From: Melioribacter roseus
GTDB taxonomy: Bacteria > Bacteroidota > Ignavibacteria > Ignavibacteriales > Melioribacteraceae
DNA: 52,516 bases
Assembly (NCBI GenBank): GCA_020722085.1
Contig: DYLN01000008.1
Coordinates: 1 to 52,516, forward strand
Reading direction: 5' to 3'
Both the position numbers and the translations under genes were made by a program. The number at the start of each line of letters is the position of its first letter. Within the stretch, counting starts at the first letter, position 1. Below, piece after piece: positions 1 to 52,516 of the stretch. Under the pieces are notes generated by a model. It was not told where the DNA came from, did no database searches, and was given only the letters and a program-made list of their open reading frames with translations.

Positions 1-4
1 GGTT

Positions 5-225
5 TCTAACCCCGATAAAAAGCATCGGGACACGCCCCGATAAAAAACCCCGATAAAAAGCTCCGATAAAAGACCCCGATAGAAGACATCGGGACACGCA
101 TCGGGACACGCCCCGATAAAAGACCCCGATAGAAGACATCGGGACACGCATCGGGACAGGCATCTCGCCTCGCAAAGCGAAGCGGAGCGGGCGGGATAAG
201 CCCCGATAAAAAGCATCGGGACAAG
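5..225. repeat. GC-rich palindromic repeat cluster at window edge
   Basis: This stretch is built from short units containing CCCCGATAAAA and its inverted partner ATCGGGACA, so the strand can fold into many small hairpins. Positions 61-110 and 111-160 are two near-identical 50-bp tandem copies differing at about two bases. From about 160 to 195 the sequence changes to a second GC-rich module (CTCGCCTCGCAAAGCGAAGCGG) and then returns to the first. The same two modules recur, inverted, at 26380-26475. The open frame through it is an artefact of the repeat. No gene is supported here. The high GC contrasts with the AT-rich surroundings. Confidence 0.85.
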
Positions 226-402
226 TGCGTAAATCATAATATAGCATTAACAACAAAATTAGTTTGTTCTATATTTGGCTTTATTTGCCCTTCTATCGAT
301 AAGGTAATAAGGTCGGGTTTTATGAAGGTAATGCAGTGTTACTAAGGTTATCAGAATCTGATAACTTGTAAAAATTGAAATATTGAAATCCCGCTCATCA
401 GA

Positions 403-432
403 GTTCGGCGTAGTCTGGCGACCCGACCGAAC
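403..432. repeat. Inverted repeat downstream of glnE, possible REP-like element
   Basis: GTTCGG (403-408) and CCGAAC (427-432) form a 6-bp inverted repeat around a GC-rich loop. It lies in the otherwise AT-rich 226-452 gap, just beyond the 3' end of the minus-strand glnE. It could be a REP-like dispersed element or part of a terminator; there is no clear U-tract on the glnE-proximal side. A 63-codon frame crosses it on the minus strand (259-450) but has no ribosome binding site or recognisable domain, so I treat that frame as non-coding. Nothing else is seen in this gap. Confidence 0.4.
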
Positions 433-452
433 AACTTTTGTTAATGACACAT

Positions 453-3284
453 TTATTTTTTTGTTACAGTGTTCCGAAAGATTTTTAATGTTGTTTTTGC
501 ACTCTCGCTCAAAGCTCTCTCAAAATCTTTCCCGTTTGCAAATTTAAGAAAGCGGGCTAACTCTTTTTTCCTTTGAGCATCCGAAGGAATATTTTGACTG
601 CCTGTGTTAAACAAATTTTGAATTGTTACCTCAACATTTTTTAAGAGGTTATAATTATTCAGCAATATTTTGCTCTCTTCGGAGACTGAAAAACTATTCT
701 TAAATAACAAGATTTTTCTTGACGTTGTAAGTCCGCAATTTTTTATGAAGTCTTTCGGAGAGGTTAACTGCATAAAAGTTAAAATAAAGTCAATTGTTAA
801 AAGACTTCCTTTTTCCTTCTTTACATTAAATGAAACTGTCACTGAAGAGTTAAATTCTCTGCCGACTTTTTCGTGCATGTCTGTTATACTGTCAATAATT
901 TCTTCCGTTGTAATACATGCAATACGATGCTGTATTGTGTCTAAAAATCTTTTGTAAAGTGGTGTATTTCCAAATACAAATCTTATTTTTGATAAAGCCT
1001 GAAATTCCCAGACCCTTGCACGCTTGTTTAAATAGTCCGAGTAATTTTCAATATCCCAAACAATGTTGCTGCTTTTACCTTCGGGACGAAGTCTGAAATC
1101 GACTTGGAACGGTGACATTTCGGATTTTATATCTGCTAAAAATTTTTGGAATATGTTATTTGCTTCCGGCAGTTGTTTTGAATCTTTGCAGACAACAATT
1201 AAATCCAAATCGGAATTAAAAGTCATCTCTTCGGTACCGAAGCTTCCAAGTGCTGCAATAAAGTATTCACCCTCAAAATTTATGCTTTTGCATTTATTAC
1301 TCAGCCTGAAGAGCAAAAACTTAGTTAGAACTCTCGATAATTTTTGATGTTTGATCAAGCCTAAAGTATACTGAACAGCCAAAATAAATTGAATCTGATT
1401 TATCGAAAGAGTTTCGAAATACTCTGCGATATTTTTTACAAAAACAAGATGAGTTAAAACTGTATCTCCCAGTTTTCTGTCAAGGAACAGAAGGTCTACT
1501 CCCTTTTGGCTGTATTCACAGATTCTCAATATTTTTTTGAACAAACCGCTGTTAGTCAACTCTGTATACCAAACCGAAGGAAATGTTGAGGAACGAATAA
1601 TTTTAGAAAAGTTATCGAGTGTTTTATCGGGGTTGACAGACTTTACAAGATATTTGTAAAGTGTGTTTGATATTTTGTTGAATAAGTCAATTGTACGGCT
1701 GTCAAATTCTTTTTTTTCGAGTAAGCCGGTACCCGATTGTAGAAACCTCAGATTTCTAAGGGAAGATTTTGCATTTGAAAAATTGATATTAACCCAGTCG
1801 ACTTCTTTCCACCCATGAAGCGGCTGATTTCGGTTTACCGGACTTTTTTCGCTCAATATTCCGTCGTATATCTTTTTTATTTTTGTTCTGCTTTTGTCGA
1901 TTAATGAATTGAATTCTTTTGTACTCGATAATCCTAAATAATTAACCAGCTTAAAAAGAATTTCTCCCTTCTGAGGAATTGTATGTGTCTGCGTATCGTT
2001 CATTAATTGTAAGAAGTGCTCTATTTTACGGTAAAGTATGTACGATTCAATAAACTGATTCGCTTCTTTTTCATCTAAAAAATTGTATTGAGTTAAAAAC
2101 CTAATTGCGTTTAATGTATTGCCGGATTGAATTGATGGATTTCTGCCGCCGTTAAGAAGCTGCAGAACCTGAACTGAAAATTCTATATCACGGATCCCGC
2201 CGGAAAAAAGTTTTACGTCTTTTTTCCCTTCAATACTGCGTTCAATGTTTATCTTTATTCTTTTTATTTGTTCCTTCGGCGAAATTAGGAAGCTCGATGG
2301 GTATACAAACGATGTTATATATCTCTTGAATTTATCAAATAATGCTTTGCTTCCTCCAACAAAATTCATTTTGATTAGCATCTGTCTTTCCCAATCCTCA
2401 CCGCGTGTTTCGTAGTATCTAAGATAATCACTGATTGACTGGCAAATGGGAGAATTTTTTCCGTCTGGTCTAAGTCTGAAATCAACTCGGTAAATATAGC
2501 CTCTGTCGGAAATTGCCGTGGAGGATTTGATAAACAAAAGTGCTGCTTCAGATAAAATTTCGCTGTAATTTTTTTGAGGTTTTGTCGTTATCTGACAATC
2601 TTCATCATAAAAAAGCATGAGATCAACGTCGGAACTATAATTGATTTCACCTCCTCCTAATTTGCCTAAAGAGACTAAGCAATATTTTTCCTCCACGGAA
2701 TTCAGATTGTATTTTTTTGAGGTTTCTTCGAAACATAATTCAAACAAAGACTTATTAATTCCAACAGCAAGAATAGAAAGCTGATTGATCGTTTCTTCTA
2801 AATTTTTTATTCCAAGAATATCTGCAATTCCTATTTTAAGAATGTACCTTTTCTTTAATTGTCTGTAAAAATTTAATTTGGATTGGAAGGAGGTGTAATT
2901 GTTAATGCTGCCGGAAATTTCATTTATTAACTGCTGCTCTTCAATTGGTTTGTTCAGATAGTTTTGATCGAAAAGCTGATATAAATATTCCGGATTACGC
3001 ACAGTAATATCGGTCAAGTAATTACTGCTTGAAGCTATTGCACAAACAATTTCGGTATGATGGGGGTATTGAATACAGTCGTTGAAAAAAGATATTCTGT
3101 CAAAAAGAGAAGTGAATATTCTAAGCAGATTCGACTCGGTAGTTTTGTTGAAGTAATATTTCTGAAGCTCAGCTTCAAAACCATGCAATAATTTATCGAA
3201 TCTTGCTGAATCGAAAAACCCTTCGGTATACTCAATCACTTTATTAACAAAATCTTTGGAAAATGTTACTTGAGATTTTTTCAA
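453..3284 (-). CDS. glnE: Bifunctional glutamine synthetase adenylyltransferase/deadenylyltransferase
   Basis: Cytoplasmic enzyme that adds AMP to glutamine synthetase or removes it, tuning ammonia assimilation in response to P-II and glutamine. At 943 residues it matches the usual full length (about 945). Both nucleotidyltransferase halves are present. The N-terminal (deadenylylase) half has the motif LGKLGGGEINYSSDVDLM near residues 205-222, followed by VDFRLRPDG. The C-terminal (adenylylase) half has FGTEEMTFNSDLDLIVV near 678-695, followed by VDFRLRPEG. The paired acidic residues that bind metal (SDVD and SDLD) are intact in each half. It is transcribed divergently from secA, which is followed by a P-II gene, so the regulator and its likely signal protein sit within 4 kb of each other. 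The start ATG follows a 195-bp shared intergenic region. Identification is firm. Confidence 0.95.
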   Translation of the reverse strand: MKKSQVTFSKDFVNKVIEYTEGFFDSARFDKLLHGFEAELQKYYFNKTTESNLLRIFTSLFDRISFFNDCIQYPHHTEIVCAIASSSNYLTDITVRNPEYLYQLFDQNYLNKPIEEQQLINEISGSINNYTSFQSKLNFYRQLKKRYILKIGIADILGIKNLEETINQLSILAVGINKSLFELCFEETSKKYNLNSVEEKYCLVSLGKLGGGEINYSSDVDLMLFYDEDCQITTKPQKNYSEILSEAALLFIKSSTAISDRGYIYRVDFRLRPDGKNSPICQSISDYLRYYETRGEDWERQMLIKMNFVGGSKALFDKFKRYITSFVYPSSFLISPKEQIKRIKINIERSIEGKKDVKLFSGGIRDIEFSVQVLQLLNGGRNPSIQSGNTLNAIRFLTQYNFLDEKEANQFIESYILYRKIEHFLQLMNDTQTHTIPQKGEILFKLVNYLGLSSTKEFNSLIDKSRTKIKKIYDGILSEKSPVNRNQPLHGWKEVDWVNINFSNAKSSLRNLRFLQSGTGLLEKKEFDSRTIDLFNKISNTLYKYLVKSVNPDKTLDNFSKIIRSSTFPSVWYTELTNSGLFKKILRICEYSQKGVDLLFLDRKLGDTVLTHLVFVKNIAEYFETLSINQIQFILAVQYTLGLIKHQKLSRVLTKFLLFRLSNKCKSINFEGEYFIAALGSFGTEEMTFNSDLDLIVVCKDSKQLPEANNIFQKFLADIKSEMSPFQVDFRLRPEGKSSNIVWDIENYSDYLNKRARVWEFQALSKIRFVFGNTPLYKRFLDTIQHRIACITTEEIIDSITDMHEKVGREFNSSVTVSFNVKKEKGSLLTIDFILTFMQLTSPKDFIKNCGLTTSRKILLFKNSFSVSEESKILLNNYNLLKNVEVTIQNLFNTGSQNIPSDAQRKKELARFLKFANGKDFERALSESAKTTLKIFRNTVTKK

Positions 3285-3479
3285 ATTAATATTCTTTTAT
3301 CTTCCGAAATAATTATGTATAAAAATAACATAATCTAATGACGAATGATATTTGTTGAATCCAACAATTAATTAAAGGACTAAAGCTTTTTTGATGTTGT
3401 AGCTTTAGCGGAAACCTCATTTCATTGCATTTCAGAAACCCTTTATTTAATTTAATTTTTGAAAAACAAGGAGATTTTG

Positions 3480-6400
3480 ATGTTCGAGAAAGTAGTAAAG
3501 AAGATTTTTGGAGATAAAAATACACGCGCATTGAAAGATTTGTATCCGATAGTCGACGAAATAAACGAGATTTACGGCACTCTGAAAGACCTTTCTGATG
3601 ATGAATTAAGGCAAAAAACAATTGAATTCAAAAATAAAATTAATTCGGAAACCGAAGACCTCAGAAAACAAATCGAAGAACTGAAAGCCAAATTAAAAAA
3701 GGATGTTTTAGAGGGGGACAGGCATGATATTTACGACCAGATTGAGGAGCTTGAGTCACAGCTCGACGAGAAATACGACGAAATTTTAGACGAAATACTT
3801 CCCGAGGCATTTGCGGTTGTAAAAGATACCTGCCGCAGGCTCGTCGGCAAATCATGGGAAGTAGCTGGCAATAAAATTACCTGGGATATGATACCGTTCG
3901 ATGTTCAATTAATTGGTGCGATTGTTCTTCACCAGGGCAAAGTTGCAGAAATGGCAACCGGCGAAGGAAAAACTCTTGTTGCTACGCTTCCTATTTACCT
4001 GAATGCACTTACCGGAAGAGGAGTTCATCTGATAACCGTAAATGATTATCTGGCAAAAAGAGACTCGGAATGGATGGGAGAAATTTATAAATTCCACGGA
4101 TTGACGGTTGGCTGCATTTTGAATACAATGAACAACGAAGAACGTATTAAACAATACAACTGCGATATAACATACGGTACGAATAACGAATTTGGTTTTG
4201 ATTACCTCCGCGATAATATGGCGATCACAAAAGAAAACTGTGTGCAAAGAGGACACAATTACGCTATCGTAGATGAGGTTGATTCAGTATTAATTGATGA
4301 GGCGAGAACACCGCTTATTATCTCCGGTCCTGTTGAAGTAGCCGAACATAAATTCGATGAAATGAAACCGGTGGTTGAACGGTTGTTTAGAAAGCAGGCA
4401 AATCTCGTTGCAAATATTGTTAATGAAGCCGAAACGTTATTGAATTCCGGCAACGGGAAAGACAGGGAATTAGCTGGAATTAATCTTTTGCGTGCGCACC
4501 GCGGTTATCCTAAAAATAAAAAATTATTAAAGCTGCTTAGTGAAGCCGATAACAAAAAGCTTATGCAGCAAACCGAACTTGAATTCCTTAAAGAAAATGC
4601 AAAGAGAATGCCTGAAATTGATGAAGAGCTTTATTATGCCATAGAAGAGAAGACTAATCAAATCGATATTACGGAAAAAGGGCGCGAGGAGCTTGCTCTT
4701 GGTTCTTCAGAAGGCAAAGAGTTTTTTGTGCTGCCGGATTTAGGATTGGAAATAAGTAAAATTGAAAATGATGATGGGCTAACTCCCGAAGAGAAAATTA
4801 AAAAGAAAGACGAACTTTATCATCTTTACTCCGAAAGATCAGACCGGATTCATACAATCCACCAATTGCTTAAAGCATATACTCTGTTTGAAAAAGATGT
4901 GGAATATGTTGTTACCGAAGACGGCAAAATTGCCATTGTCGATGAATTTACCGGACGTTTGCTTCCAGGCAGAAGATATTCAGACGGACTTCATCAGGCA
5001 ATTGAAGCAAAAGAGTCCGTTAAGGTGGAAAGAGATACGCAGACACTTGCGACAATCACACTTCAAAATTACTTCCGGCTTTACAAAAAATTAGCCGGCA
5101 TGACCGGCACCGCAGAAACAGAAGAAACGGAATTTTATCAGATATATAAATTAGAAGTAGTTGTTATTCCTACCAATAAACCGGTCATAAGGGAAGATCA
5201 GGACGATGCCATTTACAGAACCAAACGTGAAAAGTACAATGCCGTAATCGAAAAGATAAAAGAATTGAAGGAAGAAAGGAGGCCTGTTCTCGTTGGTACT
5301 ACGAGCGTTGAAGTTTCCGAAACTTTGAGCAGAATGCTTAAAAGACAGGGTATAGCACATAATGTTTTGAATGCAAAACAGCATCAGAGAGAAGCAGAAA
5401 TTGTTGCTTTTGCAGGGCAGCCCGGTGCCGTTACCATTGCAACAAATATGGCAGGAAGAGGAACCGATATTAAGCTTGGTGCAGGTGTTAAGGAAAAAGG
5501 AGGCTTGTATATTCTCGGTACCGAACGCCATGAATCGAGAAGAATTGACAGACAGCTTCGAGGTCGCTCGGGACGGCAGGGAGATCCCGGCACTTCCAAA
5601 TTTTTTATTTCACTCGAAGATGATCTGATGCGGCTGTTTGGAAGCGATAGAATTACAAGCGTTATGAGCAGAATGGGTATGGAAGACGGAGAAGCAATTC
5701 AGCATCCTTTGATTACAAAATCTGTGGAAAGAGCACAGAAAAAAGTTGAAGAGAATAATTTTGCTATCCGAAAACGACTGCTCGAGTTTGACGATGTAAT
5801 GAACCAGCAAAGAGAAGTTATTTATAATAGAAGGAGACAGGCGCTCGAAGGTGAAAGACTCAAAGACGAAGTGCTCGAATATTTAAACGAATACGTAACC
5901 GAACTTGTAAATAAATATTATGATGAAGGCAATATTGATGCAATTCATGATGAAGTACTGCAGCATCTTTTAGTGGACATTCGTATTGAACCTCAGGTTT
6001 TTCAGGATATCGGCAAAGACGGCGTTATCGATAAGATAATGACTGCTGCTAAAGATTTTTATAAAAGAAAAGAAGAGATGCTTGGTTCTGAATTAATGGC
6101 GCGGCTTGAAAGGTATGCAGTATTAAGTGTAATTGATGAAAAATGGAAAGAACATCTGCGCGAGATGGATGATCTGAAAGAAGGAATTGGCTTGAGAGCT
6201 TATGGTCAGAAAGATCCGCTGCTTGAGTATAAAGCCGAGGCGTTTAATTTATTCCTCGCTCTGCTCGAACAAATAAGGAATGAGGTAATATCATTTGTAT
6301 TTAAGTTCTTCCCTCAAATGCCAGATGAAGTTCAGACCAGAAGAAGAGTTCAGGCGCAGCGGATTAGTACAATAAAAGATAATGTGACAAATATGGGGCT

Positions 6401-6542
6401 TCATGCCCAACCAGTTGACGGCGAGGCTGTTCGCAGAGGTAAACCACAGCCGGTTCGTGTCGAAGCAAAAGTAGGAAGAAATGATCCATGCCCTTGCGGC
6501 AGCGGTAAAAAATATAAAAATTGTCACGGCAAATTAACTTAG
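3480..6542 (+). CDS. secA: Preprotein translocase ATPase SecA
   Basis: Motor ATPase that pushes unfolded preproteins through SecYEG at the inner membrane. Walker A is MATGEGKT near residues 158-165. The DEAD-like box lies in [16 protein letters not shown], and the second nucleotide-binding fold carries [13 protein letters not shown] and the [12 protein letters not shown] motif. The C-terminus ends in a zinc-binding SEC-C module ([14 protein letters not shown]) that contacts SecB and lipid. At 1020 residues it is longer than E. coli SecA (901). The excess is mainly an insertion of about 100 residues around 285-385 in the preprotein cross-linking region, as is usual for Bacteroidota/Chlorobi SecA. 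The ATG at 3480 is chosen over an upstream TTG at 3459 because AAGGAG lies at 3468-3473. P-II follows closely, so the two may be cotranscribed. Confidence 0.97.
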
Positions 6543-6890
<348 letters not shown>

Positions 6891-6912
6891 TTAAGTTACG
6901 GAGTAAGAAAAA

Positions 6913-9219
6913 ATGATTAAAAGGAATTTTCACTCGGTGAAGATGCTTGTTTTGTTTGCCCTGATTTTAATCTTAAACTCGTGCGGATTGTGGGAAAATT
7001 TTACAGTTTATTTCAACACATATTACAACGCTTCAACTTTGTTTAATCAGATTGAAAGCGACATCGAAAAAGCGGTTAAAGACCCTTTCGATTTCAAAAC
7101 TATTCCAGTAACCGCCCAGCAGAAACAAGACCTTACTAAAGTAATTGAAAAATGTTCGAAAATTTTACAATTCGATAAAAACTCCGCTTACTTTCAGGAT
7201 GCTCTTTTTATTATCGGGAAAGCATTCTATTATCAAGAAGAATATGCTAAGTCCCAAAGAAAATTTCTTGAACTTGCATCCATAAAAGAGAATGATTATT
7301 CGTTAGAAAGCCAATTGTGGCTGGCAAAAACGCAGCTTAAGCTAAGAAATTTTAACGAAGGACTTGCATTGCTTGATTCTACTATTAGCACTGCCAGGAA
7401 AAGCGGCGATGATAAAATTTTTACCGAAGGATCAATAACCCGAATCGCATTTTTAATTTACAGAGAAAGGTACGATGATGCAGCGGCGAGAGCGAAAGAG
7501 TTCTTGGACAAATCCGACAACGATGAAGTGAATGCTCTCGTTGCTTATCAATTGGGAATTATTTACGAAAAGATAAAAGATTATGATAAAGCTGTAGAAG
7601 CTTTTTCAAAAATTGATAATTATTCGCCTAATTTTGATGTAGAGTTTAAAAGCAAATTTGAACATGCACGGCTTTTAATTAAACTTAATAAACTCGATGA
7701 AAGTCTTACCGAATTGGAAAATCTCAGAGATGATAATAAATTTAAAAATTATTTAGACCAGATTAACCTGGCAATCGGTGAATTGTACTATAACCAGAAT
7801 AAAGTAAATGATGCGCTTAAGGTTTTGACAATGGTTGATTCGACTTACAGTAAAACTGAAAGCGGAGGCAAAGCAAGCTACGACATTGCGAAGATATATG
7901 AATTTAAAATTGCCGATTTTGACAGTGCAAAAAAATATTATGCAAAAACCACTTCTTCTGCTGCTCTGAAAGAATTTAAAGATACTTCAGCCGTTAGAAT
8001 CACAGTTTTTAATAAATATTTCGGGCTGAAAGATCAAATCAGAAAATTTGAAGATCAACTGCGTTATTTAAAAGATCCTGTTGCTTTTGAAAGGGACTCT
8101 ATAGATTACTATCTCACCGCCTCCAAGCTGCAGCAAATGCAGGAAGAAGAGCAGCAAAATCTGCAACAAGCACAACAACAGAATCAGCCCTCTTTTCAAA
8201 GAGGGATTGACAATCCTCAGCCAAACGATTCTCAATTAAGAATGGCTGAAACTCAAAAACTACAGGCTGCGGTTAACTGGGCACAGCAAAAATTACAAGC
8301 GCCCGTCTCTTCTGCTTCTATCCTACAGGTGAAAGAAATAAAAGATGTAATTAAAAATGGAAGGCTTATAAAACCCGATAGACCCGTTCTTTCTGCAGAT
8401 TCCTTAAATGCTCTTTTATCTAAAAATTATTACGATATGGGCAATCTCTTTTTTACTGAATTGAATTTCCCGGATTCGGCTTTTCATTGCTATGAAAGCG
8501 TAATCAATAATCCAAACAGCAAAGCGATTCTTGATAAAGTATATTTTGCTCTCGGTTCGTACTATGAAACGAAAAACCGCAAGGAACTTGCCGACAGTAT
8601 GTATTCCATAATTTATAATGATTTTGAAAAAAGTCCCTTGCACGCAGATGTTGCTAAAATACTGGGAAAAGTTAAAGTAGAATCAAGCAGCGATCCGGCG
8701 GAAAAGCAATATCTTACCGCAGAAAAAAAATATTTTGACAAAAATTATGAAGAAGCAATAAACGATTATGGGAATGTTTACCGTGAATATCCTAAATCCG
8801 CGTTTGCACCGAAATCGCTTCTGGCAATAGGAATGATTTATGAAGACAATCTCGAAAGAAACGATTCTGCCGCTGCGGTTTATGATACCCTTGTTAAAAA
8901 ATATCCTGTAACTGAATATGCAAAAGCAGTTCAGGGAAAACTGCAGGAATATCAAAACAAGATAAAAGCTGACGAGGCAGCAAAACAAAAAGCTTTAATG
9001 AAAGAAAAAGCCAGGCAGGATTCGCTTAACGCTGCTGCTGGGGCTACTGGTAAAGATTCGGTTAATGTTATTACTGAAAAAGAACACGGCGACTCACTTA
9101 CAGCAAAAACCGCCGTGAAAGAATCTATTTCCGTAAAAGATTCCTTAAAGCAAAGTAATGACAGCACTAAGCCGAAAAGTATTATGCCGGATTCACTTAA
9201 AATTAAACGTATAAAATAG
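6913..9219 (+). CDS. TPR-rich outer-membrane lipoprotein, PorW/SprE-like candidate
   Basis: A 768-residue lipoprotein. The N-terminus has a hydrophobic signal (FALILILN) ending in a lipobox with Cys24 (LNSCG). The mature start [14 protein letters not shown] is reminiscent of the phenylalanine/tyrosine/asparagine-rich start of the type IX secretion lipoprotein PorW/SprE, though this is resemblance only. The rest is helical TPR-type repeats (for example around residues 85-330 and 500-680), interrupted near 410-440 by a glutamine-rich linker. The last 80 residues are lysine/aspartate/serine-rich and look disordered. A T9SS-sorted protein is encoded at 38010-40565, so such a system probably exists in this cell. 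It follows P-II by 22 bp. Alternative reading: a generic BamD-like TPR lipoprotein. Confidence 0.7.
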
Positions 9220-9272
9220 TTCTTGTCACAATTAACCAAATAAATTATCATAGAAAAATATCGGGAGTTACT

Positions 9273-10088
9273 ATGCGACTTATTATTCAACCTTCTTACG
9301 ATTTAGTATCAAAATGGGCGGCGAATTATGTTGCCTCTAAAATCAAAGATTTCAATCCGAATCCGGGAAAACTTTTTGTGTTGGGACTGCCGACCGGCTC
9401 ATCCCCTCTTGGAATGTATAGAGAATTAATTAATCTTAACAAGCAAGGATATGTTTCGTTTAAGTATGTAAAAACTTTCAATATGGATGAGTATGTCGGA
9501 TTGCCCGAAGATCATCCCGAAAGTTATCACTCTTTTATGTGGAATAACTTTTTCAAGCATATTGATATTGATAAGAAAAACGTTAACATACTTAACGGCA
9601 ATGCAAAAGACCTTGAAAAAGAATGCAGCGATTATGAAAAGAAAATTAAAGAAAGCGGCGGAATAAAATTATTTGTCGGCGGTATCGGTCCGGACGGTCA
9701 CATAGCCTTTAATGAGCCTGGCTCCTCTTTAGGCTCGCTCACAAGAGTAAAAACTCTTACAATGGATACAATAATTGCTAATTCAAGATTTTTTGACAAC
9801 GATATTAATAAAGTTCCCAAAACGGCTTTAACTGTTGGTGTAAAGACAGTTCTTGATGCTGAGGAAATTTTGTTGATTATAAGCGGTCACAATAAAGCAC
9901 GTGCATTGCAAAAGGTTGTTGAGGAAGGTGTTAATCATATGTGGACTGTTAGTGCTTTGCAGCTTCATCCGAAAAGTATTATTGTTTGCGATGAAGCAGC
10001 TACTTATGAACTGAAAGTTGGCACTGTTAAGTATTTTAAGGATATCGAAGCAGTCAATCTTGATCCGGAAACACAATTGATAAAGTAA
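9273..10088 (+). CDS. nagB: Glucosamine-6-phosphate deaminase
   Basis: Converts glucosamine-6-phosphate to fructose-6-phosphate and ammonia in amino-sugar catabolism and cell-wall recycling. It is collinear with E. coli NagB (271 versus 266 residues). The catalytic Asp72 (FNMDEY), Asp141 and His143 ([11 protein letters not shown]) and Glu148 are conserved. The residues that bind the activator N-acetylglucosamine-6-phosphate are also kept ([10 protein letters not shown] with Arg158 and Lys160, and the C-terminal Tyr in TVKYF), so allosteric activation is likely. The ATG follows a GGGAG ribosome site at a normal distance. No other nag genes are adjacent. Confidence 0.97.
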
Positions 10089-10285
10089 AACTTATCTTAC
10101 GAAAGGGCTTGATTAAACTTGAAGATTGATCGTTGCAGGGAGATGGATTCCTTGTCCTTATAGCCGATTCTTCTAATGTTTTTGCTGATTTTTAACATAC
10201 AGGTTCCTTTGAATACAGAAAGAACAGAACGTTGGGAAAAAGCTACCAAAAGAGTACATCAAAATAAATCAATTCAAAAAGCATT

Positions 10286-10942
10286 ATGACTCTCGATGAA
10301 GTTCGTGATCTGATTAAACAAGGGGAAGGATTGCGCGTAGAATTTAAGCAGAGATTTCCCAGCTATGAAAAGTTTGCAAAAGAAATGATAGCTTTTGCAA
10401 ATACCCGCGGCGGTGTTATTCTTTTGGGTGTAGACGATGATAAATCACTTTACGGTGTCGAAAGTGAAAAAAGTGATGCTGAATTAATTAGGGAAACTGC
10501 CGAAAAATACTGTGAGCCGCCGGTGAAATATTCTCTCGAATTATTTGAGATTGATAGAAAGGAAATTTTAGCAGTTGATATTAATGAATCCAGAAATAAA
10601 CCTCACAGAATACAGGATTTTTTGCCCGAACTTGATTTGAATTCCGCTGCTGTCTATGTGCGTGTAAATGATAAGAGCGTTCTTGCAGGCAAAGAAATGA
10701 TTAAGATTATGCAGACTCAGAAAGCCGGAGTTCCGCTTAAAAAATATACCGTTGGAAAAAATGAAAAAGCGGTTTTCGACTACCTTGAAAAAAATGGAGA
10801 AATAACCGTAAAAGATCTGAGCAGCATTGCAAATATTTCATTAAGAAGAGCATCGAGAACACTAATAAATCTGGTGCGGGCAAATTTGCTTATGATTCAC
10901 GTTAAGGAGAACGGAACAGAGTATTTTACCTCTGCAAGTTAA
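10286..10942 (+). CDS. AlbA_2-domain putative transcriptional regulator with winged helix
   Basis: A 218-residue protein of the Schlafen/AlbA_2 family. The N-terminal domain carries EFKQRF followed by AFANTRGGVILLGVDDD (about residues 20-52), the usual nucleotide- or DNA-binding core. The last 70 residues (NEKAVFDYLEKNGEITVKDL and onward) resemble a winged helix-turn-helix, as in many AlbA_2 regulators. The predicted role is DNA-binding regulation; the target is unknown. No Shine-Dalgarno sequence is obvious before the ATG, and the 197 bp upstream contain no other gene. It stands alone, convergent with the methyltransferase gene 2 bp downstream. Confidence 0.8.
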   Translation: MTLDEVRDLIKQGEGLRVEFKQRFPSYEKFAKEMIAFANTRGGVILLGVDDDKSLYGVESEKSDAELIRETAEKYCEPPVKYSLELFEIDRKEILAVDINESRNKPHRIQDFLPELDLNSAAVYVRVNDKSVLAGKEMIKIMQTQKAGVPLKKYTVGKNEKAVFDYLEKNGEITVKDLSSIANISLRRASRTLINLVRANLLMIHVKENGTEYFTSAS

Positions 10943-10944
10943 AT

Positions 10945-11478
10945 TTAACTGTCGTAAATTCGTCTTAAATCGAAAACTGCTATGCCGTAGGCAACTGCTA
11001 CATTCAGCGATTGTTTAATTCCATACTGCGGTATCTCGATTGAAAAATCGCAAAGGTCAACAAGCTCTTGAGAAACACCTGTAATTTCATTTCCAATTAT
11101 CAGACACAGCGGAAATTCATGCTTGCTTAGTTTGTAGTGGGGAAAGCTCTTATCGGTTTGTTCCAATGCACAAATTTTTATTCCTTTTTCTTTTAACGAA
11201 ATAATTACATCCTTTGGGTTTCTTACATATTCCCACTTTACACTATTTTGAGAACCGAGCGCCGTCTTCAAAACTTCTTTTTTAGGCGGGCAAGGAGTGT
11301 AACCGCATAAATATAATTTTTCTATCATAGCCCCGTCAGAAGTTCTGAAAATAGAACCGACATTGTACGCGCTTCTGATGCTGTTTAACACAACATAAAC
11401 AGGAAGTTTTTTTACATTGTGGATTGTTTCTATCGTGCTTCTTTTTTTAGAGATTTCTTCGTGTGATAATTTTTTCAT
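10945..11478 (-). CDS. TrmH/SpoU-family RNA 2'-O-methyltransferase
   Basis: A 177-residue SPOUT methyltransferase that would transfer methyl from S-adenosylmethionine to a ribose 2'-OH in tRNA or rRNA. The three family motifs are present: NVGSIFRTSDG near residues 41-51, LIIGNEITG near 125-133, and IPQYGIKQSLNVAVAYGIA near 149-167, the last two forming the knotted cofactor site. It has only the minimal catalytic domain, without the extra N-terminal substrate domain of RlmB or TrmB-like proteins, so the target nucleotide cannot be assigned. It sits 3 bp downstream of the SMR efflux gene on the same strand and probably shares its transcript. Confidence 0.9.
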   Translation of the reverse strand: MKKLSHEEISKKRSTIETIHNVKKLPVYVVLNSIRSAYNVGSIFRTSDGAMIEKLYLCGYTPCPPKKEVLKTALGSQNSVKWEYVRNPKDVIISLKEKGIKICALEQTDKSFPHYKLSKHEFPLCLIIGNEITGVSQELVDLCDFSIEIPQYGIKQSLNVAVAYGIAVFDLRRIYDS

Positions 11479-11481
11479 CGA

Positions 11482-11808
11482 TTAAGAACTGGTTTTTGTG
11501 GTGAGGTGTAAACCGATAACCCCGATAAATATTAAAAGAATGAATATAATACGTAAAACTTCTTTAGGCTCATCGAAATAAATCATTCCATAAACTGCTG
11601 TGCCGACCGTGCCGATTCCAGTCCAAACAGCGTAAGCAGTTCCTATAGGAAGATTTTTTACGCCCAAAGCAAGAAAAACATAGGTTAATGCCATGCTGAT
11701 CAAAGTCAGAACGGTTGCTTTTATTTGAGTAAAACCCTGACTGTATTTTAAACCGACAGCCCAGGTAATTTCAAATATTGACGCTATGAAAATGTATAAC
11801 CACGACAA
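11482..11808 (-). CDS. Small multidrug resistance efflux protein, Gdx/SugE type (guanidinium exporter)
   Basis: A 108-residue protein with four transmembrane helices, the SMR norm. The essential membrane glutamate is Glu13 (FEITWAVGLKYSQGF). The stretch NLPIGTAYAVWTGIG matches the Gdx/SugE subclass, which exports guanidinium by proton antiport, rather than the EmrE drug-export subclass. Start is TTG: an AAGGTGA ribosome site lies at the right distance and the product then begins MSW as in E. coli SugE. I saw no recognisable guanidine riboswitch upstream, but covariance searching was not possible. Confidence 0.88.
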   Translation of the reverse strand: MSWLYIFIASIFEITWAVGLKYSQGFTQIKATVLTLISMALTYVFLALGVKNLPIGTAYAVWTGIGTVGTAVYGMIYFDEPKEVLRIIFILLIFIGVIGLHLTTKTSS

Positions 11809-11868
11809 ATGTATTCACCTTTTAAGATTAATGAAAAATCATAAATGAATGCAGAGAACTTTATGCTT

Positions 11869-12018
11869 TTATTTTTCTTTTTTATTGGGACGAAATTTTA
11901 TAAAAATTCCCAGAACTATAAATGCAATGCCTAAATAAACGAAAGAATATTGACCTCCAAAACCAACAGCGGCAAATACAATTCCAAGAATAATATAAAC
12001 AAAGCCGAGATTCTTCAT
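11869..12018 (-). CDS. Small 49-residue membrane protein
   Basis: A short gene upstream of the SMR exporter on the same strand. The frame begins with ATG at 12018, preceded by a strong GGAGGA ribosome site, and encodes 49 residues ending in TAA. The product has two hydrophobic segments (starting MKNLGFVYIILGIVFAAVGF, then an FVYLGIAFIVLGIF stretch) and a basic tail (KFRPNKKEK), so it should be a two-helix inner-membrane protein with a cytoplasmic C-terminus. I do not recognise a family. It may be cotranscribed with the exporter 60 bp downstream. Confidence 0.65.
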   Translation of the reverse strand: MKNLGFVYIILGIVFAAVGFGGQYSFVYLGIAFIVLGIFIKFRPNKKEK

Positions 12019-12222
12019 AGATTTTCCTCCGCTTCTTTATAAAAGGAAATATCTGTCTGATAACGGCAGATAAATGAAAATCTCAGAGACACTAAATGTT
12101 AAGAAAAATAATTTTATTTAATTAAGTGAAATTCGGTGTTGTTATCAAGCTTACCTGCTGATTGACAAATACGAAATTTAATATTAAATTAATTAAAAAA
12201 TTTTTATTTTAAGGAGATAAAA

Positions 12223-12738
12223 ATGAAAAACTGGAAATCATTTGTGATAATTTGCTGGCCGGCTCTAATTTGTCTGTTCTGCAGCATAAATATATCAGCA
12301 CAGAATGATAAAGAAAAAACAGAAACCTTGCTGAATAAAATGAGCTGGCTTACCGGGGAATGGAAAGGTGAATTGTGGAACGGAACAATTGAAGAATACT
12401 GGATGCCTGCAAACGGGAATAACATGACGGGTGTGTTTAGATTTGCAAGAAACGGACATATTCAATTTTCTGAAATTATGTATATCAACGAACACGATGA
12501 AACACTTTTATTTATGCTTAAACATTTCGGCAATGATCTAAAAGGTTGGGAGGAAAAAGAACAGACAATAGATTTTCCTCTCGTTGAATTGAAAAATAAA
12601 CACGCAATATTTGACGGGTTAACCTATCAGCTAATGCCTGATGGGAAGCTGAGGGTAACTGTACTGATTAAGGACAAACAAACCGACAAAATTAAGGAGG
12701 AGGAATTTTATTATTCTAAGGTGACAAGTGTTCAATAA
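12223..12738 (+). CDS. Secreted DUF6265-like protein
   Basis: A 171-residue protein with an N-terminal signal peptide (hydrophobic stretch about residues 5-22, cleavage expected after SISA or AQN). The mature part begins with MSWLTGEWKGELWNGTIEEYW, a pattern of the DUF6265 family, which has a small beta-barrel lipocalin-like appearance. No enzymatic residues are evident. The ribosome site AAGGAGAT precedes the ATG. It is a single-gene unit, followed by convergent rlmN. Function unknown. Confidence 0.78.
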   Translation: MKNWKSFVIICWPALICLFCSINISAQNDKEKTETLLNKMSWLTGEWKGELWNGTIEEYWMPANGNNMTGVFRFARNGHIQFSEIMYINEHDETLLFMLKHFGNDLKGWEEKEQTIDFPLVELKNKHAIFDGLTYQLMPDGKLRVTVLIKDKQTDKIKEEEFYYSKVTSVQ

Positions 12739-12818
12739 TAATACTATTGCGTAGCTTCTCTTCTCGGTAAACAAATATTTTGCAATGAATTGGTTGTTAA
12801 ATTATACCACTTTCATTG

Positions 12819-13883
12819 TTAATATTTCACAGCAAGCTGTCCGCACGCAGCAGCAATATCATCGCCCTGGGTGTTTCGAATCATAACTGTAATATTATTG
12901 TTTCTAAGTTTTTCGACAAATCGAAGAATTTCGTGCATCGGCGTTGGTTCTAGTTCTGCAGAAATTCCTGAGGGGTTCATGTGTTTAATGCTGTTAAAAG
13001 GAATAACATTTACTTTGGAGGGCAGCGAGCTGCATAATTTTGTCAAAGCCTTTATGTCGTCGTCACGGTCGTTAAGTCCGCTTAACATTACATATTCGAA
13101 AGTGATTCTTGTGCCGGTTTTCTTCGAATAATATTTCAACGCATCCACATTTTCTTTGAGGGGATATTTTCTGTTTATGGGCATTATTTTATTTCTGATT
13201 TCATCAAATGCCGAGTGTAATGAAAAAGCGAGTTTCACCCTGTGCCCGCTGTCGGCTAATTCTTTTATTTTATACGGTATGCCTGCAGTGGATATCGTAA
13301 TTCTATTCCTGCTTAATCCTTTGTTCAATTCATTCGTAAATATTGAAATAGTGCTCAAGGTAGATGCAAAATTCAGCAGTGGTTCTCCCATTCCCATGTA
13401 AACAATGTTGGTGATTTTTTCTTTGCCGATCTCTCTTGCCGTAAATAAATATTGATCAACAATTTCGCCTGCTGTTAAATTTCGTTTGTAGCCCATTAAC
13501 CCGGTAGCACAAAATTTGCAATCCAGCGGACAGCCGACCTGAGTGGAAATGCAAAGCGTATTTCTTTCTTTTTCCGGAATTAAAACTGATTCAATTTTGC
13601 GATTATCAGTTGTTGCAAATAAAAATTTTTGTGTACCTGTTGAATCTGATTTTTGAGTTGTGATTAATTCCAAAGAATTTAATGAGCATGTTTCGTCAAG
13701 ATTAGTACGCAGTTCTTTGGATAAATTTTTCATTTCACCGAAATCCCGGGCAAGATGATTATAAATCCAGTTAAATACCTGATCACCTCTGTATTGCGGT
13801 TGTCCGATTGAACTAAAATACTCTCTCAGTTCTTCCAGTGTAAGTCCTTTCAATCCTATTTTCTTTTTTGCCTGCTGCATCAT
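12819..13883 (-). CDS. rlmN: Dual-specificity 23S rRNA/tRNA adenine-C2 methyltransferase RlmN
   Basis: Radical SAM enzyme that methylates C2 of A2503 in 23S rRNA and A37 in some tRNAs. The cluster motif CPLDCKFC (Cx3Cx2C) lies near residues 117-124. The second catalytic cysteine, which carries the methyl/methylene intermediate, is in the C-terminal motif GDDIAAACGQL. The LRxNLDETC-like N-terminal accessory domain is intact. Length 354 is typical (E. coli 384). The gene is monocistronic and convergent with the DUF6265 gene. Two adjacent ATG codons are possible starts. Confidence 0.96.
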   Translation of the reverse strand: MMQQAKKKIGLKGLTLEELREYFSSIGQPQYRGDQVFNWIYNHLARDFGEMKNLSKELRTNLDETCSLNSLELITTQKSDSTGTQKFLFATTDNRKIESVLIPEKERNTLCISTQVGCPLDCKFCATGLMGYKRNLTAGEIVDQYLFTAREIGKEKITNIVYMGMGEPLLNFASTLSTISIFTNELNKGLSRNRITISTAGIPYKIKELADSGHRVKLAFSLHSAFDEIRNKIMPINRKYPLKENVDALKYYSKKTGTRITFEYVMLSGLNDRDDDIKALTKLCSSLPSKVNVIPFNSIKHMNPSGISAELEPTPMHEILRFVEKLRNNNITVMIRNTQGDDIAAACGQLAVKY

Positions 13884-14112
13884 TATATATTTTTATTACA
13901 GTGCTCAAAAATAAGACTAATTGTAAAATTTAGGAATTTTATTCTGTCTCATTGTTTCCAGTTTCGTTGCAAACTTATTTTGAATGATTTATTTTTAGAA
14001 TTAGATGAAATCCCAAAAGGAAATCATCCCAGCCGGTATTGTTGCACCACTGCAGACAGAGCTGGAAAAAAAGAATTACCAAAAGTAATCTTTACTAATT
14101 ATGAGGTAAAAA

Positions 14113-15255
14113 ATGAATTTTGATTTTACGGAAGAACAATTAATGATTCAGCAAACAGCGCGTGAATTTGCTGAAACAGAAATAGCTCCTTCAGCGGTTG
14201 AGAGAGACAAAAAAGCTGAATTCCCTGCAGAAATAGTAAAAAAATTGGGTGAGCTCGGATTTATGGGAATGATGGTTCCACCTGAATGGGACGGAGCCGG
14301 ATTGGACACAGTTTCTTACGTGCTTGCTATGATTGAAATAAGCAAAGTTGATGCAAGTGTGGGTGTGATAATGTCGGTTAATAATTCGCTTGTCTGTTTC
14401 GGATTGGAAAAATACGGAAGCGATTATATTAAAAATACTTATCTGCGTCCTTTGGCAAAAGGTGAAAAACTGGGTGCTTTTGCTTTATCAGAACCGGAAG
14501 CCGGCAGCGATGCAACTCAGCAGCATACGCTTGCTCATAAAAACGGCAGTAAGTGGGTAATCGATGGAATAAAAAATTGGACAACTAATGGTGTAAATGC
14601 CGACTATTATCTTGTGATGGCACAGACGGACAAAGAAAAACGTCATCATGGAATTACAACTTTTTTAGTTGAAAAAGGAACACTGGGCTTTGCTCATGGT
14701 GTTAAGGAAGATAAACTCGGAATAAGAAGTTCCGATACATGCTCGCTTACTTTTGAAAATTGTGAGGTGCCTGAAGAAAATATAGTTTGGGAAGTTGGAA
14801 AAGGATTTAACTTTGCGATGGAAACCTTGAACGGTGGAAGAATTGGCATAGCTGCACAGGCAGTTGGAATAGCTGAGGCATCCCTTTTAGCCGCAAGAAA
14901 ATATGCAAAAGAACGTAAAGCATTTGGGACTGAAATAGCAAATCATCAGGCTGTTCAATTTAAACTTGCCGATATGGCAGTCAAAGTAGAGGCTGCAAAG
15001 CTGTTGACACTTCAAGCTGCTGCATTAAAAGATGCAGGCAAAAAATTTGTCAAAGAAGCTGCTATGGCAAAATTATATGCTTCGAAAATCGCTGTTGAAT
15101 GTGCACTCGAAGCTGTGCAAATTCATGGAGGCTACGGCTATGTTCGGGAATACCTTGTGGAACGATACCTGCGCGATGCTAAAATAACGGAAATTTACGA
15201 AGGTACATCTGAGATTCAGAAAATTGTAATTGCCCGTGAATTGCTCAAAGATTAA
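14113..15255 (+). CDS. Acyl-CoA dehydrogenase, short-chain type
   Basis: FAD-dependent enzyme that introduces a trans-2 double bond into acyl-CoA and passes electrons to electron-transfer flavoprotein. It is 380 residues, the family norm. The signature FALSEPEAGSDA (about residues 121-132) and IHGGYGYVREYLVERYLRDAKI-type C-terminal motif are present. The catalytic base is the glutamate in ITEIYEGTSEIQ near residue 367, the position used by butyryl/short-chain dehydrogenases. The exact chain length cannot be fixed from sequence. A GAGGT ribosome site precedes the ATG. Only 2 bp separate it from the next gene, though the functions look unrelated. Confidence 0.94.
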   Translation: MNFDFTEEQLMIQQTAREFAETEIAPSAVERDKKAEFPAEIVKKLGELGFMGMMVPPEWDGAGLDTVSYVLAMIEISKVDASVGVIMSVNNSLVCFGLEKYGSDYIKNTYLRPLAKGEKLGAFALSEPEAGSDATQQHTLAHKNGSKWVIDGIKNWTTNGVNADYYLVMAQTDKEKRHHGITTFLVEKGTLGFAHGVKEDKLGIRSSDTCSLTFENCEVPEENIVWEVGKGFNFAMETLNGGRIGIAAQAVGIAEASLLAARKYAKERKAFGTEIANHQAVQFKLADMAVKVEAAKLLTLQAAALKDAGKKFVKEAAMAKLYASKIAVECALEAVQIHGGYGYVREYLVERYLRDAKITEIYEGTSEIQKIVIARELLKD

Positions 15256-15257
15256 TT

Positions 15258-15719
15258 ATGAAAAAATTTTTTGCTTTAATTATTTTTTTTGTTGTTGTGC
15301 TCCACGCACAGACTGATTGGGTCAGATGGAGCGGTGCGGAAATCTCTTATGAAATTAAAAAACAAGAAAAGAAAAACTATGCAATCGGCAATGCCAGCCC
15401 AGGAACAAAATTTTTATCAGGCATTAAAAATGCTTATTATTTCTTGATTTCGGATCTGGACGGCGATAATTGTCCGTTTTATCCGAGCTGTTCAAATTTT
15501 TTTGTCGCCTCTGTTAAAGAAACCAACTTAGTTCAGGGAGGATTAATGTTTGCGGACAGGTTCATTCGAGACCTCAATCCAATAAAAGGTTTGAATCATT
15601 ATCCGTTTTACTCAAACGGGAAATTGCTCGACCCTCCTGAAAATTATACTTTGATCTTTAATAAAATAACTTACATTCCCGGGGGTATTGTTGTTGGAGA
15701 TTATGATTCATCGAAGTGA
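15258..15719 (+). CDS. Secreted YidD-like protein
   Basis: A 153-residue protein with a signal peptide (MKKFFALIIFFVVVLHAQ) followed by a YidD-type core: CPFYPSCSNFFVASV near residues 72-86, then a glycine-rich GGLMFADRFIRD segment. Classical YidD is a small membrane-associated factor that helps YidC insertion and has no signal peptide. Here the cysteine/serine motif is displayed outside the cytoplasm, so the function probably differs. It heads a three-gene group with two TPR/membrane paralogues. The domain identification is moderately firm; the role is not known. Confidence 0.7.
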   Translation: MKKFFALIIFFVVVLHAQTDWVRWSGAEISYEIKKQEKKNYAIGNASPGTKFLSGIKNAYYFLISDLDGDNCPFYPSCSNFFVASVKETNLVQGGLMFADRFIRDLNPIKGLNHYPFYSNGKLLDPPENYTLIFNKITYIPGGIVVGDYDSSK

Positions 15720-15730
15720 AACGCTTTTAA

Positions 15731-15855
15731 GCGGACTAATCAGAATTGACTTGCTCCGCCGAATCGTCCGCCTCGTCAAGCCGATCCGCTCCGCCGAATT
15801 AAGGCGAGCCTGCTCCGCCGAATCAAGGCGAGAGGCGAGCCACTTCGTGGATTGT
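15731..15855. repeat. GC-rich dispersed repeat at the YidD-like/TPR gene junction
   Basis: This stretch carries repeated CTCCGCCGAATNAAGGCGAG units (around 15788-15807 and 15814-15833) plus a small CCACTTCGTGG hairpin at 15840-15850. It is far richer in GC than both flanking genes. A related hairpin (CCGCCTTTTTAGGCGAG) occurs at 36555-36576. It is open in the frame of the downstream gene and would encode an arginine-rich extension unlike the rest of that protein, so it appears to have been inserted between the two genes. Confidence 0.75.
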
Positions 15856-16713
15856 TTACAGGTCCGTATACTTTTCTTCTTTTTTCTTTTTACAGTTGAA
15901 ATTTTTACACAGCCGGGTAACAGCAATTTATTTTCTGCGGGTAATAGATTAAAATTTGGAAATTATCTCTTTTCTCAAAATGATTACCTGCGGGCAGCCG
16001 AAGAATACAGAGCATACCTTAAAGTTGAGAGTGACGACACGGCAAGATTTAAACTTGCCGAGAGTCTTTTGAGAATTGACAGATTTACAGAAGCAGCTGA
16101 TCACTTTAAAGGAGTATTTTTCAGCCGAGGACTGGGAGATTATGCACGCCTTGAATTTTACAAAGCTTTATTTCTTGGCGGCGGCTATGTACGCTTTCGA
16201 CAGACTGTAAATCAAGAAAATTATATGCCGGATAAGTTTTCTACCGAAGTAAAAAGACTTGGAATGATCTCGTATTTTTTCGACAATTCTGTTTTACCGG
16301 ATAGCTCGGAAATGTTTCATTATTTCGATGATTCCGTTAAAATTCGGATTAGAAAATTTTATTTGATGAAAAAATTCCCCGCATATAAAAATCCGTTGAA
16401 AGCTGCAATCCTTTCGGCAGTAATACCCGGTGCCGGGAAAATTTATACCGGTGAAATTGGCGATGGTATTACTGCGTTTGCTGCAACAGGGCTTCTTGCT
16501 TTTTTAGCTGTTGATAATTTCAAAGCAGGCCATAACTTCCGCGGCTGGCTTTTTGGCGGACTTGCCGCTTTCTTTTATGCTGGAAATATTTACGGCTCCG
16601 CTGCTTCGGCTCAAATATACAATGCTGGAATAAAGTTCGATTTCAACAGAGAAGTTAAATTGTATTTTGAAAAGAGAAATTATTTTTTGCCGTCTATCGA
16701 TTTTCTAAAATAA
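15847..16713 (+). CDS. TPR protein with C-terminal membrane domain, paralogue 1
   Basis: Signal-peptide-bearing protein (RILFFFFLFTVEIFTQ) with TPR-like helices (SQNDYLRAAEEYRAYLKVES and following) and a C-terminal glycine-rich hydrophobic domain starting ILSAVIPGAGKIYTGE, similar to TM2/DUF5683-type segments. The frame extends upstream to TTG 15688 or ATG 15703, but that extension is translated repeat DNA. I place the start at GTG 15847, which directly precedes the signal peptide and has a weak AGGCGAG upstream. It is paralogous to the next gene in both its halves. Probable envelope role; function unknown. Confidence 0.72.
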   Translation: MDCLQVRILFFFFLFTVEIFTQPGNSNLFSAGNRLKFGNYLFSQNDYLRAAEEYRAYLKVESDDTARFKLAESLLRIDRFTEAADHFKGVFFSRGLGDYARLEFYKALFLGGGYVRFRQTVNQENYMPDKFSTEVKRLGMISYFFDNSVLPDSSEMFHYFDDSVKIRIRKFYLMKKFPAYKNPLKAAILSAVIPGAGKIYTGEIGDGITAFAATGLLAFLAVDNFKAGHNFRGWLFGGLAAFFYAGNIYGSAASAQIYNAGIKFDFNREVKLYFEKRNYFLPSIDFLK

Positions 16714-16718
16714 AATAT

Positions 16719-17561
16719 ATGCTCAATTTCGATTACAAAATTTTCTTTATTTTCTTTTTAATTTTATTCTCAAAATTATTATCCCAAAACCAATTAAAAC
16801 TTCAGCTAGATTATGCGAATAATCTTTACAATTCCGGGCAGTACTTTGATGCTATAACTGAATATAAACGGCTGCAGTTTTTCGATTCATCAAAAATTTT
16901 TATTTACCAGTCCGACTATCAAATAGGTTTGTGTTATAAAGCCGGCGGTCATTTCGATAATGCAGTAAAATATTTTTCACTTGCCGAAATGAACTCTAAA
17001 ACCTATCAACAAAAATTCGATTCGAAAATTCAAATCATTAGAACGAATATATTAAGAAGAACTACCGACAGAGCTTTACAATTACTGGACAGCCTCGATA
17101 ATAGTTCATATTTCGAAACGAAAAAAGATACAATTAATTACTGGCGGGGCTGGACATATATTTTTGCAGATGATTGGAAAACCGCTGCTTTATTTTTTGA
17201 TAAAATTGATGCTCAACATCCGCTAAAAAAACTTTGCATCAAAGTCGAGAACAGTAAATATTCAGTTACTTTTGCAAAGGTAATTTCTTATATTTTGCCG
17301 GGTGCAGGACAAATATACACAGGACATTTATTATCGGGATTTCTGTCTTTGGGATGGAATCTGTTAGCAGGTTACTGGACAATTAATTCTTTTGCAGCAA
17401 ATAGAATTTTTGACGGCTTCACTGCCGGTACGTTAGTTTGGTTAAGATTTTATAGAGGTAATGTTCAGAATGCGGAAAATTTTGCCCGTGAAAGAAACAT
17501 TGATATTTCAAATAAGGCACTTCATTATCTTCAAACACAATATGAAGGAATCAAACCGTGA
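16719..17561 (+). CDS. TPR protein with C-terminal membrane domain, paralogue 2
   Basis: A 280-residue protein: signal peptide (residues 1-22, LILFSKLLSQ), TPR-type repeats (YNSGQYFDAITEYKRL and following), and the C-terminal hydrophobic domain beginning VISYILPGAGQIYTGHLL. The motif PGAGQIYTG matches PGAGKIYTG of the preceding gene, so the two arose by duplication. It starts 5 bp after that gene and overlaps the next gene by 4 bp (ATGA-like GTGAAA junction), so all are likely in one operon headed by the YidD-like gene. No catalytic residues are evident. Confidence 0.75.
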   Translation: MLNFDYKIFFIFFLILFSKLLSQNQLKLQLDYANNLYNSGQYFDAITEYKRLQFFDSSKIFIYQSDYQIGLCYKAGGHFDNAVKYFSLAEMNSKTYQQKFDSKIQIIRTNILRRTTDRALQLLDSLDNSSYFETKKDTINYWRGWTYIFADDWKTAALFFDKIDAQHPLKKLCIKVENSKYSVTFAKVISYILPGAGQIYTGHLLSGFLSLGWNLLAGYWTINSFAANRIFDGFTAGTLVWLRFYRGNVQNAENFARERNIDISNKALHYLQTQYEGIKP

Positions 17562-17986
17562 AATTATCCGAAGATGAAGTTAGAAGAATTACATTAGATA
17601 CTATTACTGAATTAGGTGAGAATGCAACGCCTGAACTTGTAAAACAAAAAGTAAAAGAAAAAATTGAAAAGTTGAGCGAGGGCAGTGTTTCCTTTCCTAT
17701 AGGCAGTACTTCATCGGGCAGAGTAATTTTAACCGCGTTCGGGCTGAATAAACCGGGCATCGTTGCTGCAATTACAAAATCAATTGCAGAATCGAACTGC
17801 GATATTCAAGATCTTTCTCAAAAATTAATGGGTGATTTTTTTACAATGATTATGATTGTTGATTTATCAACCTCGCCAAAAGACTTAAAAGGATTGCAGA
17901 AGGATATGGCAAAAATTGCCGAAGAACTAAAAATAAAAATTTATTTGCAGCATGAGGATGTTTTTAAGTTTATGCACAGAATTTGA
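17558..17986 (+). CDS. ACT-domain protein (UPF0237-like)
   Basis: A 142-residue protein. Residues about 57-140 form an ACT domain of the UPF0237/GcvR type (VILTAFGLNKPGIVAAITKSIAE, then DLSQKLMGDFFTMIMIVDL), the small-molecule binding fold that commonly senses amino acids. Residues 1-50 are an additional charged helical extension not found in the shortest family members. Start is GTG at 17558, overlapping the previous stop. It is followed after 35 bp by a UPF0210 gene; the ACT/UPF0210 pair is a widespread conserved neighbourhood, so the proteins probably act together. The ligand is unknown. Confidence 0.85.
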   Translation: MKLSEDEVRRITLDTITELGENATPELVKQKVKEKIEKLSEGSVSFPIGSTSSGRVILTAFGLNKPGIVAAITKSIAESNCDIQDLSQKLMGDFFTMIMIVDLSTSPKDLKGLQKDMAKIAEELKIKIYLQHEDVFKFMHRI

Positions 17987-18021
17987 TATTAGTTAACTTT
18001 CAATAAATAATTTACAAAGCA

Positions 18022-19383
18022 ATGCCGTACGAATTTGAAGAAATACTCGAAACGATTAGGATGACGGAGATAGAACATTTCGATATAAGAACTGTTACTC
18101 TTGGAATAAGTCTGCGTGACTGCCACGATAGAAATCTTGAAGTAGCCAAACAAAAAATATATGATAAAATATTGAAGTACGGAAAAAATCATGTTAAGCT
18201 TGCAAAAGAAGTTGAATCACAGTTTGGTATTTCAATTGCTAATAAAAGAATCTCTGTAACTCCGGTTTCAATTCCTTTTGATTCACTTAAGCAAGATGAA
18301 TTTATAGAGATTGCAAAAATATTAGACAAGGCAGCGGAAGAAATTGGCGTCGATTATCTTGCCGGTTACTCGGCCCTGGTTCAGAAGGGGATGACAAACG
18401 GAGAACTGGAATTGATTAGATCGATTCCCGAAGCTCTGTCACAAACAAAGAGAGTCTGCTCGAGTGTTAATGTTGCTTCTACAAAAGCAGGCATTAATAT
18501 GGATGCGGTTTTAATGATGTCAGAAGTAATCAAATCGACTGCAGAAAAGACAAAGAATAATGACTCAATCGGCTGTGCAAAACTTGTAGTTTTCGCAAAT
18601 GCTGTTGAAGATAATCCATTTGTTGCCGGTGCATTTCACGGTGTAAGTGAACCGGAGGTTGTTCTTAATGTTGGTATTAGCGGACCCGGAGTAGTTTTGG
18701 ATGCTGTTAAGGAAGCTGGTAAAGTCGATTTGCATCAACTTTCCGAAGTTATAAAGAAAACCATTTTTAAGATCACACGGGCAGGTGAATTAATTGGAAG
18801 AAAGACAGCCGAAAAACTCGGGGTACAGTTTGGCATTGTTGATATTTCTCTCGCCCCCACTCCGGCAGAAGGCGATAGTATTGCAGATATCCTGAAAGCA
18901 ATGGGAGTAGAAGACGTTGGAGCACCCGGAACAACAGCCGCTCTGGCAATGTTGAACGATTCTGTTAAAAAAGCCGGGTTAATGGCAAGTTCATCGGTTG
19001 GGGGATTGAGCGGTGCATTTATCCCTGTAAGTGAAGATTTGGGAATGATTAGAGCCGTTCAAGCCGGCAATTTATCGCTGGAAAAACTTGAAGCTATGAC
19101 TGCCGTCTGCTCGGTCGGATTGGATATGGTTGCAATTCCGGGTGATACGTCCTCGTCAACTATTGCGGGAATTATTGCTGACGAATGTGCGATCGGCGTA
19201 ATTAATGATAAAACTACTGCTGTAAGGATAATTCCAGCTTTCGGTAAAAAGGTGGGCGATTTTGTTGATTACGGCGGTCTTCTAGGAAAAGCACCTGTTA
19301 TGAGTGTAAGGAAATTAAGGTGTGATAATTTTGTGGGAAGAGGGGGAAGAATTCCGGCACCGTCAAGAAGTTTAACAAATTAA
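18022..19383 (+). CDS. UPF0210 / PFL-family (DUF711) protein
   Basis: A 453-residue cytoplasmic protein of the UPF0210 family, at its normal full length. Family features include the N-terminal [21 protein letters not shown] segment, the glycine-rich [25 protein letters not shown] region, and the C-terminal [15 protein letters not shown] motif. The fold is related to glycyl-radical enzymes, but no glycyl-radical motif is seen, and no reaction has been firmly assigned to the family to my knowledge. Its partner ACT-domain gene is immediately upstream. The ribosome site is weak. Confidence 0.9.
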
Positions 19384-19635
19384 ATAGCAAAAGAACGCAT
19401 ATAAAGATACAAATGTAAATACAGAAAAATCCAGATAATGCTTTAAAGACAAGATAGCAATGCAAAACGATTTACTCAAATGGCTTCTTTGACGTCTTTG
19501 ACTTTTCTTTAAGCCAAAAGAGCAATCGCAAAAGCTAATCCGAGGTTGAGTAAAAAGGAATTGAATTTACTTTTTGTAGAATATCATTACAGGAAAAATT
19601 TAGCTGATAGATTTCTTTTTTTCTTGAGCAAAACT

Positions 19636-20040
19636 ATGTTGAATAAAAACGAAATGATTTTGGTTCTGAAACTTATTGTGAAGGTGTTCGATGAACAAAG
19701 TCTTCCTTTAACTTAGTTCACCTTGAAACCGCAATGAAAGTAGATGTTTTTGTTTTAAAAGAAGAACCGTATCAAAGAGATACATTTGAAATAAGAAAAA
19801 AGGACTCTCTTGACGAGAATTCAACCCTTAATTCTTTTGTTCTCCCGAAGAGTTATTTTTACCAAACTTGAACGGTATAAAATTAGTGGTAAAATTTCCA
19901 AACAGCAATGGCGCAACATTTTGGGAGTAATTAAAATTCAAGGCAATTCCTTAGATATGAATTATATGAAAGAATGGGCGGAAAAACTAAATATGATTGA
20001 TTTGCTGAATAAGGCAATGTCAGATGCAAAGATAAAATGA
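19636..20040 (+). pseudogene. Decayed nucleotidyltransferase-like gene
   Basis: Three fragments in different frames read as one broken protein. ATG 19636 opens a 26-codon piece (NKNEMILVLKLIVKVFDE). A second frame from about 19703 reads SFNLVHLETAMKVDVFVL and continues to FVLPKSYF. A third frame from about 19855 reads TKLERYKISGKISKQQWRNI and runs to 20040 with a helical end (DLLNKAMSDA). This order resembles small predicted nucleotidyltransferases whose N-terminal part should carry the active-site region; here that part is deleted and a frameshift lies near 19850. The preceding 19384-19635 holds no gene that I can see. The family assignment is tentative; the broken state is clear. Confidence 0.55.
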
Positions 20041-20140
20041 ATGTAATTTCAAGATTTTCAATGGTAGTGAATCTTTTTGTACCTTTACGGCTAATGCTGA
20101 TTAAATTTTTTAATTGAGGAAATTTTACAAAGGAGGAAGA

Positions 20141-20749
20141 ATGAAAAACAAAGGACTTTTAATTGGCTGCGGAACAGGTGCATTTATTGTTATTGTAATT
20201 GCTATTCTGGTTTTGTGGGGAATTGGAACGTACAATAAGCTGGTTAGTTTGAACGAGGGTGTTAACCAGGCTTGGAGCCAGGTTGAAAATGTTTATCAAA
20301 GAAGAGCAGATTTAATTCCAAATCTTGTCGCTACGGTTAAAGGCGTAGCAAATTTTGAGAAGGAGACTTACATGGCGGTAACGGAAGCAAGAGCAAAAGT
20401 AGGACAAATAAAATTATCCGCAGACCAGTTGAGTGATCCTGAAGCATTTCAGAAATTTCAGCAGGCTCAGGAGGGATTAGGCAGTGCTCTTTCACGACTG
20501 CTTGTTGTGGCAGAGAATTATCCTCAATTAAAAGCAAATGAAAATTTTCTTACACTTCAAGCTCAATTGGAAGGAACGGAAAACCGAATTACTGTAGAAA
20601 GACAAAAATTTAACCAAATAGTTCAATCGTATAATACTACTACTAAAAAATTTCCTGCGAATTTTATTGCTGGCATGACAGGTTTTAAAGAGAAACAATA
20701 TTTCAAAGCGCAAGAGGGAGCGGAACAAGCACCTAAAGTTCAGTTCTAA
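20141..20749 (+). CDS. lemA: LemA family membrane protein
   Basis: A 202-residue protein with one N-terminal transmembrane helix (about residues 8-30, GAFIVIVIAILVLWGIG) and a periplasmic or outside helical bundle. The LemA signature YNKLVSLNEGVNQAWSQVEN-type stretch, followed by RRADLIPNLVATVKG, is clear. The ATG at 20141 is preceded by AGGAGG at 20131-20136 and is preferred over the upstream ATG at 20114. Next downstream is a TPM-domain protein; this LemA-TPM pair is a common conserved neighbourhood, suggesting a shared envelope function. Confidence 0.93.
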   Translation: MKNKGLLIGCGTGAFIVIVIAILVLWGIGTYNKLVSLNEGVNQAWSQVENVYQRRADLIPNLVATVKGVANFEKETYMAVTEARAKVGQIKLSADQLSDPEAFQKFQQAQEGLGSALSRLLVVAENYPQLKANENFLTLQAQLEGTENRITVERQKFNQIVQSYNTTTKKFPANFIAGMTGFKEKQYFKAQEGAEQAPKVQF

Positions 20750-20818
20750 ATAAAGAATAATGTAGAATGGAGAGTGTAGAGTGCAGAATGTGAATTGTTG
20801 CATGGAGAACTTTTATTG

Positions 20819-21541
20819 ATGAAAAAATTTTTACTGATATTTTTTGCTTCGTGTTTATTAATTGCGCAGCCGGAAATTCCGGTTCTTAAACAATACGCGA
20901 ATGATTTTACCGCAACTTTATCGAACTCTGAACTCTACACTTTAAATTCTGCACTCAAAACTTTCGACGACTCAACCTCCAATCAAATTGTATTTCTTAT
21001 GATCTATACGTTAAACGGTTATCCGCTGGAATCGTATACTTATGAGGTTGCATCAAAAAACAAAATAGGTACAGGAAAAAATAATAACGGCATTCTTTTC
21101 TTTGTAGCTAAAAACGACCGCAAGATGAGAATTGAAGTTGGCTATGGTCTAGAGGGAGCATTGCCAGATGCACTTGCAAGTTCAATTTTAAGAAATGAAG
21201 TGCGTCCATATTTTAAAAAAGGAGATTACTATTCTGGAATAGCTGCCGGATTGAATGCGATTATTGAGGCTACTAAAGGCGAATATACAAGCGAGAAAAA
21301 AACAGAAGAGACGGATCGAATAAAATTTCCGTTTGTTTATCTTATTTTATTTCTGATTATTTTTCTGCTTTCCCGTAGAAGAGGCGGCGGATTAGGAACA
21401 TGGCTTCTATTAGGTTCAATGATAGGCAGCAGCGGCAGAAGAAGCAGCGGCTGGGGAGGCGGCGGATTTGGAGGTGGTTTTGGTGGTTTTTCAGGCGGCG
21501 GAGGCTCTTTTGGCGGCGGAGGTGCAAGCGGAAGCTGGTAA
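20819..21541 (+). CDS. TPM-domain (YgcG-like) membrane protein with glycine-rich tail
   Basis: A 240-residue protein: signal peptide (MKKFLLIFFASCLLIAQ), a TPM domain (about residues 20-155; SNQIVFLMIYTLNGYPLESY, KNNNGILFFVAKNDRKMRIEVGYGLEG), a transmembrane helix near 165-180, and a glycine/serine-rich tail GFGGGFGGFSGGGGSFGGGGASG. This is the usual YgcG architecture. TPM domains have been reported as phosphatases or as photosystem repair factors in plants; the bacterial role is unclear. ATG 20819 is chosen over TTG 20795 because the signal peptide begins there and GGAG lies upstream. Confidence 0.9.
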   Translation: MKKFLLIFFASCLLIAQPEIPVLKQYANDFTATLSNSELYTLNSALKTFDDSTSNQIVFLMIYTLNGYPLESYTYEVASKNKIGTGKNNNGILFFVAKNDRKMRIEVGYGLEGALPDALASSILRNEVRPYFKKGDYYSGIAAGLNAIIEATKGEYTSEKKTEETDRIKFPFVYLILFLIIFLLSRRRGGGLGTWLLLGSMIGSSGRRSSGWGGGGFGGGFGGFSGGGGSFGGGGASGSW

Positions 21542-21685
21542 AAAAGAGTTCTTGTCTTATATTGCTTGAAGTTAATCCCCTGTTTTCTTATTATTCGCAT
21601 AAATTTGAAAGATATTTTTACAGGCGTCAAATTATTTAACAAAGCCGATTATTTCATTTCGTCTAATATTACAGGAGAATAAGCT

Positions 21686-22018
21686 ATGGCTATTATGATA
21701 ACCGATGAGTGCATAAATTGCGGAGCGTGCGAGCCTGAATGCCCTAATACTGCAATTTATGAAGGAGGTGCAAGCTGGGAATTAGGAGGTCAACTCCACG
21801 ATAGTGATGAGGGCTCTCCTTCAGGCGCTACTGGTTTTTTCTCAACTGACTTTTTTTATATTGTGCCGGATAAATGCACTGAATGCGTGGGATTTCATGA
21901 TGAACCTCAATGCGCTGCTGTTTGTCCGGTTGATTGCTGTATCCCCGATCCAAAACATGTCGAGGATAAAGATACACTTTTAAAGAAAAAAGAAGCTCTC
22001 GATGCAATGGGAAGATAG
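21686..22018 (+). CDS. 2[4Fe-4S] ferredoxin
   Basis: A 110-residue electron carrier with two cluster motifs: [12 protein letters not shown] near residues 9-20 and [18 protein letters not shown] near 65-82. The second motif carries an insertion between its second and third cysteines and is followed by a third nearby cysteine pair (DCC), as in Alvin/YfhL- and Chlorobium-type low-potential ferredoxins. A long loop separates the clusters. It has its own AGGAGAAT ribosome site. It is not part of an obvious operon; potential partners include the oxidoreductases nearby. Confidence 0.92.
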
Positions 22019-22067
22019 ACTTTTAATTGCAGCAGATCCGTATTTAGAAAATTGTTAGTTCTTTGAA

Positions 22068-22103
22068 AAGGCTGTCGTAAAAAGTTCTTTTTTAGGCAGC
22101 CTT
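22068..22103. terminator. Bidirectional hairpin terminator between convergent genes
   Basis: AAGGCTGTC and GGCAGCCTT form a 9-bp stem (one G-U/C mismatch position) around an AT-rich loop, flanked by T-rich sequence on the plus side and A-rich sequence on the other, so it can serve both the ferredoxin gene and the convergent nuclease-like gene. Its arm AGGCTGTCgTAAAAAGT resembles the ends of the MITE-like elements at 26281, 37860 and 42086, so it may be derived from one. Confidence 0.6.
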
Positions 22104-22107
22104 CTTT

Positions 22108-22980
22108 TTAATAACCGATCACTGCGGTAACCGGGAAATGATCCGAAGGATACCTTCCGTTCCAGTTCGTCTTAATTATTTTTGATTCCAGCGCTTTCCA
22201 ATTTTTTGAAATAAAAATAAAATCAATCTTATCACTGGAATCATCACCCTTAAAGTCATTGAATGTTCCTTCATTAGCGGTTTTTTTGTGAAGCGTTCTG
22301 TAAGTATCAATTAAACCGTAGCTTAAAATATTTTGCACTGCTTTGTTATTTTCGCCGGCGTTGAAATCACCTGTTAGGATCAGAGGCAGATTTGGATTCC
22401 TGCCCGAAATTTTTTTTACAAGCAGTTCCGTACTTTTTTCACGGGAATTTTGCGACATGTGATCCAGGTGAAGATTATACATGTAAAAATTTTTACCGGA
22501 AAATTTGTCGAATAATTTTCCCCATGTACAAATTCTTGTTATTTCGTTCCCCCAGCTTTTTGAACCTGGAATTTTAGGTGTATCAGAAAACCAGAATGTT
22601 TCGGCTGTATCAACTATAAACCTGTTATGTAAATAAAAAATGCACGAGTATTCGCCGGATGTTTTCCCGTCATCTCTTCCTACGCCGGTAAAAGAATATT
22701 GCGGCAGTGCGCCCAATAAATCATCAATTTGGAATTTTAAGGCTTCCTGAAAACCGATTAAGTCGGGGTAATTTTCTCTTATGGTTTCGAAAACAATAAA
22801 TTTTCTTTTTTCCCATCTGTTTTCGCCATCATCTGCACTGCCGTAACGAATATTGAATGTCATTACCTTTATTTCTTTTGCGGAGTTTCGCTGAATGTTT
22901 GTTTTACTTCCGGAACTGCAGTTTATTAAGAAAACTCCGGCTAAGATAATTAGTACCAAAAAGTATATCTTATTTTTCAT
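22108..22980 (-). CDS. Endonuclease/exonuclease/phosphatase-family lipoprotein
   Basis: A 290-residue protein with a lipoprotein signal (LAGVFLINCSSG, Cys21 at the lipobox) and a full EEP fold: KVMTFNIRYG near 39-48, a catalytic glutamate in DLIGFQEAL, the NLHLDHM histidine motif, LTGDFNAGENN, and the final SDHFPVTAVI with the Asp-His pair. These residues indicate an active metal-dependent phosphodiesterase. The substrate could be nucleic acid, phosphoinositide-like or other phosphoester; an extracytoplasmic location argues for scavenging. Stands alone. Confidence 0.87.
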   Translation of the reverse strand: MKNKIYFLVLIILAGVFLINCSSGSKTNIQRNSAKEIKVMTFNIRYGSADDGENRWEKRKFIVFETIRENYPDLIGFQEALKFQIDDLLGALPQYSFTGVGRDDGKTSGEYSCIFYLHNRFIVDTAETFWFSDTPKIPGSKSWGNEITRICTWGKLFDKFSGKNFYMYNLHLDHMSQNSREKSTELLVKKISGRNPNLPLILTGDFNAGENNKAVQNILSYGLIDTYRTLHKKTANEGTFNDFKGDDSSDKIDFIFISKNWKALESKIIKTNWNGRYPSDHFPVTAVIGY

Positions 22981-23050
22981 ACTCTTAGTGTTATTTTTAT
23001 ATTTAGAAGTAAACTAAAATTATTTTTTCAATAACAAACTAAATTTTGAT

Positions 23051-23899
23051 ATGCAAATAGGCAAATACAAACTGAGTTCAATTGAGACTGGTAATTTTGC
23101 TTTGGACGGCGGGGCAATGTTTGGTGTGGTTCCGCGCCCTCTATGGGAAAAAACAAATCCGCCCGATGAAATGAACAGAATAACATTAGGGGCAAGATTG
23201 CTACTTCTCCAAAGCGGCAGCAGAAAAATTTTAGTTGATACGGGACTTGGTAATAACTGGGATGAAAAATTCAAAAGGATCTACCGCGTTGATCAGTCAC
23301 AAAAATCTTTAAGCACATCTTTATTGCAGAAAAATGTTGAACCCGAAGACATTACCGATGTAATTATCACGCATCTTCATTTTGACCACACGGGCGGTTC
23401 TACAAAATTTGTTGACGGGAAATGGATTCCAACTTTTCCCAATGCAAAATATTATGTTCAAAGAAAGCATTTCGAGTGGGCAAAAAATCCATCCGACCGC
23501 GACAGGGCAAGTTTTTTCCCGAACCGTTTTTTGCCGCTTTATGAGTATGGAATGCTTGAATTATTGGATAATCAAACTCAGCTGGATGATGAAATTGAAT
23601 TGTTAGTAATTAACGGACACACATTTTCGCAGCAAATGGTGAAAGTGTCCGATTCCTCGAATGTACTTCTTTACTGCAGCGATTTAATGCCGTGTACTTC
23701 CCATATTCCCATTCCTTACGTTATGGGCTACGATCTTCAGCCGCTTGTGACGGTTGAAGAAAAGAAAACCATTCTGCGGCGGGCGGTTGACGAAAATTGG
23801 ATTCTATTTTTTGAGCACGATCCTGTTACTGTAGCAGCAGCAGTTCAGCATACGGAAAAGGGGTTTTCGGTAAAAGAAAAATTTGAGCAATTGAAGTGA
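23051..23899 (+). CDS. MBL-fold metallo-hydrolase
   Basis: A 282-residue cytoplasmic hydrolase of the metallo-beta-lactamase superfamily. The zinc motif THLHFDH (His108, His110, Asp112, His113) is complete. A later NGHTFSQQMV histidine and CSDLMP aspartate supply the other ligands. Overall it resembles the quorum-quenching-lactonase-like subgroup more than glyoxalase II, but a substrate cannot be assigned. It is followed after 9 bp by the Rieske gene and then queG, probably a single transcript. Confidence 0.88.
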   Translation: MQIGKYKLSSIETGNFALDGGAMFGVVPRPLWEKTNPPDEMNRITLGARLLLLQSGSRKILVDTGLGNNWDEKFKRIYRVDQSQKSLSTSLLQKNVEPEDITDVIITHLHFDHTGGSTKFVDGKWIPTFPNAKYYVQRKHFEWAKNPSDRDRASFFPNRFLPLYEYGMLELLDNQTQLDDEIELLVINGHTFSQQMVKVSDSSNVLLYCSDLMPCTSHIPIPYVMGYDLQPLVTVEEKKTILRRAVDENWILFFEHDPVTVAAAVQHTEKGFSVKEKFEQLK

Positions 23900-23908
23900 G
23901 ATGCAAAA

Positions 23909-24238
23909 TTGAACGAGTTGAAAAAAATCTGCACTGTTAATGAGTTAAAAGAAAATTCCGGCAAAAAATTTTTTGTAGATGACATCGAAATAGCTTTATT
24001 TAAAATTAATGGAGAAATATTTGCCGTCAGTAATATTTGTCCGCATCAAAAAACGCACCTAATTTACGAAGGATTTGTTGAAAACTGTAAAGTGATTTGT
24101 CCTGTACACGGATGGGAATTTGACCTTAGAACCGGCGAACTGGCAAAAGGAAGAAAAGGGTTGGACATATACGAAGTAAAAGTTATCGATGTTGATGTTT
24201 ATGTTAAAGCAGAGCAAAAAGAATTGAAATGGTTGTGA
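23909..24238 (+). CDS. Rieske [2Fe-2S] ferredoxin-type protein
   Basis: A 109-residue soluble Rieske protein. Cluster ligands are in CPHQKTHL (Cys-x-His, about residues 46-48) and CPVHGWEF (Cys-x2-His, about 66-69). It lacks the extra disulfide cysteines of bc-complex Rieske proteins, so it belongs with the ferredoxin or NirD-like group. Start is a TTG; no ATG lies in frame before the first ligand. Its position between an MBL hydrolase and queG gives no clear partner. Confidence 0.85.
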   Translation: MNELKKICTVNELKENSGKKFFVDDIEIALFKINGEIFAVSNICPHQKTHLIYEGFVENCKVICPVHGWEFDLRTGELAKGRKGLDIYEVKVIDVDVYVKAEQKELKWL

Positions 24239-24247
24239 AAGGAATTA

Positions 24248-25171
24248 ATGCGGTTGAGTAACCAGGCAGTAATTGAAAAAGCAAAAGAAGTTGGTTTCGA
24301 TCTTATCGGATTTGCACCGGCTGAGAAATTAAACAGAGAAACTGAGCTGCTGCGTAAGTGGCTTGATAAAGGCTATCATGCTTCAATGGAATATATGCAG
24401 CGTAATTTTGAAAAGAGATTGGATGTTAAAAATATTCTGCCGGATGCGAAAAGTGTTATCTCTTTAGCACTCAATTATTTTTGCGATAAACAATTTACCG
24501 GCAGAAAAAATTTTGGCAAAGTTTCTCGCTATGCATGGGGGAAAGATTATCATTTAATAATATGGGAAAAGCTTGACAAACTGAATATCGAACTGAAAGA
24601 ACTCAATCCAAGTTTTGAAATGAAAACTTACGTTGACACCGGTCCGGTTATGGATAAAGCGTGGGCAGTAAAAGCGGGGATAGGATGGCTTGGCAAACAT
24701 ACAAATGTAATTAACAGGGATTACGGAAGCTGGATTTTTTTGGCAACATGCATTACAAATTACGAGTTCGAATATAGTTTGCCGGTTGAAGATTTTTGCG
24801 GAACCTGTTCTGCCTGCATTGATGCGTGTCCTACTAACGCAATTGTTGATGAGTATGTTGTTGATTCAAACAAGTGTATTTCTTTCCTGACGATTGAAAA
24901 TAAAGCTGAAATTCCGAATGAATTTTCGGGCAAATTTGAAAACTGGATTTTCGGCTGTGATATCTGTCAGGATGTTTGTCCGTGGAACAGAAAATTTTCA
25001 AAAGTTACCAGAGAGGAAAGTTTTAAACAGAATTTAATCAAAGAATTAGAGCTTAATAAAGTGAAAAATATGACAGCCGTGCAGTTCAAAGAAAAATTTT
25101 CAGAAAGCCCAGTAAAAAGGACAAAACTTTCCGGATTAATCCGAAATGCAAAATTCCTTTTGAACACTTGA
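24248..25171 (+). CDS. queG: Epoxyqueuosine reductase
   Basis: Last step of queuosine synthesis: reduction of epoxyqueuosine in tRNA using cobalamin and two [4Fe-4S] clusters. At 307 residues it is typical of the shorter QueG. Visible features: the cobalamin-binding/catalytic segment TYVDTGPVMDKAWAVKAGIGWLGKH-type stretch (catalytic Asp in VDTGPV), then cluster cysteines in CGTCSACIDACPTNAI and CDICQDVCPW. It follows the Rieske gene by 9 bp. No other queuosine genes are in the window. Confidence 0.95.
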   Translation: MRLSNQAVIEKAKEVGFDLIGFAPAEKLNRETELLRKWLDKGYHASMEYMQRNFEKRLDVKNILPDAKSVISLALNYFCDKQFTGRKNFGKVSRYAWGKDYHLIIWEKLDKLNIELKELNPSFEMKTYVDTGPVMDKAWAVKAGIGWLGKHTNVINRDYGSWIFLATCITNYEFEYSLPVEDFCGTCSACIDACPTNAIVDEYVVDSNKCISFLTIENKAEIPNEFSGKFENWIFGCDICQDVCPWNRKFSKVTREESFKQNLIKELELNKVKNMTAVQFKEKFSESPVKRTKLSGLIRNAKFLLNT

Positions 25172-25285
25172 ATACCGGTCGCTCATATTATTTTCTAAAG
25201 ATTGAATCTCCATTGTAATTTTTCCATCTAATATTTCAGTAAATTTGAAGCGCTTTTTTTAATACCAATTTACGGAGTTGTATAT

Positions 25286-26236
25286 ATGGCTGAAAATCAT
25301 CATAAATTAATTATTATTGGTTCCGGTCCTGCAGGATTAACTGCTGCTTTATATGCTGCACGTGCAAACTTAGATCCAATTGTATTTGAAGGACTACAGC
25401 CCGGAGGACAATTAACAATTACAACAGAAGTAGAAAATTATCCGGGTTTTGAAAACGGAATTCAGGGGCCCGAATTAATGGATATAATGAGAAAACAGGC
25501 ATGCCGTTTTGGTGCTAAGTGTATGTTTAAGAATGTAACTGGAGTTGATTTTTCCGAGCGACCTTTTACTGTGAAGGTTGATGATGAAACTTATACAACC
25601 GACTCTGTGATAATTGCAACCGGCGCATCGGCAAGATGGCTGGGAATTCCAAGCGAGGAAAAATACAAGGGCTATGGAGTTTCAGCTTGTGCTACATGCG
25701 ACGGCTTTTTCTTTAAGAATCAAAAAGTACTTGTCATTGGCGGCGGCGATACCGCGATGGAAGAAGCAACTTATCTTACGAAGTTTGCAAGCGAAGTAAA
25801 TATTGTGCATAGGAGAGATGAATTTCGTGCGTCAAGAATAATGCTTGAGAGAGCAAAGAAGAATCCCAAAATTAAATTCATTATAAATTCCATTGTAAAA
25901 GAAATTTTAGGCAAAGAAGAAAATGGAAGAAAGGTAGTAACCGGCGCAGTACTTCAAAATACCAAGGATGGTTCCAGCACAGAAGTTCAGGCAGACGGAA
26001 TTTTTATGGCAATCGGTCATAAGCCGAATACCGAAATTTTCAAAGGTCAACTTGATATGGATGAAACAGGGTATTTAATAACTAAACCGGGTTCGACCTA
26101 TACAAATATTGAAGGTGTGTTTGCTGCCGGCGATGTTGCCGATAAAGTTTATAGACAGGCAGTAACTGCCGCAGGTACTGGCTGTATGGCAGCACTTGAT
26201 GCTCAAAGATGGCTTGAGGAACACGAACTGGCTTAA
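25286..26236 (+). CDS. trxB: Thioredoxin reductase
   Basis: NADPH-dependent flavoenzyme that reduces thioredoxin. At 316 residues it matches the low-molecular-weight family. The FAD-binding GSGPAGLTAALYAARA is near residues 11-26, the redox-active CATCDG has Cys135 and Cys138, the NADPH-binding GGGDTAMEEA follows, and the C-terminal GVFAAGDV motif completes the FAD domain. The ATG has a GGAGT ribosome site. Transcribed alone; the next 330 bp contain repeats. Confidence 0.97.
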   Translation: MAENHHKLIIIGSGPAGLTAALYAARANLDPIVFEGLQPGGQLTITTEVENYPGFENGIQGPELMDIMRKQACRFGAKCMFKNVTGVDFSERPFTVKVDDETYTTDSVIIATGASARWLGIPSEEKYKGYGVSACATCDGFFFKNQKVLVIGGGDTAMEEATYLTKFASEVNIVHRRDEFRASRIMLERAKKNPKIKFIINSIVKEILGKEENGRKVVTGAVLQNTKDGSSTEVQADGIFMAIGHKPNTEIFKGQLDMDETGYLITKPGSTYTNIEGVFAAGDVADKVYRQAVTAAGTGCMAALDAQRWLEEHELA

Positions 26237-26280
26237 AACTTATTTTAATCTGTGATAATGCAGAGAAGCATCTTTTTCTT

Positions 26281-26518
26281 GGGCTTGTCTAAAAAGTAAT
26301 TGTTCAAACTTGTTCGCCGAAGGAGAATAAATAATCTGTGAAAATTCCCCGTAAAATACACGGGGCAAGCTGTGAAACCTGTCCCGATGCTTGTCCCGCC
26401 CGCTTCGCTTTGCGAGGCGAGATTTTTTTAATCGGGGCGTGTCCCGATGCTTATTATCGGGGCTTTTTATCGGGATTCGTGTCTCATTTCTTAAAAAGAT
26501 TACTTTTTAGACAACCTC
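26281..26518. mobile_element. MITE-like element with embedded GC-rich repeat
   Basis: The ends are inverted repeats: TTGTCTAAAAAGTAAT near 26285-26300 and ATTACTTTTTAGACAA near 26499-26514, a perfect 16-bp match, extended imperfectly outward (GGGC... versus ...CCTC). They resemble the ends of the 94-bp elements at 37860 and 42086. Inside lies an inverted copy of the GC-rich modules seen at 1-225 (CCCGATGCTTGTCCCGCCCG, CTTCGCTTTGCGAGGCGAG). There is no transposase; the open frame inside it is only repeat. This accounts for most of the 331-bp gap between trxB and the next gene. Confidence 0.65.
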
Positions 26519-26567
26519 AAATTAGAAACTCCTTTCTACTCACTCTCAAGATAAAAATTCTCCATTG

Positions 26568-26903
26568 CTAATTTTTCTCTAACTTACGCGCAAGAAGCTG
26601 TGCAATTACAAAACCAGCGCCGGTCATAGTGAAAATGAACAACGGAACCCATGCATCGGAATCAGAATAATCTTTTATGAATAAACCGAGCCCTAAGCCC
26701 AAACCGAAAAAGAATGTCACAATTCCGATTTGAAGCATAATAAATTGATCCCGCTTTGTTTTCAGAAATTCCAACATTTGTTCGTACGACATTCCTTTCT
26801 CAATCATCATCTGTTTTTCTTTTGACCGGAAATAAATGTAAATTATCAATACAGCACCGGCTGCAAGAAAAAATATTATGGGAATTAAAAATTCGCTGTC
26901 CAT
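26568..26903 (-). CDS. Small membrane protein, DUF6249-like
   Basis: A 111-residue protein with three hydrophobic helices: near residues 5-25, 55-75 and 85-103 (the second containing FFFGLGLGLGLF). Between the first two is a charged cytoplasmic segment, RSKEKQMMIEKGMSYEQMLEFL, typical of the DUF6249 family. That family is often linked to ECF sigma/anti-sigma genes, and here an anti-sigma-like gene lies divergently upstream. Function unknown. Confidence 0.75.
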   Translation of the reverse strand: MDSEFLIPIIFFLAAGAVLIIYIYFRSKEKQMMIEKGMSYEQMLEFLKTKRDQFIMLQIGIVTFFFGLGLGLGLFIKDYSDSDAWVPLFIFTMTGAGFVIAQLLARKLEKN

Positions 26904-26994
26904 GGCTTTCTCCTTTTTTATTTTTTGAATAATTCGTCTTTCAAAAGGTTACAAAATTTGTTTCGAATTTATTTTTATTGTACTATCTGTATAA

Positions 26995-27144
26995 GAACTA
27001 TTTGTAGACGGATTATCCTTAAATGAAATTAGTCGGGTTATGAATCTGTCGCTGGTAAACACCAAGGTTCTGCTTCATAGATCCAGAAATGCGCTGCGCG
27101 ATCTTTTGCTGAAACATAATTATCAGGAGGAAATTTATGAATAA
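26995..27144 (+). pseudogene. 3' remnant of an ECF sigma factor gene
   Basis: An open frame of 49 codons reads ELFVDGLSLNEISRVMNLSL and continues with NTKVLLHRSRNALRDLL, a textbook sigma region 4 helix-turn-helix of an extracytoplasmic-function sigma factor. An in-frame stop (TAA) lies immediately before it, and the sequence further upstream lacks regions 1-3, so about the first 75% of the gene is gone. Its stop overlaps the start of the anti-sigma-like gene (ATGAATAA), the arrangement expected of an intact sigma/anti-sigma operon. A short peptide could start at the internal ATG 27040. I judge it a deletion remnant. Confidence 0.75.
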
Positions 27145-27670
27145 AATAACAGATGAAATTTTAACTCAGAATCTTGACGGAGAGCTGGACGAAAATTCAT
27201 TAGCTGAATTAAAAGAACTGCTTGAAAACAACCGCTATGCGTTAAACAAATTGAAGGCGTTAAGATTGGCAGAATTTCATCTTCGAAGCCTCGAAACAGA
27301 CAAAGCCCCGTCTGATTTTACTGAAAGATTTTCACGTTTATTTTTGGAAAAGTTAAATAGATTAAAACCAAAAGTCAGCTATTTCTTTGTAACTATGCTC
27401 ACTTTATTTGCTGCGGCAATTACTGCGGTTATAGGCTTTGCCATTAATTTTTTGTCAAAAGAAAATAATTCCGGTTCTTTCCTAAATGTTTATAAAGATA
27501 AGGTGGAAGATTTTATAAAAACAAATTTAACCCCGTTTCAAAATTTTATTAAAGGAAGTGATATTATGTACATCGGGACCGCGCTGTCTGTTCTCCTGCT
27601 GATAACAGCGTATTTTATTTTTGAATCGCATAAGAATCTTAAAAATAAAATAAACGAACTAACCAGATAA
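27137..27670 (+). CDS. Orphan anti-sigma-factor-like membrane protein
   Basis: A 177-residue inner-membrane protein. The first 75 residues are charged and helical, with LDGELDENSLAELKEL resembling anti-sigma domains without the zinc-binding His-x3-Cys-x2-Cys. Two transmembrane helices follow (about residues 83-105 and 145-162) with a loop of about 40 residues between. An AGGAGG ribosome site precedes it. It overlaps the stop of a truncated ECF sigma gene by 8 bp, so the partner appears to have been lost. It may now act on another sigma factor or be non-functional. Confidence 0.7.
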   Translation: MNKITDEILTQNLDGELDENSLAELKELLENNRYALNKLKALRLAEFHLRSLETDKAPSDFTERFSRLFLEKLNRLKPKVSYFFVTMLTLFAAAITAVIGFAINFLSKENNSGSFLNVYKDKVEDFIKTNLTPFQNFIKGSDIMYIGTALSVLLLITAYFIFESHKNLKNKINELTR

Positions 27671-27865
27671 AACGGGTTAAAATCATAGATATAAAAACAA
27701 AGTGAAAAGTTCTAAGTACAAAGATTAAAGACACAAGATTTGAGATATAGGACAAGACATATCCATCTTCCATTTTATTTCTTTCTTTTTACTTTTATCT
27801 TTTCTTTGCCTTTCAAAGTAGTGTTAGATATATTTTCGATCAATTAAAACTTGGTCAATTTTTCG

Positions 27866-28795
27866 ATGGCAATTAAATCGGGTTTTGTGTCAATTGTTGG
27901 CAAGCCAAATGCCGGCAAATCTACTTTGATGAATCAACTTCTTGGAGAGAGGCTTTCAATAATTACGGATAAGCCTCAAACTACAAGGAAAAAAATCCTA
28001 GGGATTTTATCTTCCGACGAATATCAAATAATTTTTTTAGATACACCGGGTATTTTAACTCCCCGTTATTTATTGCAGGAGAAGATGCTTGAGTATGTTT
28101 TTGATTCTGTAAAAGATTCCGATATTATTCTCATGCTTATTGACATTAACGCCGATAAGTCTGGCGAAAAATTTCTTGAAGATGAATCTATTAGAAAAAT
28201 ACTTTCCCATAAATCCGCAAAAAAAATACTGCTGATTAATAAAATTGACCTGTCAAATCAGCCGCAGGTAAAACAATTAATCGCGAAGATGGAATCTACA
28301 AAGATTTTTGACGGCGTAATTCCAATTTCCGCTCTTACAGGGCATAATATTATTTCTGTCAAGCAAATCATAATTGAAAATCTGCCGGAACATCCGAAAT
28401 ATTATCCGGATGAACAATTAACGGATCAGAATGAAAGATTTTACGCAGCAGAAATAATCAGAGAAAAAATATTTCAGCTGTTTCATGATGAAGTTCCCTA
28501 CAGCACTGAGGTTGAAATAGAAGATTTTAAGGAGAGGTCAAAAGGGAAAGACTATATTCTTGCCAATATCATTGTCGAACGCGATTCGCAAAAACCTATT
28601 ATAATCGGACAGAACGGCGAGTCGATTAAGAAAATGGGTAAAGAAGCGAGGCACGCAATAGAAGATTTTCTCCAGCGGGAAGTCTTTCTTGAATTAAGAG
28701 TTAAAGTCCGCGAAAAATGGCGTTCAGACCCTACACTATTGAAAAAATTCGGTTACATTACTTCTTCCAAAGAAACAGGTTCCCAAGATGAATAA
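27866..28795 (+). CDS. era: GTPase Era
   Basis: GTP-binding protein needed for 16S rRNA maturation and 30S assembly. The 309-residue product has G1 GKPNAGKS, G3 DTPG, G4 NKID and the Era effector region TTRKKILGI. The C-terminal KH domain has IIIGQNGESIKKMGKEAR. ATG 27866 is chosen over TTG 27851 because it matches the family N-terminus (MAIKSGFVSIVG). It heads a tight operon and overlaps the next gene by 8 bp. Confidence 0.96.
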   Translation: MAIKSGFVSIVGKPNAGKSTLMNQLLGERLSIITDKPQTTRKKILGILSSDEYQIIFLDTPGILTPRYLLQEKMLEYVFDSVKDSDIILMLIDINADKSGEKFLEDESIRKILSHKSAKKILLINKIDLSNQPQVKQLIAKMESTKIFDGVIPISALTGHNIISVKQIIIENLPEHPKYYPDEQLTDQNERFYAAEIIREKIFQLFHDEVPYSTEVEIEDFKERSKGKDYILANIIVERDSQKPIIIGQNGESIKKMGKEARHAIEDFLQREVFLELRVKVREKWRSDPTLLKKFGYITSSKETGSQDE

Positions 28796-29750
28796 TCATA
28801 CTAAGTCCGTTCCAAAATATTTTGGCGAAGCATTGTTATTAATGATGACTATAATTTGGGGAGGTACATTTGTAGTTGTTAAAGAGTCTCTGAATAGTTT
28901 TTCTCCGACATTTTTTGTTGCGATTAGATTCGCGGCAGCAAGCATAGTTTTGTTTCCTATTGTTTTGGTGAAAGTAAAAAAGTGGGATAAAAAAGTTTTC
29001 CTTCCCGGATTTATTCTCGGTACTTTTTTATTTGTTGGTTTTGTTTTGCAGACTGCCGGGTTGGAGTTTACATCCGCTTCCCGTTCCGGGTTCATTACCG
29101 GAACGATCGTGGTTATGGTACCCATTTTTCAAACAATAATTGAAAAAAGGAAACCAACAAAAGGAGCACTAATTGGAATTGTTTTTGTTTTTGGGGGTCT
29201 GCTGTTTTTGTCCTCCGGGGGAAGCTCGATCTTTAATTTTGTTTCGGGATTTGGCTCTAATTTTAATTTGGGCGATACGCTTACTTTGTTATGTGCCGGT
29301 GTATTTGCGTTACAGGTTGTTTACATTGACATTTTTTCAATAAAGTACGATTTCTGGATTTTGCTTTTTGTTCAGCTTGCTACTGTAGCAGTCGAGGGAT
29401 TTTTAGCGGCGTTAATTTTTTCCGCTGTAAATTTAGAACAGATTAGATTCGGGTTCAGTTCTTACATTTGGTTTGCATTTTTTTATACGGCGATTTTGGC
29501 TACACTTGTAAATATTGGTTTGCAGACTAAGTTTCAAAAAGTAGTTACACCGTCTAAAGCCGGAATAATTTATTCGTTTGAACCTGTATTTGCTGCAATA
29601 TTTGCTTTTTTTGTACTCAACGAAAAAATTACTAATTTTGGTTTTATAGGAAGCGCATTAATTTTTATTGGATTGATTGTATCGGAGGTTTTTGATTCAA
29701 TTGTAAAGAAAGACGGCAATGGATCTGAAGAGAGCAGAAATAATAGCTGA
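28788..29750 (+). CDS. EamA/DMT-family permease
   Basis: A 320-residue inner-membrane transporter with ten predicted helices arranged as two EamA repeats. The first repeat begins LLMMTIIWGGTFVVVK with the characteristic WG; the second has LCAGVFALQVVYID and ends with VFAAIFAFFVLNEKIT, a family motif. Such proteins export metabolites or drugs; the substrate is unknown. It overlaps era by 8 bp and the acylphosphatase gene by 32 bp. Confidence 0.9.
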   Translation: MNNHTKSVPKYFGEALLLMMTIIWGGTFVVVKESLNSFSPTFFVAIRFAAASIVLFPIVLVKVKKWDKKVFLPGFILGTFLFVGFVLQTAGLEFTSASRSGFITGTIVVMVPIFQTIIEKRKPTKGALIGIVFVFGGLLFLSSGGSSIFNFVSGFGSNFNLGDTLTLLCAGVFALQVVYIDIFSIKYDFWILLFVQLATVAVEGFLAALIFSAVNLEQIRFGFSSYIWFAFFYTAILATLVNIGLQTKFQKVVTPSKAGIIYSFEPVFAAIFAFFVLNEKITNFGFIGSALIFIGLIVSEVFDSIVKKDGNGSEESRNNS

Positions 29751-29997
29751 TGGACTGGTACAGGGTGTTGGCTTTCGATACTTTGTTTATAAAAATGCTA
29801 CAAGGCTGGGATTAAAAGGCTATGTTAAAAATTTATATACCGGCGAAGTTTACACTATTGTAGAAGGTCCTGCCTATTTAATTGAGGAGCTTTATAAAAA
29901 TATTAAAATTGGTCCGGTACATGCTGATGTGAAAAACTGCACAATTAAATGGTCTGAAGCAAAGAATGAATTTTCACGATTTGAGATAGGCTTTTGA
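29719..29997 (+). CDS. acyP: Acylphosphatase
   Basis: A 92-residue cytoplasmic enzyme that hydrolyses acyl phosphates such as 1,3-bisphosphoglycerate. The phosphate-binding loop VQGVGFRYF gives catalytic Arg20, and GYVKNLYTGEV gives catalytic Asn38. Length is as in other bacteria. The start lies inside the end of the permease gene, and its stop overlaps the ispF start, so translation is coupled. Confidence 0.95.
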   Translation: MDLKRAEIIADGLVQGVGFRYFVYKNATRLGLKGYVKNLYTGEVYTIVEGPAYLIEELYKNIKIGPVHADVKNCTIKWSEAKNEFSRFEIGF

Positions 29998-30479
29998 GTA
30001 CAAATATCAGGATCGGATTCGGATACGATGTTCATGCATTTGCAGTGAACAGAAAATTATTTTTGGGCGGTGTAGAAATTCCATTTGAAAAAGGCTTACT
30101 TGGTCACTCCGATGCCGATGTTTTACTTCATGCAATTTGCGACGGTTTGTTAGGTGCACTTGCTCTTGGTGACATAGGCAAACATTTCCCCGATACAGAT
30201 CCGCAGTACAAAGATATCAGCAGTAAAGAGCTTCTTAAAAATGTAAAGGGACTGATTGATAAGAACGGCTATCAAATTGTTAATATAGATTCTACGGTAG
30301 TGATTCAGAAGCCTAAATTATTTCCGTTTATCAATTCGATGAGAGAAACTATTGCAGAGATACTAAAAATTCAGCCCGAGCAGGTTTCAGTAAAAGCTAC
30401 AACTTCCGAGAAATTAGGGTTCGTCGGGGAACAGCAGGGAGCAGAAGCCTATGCTGTTGTTCTTCTGAGTAAAAAATAA
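29994..30479 (+). CDS. ispF: 2-C-methyl-D-erythritol 2,4-cyclodiphosphate synthase
   Basis: Fifth step of the methylerythritol phosphate route to isoprenoids, forming the cyclic diphosphate with loss of CMP. The 161-residue product contains zinc ligands Asp12 and His14 (GYDVHAF) and the third His in GHSDADVLLHA, plus the C-terminal motif TTSEKLGFVG. Start is TTG, overlapping the acyP stop by 4 bp. It shows that this organism uses the MEP pathway, at least for this step. Confidence 0.96.
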   Translation: MSTNIRIGFGYDVHAFAVNRKLFLGGVEIPFEKGLLGHSDADVLLHAICDGLLGALALGDIGKHFPDTDPQYKDISSKELLKNVKGLIDKNGYQIVNIDSTVVIQKPKLFPFINSMRETIAEILKIQPEQVSVKATTSEKLGFVGEQQGAEAYAVVLLSKK

Positions 30480-30484
30480 AATTA

Positions 30485-31099
30485 ATGCTCGAACAAATTT
30501 TAACCTACATTAATCATCTTGACCCATTTTTGATTGTTGCAGCTTTATTTTTTTTCGCCTTCGTTGAGAATATATTCCCTCCGTCACCGAGCGATATTGT
30601 AATTGTTGTAGGGGCGACAATAGTGGCAAATACTGCAATCTTGTTTCTGCCGATTCTTATAATTACCAGCTTTGGCAGCTCACTTGGGTTTATCCTAATG
30701 TATTATCTCGGAAATAAATTCGGTGAAAAAGTAATTCGTACCGGCAGATTGAAATTTGTAAATACGGAATCGTTAAATAAAACCGATATGTGGTTTGCAA
30801 AATACGGCTATAAATTAATTTTTATAAACAGATTTTTACCCGGGACGAGAGCTGTAATTAGTTTTTTTTGCGGCATTCACCGGCTTAAAGTTTTAAGAAC
30901 GTTTTTATATGCTGCAGCCAGTTCTTTTATGTGGTATGCACTTTTAATTTATCTTGGAATACAACTCGAAAGAAAAGTTCAGCTTCTCGATTTTTATCTT
31001 GAAACATACTCCAATATAATTTTAGCCGTAACCGTTGTGGCTCTTGCTGCTTTTCTTGTTAAATATCTTATTGGCAAAAGAAGGACAGCGGGTAAATGA
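30485..31099 (+). CDS. DedA-family membrane protein
   Basis: A 204-residue inner-membrane protein of the DedA/SNARE-associated family, implicated in lipid-carrier recycling and membrane homeostasis. Motifs: ENIFPPSPSDIVIVVGA near residues 28-44, GSSLGFILMYYLGNKFGE near 63-80, and RFLPGTRAVISFFCGI near 113-128 with the conserved arginine pair. About five hydrophobic segments. It overlaps lnt by 4 bp. Confidence 0.92.
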   Translation: MLEQILTYINHLDPFLIVAALFFFAFVENIFPPSPSDIVIVVGATIVANTAILFLPILIITSFGSSLGFILMYYLGNKFGEKVIRTGRLKFVNTESLNKTDMWFAKYGYKLIFINRFLPGTRAVISFFCGIHRLKVLRTFLYAAASSFMWYALLIYLGIQLERKVQLLDFYLETYSNIILAVTVVALAAFLVKYLIGKRRTAGK

Positions 31100-32811
31100 G
31101 GTTATTCAACAGATATAAAATTGTTCTAACTTCTGAGCAAAGAAAAAAAAGAAAAAAAGAAATATTGCTCGTTTTGTTAAGTGGGATATTGATGGGAATT
31201 TCTTATCCGCCGTTCCCTGTACCGTATTTTATTTTTGTTGCGTTAATCCCTTTCTTAAAAGTTATAAATGAAAAAGAGACACTCGGTGAAATAAATAGAT
31301 TTTCCTACTTGGGTTTTTTTGCGTTTACACTTATTACACTTTATTGGGTTGGAAGCTGGACGAAAGAAGCTGACCCTTTTTTAATGATTTCCGGGCTGCT
31401 GCTGCTTTTTGTTAACCCGGGTTTATATCTCATTCCAACAACAATTTATTATTTGTGTAAAAAGTCACTCGGTAAAAAAACAGCATTGTATTTATTCCCT
31501 TTTTTATGGGTCTCGTTTGAGTATCTTTATTCTCTTACCGACTTAAAATTTCCGTGGCTGACTCTAGGAAACAGTGTTGTTTATTTTAATACTTTTATAC
31601 AAATAGCCGATATTGTTGGTGCGTACGGTTTATCTTTGATAATTTTGTATATAAACATTTTTTTATTTGAAACATGGCAGAAATATAAAAGTTCGGGCAA
31701 AGTAGTCTCGTTAGGCACATATGCGGCACTTTTTATTTTCATAATTGTTATTTCTTACGGTATTTTCAAACACACTTCGCTTAAACCTTCCGGGAATAAT
31801 GTAAAAATCGGATTAATTCAGCCGAACTTGAATCCTTGGGCAAAATGGGAAGCCGGAAATCTCGATGAGCTTCTTAATCTTTATATTGATTTATCAAAAA
31901 AAGCAGTTGACAGCGGTGCTGAAGTTATTATCTGGCCTGAATCAGCTTTGCCTGTTTATTTACTTTCGGGAAATTATGAATACGAAGTTGAAAGGATTTA
32001 TCAGTTTATTAGAAATAACAAAGTGTATTTGTTAACGGGAATGCCGGATGCAAATTTTTATTTTGATAAAGCTTCAGCACCGGCAGAAGCAAAACCATTG
32101 AGAGATGATAAAGTTCTGTATACATCCTATAATTCTATTCTGCTTTTTTCACCATACACAGATAAAATTCAGAAGTACCAAAAAATAAAACTTGTCCCTT
32201 TTGGTGAAAAAGTTCCTTTCGTTGAGGAGTTTCCGTTTCTTGGCGACTTAATAAAATGGCAGGTTGGAATTTCAAGTTGGAATGTTGGAAAGGATACCGT
32301 TGTTTTTAACCTGCCGGGTGCCAAAATAACCGGCGAAAAACAAGATAAAACCGGAATTACCAGTGAATTAAGAATAGCCGGACTCGTTTGTATCGAATCA
32401 ATTTATCCTGATTTTACGGCTTCGTTCGTTCAAAAAGGCGCAAATTTAATTGCTGTTGTTACCAACGATAGCTGGTATGGCTATTCGAGCGGACCTTTTC
32501 AGCATGAAGCTATAAGTATTTTGAGAGCGGTAGAAAACAGAAGAACAGTTCTGCGAGCCGCTAACGGAGGAGTTTCATGTATTATTGACCCGACTGGAAA
32601 AATATTGGAGGAAACAAAGTTATTTACAAAATCTTACCTTATTGTTAATGCCGGAATAGAAGATGCAATAACTTTTTATACAAAATATCCTTTAATATTC
32701 CCTCTGCTCTCTTCTTTTGTATCTATAGTAATAATATTTTTATTTACTATGAGAAAAATAATTTATCTTGTTAAAAATAAAACACAAATAAAGAATGAAA
32801 AAAATTATTGA
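31096..32811 (+). CDS. lnt: Apolipoprotein N-acyltransferase
   Basis: Inner-membrane enzyme that adds the third acyl chain to lipoproteins. At 571 residues it is slightly longer than E. coli Lnt (512). The N-terminal half has six to eight helices. The periplasmic nitrilase-like domain shows the full catalytic triad: Glu282 (IWPESALP), Lys365 ([13 protein letters not shown]) and Cys432 ([11 protein letters not shown]). A final transmembrane helix anchors the C-terminus. Triacylated lipoproteins fit the several lipobox proteins in this window. It overlaps ltaE by 17 bp. Confidence 0.96.
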
Positions 32812-33826
32812 TTTGAGAAGTGATACGGTTACAAAACCAACTGAAGCAATGAGAAAAGCAATGTACGAAGCCGAAGTTGGTGATGACGTTTACAAAGAAG
32901 ACCCTACTGCAAATGAGCTTGAAAAATATGCTGCCGAACTACTCGGGAAAGAAGCAGCGTTATTTGTGCCCAGCGGTGTAATGGGAAACCAAATTTGTTT
33001 AAATGTTTTAACTCAACCTGGTGATGAAGTAATTTGTGAAAAGGATGCTCACATTTTTCAATACGAATCTGGCTCGCCAGCTGCTCTTAGCGGTGTTCAA
33101 TTAAGTCTTGTAGAAGGGAAAAGGGGCATTTTTACTCCTGAGGAAATTGAACCTTTGATCCGTCCTGCAAGCGCATATTATATGGCACACACAAAGGTTA
33201 TTGAAGTAGAAAACACACACAACAGAGCAGGCGGAACGATTAATCCGATTGAAAATATTGAAGCAATTTCTAAACTTGCAAAAAAGTACAATTTATTTAC
33301 ACATCTTGATGGTGCAAGAATATGGAATGCTTCTGTTGAAACGTCCGTCACACCTGCTAAGTATGCTTCGTATTTCGATTCGATTTCCTGCTGTCTTTCC
33401 AAAGGACTCGGTGCACCGATAGGCTCAATTATAGCCGGGGACAAGGATTTTATCGAACAGGCTTTTCGTGTAAGAAAAGCCTGGGGAGGCGGAATGCGGC
33501 AGATCGGCATTATCGCTGCCGCCGGATTGTATGCGCTGAAAAATAATATCCCGCGTTTAGTCGAAGACCACGAAAAAGCGAAACTGCTTGCAAAACATCT
33601 TGCCGCCATGGATTCTGTCTCAATTGACATTAAAAGTGTGGAAACAAATATTCTGATGTTCTCTCCAAATAAAAAAACTGTCGAACAGGTTTTGGTTGAA
33701 TGCAAAGAGAAAGGATTATTATTGAGTACTGGCAGTGTAGGAGTAATTCGTGCAGTAACACACATGGATGTTTCATTTGAAGATATTAAAGCAGCTAAAG
33801 AAATTTTGGAAAGGGTATTGAATTAA
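32795..33826 (+). CDS. ltaE: Low-specificity L-threonine aldolase
   Basis: PLP enzyme that cleaves L-threonine or L-allo-threonine to glycine and acetaldehyde. The 343-residue product begins with the family signature [12 protein letters not shown], has [15 protein letters not shown], and carries the cofactor-binding lysine Lys203 in [14 protein letters not shown]. Asp in [10 protein letters not shown] pairs with the pyridine nitrogen. It is the last gene of the era operon. The substrate preference (L-threo versus L-allo) cannot be inferred. Confidence 0.95.
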
Positions 33827-34038
33827 AACAAAGAAATTGAGATGAACAAAAAAGAATTTCGGATTGAAAGAAATTCTGGAAAGTGCATCTTTTTTTATTA
33901 TGGTTCATAATGACTATGATTATTTTGAACGAGCAGTTCTTGGTGAAGTTGAAAATAATTACAGATAATGACTTTTGATTTTGCTGGATATCTTTATTAG
34001 ATTGTTTTTTGTTAAAAGATAAAGAAAGAGCAAAGACA

Positions 34039-34431
34039 GTGGGAATGTTTAAAGTACATGTTAAGGTTGCTAATCCGGAGAAACCTCATTTTTCTTTTGA
34101 GGAAGATTTTTGGGTCGACACGGGTGCAATGTATAGTTTTGTACCTGAAGACAGACTCCAGGAAATTAAACTTGAGCCGTTGCATGCTCGAGAACTAATC
34201 TTAGCTGACGGCAGACATGTCCGCCGTTTTTTAGGTGCTGCGTTATTTACAATACCTGAACTGAAAGAAACATTACCTTGTCCTGTAATATTTGCTCCTA
34301 AAGATTCTCTATATCTTCTTGGTGCAACTGCATTGGAAACATTTGCTGTAGAAGTGGATCCGCAGCAAAAGAAACTTAAACCAATAACAGCTATAATTGG
34401 CGGTTTTCTCGCTTCGAGGCTAGAAAATTAG
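34039..34431 (+). CDS. Clan AA (retropepsin-like) aspartic protease family protein
   Basis: A small protein of about 130 residues with the single-chain half-pepsin motif FWVDTGAMYSFVP (Asp-Thr-Gly), then ELILADGRHVRR and LLGATALETFAVEVD, as in bacterial clan AA proteases that work as dimers. The frame opens at TTG 34009, but GTG 34039 or ATG 34045 matches the family start (short strand MFKVHVKV). No strong ribosome site is seen. The region 33843-34000 upstream holds short broken frames that I cannot identify. It overlaps the convergent acyltransferase gene by 12 bp. Confidence 0.75.
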   Translation: MGMFKVHVKVANPEKPHFSFEEDFWVDTGAMYSFVPEDRLQEIKLEPLHARELILADGRHVRRFLGAALFTIPELKETLPCPVIFAPKDSLYLLGATALETFAVEVDPQQKKLKPITAIIGGFLASRLEN

Positions 34432-35556
34432 AAAATAGAGAATTGCCATACTGTAAACCTGCTTCATAATTAAGTTTGCCGCAGCAGGTTTATTTATTTT
34501 TAAATTACTCCATACTTTTGCCGTTACTATCATTATTATTATCAGTAACAAAGTTGCTGTTAGACTTTCAACAAGATTCCAGCTATTTCCATACAAAACG
34601 CTTAAACTTCTGCTGCCGGTTATCTTTGAATATATAATTTGAAGATGTAAAAAATAAACAAGCAGAGATTCTCGGCTTACGTCAATAACAAAAGATTCTT
34701 TTTGACCGCGTAAATTAATGTAATGCCAGAATAATCCCAGTAATGTAACAATGATTCCCAATCTTTCCAGAAAGAAATAAGGATTCGGTTTTAAGTATGA
34801 AGAACTTCCGGCTAAATTAAATTTCATAATCAGCGAAGAAAAAATTATGACAGTTATTCCGGCAAGAATGGTGTAATTAATAAATAATTTTTCTCTGCCA
34901 GATTCACGAAATTTCAAATAGTAAATGCTTAAAACTGAACCGGCAAGTATAAAAGAGAGCCATGGGAAAACTGGAAATAACGAGCCGAGATTTCGATTAA
35001 AGTAAGCAGCTAAAAAAGCCGGCAGGAAATTTTCAAGTTTTGTTGACCACATCAACGGACTTATTAAAACTACTAAGACTGTTATTATCAATAACGTATT
35101 TTCGAAAATTTTTTCATGCTTAATAATAATTCGCAAAAACATTAAAAGAAAAAGTCCGGCAGCTATACATTGAAGTATGTCAACATTAACAAATTCATGC
35201 AATTGCTGTGACGTAGCTTTACTTAAAATACCGCCAAGAGTCGGATACGGGATGTGAAGTACATAACCGAGTATTAGTATCAATCCTATTCTTCTGAACT
35301 TTCGCCGGAATCTTGGAGTGAATTTTTTTAATTCCACAGGCTCTTTGTATGATGAAAGAATAAACGAAAAACCGGAAACAAACAAAAATGAAGGCGCAAC
35401 TAAACCGTTGATAAAATTAACAGCATCGAACAAACTGCTTCTTTTAATGTTTTCCAGAAGAAAAGCATTAAATACGTGAACTTCAATCATAATAATTAAA
35501 GCCCACCCGCGAAGCAGGTCCACAAAATAAAGACGTTGTTTACCGTTCAACCCCAC
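34420..35556 (-). CDS. DUF1624 / heparan-alpha-glucosaminide N-acetyltransferase-like membrane protein
   Basis: A 378-residue protein with about ten transmembrane helices. The N-terminus RLYFVDLLRGWALIIMIEVHVFN is the family signature, with the membrane histidine that in the human lysosomal relative takes part in acetyl transfer from acetyl-CoA. VAPSFLFVSGFSF follows, also typical. Bacterial members probably modify sugars or envelope polymers; the acceptor is unknown. It stands alone, convergent with the clan AA gene. Confidence 0.82.
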   Translation of the reverse strand: MGLNGKQRLYFVDLLRGWALIIMIEVHVFNAFLLENIKRSSLFDAVNFINGLVAPSFLFVSGFSFILSSYKEPVELKKFTPRFRRKFRRIGLILILGYVLHIPYPTLGGILSKATSQQLHEFVNVDILQCIAAGLFLLMFLRIIIKHEKIFENTLLIITVLVVLISPLMWSTKLENFLPAFLAAYFNRNLGSLFPVFPWLSFILAGSVLSIYYLKFRESGREKLFINYTILAGITVIIFSSLIMKFNLAGSSSYLKPNPYFFLERLGIIVTLLGLFWHYINLRGQKESFVIDVSRESLLVYFLHLQIIYSKITGSRSLSVLYGNSWNLVESLTATLLLIIIMIVTAKVWSNLKINKPAAANLIMKQVYSMAILYFLIF

Positions 35557-35777
35557 TTCCTAAGAATTTCAATAAACAACATAATCTGCTTTGCATTTAT
35601 AGTAAAGAGCGGCTCTGAAAAATTGATTAGCGCAAGTTAACCGTTTATTGTGATAAACCGTTAAAACGGTTCGATCCTTTTTAGAAGTCACCCAAGAAAA
35701 GTTGAAGCATTACCCCTAAAATTTTTGTTCCATTATTCGATTATTTTTAACATATTGAGATCAAATTGGAGGAGAAA

Positions 35778-36464
35778 ATGAAAATTGTATTTGATATAGA
35801 AACGGTCGGCTTTGACTTTGATTCTCTTTCGGAATCACAGCAGGAGTTTCTTCTGAGATATGCTGAAAAAGAAAAGGATGATGAAATCAAAGTCGAAAGG
35901 ACTGAAGAAGTGAAAAGATACCTAAGTTTATATCCATTGACAGCAAAAATTGCAGCAATAGGGATGCTCAATACGGAAACTGAAAATTGTTTTGTTATTT
36001 ATGAAGATGCAAAAGAAGAAGAGTGGACAGGAAGCGAGAAACAGGTTAGGTATAAATCAATGACGGAGACAGAAATGATTAGAAATTTCTGGCATTACGC
36101 CGAAAAAGCCGGACAGGTAATTACATTCAACGGCAGAAATTTTGACATTCCTTTTTTGATGCTGCGTTCGGCTGTTCTTGGAATAAAACCCTCCAAAAAT
36201 TTTATGAGGAACAGATACAATACTTCGGAGCATTTAGATCTTCTAGAACAATTTACATTTTATGGATCAACCAAGAAATTTAACCTCGATTTCTACTGCC
36301 AGGCTTTCGGAATTAAATCCCCAAAATCAAACGGAATTACGGGAATGGAAGTTAAAGAGTTATATAATGCCGGACGTATAAAAGATATTGCAATTTACTG
36401 CGGGGAAGATGTTAGAGCAACTTACGAGCTTTATAAAATTTGGAACAATTATCTGAATATTTAA
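35778..36464 (+). CDS. Predicted 3'-5' exonuclease (DNA polymerase B exonuclease-like, RNase H fold)
   Basis: A 228-residue DEDD-type nuclease. The first acidic pair is in VFDIETVGFDFD, the second acid in ITFNGRNFDIPFL and the last in YCGEDVRATYEL, so the catalytic set looks complete. It most resembles the stand-alone exonucleases of the DNA_pol_B_exo2 group. ATG 35778 is chosen over TTG 35766 because GGAGGA lies just before it. It may act in repair or RNA processing. Single gene. Confidence 0.85.
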   Translation: MKIVFDIETVGFDFDSLSESQQEFLLRYAEKEKDDEIKVERTEEVKRYLSLYPLTAKIAAIGMLNTETENCFVIYEDAKEEEWTGSEKQVRYKSMTETEMIRNFWHYAEKAGQVITFNGRNFDIPFLMLRSAVLGIKPSKNFMRNRYNTSEHLDLLEQFTFYGSTKKFNLDFYCQAFGIKSPKSNGITGMEVKELYNAGRIKDIAIYCGEDVRATYELYKIWNNYLNI

Positions 36465-36554
36465 CCGAAGTGAAAAATTGGTAATTGAATAGTGTTTATA
36501 TAACCTCCTCTTATTTCTCACTTTTTACCTTTCCGCCTTCCGCTTTTAGCAAGA

Positions 36555-36576
36555 CTCGTCCGCCTTTTTAGGCGAG
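36555..36576. repeat. Short GC-rich hairpin repeat
   Basis: CTCGtcCGCC and GGCGAG flank TTTTTA, giving a small hairpin related to the CCGCCGAATNAAGGCGAG units at 15731-15855. It lies in a pyrimidine-rich intergenic stretch (36480-36620) between the exonuclease and TonB-like genes, where no gene is seen. It may also act as a weak terminator for the exonuclease gene. Confidence 0.5.
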
Positions 36577-36664
36577 ATCTTATCTTTGACAGACCTTCGG
36601 CGGTTATCTTTTACCTTCTTCCTTTAACTACTGCACTTTCAGTTTCTCTTTGTTAATTTGCATC

Positions 36665-37276
36665 ATGAAACTTTTCAAAGAAGATAATTTTCATTACTCA
36701 AGAAATATTAAAGTAGCAGTAATTATCAGCGAATTTTTGATTCTGTGTTTATTCCTTTTTTGGCCGGCTCCATCGTTAAAGACCGAACGGAAAATTTACT
36801 TTCCCGAAAATTTTATTACTGTAGCGGATATTCCCAGCACAGAAATAACTCCGCCAAAACCCGGTGGAATGCCTCCTCCGAGACCTGCAATACCGATTGA
36901 TTTTGTACCGATTGAAGATCCGGAAGTTCTGCCGGATGTAGTTATTCCCGACAATTCAAATGCTGCGGGTTCAAAATCCGGTATAGGAGAAAATAAAACC
37001 GGTGAATACTATGCATCATCTTTTCCGTTCGTTCCGCGTCAAATTCTGGAAGTAGTTCCAAGTAAAATGGAGGGCGTTAGCGGTTATATTAAATTGTCCT
37101 TAAAAATCGGGAGAGATGGTTTTGTAAAAGATCATAGAATAATAGCAGGTACTATAAAGAATCAGGAGCTGATTAAAAATATTCTTGATGCAGTTTATAA
37201 ATCACGCTGGCAGCCGATTTCAATCGAAGGAGAAAAAATAGAGTACTGGATTGAAAAAACATATAGTTTCAATTAA
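36665..37276 (+). CDS. TonB-like energy transducer
   Basis: A 203-residue protein: short cytoplasmic N-terminus, one transmembrane helix (about residues 16-38, VAVIISEFLILCLFLFWPAP), a proline-rich periplasmic linker (ITPPKPGGMPPPRPAIP), and a TonB C-terminal domain (GVSGYIKLSLKIGRDGFVKD, ending WQPISIEGEKIEYWIEKTYSF). It would couple the proton motive force to outer-membrane receptors. No exbB/exbD or receptor is adjacent. ATG 36665 is preferred to TTG 36650. Confidence 0.85.
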   Translation: MKLFKEDNFHYSRNIKVAVIISEFLILCLFLFWPAPSLKTERKIYFPENFITVADIPSTEITPPKPGGMPPPRPAIPIDFVPIEDPEVLPDVVIPDNSNAAGSKSGIGENKTGEYYASSFPFVPRQILEVVPSKMEGVSGYIKLSLKIGRDGFVKDHRIIAGTIKNQELIKNILDAVYKSRWQPISIEGEKIEYWIEKTYSFN

Positions 37277-37411
37277 TGATTTCTGTTAAAAGTTTAATTA
37301 AATCTTAAATTTGATTTTTATTGCTTTTCTAAATTCCCCTCATTAGTTTGTTTGTATCAGCTTATCCAGTTATTTCAATTACATATTTTAATAACAATCG
37401 GAGGGTGTAAT

Positions 37412-37846
37412 ATGAAAAACAAAAACTTTTGGATTGCTTTTATAGTAGTCTTTATAGTTCTGGAAATAATGAACTATATAATTCATGCTGTTATTCTTGG
37501 CTCAACTTATGCAATGGAAAATGTTGCAAAAGCCTTCCGGACAATGGAAGATATGCAGAGCAAAATGTGGGTAATGTACATTGTTGATCTTGTATGGTCA
37601 TTCTTCTTTGTCTTTCTTTTCGTGAAAGGTTACGAAAACAAAGGTGTTATGGAGGGAGTCAGGTATGGAATTTATATAGGTTTGTTTGTGCAGTTTGTTG
37701 CTGCTTATGCTCAGTATGTCGTCTATCCTCTTGAGTATTCATTAACATTTCAGTGGTTTATTTATGGATTTATTGAGAGTATAATTTTAGGTATTGTTAC
37801 CGCATTGATTTATAAACCTGCTGCAGCGGCGCCCGCCGCAGCCTAA
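37412..37846 (+). CDS. Four-helix membrane protein of unknown function
   Basis: A 144-residue inner-membrane protein with four hydrophobic helices (about residues 7-30, 53-72, 82-104, 112-133) and an alanine-rich C-terminal tail (KPAAAAPAAA). ATG 37412 follows a GGAGGG ribosome site, so the longer frame from 37352 is not used. I do not recognise a characterised family. A MITE-like element begins 14 bp after the stop and may serve as its terminator. Confidence 0.72.
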   Translation: MKNKNFWIAFIVVFIVLEIMNYIIHAVILGSTYAMENVAKAFRTMEDMQSKMWVMYIVDLVWSFFFVFLFVKGYENKGVMEGVRYGIYIGLFVQFVAAYAQYVVYPLEYSLTFQWFIYGFIESIILGIVTALIYKPAAAAPAAA

Positions 37847-37859
37847 AAAATTTAGGAGA

Positions 37860-37953
37860 GAGGCTGACCAAAAAGTAATCTTTTTATTTATCTTAGCCGC
37901 TAATAACGCTAATATGAATAATTTTTTTGAATAATTACTTTTTGGTCAGCCTC
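37860..37953. mobile_element. 94-bp MITE-like element, copy 1
   Basis: The ends are perfect 20-bp inverted repeats (GAGGCTGACCAAAAAGTAAT and its complement). The interior is AT-rich with no coding potential. The full 94 bp is identical, in inverted orientation, to 42086-42179. The two arms could fold into a long hairpin, so the element may also terminate the gene upstream. No target-site duplication is obvious. No transposase is encoded in the window. Confidence 0.85.
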
Positions 37954-38009
37954 TTTTTATTTTATATAAAGTTGCTATATTGTTTTTGAAATTTATGCGG
38001 GGGACAATT

Positions 38010-40565
38010 ATGAAAAGGATTATTTTTTTCTCGCTGCAATTCTTTTTATCAGCATTTTGTGTTCTTCCTCAAAATCAATTCAGTTTAGAAGAATATCAAA
38101 ATTTTCTTGATTCACATCAAAATCTTTCTTCCCAAGAATTGACGTCAATCTATAATATCGGCGAGTTTCTTCCTCATGTCCGAAATTTCCCTGCGGATGT
38201 TCTTTACCTCGATTCGGTTAAACAAAAATTTTCAATAACAGACTATGAAAACCAGCTTCTGCAAAAAAACGGTTTTGTAGTGACTGAGAGAATAAGTAAA
38301 AACGATTTTGTGCATTCTTATGAACAAGTGTGGACGAATGATTTGCCCGTCTTTATTTCAACTGATGCAATTCTTAATGCATTTCACAGATCATACGATT
38401 TGATATTGAAAAGCACGGAACTTGATTTTTTAATTCCGAAGCTGCATGAATTTTTAACAATTCTTAAAAATAATTTTCATGTCTTAGATCAAAAATATTC
38501 TGCCAATGAGAAACTGCTTCCAATGTTGAAAGACATCGATCTTTACATAACTGTTCCGTTAAAATTACTTCAGGATAATGCAGCTCTTTTTTACACAGAT
38601 AACAATGCGAAATTTGAAAGTCTTTTAAGTAATATTAATTCATTAACATCGGTTGAAGAACCGATTTTTGGGGAAATTGATAGAAAAGTTGATTACAGTC
38701 AATTTAAACCGAGAGGGCATTATACTGACGAAAACTATCCCATGCTTGCCAGTTATTGGAAGGCAATGATTTGGCTCGGTAGAATCGAACTTTACCTTAT
38801 TTCTCCCGTCGCAGCTAATGTTGACCCTGCATTGATGTTCAAAGATGTTCAAAGACAAACAATTGACTCGTACATGGTTTCGGAATTAATAAGTATTTCC
38901 GATGCATCGGAAATGTTTAACGAAATTGAAACGACTATTCAAGCATTTGTAGGTGGGCAGGATAATGTAACACTTGATCAATTAAATTCGGTGGTGGATT
39001 TAGTGAATATAAATTCTGCAGTAGATTTTTTAGATTCAACAAAAGTAGTAGAATTTCAAGATACGCTTGCCTCGAAATCATTTGCCGGGCAAAAAATTCT
39101 TTCGCAAATTCTTGAAAGTGATCCTTATGATTTGACTCAAATAAAACCCGCTTCCGCATTTCTTCTTTTCGGTCAAAAGTTTGTAATTGATTCTTATGTT
39201 GCCGGAAACGTCGTTTATGATAGAATAATTTACAACAATGCTAAAATTATGAGAATGCTACCCTCGACTTTGGACATTCTGTTTGCACTTGGAAATTCAG
39301 CTTCTGCGCAGCTTCTGAAACCCGATCTCGATAAATATCATTATTCATCAAACCTTGCTTTGCTTAGGTACTTAATCGATTCTTACGAAAGTGATTTTTG
39401 GAATAACTCAATTTACAATCTTTGGCTCAATTCAATTCGTACTTTGGATCCGCCGGAAGTTAGAACGATTTTCCCACAATTTATGCAGACAGCAGCATGG
39501 TGGCAGGAAAAAATGAACACACAGCTTGCATCGTGGACGGAATTGCGGCACGATAATCTTTTGTATGCAAAGCAGTCGTATTCCGGGTACATAGTTTGTT
39601 CTTTCCCGTACGGGTATGTTGAACCGATTCCAAATTTTTTCGACACTATGAAAAATCTTGCTGATTTAACCGCGGAAAAGTTTGCATCGCTGCCTATAAA
39701 CATGGCAAGCCAGATTAATTTTTTCAACGGATTCGCCGGTGTGATGGATACTCTTGAAACAGTTGCAAAAAAAGAATTAAATAATACGGAATTCACACAA
39801 GCTGAGAAAGACTTTTTACAGGAAATTCTTTACACAAAACCTGCCTCTTGCGGTGGGAATCCATACGACGGATGGTACTACAATAAACTTCTTTATAAAG
39901 GACAGTATCCGGCTGGTGAATATTCCGACTATGTAGTAGCTGATTATCATACAGCCCCATCTGACGAATCTGGAATGGAAGTCGGATGGGTTGCACATGC
40001 CGGTACAGGACCGGCTAATCTTTGCGTCGTTGTTGCTGAATTACCCGGTGTCGGTAATGTTGCATTTTGCGGACCTGTTTCATCTTATTATGAGTATACG
40101 ACCGAAGGTTATCAAAGAGTGACGGATAAAGAGTGGAAAGACACGTACCTTGATGCATCCATGCGTCCTGACTGGGTAAATATTTATCTTGCAGATAAAA
40201 ATGGTGAATCCAAAGGCAGCGGTTCTTCTTTAATCACAGGAGTTGAACAAGAAAGCAACAACTCGTTTAAAGTGCCGGATGATTATGTTATACTTCAAAA
40301 CTATCCTAATCCGTTTAATCCGGAAACAACGATTCGTTTTACAATTCCTTCGAAATATGCTAATTCGAAAACGGTATTGGAAATTTATGACATTAACGGT
40401 CGTCTGATTAAAAAACTTATGGATAGAGAATTACCTAGTGGCAACTATCTTGTAAAGTGGAACGGCAAAAATAATTTGAACCGATCTGTTTCCAGCGGTG
40501 TGTATATTTATCAATTGAAAGTCGGAACTGTCACTAAATCTGCAAAAATGAGTTTGGTGAGATAA
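38010..40565 (+). CDS. Large DUF3160 protein with type IX secretion sorting domain
   Basis: An 851-residue secreted protein. A signal peptide (MKRIIFFSLQFFLSAFCVL) leads into a DUF3160 body (residues about 40-740; NFPADVLYLDSV, PVFISTDAILNAFHRSYD). The last 85 residues form a Por secretion-system sorting domain starting YVILQNYPNPFNPETTIRF and ending with a strand-rich GVYIYQLKVG segment, so export should be by the type IX system and the tail is probably cleaved at the cell surface. No catalytic motif is recognised. ATG 38010 is preferred to TTG 37980. It lies between the two MITE-like copies. Confidence 0.88.
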   Translation: MKRIIFFSLQFFLSAFCVLPQNQFSLEEYQNFLDSHQNLSSQELTSIYNIGEFLPHVRNFPADVLYLDSVKQKFSITDYENQLLQKNGFVVTERISKNDFVHSYEQVWTNDLPVFISTDAILNAFHRSYDLILKSTELDFLIPKLHEFLTILKNNFHVLDQKYSANEKLLPMLKDIDLYITVPLKLLQDNAALFYTDNNAKFESLLSNINSLTSVEEPIFGEIDRKVDYSQFKPRGHYTDENYPMLASYWKAMIWLGRIELYLISPVAANVDPALMFKDVQRQTIDSYMVSELISISDASEMFNEIETTIQAFVGGQDNVTLDQLNSVVDLVNINSAVDFLDSTKVVEFQDTLASKSFAGQKILSQILESDPYDLTQIKPASAFLLFGQKFVIDSYVAGNVVYDRIIYNNAKIMRMLPSTLDILFALGNSASAQLLKPDLDKYHYSSNLALLRYLIDSYESDFWNNSIYNLWLNSIRTLDPPEVRTIFPQFMQTAAWWQEKMNTQLASWTELRHDNLLYAKQSYSGYIVCSFPYGYVEPIPNFFDTMKNLADLTAEKFASLPINMASQINFFNGFAGVMDTLETVAKKELNNTEFTQAEKDFLQEILYTKPASCGGNPYDGWYYNKLLYKGQYPAGEYSDYVVADYHTAPSDESGMEVGWVAHAGTGPANLCVVVAELPGVGNVAFCGPVSSYYEYTTEGYQRVTDKEWKDTYLDASMRPDWVNIYLADKNGESKGSGSSLITGVEQESNNSFKVPDDYVILQNYPNPFNPETTIRFTIPSKYANSKTVLEIYDINGRLIKKLMDRELPSGNYLVKWNGKNNLNRSVSSGVYIYQLKVGTVTKSAKMSLVR

Positions 40566-40589
40566 CAATTTTTTAAATCACTGCTAAGA

Positions 40590-40609
40590 CGACAGCGATT
40601 TCGCTCTCG
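40590..40609 (+). terminator. Hairpin after the DUF3160 gene
   Basis: CGACAGCGA and TCGCTCTCG pair over eight positions with one C/C mismatch, 25 bp after the stop codon, followed at a short distance by T-rich sequence. A plausible weak intrinsic terminator. Confidence 0.45.
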
Positions 40610-40747
40610 GCATTTTATAGATTTTTAGGGCAGTAGTTTCGTGTATAGTTTCTTGTTAAAGGTAGTCGTGCTAAGAAAGATTTTTTTAATTGTTATTTTT
40701 ATTAATAAAGTCGGCTTTGTTGTTCTGGGCTGCGCCTTAGTCGCAAC

Positions 40748-42042
40748 GTTAGGTTGCACAGTAAAATTTATATGTATGAAATAATTATAATATTACTCCT
40801 TATAGTGCTAAATGGTTTTTTAGCTATGAGCGAAATTGCATTCGTTTCAGCAAAACGTTTTAAGCTGGAAGAAAAAGCAAAAAAAGGAAGCGAATCTGCT
40901 AGAAAAGCATTGTCCCTGCTCAGTGAACCTGAAAAGTTTTTCTCGGCTATTCAGATAGGAATTACGCTAGTCGGAATACTTGCTGGAGCATTTGGAGGTT
41001 ATGCGATGGCTGAAGACTTGGTACCGTATATAAATCAAATAGAATATTTAAACCCTATTCTATTGAAATTTCCTTTGCAATTATTGTTACAACAATTACT
41101 TATTTATCTTTAGTTATAGGTGAACTTGTTCCCAAAAGCATAGCACTTAACAATCCAGAAAGAATTACTTTATTAATGGCAGCACTAATGTATTTTCTTT
41201 CAAAAACATTTGCACCATTTGTTTGGCTGCTAAGTGTCTCAACAAGATTAATAATATCTCTTTTTCGCATAAAAAAGAGAGAAGAACCACCTGTATCAGA
41301 AGATGAGCTAAAATCATTATTAGAATCCGGAAAGTTACACGGCACCTTTGAAAAAGAAGAAACTGAGATGATAATAAACGTGTTATAGAAATAATGGTTC
41401 CAAGGACAGAAATTGAATGGATTGATGTATCAATGACAAATCAAGAAATTTTTGACTTTATTTCTTCTCACCATTATTCAAGATATGTAGTTTGCGAAAA
41501 CAATATTGACCACATTCTTGGAATTCTAGAATCAAAAGAATTTTTGCTCAAGTATCATATAAACAATAACTTTGATTTACATACAATTCTGAACGAAATT
41601 TTATTTGTGCCCGCTTCTATTTATTCAATTGAGTTATTTGAAAAATTCCGCATTCATAAGACAAATATTTCTTTAATAGTTGATGAACATGGCGGGACAC
41701 AAGGGCTTATCACTTTGCACGATTTAATTGAGAATATTGTTGGAGATATACCTGAAAAATTTGACAAACCTGAACCAGAGATTTTTGAAAGAAAAGATAA
41801 ATCGTATTTAGTTGACGGTTCTATTGAAATAAAAAAAATATCTGAATTATTGCATGTGGAATTTACTGCGAAAGATTATACAACACTTGGTGGCTTTTTA
41901 ATGAAGCGACTTGGTAAAATTCCGGAAGCAGGTGATATAGTAACCTATAGTTTATATAAATTTGAAGTTATGAATATGGATGGGAAAAGAGTTGATAAAG
42001 TTCTTATAGAAAAATTAGATAGTGTGTGAAGAGCAACCTAAC
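40748..42042 (+). other. Cassette-like unit with integron attC-type core sites (tentative)
   Basis: GTTAGGTTGC at 40748-40757 and GCAACCTAAC at 42033-42042 are a perfect 10-bp inverted pair that brackets only the CorC-family gene. GTTAGGT fits the attC core consensus GTTRRRY, and ACCTAAC fits the inverse core RYYYAAC, in the order expected for an integrated gene cassette (core, gene, inverse core). An imperfect hairpin with an unpaired base follows at about 42045-42075. No integrase is in the window, so this is tentative. Confidence 0.3.
40772..42029 (+). pseudogene. Disrupted CorC/HlyC-family (CNNM-CBS) membrane protein gene
   Basis: Three consecutive frames together read as one CorC/HlyC-family protein. 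The first (40772-41113) has the CNNM domain start with membrane helices (VLNGFLAMSEIAFVSAKRFK). The reading then shifts near 41055-41060 to SIEISFAIIVTTITYLSLVI and ends in VSEDELKSLLESGKLHG. The third (41394-42029) has VMxPRTE-like IMVPRTEIEWIDV, CBS domains and a CorC_HlyC end. The first shift fits loss of one C from a CCCC run; at the second junction (about 41380-41395) several codons seem deleted. An intact version would be a putative ion-transport or hemolysin-like protein of about 420 residues. Confidence 0.8.
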
Positions 42043-42085
42043 ATCTTTAATAACTTACCTTACGCAATGGTAGTTATTTAATAGC

Positions 42086-42179
42086 GAGGCTGACCAAAAA
42101 GTAATTATTCAAAAAAATTATTCATATTAGCGTTATTAGCGGCTAAGATAAATAAAAAGATTACTTTTTGGTCAGCCTC
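42086..42179. mobile_element. 94-bp MITE-like element, copy 2 (inverted)
   Basis: The reverse complement of this stretch is identical over all 94 bp to 37860-37953, including the 20-bp terminal inverted repeats. It sits 56 bp after the broken CorC-family gene. Together the two copies flank a 4.1-kb block in opposite orientation. Perfect identity suggests recent movement or gene conversion. No target duplication is obvious. Confidence 0.85.
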
Positions 42180-42263
42180 AACCAAATCAAGACAAAATTT
42201 CGGGCTTTAGCACCATTTTTCGTAATTAATGTGGCTAAAACCGTTTTTTGGGTGTTCATTAAT

Positions 42264-42283
42264 CCACGAGCTAAAGCTCGTGG
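42264..42283. repeat. REP-like perfect palindrome
   Basis: CCACGAGCTAAAGCTCGTGG is a perfect 9-bp-stem palindrome with a two-base centre. Upstream, GGGCTTTAGC (about 42203) and GGCTAAAACC (about 42232) look like a degenerate relative. It lies in the 42180-42474 gap before mobA, where no gene is seen. Probably a dispersed REP-type element; it could also serve as a terminator on either strand. Confidence 0.6.
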
Positions 42284-42474
42284 CAATTCCAATTAACATT
42301 CTGCGTAATGTGAGTTAATAATTTAATTTGCTACTTCAATTTTTAGTAAAACTCTTATTATTGCAAACTTTTAGCTGTTGGAACTCGATTAATTTGCAGC
42401 GCTATGCATAAAAGTCTTGACTATTTTGCAATCATGTTCAAAATGGTCGTGTCTTTTTTTGTTAATTTGCATTT

Positions 42475-43107
42475 ATGGATGAAAAATATTCTAATAATAT
42501 TACCGGGGTGATTCTTGCCGGCGGAAAGAGCAGTAGACTCGGCACAAATAAGGCTCTGCTGAAAATTGACAATGAAACCTTAATTGAGAGAACTTTTTAT
42601 TTGCTGAAGTCGATTTTTAATGAAGTGCTGATTAGTACAAACAATCCTGAAGAATACGATTTTATTGATGCCCGCAAAGTAAAAGATGTTTACCCGACTA
42701 TGGGACCGCTTTCCGGCATCCACTCTGCTTTGAATTCATCCAATAGTAAAAAGATTTTTATATTGTCGTGCGATATGCCTTTTATTATTCCGCCGCTAAT
42801 TAAACATTTATTGAATGTAAGAACAGAAGAACCGATTGTGATTCCTAAAGTAGGACAAAAGACGGAATATTTGTGCGGAATTTATAATAAAAGTCTGCTT
42901 CCGCTGCTTGAGTCGATTTTGCTTGCTGCTGCGAATGCATTGGACAAAAAAGAAGAAGTGAAAAATTCCGCTTTAAGCGTATGGAACTTTGCCGAGCGGG
43001 TCGGAGGCGAGTTTGTTGATATTGAACACGAAAGGTTTTATTTCAATGATCTGTTTTTTAACATTAATACTCAAGAAGATTACGAATATGCACTTGAAAG
43101 ACTGTAA
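42475..43107 (+). CDS. mobA: Molybdenum cofactor guanylyltransferase
   Basis: Transfers GMP to molybdopterin to make the bis-guanine-dinucleotide cofactor used by DMSO-reductase-family enzymes. The 210-residue product has the nucleotide-binding signature GVILAGGKSSRLGTNKALL near residues 11-29, the DVYPTMGPLSGIHSAL motif and the metal-binding LSCDMPF. It lies about 4 kb upstream of a Tat-exported molybdoenzyme that needs this cofactor. No other mo-cofactor genes are in the window. Confidence 0.93.
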   Translation: MDEKYSNNITGVILAGGKSSRLGTNKALLKIDNETLIERTFYLLKSIFNEVLISTNNPEEYDFIDARKVKDVYPTMGPLSGIHSALNSSNSKKIFILSCDMPFIIPPLIKHLLNVRTEEPIVIPKVGQKTEYLCGIYNKSLLPLLESILLAAANALDKKEEVKNSALSVWNFAERVGGEFVDIEHERFYFNDLFFNINTQEDYEYALERL

Positions 43108-43184
43108 TTTTTTCGCAGCTAATTCTCGAATTTGCGGCTACATTTAAACCCTAAAATGACCGTTAAAAACATTTTTGAATAGTA

Positions 43185-43577
43185 ATGAAAATAACCCGTA
43201 GAAAATTTATTAGATTTTTATCGGCGCTTATGTCGTTTCCGTTTTTATATGCATTAAATTCTGAAGTAAAGAAGAAAATTGAAAGCGATACCCATAAAGA
43301 AAAAATATATCTTCCGGATGATCTGGGAAACGGAACTTTCTTTTTGAACCCAGTAATTATTGTAAAAGAAAGCACAAATACAAAAGCATATTTGTCGAAG
43401 TGTACTCATCTCGGGTGCTATATAAATAAAGTTGAGGGTGATAAATTGGTGTGTCCGTGTCATGGTTCAGAGTTCAATTTAAATGGAGAAGCAATAAAAG
43501 GACCGGCAATAAAGCCTCTGGAAAAACTTGCAATAAATAAAGATCCCAAAACTGGTAAAATATTTGTCTATGCCTGA
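43185..43577 (+). CDS. Tat-exported Rieske iron-sulfur protein of a bc-type complex
   Basis: A 130-residue protein. The N-terminus TRRKFIRFLSALMSFPFLYA is a twin-arginine signal that may remain as a membrane anchor. The Rieske domain has CTHLGC and CPCHGSEF, that is, both cluster-ligand pairs and the disulfide cysteines of cytochrome bc/b6f Rieske proteins. It lacks the longer linker of canonical Rieske subunits and is short. It overlaps the cytochrome b fusion gene by 8 bp, so the two are almost certainly made together. Confidence 0.9.
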   Translation: MKITRRKFIRFLSALMSFPFLYALNSEVKKKIESDTHKEKIYLPDDLGNGTFFLNPVIIVKESTNTKAYLSKCTHLGCYINKVEGDKLVCPCHGSEFNLNGEAIKGPAIKPLEKLAINKDPKTGKIFVYA

Positions 43578-46332
43578 TCAATCGAATACAGTAAAGAAAG
43601 AATATAAAAAATTATTCGGATTTACATTTGGGCAAATCTCCTTTGGTTCTTTTCTGATAGCTCTTCTCAGCGGTGTAATTCTGGCAATTCCATATGATAT
43701 TACTAAACCATTTGATTCAATTTCACTAATGCTGCTTTCCAATCCTGCTGGGGTTTTATTCAGAAATATTCATTATTGGAGTTCGCAGATTTTTCTGCTT
43801 TTCACACTTCTTCATTTGTATGATCATTTTTTTCTTTCGACTGAGAAGAATGTGAAGAAAGGAGTTTGGCTTCGATTAACGATTTCTATTTTTTTCACAT
43901 TCTTTATTTTGTTAAGCGGATTCATTCTTAAGGGTGACATAGAAGGACTTCAGGCAAAAAGAATATTTACTTCTCTTTTCGATTCAATTCCGATAATCGG
44001 GAAGAATTTGGGATTTGTGTTGTTGGGCAGTGAAAGAGATCACCAAATTTTATACATGAACCATATCGCCACTGCGGCAATATTTTTATTAATCGTAATT
44101 ATTGAGCATGCAAAAACTTACTGGCCGAGAATTTCAGTTGTGCTGTATTTATTGATTCCATCGGTAATAATCGGATATATATTCCCGCCGTCGTTGTTTA
44201 TCGGAAACGAAAGTGTAATAAAAGGTCCGTGGTATTTTGTAGGACTCCAGGAAATTCTTCATTGGATTGATTATCCTGTGATAGTAGTGCTTGTTGTTAC
44301 ACTTCTTTTCTTTTTAGTTTATTATTTGCAAAGGTTCGATGAAAAATTCTCCGGTATTACAAAAAAGTTTTTATTGATTTTATTCTTTTTCTACAGCGGT
44401 TTTTCTATCATTGGTTATTTTTTTAGAGGGGAAAATTGGCAATTTGTTTTACCGTGGGACAATCCGTACTTTGTAAAAACTTCTATTAATCCGGTAACCA
44501 ATATTGAATCCGTTTTCGCTGCGGATTCGCTTCAATCAGAGATTCCCGTTGTACTTGGACACAGAGAGGGGTGCTTAACATGCCATAATAATATTAAAGG
44601 TTTTTCGCATGCACATAATCCGGATGCAATCGGATGTTACTCGTGCCATTCGGGGAATCCGTTTTCTTTAAACAAAAAAGCGGCACATCAAGGAATGATT
44701 TTAATTCCCGGAAACTTTTCCGATGCAAAACAGAGCTGCGGCAATTCCCAGTGCCATCCTCAAATAACCGAACGTATAAATACTACACTCATGACAACTC
44801 TTTCGGGAATAATTGCAGTTGATAAATTTGTTTTTGGTGAATCAAAGAGTCTGGATGAATTTTATAAGGTTGATAATCTTGGACATTCACCGGCAGAAAC
44901 CCATCTCAGAAATTTATGCGTTTCGTGCCATGTCGGAGGCGTGAAAAGTGAATACGGACCTATCAATGAATTATCCCGAGGCGGAGGCTGTAATGCATGT
45001 CATTTAATTTACAGTGATTCCGCAATTCAAGAGTTGAAAAAATTTGGGGAAGCAAAACAAAATCTTAATTCTAAAAAAGAGTTTAACTTTACCGAACATC
45101 CGTCGCTTGCGTTGACAAAAGATGACAACCACTGCTTCGGATGCCATAGCCGTTCGGGAAGAATTTCAACAAATTACGAAGGCTGGCACGAAACTCAATT
45201 AACGCCCGAGGATGTTTCCGGTAAATCGGGATTTAGAATTTTGCAGGATGAAAGAGTATTTCGAAGAACACAGTCAGATGTACATTTCGAAAAAGGAATG
45301 TTGTGTGTAGATTGTCATGATTCCTACGAAGTAATGGGAGACGGAAAATACTATGTGCACAAAGAAAATCAGACAAAAATTCAATGCATTGACTGTCATT
45401 TTACCGGCAAACCTGTCACAAAAAAACTCAGCGAGTTCGATAATGAATCTCTTAAAATTGCAGAATTGCGAAAGACGAATTATTCCGCAAGAGAATATTT
45501 GACTGTAAATGCGACCGGTATTCCGATGGTGAATACATACTACTCTGAGAATGGTACATATTTGATAAAGAAGAAAACCGGCGAACAAGCAGTAATGAAG
45601 CCGCCTGTATTTGATTGTGTCGGAACGAAAGCTCACAAAGATTTGTCGTGCAATTCATGCCATTCAAGCTGGGCACCGCAATGCGTTACATGCCACACTG
45701 AGTTTGATAAAAACGGAACTGCTATTGATCTGCTAACCGAGAAAGAAGTTAAAGGTGAATGGATTGAACGCGGAAAGAATTATCTTGCCGAACCCCCGAC
45801 TCTTGGTGTTAGAATAATAGAAGATGAAAACGGAAAATCAAAAAGAGTGATCAACACTTTTATTGCTGGGATGATTTTAACAATTGATAAAGATAAAAAA
45901 TCCCAAAACGGAGGAGTAATTTTCAAAAGATTATTTGCGCCGACCTTTTCACATACAATTGTAAAAGAAAGTAGAGGCTGCAAGTCGTGCCATAACGATC
46001 CGCTCGCAATCGGTTACGGGAGAGGAAAATTGACATATAAAATTAAGGGAAATAAAAGTGAATGGAATTTTGTACCTGAGTTTCCATCTATTAATTACGA
46101 CGGACTTCCTGAAGATGCGTGGATTGGTTTCTTAAAGGATAGAAAAGGTGAGGCAGCGACAAGAACAAATGCAAGACCGTTTACAGTTGATGAACAAAAA
46201 AGAATCTTACTTGTCGGTACATGTTTAACCTGCCACGATGAAAAATCTTCTTTGATGAGAAAGTCGTTAATTGATTTTGAAGGTTTGTTAAATAAAAGAA
46301 CAAGTAAATGTATTTTACCAAATTGGTATTAA
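43570..46332 (+). CDS. Cytochrome b6-like protein fused to a dodecaheme cytochrome c domain
   Basis: A 920-residue protein in two parts. Residues about 15-310 are a cytochrome b domain with seven or eight helices. One histidine pair is spaced by 13 residues (HYWSSQIFLLFTLLH) and the other by 14 (HIATAAIFLLIVIIEH), the spacing of b6-type rather than mitochondrial bc1 cytochromes. The usual PEWY quinol-site motif reads GPWY. Residues about 330-900 carry eleven CxxCH sites (first at Cys335, last at Cys885) and one Cx4CH (CGNSQCH), so up to twelve c-type hemes. It would pass electrons from quinol via the Rieske protein to a periplasmic heme chain. ATG 43570 is preferred to TTG 43564. Confidence 0.88.
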   Translation: MPDQSNTVKKEYKKLFGFTFGQISFGSFLIALLSGVILAIPYDITKPFDSISLMLLSNPAGVLFRNIHYWSSQIFLLFTLLHLYDHFFLSTEKNVKKGVWLRLTISIFFTFFILLSGFILKGDIEGLQAKRIFTSLFDSIPIIGKNLGFVLLGSERDHQILYMNHIATAAIFLLIVIIEHAKTYWPRISVVLYLLIPSVIIGYIFPPSLFIGNESVIKGPWYFVGLQEILHWIDYPVIVVLVVTLLFFLVYYLQRFDEKFSGITKKFLLILFFFYSGFSIIGYFFRGENWQFVLPWDNPYFVKTSINPVTNIESVFAADSLQSEIPVVLGHREGCLTCHNNIKGFSHAHNPDAIGCYSCHSGNPFSLNKKAAHQGMILIPGNFSDAKQSCGNSQCHPQITERINTTLMTTLSGIIAVDKFVFGESKSLDEFYKVDNLGHSPAETHLRNLCVSCHVGGVKSEYGPINELSRGGGCNACHLIYSDSAIQELKKFGEAKQNLNSKKEFNFTEHPSLALTKDDNHCFGCHSRSGRISTNYEGWHETQLTPEDVSGKSGFRILQDERVFRRTQSDVHFEKGMLCVDCHDSYEVMGDGKYYVHKENQTKIQCIDCHFTGKPVTKKLSEFDNESLKIAELRKTNYSAREYLTVNATGIPMVNTYYSENGTYLIKKKTGEQAVMKPPVFDCVGTKAHKDLSCNSCHSSWAPQCVTCHTEFDKNGTAIDLLTEKEVKGEWIERGKNYLAEPPTLGVRIIEDENGKSKRVINTFIAGMILTIDKDKKSQNGGVIFKRLFAPTFSHTIVKESRGCKSCHNDPLAIGYGRGKLTYKIKGNKSEWNFVPEFPSINYDGLPEDAWIGFLKDRKGEAATRTNARPFTVDEQKRILLVGTCLTCHDEKSSLMRKSLIDFEGLLNKRTSKCILPNWY

Positions 46333-46494
46333 TTATTACCTCTTGTATTACTTGACAAACCTAAAACAAGATTTTACCTCATCTATTTCTTACTTCCAAA
46401 ACTACGGCTGTAATTTTTCTTAGTAATAATAATTATTACAACTGTTCGCCCGAAAAAATTCAATGAATACTTACAATAATAAATGGCAAGTAAG

Positions 46495-46514
46495 TTGATA
46501 TTTATAAATATCAA
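46495..46514. promoter_or_regulatory. Perfect 20-bp palindrome, candidate operator of the psr-like operon
   Basis: TTGATATTTATAAATATCAA is fully self-complementary and ends 8 bp before the merR start codon. A second inverted pair, ACTTAC (46469-46474) and GTAAGT (46490-46495), abuts it. The size and position suit binding of a dimeric regulator, probably the MerR-type protein encoded just downstream (autoregulation), but AT-rich palindromes also arise by chance. No convincing promoter hexamers were identified. Confidence 0.45.
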
Positions 46515-46522
46515 TTTTCCTA

Positions 46523-46978
46523 ATGCAGACAAGTAAAATGTTGGAATTTTCGGACGATAAGCCTCTTTTTCCTATAAGTACAGCCGCAAAGCTGTTGGAT
46601 ATTTCCGTTCATACCTTGAGAATGTATGAAAGAGAAGGACTCTTCATTCCTTTTAAAAAAAAATCTTCCCAACGTCTTTTTTCAAAATCCGATATCGAAA
46701 GAATTGAGTGCATAAGGAAAGCGATTAAGGAAAGTAAAATCAGCATCAACGGGATTAGGGCGATTTATTCGCTTATCCCGTGCTGGGAAATAAAACATTG
46801 TGCAAAGAAAAGCCGTGATAAATGTCCGGCATACTGGGAACATACTCAACCATGCTGGTCGTACAAGCACGAGGGCAACGATTGCGAAAATCAGAAATGC
46901 CGTGAGTGCAATGTCTATAACGATTATACCGATTGCGGAAAGATAAAAAATCTAATTAAGACTTTGTCGGGGAAATAA
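46523..46978 (+). CDS. MerR-family regulator with C-terminal eight-cysteine module
   Basis: A 151-residue DNA-binding protein. Residues about 16-85 are a MerR winged helix (FPISTAAKLLDISVHTLRMY then EREGLF). Instead of a standard effector helix and ligand domain, the last 65 residues hold eight cysteines with CWEIKHC, KCPAY, PCW, CENQKCREC and CG, a pattern like the two-CW modules thought to bind metal or an iron-sulfur centre. I infer a redox or sulfur-responsive switch. The gene is 4 bp upstream of the psrA-like gene. An internal ATG at 46538 is an alternative start. Confidence 0.85.
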   Translation: MQTSKMLEFSDDKPLFPISTAAKLLDISVHTLRMYEREGLFIPFKKKSSQRLFSKSDIERIECIRKAIKESKISINGIRAIYSLIPCWEIKHCAKKSRDKCPAYWEHTQPCWSYKHEGNDCENQKCRECNVYNDYTDCGKIKNLIKTLSGK

Positions 46979-46982
46979 ATAA

Positions 46983-49190
46983 ATGGAATTATCAAGAAGA
47001 AGATTTTTAAAGTTGACCGGTTTTACAGTTGGTGCCGCTGCTGCTGCAGGAGCATTAAGTCCGCTTGTTAAAGGCGCAAAAAAAGTCAATGAGAAATCCG
47101 GTAAAGCAGAAAAAGGAATTAAAAAAATTCCGACATACTGCAGTATGTGTTTTTGGAAATGCAGCGCAATTGCTTATGTGAGAGACGGACAACTTTGGAA
47201 AATTGAAGGTAATCCCGAAGATCCTTTGAGTAACGGACGGCTTTGTCCGCGGGGAACTGGCGGTATCGGTGCGCATTACGATCCTGATAGACTAAGAGCG
47301 CCGCTTATACGCAAGAGCGAAAGAGGAAAAGAAAAATGGGTCGAAGTTACCTGGGATGAAGCACTTGAGTATGTGGCAAATAAGATGCGAAAAATTAAAG
47401 ACGAACACGGTCCGGAAGCAATTGGATTTTTCAGTCACGGAATCGGCGGAGGATTTTTTAAACATTTGCTGAAAGCTTACGGTACAAACAACATTGCAGC
47501 CCCTTCATTTGATCAATGTCTTGGTCCGAGGGATATTGGATTTGAATTAACATTTGGAGATGTAGTAGGCGGACCGGAACGAACTGATATTGAAAACTCA
47601 AGATGTCTGGTGTTAATTGGTACTCACCTCGGCGAAAATATGCATAACACCCAGGTCCAGGAATTTGCAAAAGCAATTGAGAAAGGTGCTACAATTATTG
47701 TTGTAGACCCGCGGTTATCTACCGCAGCTTCAAAAGCAAAATATTATTTACCGATTAAACCCGGTACCGATCTGGCACTTTTGCTTGCGTGGATAAATGT
47801 TTTGATTTCGGAAAATCTTTACGATAAGGAATACATAAATAAGTATGCATTCGGTTTCGAACAATTGAAGGCTGAAGTACAGCAATACACACCCGAATGG
47901 GCTTATCCGATAACCGGTATCGAACCCGAACTAATCAGAACAACTGCAATGGAAATGGCGGGGAACAGACCTAATACCTTAGTTCATCCCGGGAGGCATT
48001 CAACATGGTACGGCGATGATACCCAGCGCGCACGGGCGCTTGCAATTTTAAATGCGCTTTTAGGTTCCTGGGGAAGAAAAGGTGGATTGACAAATCAAGA
48101 TGTATTTGATATTCCTTCTTATCCTTATCCTCCTTACCCGAAACCGAAAAAGGAAAATGCAGATAATCCCGGCAGAAAATATCCGTTCGGCGGAGCGGAA
48201 GGCTATACAACGGGTTTAAGAGACGCCACAATTACTGGCAAACCTTATCCGATCAAAGGCTGGTTTGTTTATGGTACAAATTTAATTTATTCGCTGCCAA
48301 ATACTGAAGAGACAATTAAAGCAATCCAAAATTTGGATCTGCTTGTTGTGATTGACGTTATTCCAAGTGAGATTGCCGGCTGGGCTGATGTTGTTCTGCC
48401 GGAAGCAGTTTATCTTGAAAGATACGACGAATTGTTTGCTCCGTATTTCAAGCAGCCTTTTGTTTCTTTAAGACAGCCGGTTGTTGATCCGCCAAACGAC
48501 CAGAAACCGGGTTGGTGGATTGCGAAAAAACTGGGAGAAAAACTCGGCTTGCAAGATTACTTTAAATGGAAAGACGCTGAGGACTATCTCGATACAAGAT
48601 TACAAATGGCGGGATTAAGTTTAGCCGAATTGAAAAAGAAAGGTGTGGTAAAAGCGTCTAAAATTCCTTTATACATTGAAGAAGGCTATAAACCTGAATT
48701 CAATACGCCAACAGGCAAAATTGAGCTTTATTCTACCCATCTTGCCGAATTAGGCTACGATCCAATTCCTAAATTTACAAAGCATACTGAGCCGCCGGCA
48801 GGTTATTTTAGACTGCTCTTTGGACGTGCACCCATGCATTCTTTCAGCAGAACTCAAACTAATCCGATTCTTAATAACGTTATGGATACTAATGAAGTAT
48901 GGTTGAATGCCAACGAAGCAGAGAAGCTCGGATTAAAATCGGGCGATTTTATTAGACTAAAAAATACTGATGGCGTTTTGAGTAATAAAGTAAAGGTAAA
49001 AGTCACAGAAAGAATAAGACCCGACTGTGTTTATTTGGTCCACGGTTTCGGGCACGATTCAAAAATGTTGAGGCAGACGTACTTAAAGGGCGCAAGTGAT
49101 TCACAATTAATTACAAAGTATAACATCGATCCCTTGATGGGAGGTACCGGTATGAATGTGAATTTTGTTTCTGTTGTGACGGAGGTTTGA
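46983..49190 (+). CDS. Molybdopterin oxidoreductase, polysulfide/thiosulfate reductase catalytic subunit type
   Basis: A 735-residue periplasmic enzyme of the DMSO-reductase family. The Tat signal SRRRFLKLTGF is followed by a [4Fe-4S] site Cys53-x2-Cys56-x3-Cys60-x27-Cys88. Cys179 (in SFDQCLG) is at the molybdenum-ligand position, as in PsrA and PhsA, which separates it from Ser- or Asp-liganded relatives. Gene order (catalytic, PsrB-type, PsrC-type) is that of Psr/Phs complexes. Adjacent sulfur transport and rhodanese genes support a sulfur substrate. Arsenate, tetrathionate or selenium compounds cannot be excluded. Confidence 0.88.
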   Translation: MELSRRRFLKLTGFTVGAAAAAGALSPLVKGAKKVNEKSGKAEKGIKKIPTYCSMCFWKCSAIAYVRDGQLWKIEGNPEDPLSNGRLCPRGTGGIGAHYDPDRLRAPLIRKSERGKEKWVEVTWDEALEYVANKMRKIKDEHGPEAIGFFSHGIGGGFFKHLLKAYGTNNIAAPSFDQCLGPRDIGFELTFGDVVGGPERTDIENSRCLVLIGTHLGENMHNTQVQEFAKAIEKGATIIVVDPRLSTAASKAKYYLPIKPGTDLALLLAWINVLISENLYDKEYINKYAFGFEQLKAEVQQYTPEWAYPITGIEPELIRTTAMEMAGNRPNTLVHPGRHSTWYGDDTQRARALAILNALLGSWGRKGGLTNQDVFDIPSYPYPPYPKPKKENADNPGRKYPFGGAEGYTTGLRDATITGKPYPIKGWFVYGTNLIYSLPNTEETIKAIQNLDLLVVIDVIPSEIAGWADVVLPEAVYLERYDELFAPYFKQPFVSLRQPVVDPPNDQKPGWWIAKKLGEKLGLQDYFKWKDAEDYLDTRLQMAGLSLAELKKKGVVKASKIPLYIEEGYKPEFNTPTGKIELYSTHLAELGYDPIPKFTKHTEPPAGYFRLLFGRAPMHSFSRTQTNPILNNVMDTNEVWLNANEAEKLGLKSGDFIRLKNTDGVLSNKVKVKVTERIRPDCVYLVHGFGHDSKMLRQTYLKGASDSQLITKYNIDPLMGGTGMNVNFVSVVTEV

Positions 49191-49191
49191 T

Positions 49192-49728
49192 ATGGCTAGG
49201 TATGGAATGGTAATAGATACAAAAAAATGTGTGGGCTGTACTGATTGTGTAATTGCCTGTGAAACAGAGAATAATGTGCCTGTTGGTTTCTCGAGATCAT
49301 GGGTAAATCAAATTGCCGAAGGGAAATTTCCCGATACAAAAATTGAAATTCTTTCCGAACGGTGCAATCATTGCAGTAATGCGCCTTGTGTTCATGCATG
49401 TCCCACCGGTGCAAGCTACATTAACGAGCTCGGCATCGTTTTGGTTGACCACGATAAATGTATTGGATGCAAGGCTTGTGTTTCTGCGTGTCCCTACGGT
49501 GCAAGATATATTCATCCCGAAGGATATGCTGATAAATGCACTTTCTGTAATCATCGTGTAGAAAATGGTGAAGACCCGGCATGTGTTTCTGTCTGTCCGA
49601 CTCACAGTATCTACTTTGGCGATCTGGATGATCCCGGCAGCGAGGTCAATAAATTATTGAATTCCCGCGAACATCATTCGCTTTTGCCGGAAGCGGGTAC
49701 GGAACCGAAGATTTTTTATTTAAGGTGA
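49192..49728 (+). CDS. Four-cluster ferredoxin subunit, PsrB type
   Basis: A 178-residue electron-transfer subunit that would carry electrons between the membrane NrfD-type protein and the molybdoenzyme. Four [4Fe-4S] motifs are visible: CVGCTDCVIAC near residues 13-23, CNHCSNAPCVHAC near 58-70, CIGCKACVSAC near 90-100, and CTFCNHRVENGEDPACVSVC near 117-136. It starts 1 bp after the catalytic subunit gene stop and has no signal peptide, so it is probably co-exported with the Tat-bearing subunit. Confidence 0.92.
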   Translation: MARYGMVIDTKKCVGCTDCVIACETENNVPVGFSRSWVNQIAEGKFPDTKIEILSERCNHCSNAPCVHACPTGASYINELGIVLVDHDKCIGCKACVSACPYGARYIHPEGYADKCTFCNHRVENGEDPACVSVCPTHSIYFGDLDDPGSEVNKLLNSREHHSLLPEAGTEPKIFYLR

Positions 49729-49732
49729 AAAA

Positions 49733-50677
49733 ATGTTTGAATTAACAACAACAAGGCATAATCCTTTAGTTGATCCTTCACTTCACGCTTGGGGATGGGA
49801 AATACCTGTCTATCTTTTCCTTGGAGGATTGGTTGCTGGAATGATGATTATTTCTGGATACTTTATTTTTAGCGGAAGACTAAAAAATCCCGACTGTGCC
49901 TGCAACTTTCTGCCGTTTTACAGCATCGTGTTTTTGAGTGCAGGTATGTTTGCGTTGTTCCTCGACCTTGAAAATAAAATAAATGTCTGGAGACTTTACA
50001 CAACATTTGAAATTACCTCACCTATGTCTCTTGGTGCGTGGATATTAATTTTAGTTTACCCCGCGTTAATTGCGAACATTTTTGTTAGACCGCCGCAGCC
50101 TCTGCTTAACAAGCTGCCGAAAATAAAACTGGTTACAGAAAAGTTAAATCAAAGAAGTTTTCTGATTAAATGGATTGGTGTACTCAATATGCTTTGGGGA
50201 CTTTTGCTTGGTGTTTACACAGGTATTTTGTTGAGTACAATGAGTGCAAGACCATTATGGAATACATCTGTCTTATGGCTGCTTTTTATTGTTTCCGGTT
50301 TATCTTCAGCTGCAGCTTTTGTGCACTTAATTGCGCGTGATAAATATGAAAGAGAATTGCTTGCAAAAGCAGACAATGGATTTTTAACAGTAGAGATTTT
50401 TGTTATAGCTTTGATGTTCATTGGTTTGTTGACATCCTCCCAAACAAATATTGAAGCTGCAAAGCTCCTCTTGACCGGACCGTTTGCTGCTCCGTTTTGG
50501 GTTCTCGTTGTTGGAATCGGCATTCTGATTCCTCTGCCTCTGCAACTGCTTGCAGTAAATCATAAAGTAAAACATACACCGGTTCCACCGCTTATGGTTC
50601 TTTTAGGAGGTCTTATACTAAGATTTGTAATTGTCTATGCAGGGCAATTCAGTAACTGGATGAATGTTCATTTTTAA
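49733..50677 (+). CDS. NrfD/PsrC-type membrane subunit
   Basis: A 314-residue quinone-interacting membrane subunit with eight or nine helices. The first helix pair (GWEIPVYLFLGGLVAGMMIISG) and the SPMSLGAWILILVYP motif are typical of the PsrC/NrfD family. It contains no heme ligands, as usual for NrfD proteins. It starts 4 bp after the ferredoxin gene. It should anchor the complex and exchange electrons with menaquinone. Confidence 0.92.
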   Translation: MFELTTTRHNPLVDPSLHAWGWEIPVYLFLGGLVAGMMIISGYFIFSGRLKNPDCACNFLPFYSIVFLSAGMFALFLDLENKINVWRLYTTFEITSPMSLGAWILILVYPALIANIFVRPPQPLLNKLPKIKLVTEKLNQRSFLIKWIGVLNMLWGLLLGVYTGILLSTMSARPLWNTSVLWLLFIVSGLSSAAAFVHLIARDKYERELLAKADNGFLTVEIFVIALMFIGLLTSSQTNIEAAKLLLTGPFAAPFWVLVVGIGILIPLPLQLLAVNHKVKHTPVPPLMVLLGGLILRFVIVYAGQFSNWMNVHF

Positions 50678-50691
50678 TTTGGAGATAAATA

Positions 50692-51261
50692 ATGACAACT
50701 ATCTTGAGCTTATTTTCTAAAAAAATTAATCTGGAAATAACGGTAATAGAAGCTAAACCTTACTCAAATCCATATTTGGTTGGATTTGGACTGGGGCTGG
50801 TCCTTTTGGCAGCTTTCGTAATAATGGGAAGGGGATTGGGTGCATCTGGTGCAATGTCGAGTGTAGTTGCCGTTACAGTTGAAAAAGCTGCGCCGGATTA
50901 TGCTTCAGAAAATTCATTTTTTGAAACTTATTTAGGTGATGGTACTTCAAGTCCGTTAAAAGATTGGCTTGTGTTTGAAGTGCTTGGTGTTTTAGTCGGC
51001 GGATTTATTTCGGGTTTACTTGCCGGAAGAATTAAAAGAACTGTAGAAAAGGGACCGCGGATATCAACAGCACTTCGACTTGTTTTTGCTTTTGCGGGCG
51101 GGTCATTGATGGGTTTCGGTGCTATGCTTGCACGTGGTTGTACTAGTGGGCAAGCACTCACCGGAGGTGCTCTTCTTAATCTAGGAAGCTGGATATTTAT
51201 GCTGATGGTTTTCGCGGGCGCTTATGCAACGGCTTATTTTGTAAGGAGGCAATGGATATGA
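50692..51261 (+). CDS. YeeE/YedE half-transporter 1
   Basis: A 189-residue inner-membrane protein with about five helices and the family motif LARGCTSGQALTGGALL, whose cysteine lies in the thiosulfate path in full-length YeeE. It is about half the size of the fused YeeE/YedE proteins, and the complementary half is the next gene, which overlaps it by 10 bp. The pair should form a channel-like importer or exporter of thiosulfate or related sulfur. Confidence 0.88.
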   Translation: MTTILSLFSKKINLEITVIEAKPYSNPYLVGFGLGLVLLAAFVIMGRGLGASGAMSSVVAVTVEKAAPDYASENSFFETYLGDGTSSPLKDWLVFEVLGVLVGGFISGLLAGRIKRTVEKGPRISTALRLVFAFAGGSLMGFGAMLARGCTSGQALTGGALLNLGSWIFMLMVFAGAYATAYFVRRQWI

Positions 51262-51860
51262 ACGCACCGTTTTTCAAATTTGGTTTCTTTGGAACAGAAG
51301 TAAGTTTAATCTTTGCTTTTATTATCGGTATTGTTTTTGGCTTTGCTCTTGAAAGAGGCGGCTTTGGTAATGCTAGAATTTTAGCAGCACAATTTTATTT
51401 TACCGATATGCGTGTTCTTAAAGTAATGTTTACAGCAATTGTTACCGCAATGCTGGGTGTTTATTATTTAACATGGATCGGCTGGTTGGACTTATCTTTA
51501 GTTTACTTCAGTGATACTTATATTCTGCCTCAGGCTTTAGGCGGTTTTATTTTAGGTGTTGGTTTTGTAATTGGAGGCTACTGCCCTGGCACTTCGGTTG
51601 TGTCTTTTGCAACGGGAAGATACGATGGACTGATTTTTATACTTGGTGTGATGTTCGGTATTTTTGTTTTTGGTTTAATCTTTCCTTCTATAACAGAATT
51701 TTATTATTCGACTTACATGGGGAAAGTAACTTTGCCTGCCTGGTTGAATATGTCTTACGGCGCCGTAGTGTTTCTGGTTGTAGTTATGGCATTAGGTGCT
51801 TTTGCAGCAGCAGAATGGGGCGAGAAAAAAATGGCTGCTAAAAAAGGAGGCTCAAAATGA
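51252..51860 (+). CDS. YeeE/YedE half-transporter 2
   Basis: A 202-residue inner-membrane protein with five or six helices. The motif GGYCPGTSVVSFATGRYDG contains the conserved path cysteine. Near the N-terminus the usual RxxFC site reads ERGGFGNARI, so the first path cysteine is replaced by glycine. It overlaps the first half-transporter by 10 bp and the rhodanese-like gene by 4 bp, so the three are translationally coupled. Alternative start ATG 51258. Confidence 0.88.
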   Translation: MDMNAPFFKFGFFGTEVSLIFAFIIGIVFGFALERGGFGNARILAAQFYFTDMRVLKVMFTAIVTAMLGVYYLTWIGWLDLSLVYFSDTYILPQALGGFILGVGFVIGGYCPGTSVVSFATGRYDGLIFILGVMFGIFVFGLIFPSITEFYYSTYMGKVTLPAWLNMSYGAVVFLVVVMALGAFAAAEWGEKKMAAKKGGSK

Positions 51861-52504
51861 AGAAATTTTTTTCGCAGCTCAGCATTGCAAAAAAGCTTGG
51901 TATGTTTGCATTGGGTTTTGGTGTTGCAGCTCTTTTTATTGGTAATCCTCAAGACTCAACAAGCATAAAAGTAAATGTAAAGGAACTCGCTCTTTCGACA
52001 GTAAAAGATAAAGATTTGGTCTCTGTATATGATTTAGCTGATTGGATAATCAAAGGCAGTACGGATTTTACACTCGTAGATTTACGCGATAGAAAATCTT
52101 TCAGCGAATATAATATTCCTTCATCCATCAATATTCAAATGCAAGCTTTGCTTAACTCAAATCTTTTGCGTAATCAAAAAATTATTTTATATGGTGAGAA
52201 TGATCTTTCTGCAGCACAGGCTTGGTTCATTTTAAAGAGTAGTGGATATAAGGGAGTTTATATTTTAAGCGGTGGACTCAAAGCATGGAAAGATAAAATT
52301 CTTTTTCCAAAATTAGCAGTGAATACATCTTTGAAAGATTCAGCAAGATTTAATAAAATAAAAGAAGTAAGCAAATTTTTCGGCGGAACTCCTCAAACCA
52401 GTTCTACAGAAGGAAACAATTTGCCGGAAATTAAAATGCCGAAACCGGAAATACCTGCAATGACAAATATGCCGGCTAAGAAGAAAAAAAGAGAGGGCTG
52501 CTGA
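51857..52504 (+). CDS. Membrane-anchored rhodanese-fold protein lacking the active-site cysteine
   Basis: A 215-residue protein: an N-terminal helix (about residues 11-30, KLGMFALGFGVAALFIG) that should anchor it, then a rhodanese-fold domain (FTLVDLRDRKSFSEYNIPSSINI, then SSGYKGVYILSGGLKAWK). In active rhodaneses the loop after the ILYC strand supplies cysteine; here it reads ILYGENDLSAA, with Gly113. The tail is proline- and methionine-rich, then KKKKREGC, ending in cysteine. It may act as a sulfur carrier or an assembly partner rather than a sulfurtransferase. Likely the last gene of this operon within the window. Confidence 0.82.
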   Translation: MKKFFSQLSIAKKLGMFALGFGVAALFIGNPQDSTSIKVNVKELALSTVKDKDLVSVYDLADWIIKGSTDFTLVDLRDRKSFSEYNIPSSINIQMQALLNSNLLRNQKIILYGENDLSAAQAWFILKSSGYKGVYILSGGLKAWKDKILFPKLAVNTSLKDSARFNKIKEVSKFFGGTPQTSSTEGNNLPEIKMPKPEIPAMTNMPAKKKKREGC

Positions 52505-52516
52505 TTGACAATTGAA

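Follow-up and report, generated by a model that had tools for sequence, protein, structure and literature searches.

The window analysed here, a stretch of 52,516 nucleotides from Melioribacter roseus, encodes a single polypeptide in which a cytochrome b is followed by a domain with twelve c-type heme motifs, preceded by a Rieske protein gene and flanked by genes linked to molybdenum cofactor and sulfur metabolism (Table 1). The stop-free frame spans positions 43537-46332 of the forward strand, and the ATG at 43570 yields a protein of 920 residues. The first-pass annotation, made from the sequence alone, had described an uninterrupted frame joining a quinol-type cytochrome b to eleven CxxCH and one Cx4CH motif, and the exact count is recovered: the CxxCH motifs start at aa 335, 356, 450, 474, 522, 579, 606, 694, 705, 804 and 885, and the single Cx4CH, CGNSQCH, at aa 390. 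All heme motifs are confined to aa 335-889, with no cysteine preceding aa 335 in the window protein.

Table 1. Position and supporting evidence of the fusion gene, its modules and its neighbours in the window.
Feature	Position	Strand	Evidence or remark
MobA-like molybdenum cofactor guanylyltransferase	42475..43107	+	profile match; recurrent neighbour
Rieske protein, 130 aa	43185..43577	+	PF00355, E 5e-12
Fusion ORF, 920 aa	43570..46332	+	b6-like and subunit IV-like cytochrome b, variable linker, 12-heme cytochrome c domain
Cytochrome b module, aa 1-299	43570..44466	+	ExtP/ExtQ matches; structural match to bc cytochrome b
12-heme cytochrome c domain (ExtM-like), aa 331-920	44560..46329	+	ExtM profile; conservation in 99 sequences
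MerR-family regulator, Cys-rich C-terminus	46523..46978	+	profile match; recurrent, conserved in relatives
PsrA/PhsA-like molybdoenzyme (polysulfide/thiosulfate reductase catalytic subunit)	46983..49190	+	PhsA model, 524 bits
PsrB/NrfC-like iron-sulfur subunit	49192..49728	+	profile matches
PsrC/NrfD-like membrane quinone subunit	49733..50677	+	profile matches
YedE/YeeE-family sulfur transporter, half 1	50692..51261	+	PF04143
YedE/YeeE-family sulfur transporter, half 2	51252..51860	+	PF04143
Rhodanese-domain protein, hydrophobic N-terminal stretch	51857..52504	+	PF00581

The fused gene and its distribution

The two parts of the protein are recognised separately by profile searches. The Pfam Cytochrome_B model matches aa 17-156 (E 1e-13), cytochrome b6 chains are the best PDB matches of the first part (E 7e-10), and the C-terminal part is matched by Pfam c7/c3 models. 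In addition, the NCBIfam profiles of the Geobacter ext proteins follow one another along the chain, including (i) ExtP at aa 9-180 with 67 bits, (ii) ExtQ, weakly, at aa 217-296 with 22 bits, and (iii) ExtM, residues 18-594 of 599 of which match aa 331-908 with 250 bits. These scores fall far below the NCBI equivalog cut-offs of 290, 150 and 800 bits, respectively, so that the matched regions are relatives of the Ext proteins and not the same proteins. The AlphaFold2 model of the fusion, built with 69 relatives, displays a mean pLDDT of 87.7 and a pTM of 0.79.

Similar fusions occur in 11 genomes besides that of the window among 58 related genomes searched, with 36-79% identity over nearly the full length, one of these same-order genomes carrying a degenerate form (locus L032). 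A scan of approximately 85,000 species genomes disclosed 422 confirmed relatives, the best 80 of which were retrieved. All but two of these best 80 carry exactly eleven CxxCH and one Cx4CH motif; of the two exceptions (L063 and L083), one runs into a contig end and one has a broken frame. Most of the hosts belong to Bacteroidales, Ignavibacteria/Melioribacteraceae and related groups, among them the cultured Draconibacterium aestuarii and Maribellus. All 99 relatives aligned share the same 12 heme motifs, far above chance. Because the arrangement recurs in independent assemblies, namely the 11 same-order genomes and the 80 public loci, an artificial joining of two genes by misassembly or frameshift is virtually ruled out, in agreement with the uninterrupted reading of the first-pass annotation. 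A defence system was also considered as the identity of the locus and rejected, PADLOC giving no defence-system match on the window.

Cytochrome b module and Rieske partner

The b-heme ligands of the fusion, in helices B and D, correspond to H68 (43771), H82 (43813), H165 (44062) and H180 (44107), supplying both heme-b His pairs expected of the quinol-type cytochrome b first read from the sequence. Heme-b histidines separated by 13 and 14 intervening residues, together with a plan of four plus three helices, are typical of cytochrome b6f. The AlphaFold2 model contains seven transmembrane helices and, in the topology of cytochrome b6f, this number leaves the C-terminal domain facing the periplasm. 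Superposition of aa 6-299 of the model with bc/bcc cytochrome b gives a Z of ~24 and an rmsd of 3.5 Å over 283 residues. The resemblance to cytochrome b6f thus comprises the four plus three helices, the succession of b6 and subunit IV, the 13/14 spacing and the Rieske partner, but important differences are observed: (i) the fusion is one polypeptide, with both b parts in a single chain, whereas b6f has a separate subunit IV; (ii) a 12-heme domain stands in the fusion where b6f has cytochrome f; (iii) the Qo motif reads GPWY in place of PEWY; and (iv) the helix A cysteine for a covalent heme ci is missing, aa 1-334 being free of cysteine, for which reason a b6f-like heme ci was rejected.

The Qo motif, K-GPWY at aa 218-222 (44221-44235), lacks the glutamate of PEWY. 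Every one of 69 fusions keeps the four heme-b histidines and P220-W221-Y222, and the residue ahead of PWY is nearly always glycine among the relatives. PEWY is known to have variants within the Rieske/cytochrome b superfamily; nevertheless, the absence of its glutamate makes quinol oxidation at the Qo site less than certain. The traits of this superfamily found here comprise four b-heme histidines, a fold of at least seven helices and a Rieske partner. The genome of the window contains a second locus of this type, encoding a Rieske protein, a 359-residue cytochrome b with an RPEWYF motif and a separate multiheme cytochrome c, which suggests that the fusion would form an additional, dedicated complex.

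The Rieske protein displays the [2Fe-2S] cluster motifs CTHLGC and CPCHGS and a twin-arginine-like N-terminus, and the 3' end of its gene overlaps the start of the fusion by 8 bases (ATGCCTGA), as the first-pass annotation had it. Among the fused loci with enough sequence, a Rieske gene lies directly upstream in 63-65 of 72, compared with no Rieske motifs near any of the 10 standalone or degenerate loci described below, kinship being ignored in both counts. It is plausible that the Rieske protein and the fusion constitute a complex of two polypeptides.

Twelve-heme domain, standalone forms and gene neighbourhood

The 12-heme domain modelled alone (AlphaFold2 pLDDT 86.8, pTM 0.86) is conserved well beyond its heme motifs. 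Outside them, all 99 sequences share H349, H373, H445, H510, H572, H689, H795, M589 and M768, together with K459, K668, C683 and C914, with H597 kept in 96 and M408 in 97 of the 99. The alignment therefore offers the 12 hemes no more than 8 conserved histidines outside the motifs, so that a conserved second histidine is available to at most 8 of them, and at least four hemes would be left with Met, Lys, Cys or another ligand, or with an open position. A uniform bis-His wire is not supported by this pattern, and some hemes may be catalytic, because the second histidines number at most 8 and two lysines and two cysteines are invariant. The plain built-in heme wire of the first-pass annotation does not fit these residues.

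At nine loci the 12-heme domain stands alone, with neither cytochrome b nor Rieske, and carries a transmembrane anchor of its own, different from that of the fusion. PsrABC, the YedE halves and the rhodanese are kept at five of these (L128, L129, L130, L131 and L158), some of them with MobA and/or MerR; at the other four (L159, L160, L162 and L163) that cluster is absent or the sequence is too short to tell. The degenerate L032 retains the b part, but H82, H180 and GPWY are lost and no Rieske gene accompanies it, while all 12 hemes are kept. The c domain is consequently not just the wire of a bc complex, given its standalone occurrence in the same gene cluster and a degenerate b form without Rieske. 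The idea of a minimal bc complex with a heme wire survives in part: the Rieske gene is adjacent and the fusion is real, but the 12-heme domain also exists alone. As read from presence and absence of the modules, the 12-heme unit is the constant part and the quinol-oxidising module the optional one; together with the invariant lysines and cysteines, the standalone forms argue for a domain that is more than a wire.

In the c-domain tree, which is unrooted, the standalone forms are nested among the fused ones and at least four changes are needed to explain their distribution. The b tree has 11 strongly supported splits, 10 of which are found again in the c tree, indicating that the b and c halves have been inherited together. 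Most simply, the two halves would have fused once, long ago, and the quinol module would since have been lost repeatedly, although change counts on an unrooted module tree do not prove loss over gain.

The first-pass annotation did not mention the sulfur-respiration neighbourhood of the fusion. The PsrA-like protein has a twin-arginine-like start and is closest to the polysulfide/thiosulfate reductase of T. thermophilus (2vpw, E 3e-227). Of the loci, 33 are flanked by 7.5 kb or more on each side, and among these PsrA is found in 20, MobA in 19 and YedE in 17; the remaining 13 have no PsrA nearby, so that the link to sulfur genes does not hold everywhere. Dsr-type sulfite reduction was rejected as a partner pathway, DsrA being found in none of 13 genomes of the group, and an MccA-like sulfite reductase was rejected too, the matches being at chance level only.

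Related systems and proposed role

Among the known systems compared, the Geobacter ext cluster (ext/GSU2930-2937) shares the homologous parts ExtP, ExtQ and ExtM, the 12 hemes, a Rieske partner and a rhodanese nearby. The cluster includes the 12-heme ExtM, the Rieske protein ExtO, the cytochrome b ExtP and the membrane protein ExtQ (PMC5877670), and has been proposed to encode a bc-type quinol-oxidising complex, the missing link of Geobacter respiration (PMC2825233). ExtM, ExtO, ExtP and ExtQ are encoded by separate genes, whereas at the window locus P, Q and M are fused beside an O-like Rieske gene; moreover, the ExtKL selenoprotein, the ExtI porin and the 10-heme ExtN of Geobacter are not seen at this locus, which, unlike ext, is linked to PsrABC and YedE. 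Judged by homology, the gene belongs with the Rieske/cytochrome b complexes that have a multiheme cytochrome c, as a fused version of the Geobacter ExtP-ExtQ-ExtM type. Selenite and tellurite reduction is impaired in an extI mutant and, preliminarily, in mutants of downstream cytochromes (PMC5877670), a phenotype that weakens the link to sulfur.

The anammox bacterium Kuenenia provides further examples of cytochrome b with multiheme or fused cytochrome c (Kuste3096-3097, Kuste4569-4574 and Kustd1480-1485). In Kuste3096 cytochrome b is fused to a diheme c, and other anammox complexes combine a b6-like cytochrome b with hexa- or octaheme c subunits, encoded separately, that replace cytochrome f (PMC12954380). 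The anammox fused chain contains two hemes, compared with 12 here, and the anammox multiheme complexes include an NAD(P) oxidoreductase, for which no counterpart is seen at this locus. The earlier statement that canonical complexes keep these modules on separate subunits thus stands for the 12-heme partner only: fused b-c chains with two hemes were already known, as were multiheme c partners as separate subunits in anammox bacteria and Geobacter. CbcL and ANME Mco, compared by description only, likewise associate or fuse a membrane cytochrome b with multiheme c, and these quinol/methanophenazine:multiheme c oxidoreductases have been called mutually non-homologous (PMC9012536). No description of a b6-IV-12-heme fusion was found in the literature searched, which leaves out most subscription papers.

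We propose, with a probability of about 0.55, that the fusion and its Rieske partner act as a dedicated menaquinol:multiheme-c oxidoreductase, the 12-heme unit of which would serve periplasmic sulfur or chalcogen reduction beside PsrABC. The four-plus-three-helix cytochrome b and the Rieske cluster would oxidise menaquinol; the Rieske cluster would hand one electron to the periplasmic 12-heme domain, covalently attached in place of cytochrome c1/f, and the second electron would cross the membrane via the two b hemes in a putative Q-cycle. With its motifs presumably occupied by heme, the 12-heme domain would be the working unit, gathering electrons and then either passing them on for the reduction of a sulfur (or selenium/tellurium) compound in the periplasm or performing that reduction itself, together with the PsrABC, YedE transporter and rhodanese encoded beside it. 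Loss or decay of the quinol-oxidising module in several lineages would have left a membrane-anchored 12-heme protein fed otherwise. The direction of electron flow and the substrate are what we infer from homology and gene linkage. The NrfD subunit of PsrABC is able to oxidise quinol itself, which makes a second quinol oxidase for PsrABC hard to explain.

A rather unlikely alternative takes the fusion as a pure conduit, a quinol oxidase whose 12-heme wire delivers electrons to acceptors at the outer membrane or outside the cell (Fe(III), electrodes or partner cells), much as in the quinol:cytochrome c step of Geobacter extracellular electron transfer, with PsrABC acting independently. The twelve heme motifs in one chain, the long-flank loci without PsrA and the proposed part of the Geobacter homologue as the quinol-oxidising link are consistent with it, as is the greater abundance of ext proteins with Fe(III) (PMC5877670); however, deletion of extI leaves Fe(III) citrate reduction unimpaired and extHIJKL are reported dispensable for Fe(III) oxide (PMC5877670), while standalone 12-heme proteins devoid of a quinol module still sit beside PsrABC, YedE and rhodanese, and the shortage of distal histidines and the invariant Lys and Cys do not suit a wire. 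Those same lysines and cysteines, and the presence of standalone forms in sulfur gene clusters, speak for a 12-heme domain that is itself a catalytic sulfur-oxyanion reductase or oxidase, resembling octaheme tetrathionate reductase, with Rieske/cytochrome b only supplying electrons, which we consider similarly doubtful. The octaheme structure 1sp3 (8 hemes) is the sole chain with Z ≥ 2 among 992 aligned in the VIA alignment (288 residues, rmsd 5.3), but its Z of 6.8 lies within the range of unrelated matches according to VIA's own note; Foldseek finds nothing in the PDB at E < 0.001 with the domain model, and the family model TIGR04315, at E 5e-5 for its best match, recognises 3 of 70 members and misses most of them. 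The ExtM profile matches 70 of 70. Octaheme tetrathionate reductase has a Lys-ligated catalytic heme, for which the invariant K459 and K668 would be candidate ligands. The relation to the octaheme tetrathionate reductase family is a lead, not membership.

Bradyrhizobium makes its cytochrome b and c1 as a precursor that is cleaved into separate subunits, and a comparable polyprotein, synthesised as one chain and then split at the linker into conventional separate subunits, appears quite improbable here. The linker at aa 300-320 is variable and of low confidence (53-69 pLDDT), and the stretch SVFAADS within the window linker is compatible with a signal-peptidase-type site; nevertheless, this site would lie ~30 residues past the last transmembrane helix, far for ordinary signal peptidase, the distance between the last helix and the first heme cysteine, counted from the RGENW motif, stays at 41-52 residues in 74 of 74 fusions measured, and the standalone forms rely on another anchor of their own.

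The menaquinol-to-12-heme electron transfer that we favour is likely, on the available sequence evidence, to serve periplasmic respiration of sulfur or chalcogen oxyanions. A bolder and distinctly speculative extension, to which we assign a low probability, would make the 12-heme domain a new catalytic multiheme enzyme of the sulfur/selenium cycle whose active-site hemes are ligated by Lys, Met or Cys. The fusion would then be an electrogenic reductase driven by quinol and built as one chain; a bc-type Q-cycle would feed a covalently attached terminal reductase, and lineages without the Q-cycle module would run the 12-heme enzyme uncoupled from that energy conservation.

Hundreds of genomes, mainly of Bacteroidota/Ignavibacteria, carry a relative of the uncharacterised bc-type complex proposed in 2010 for quinol oxidation in Geobacter; this relative takes two genes and is largely a single chain, and its cultured hosts Draconibacterium and Maribellus make it open to testing. 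With its fused, degenerate and standalone forms, nature provides a series in which to ask which part performs the chemistry and whether the Rieske/cytochrome b module adds energy conservation.

Fusion homologues and their upstream neighbours

The homologue of the cytochrome b–multiheme c fusion at L032 displays a decayed b module, lacking two b-heme histidines and the Qo motif GPWY, and retains all 12 c-heme motifs. No Rieske gene lies near it, and a single, small Rieske-domain protein was found across its genome. At three other loci (L082, L091 and L101), a small ORF immediately upstream of the fusion gene resembles, as judged by eye, the zinc ribbon found at the N-terminus of IS1595-type transposases.

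Coordinates of the features
Feature	Location	Positions	Strand
Fusion homologue, decayed b module	L032 (G028:C26)	8693-11284	-
Second Rieske/cytochrome b locus, window's own genome	L175 (G000:C227)	896-3678	
Split Rieske, cytochrome b (423-aa frame) and multiheme c ORFs	L035 (G020:C24)	1-3558	
Small Rieske-type domain (112 aa frame)	window	23924-24151	
MerR-type regulator	window	46523-46978	
YedE/YeeE transporter, two adjoining half-length genes	window	50692-51860	

Other Rieske and cytochrome b loci

L175 contains the RPEWYF motif, and its multiheme c protein, ~449 aa long, is encoded separately. The genes of L035 are split and arranged differently, and the relationship is only distant. The small Rieske-type domain follows a metallo-beta-lactamase-fold gene.

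Genes near PsrA

The two-gene split of the YedE/YeeE transporter is retained in relatives; at L030, the second half is fused in frame with the rhodanese. The MerR-type regulator, with a Cys-rich C-terminal stretch (CWEIKHC...CRECNVYNDYTDC), keeps its position beside the molybdoenzyme PsrA in relatives, and may be a sensor of metal or sulfur species.
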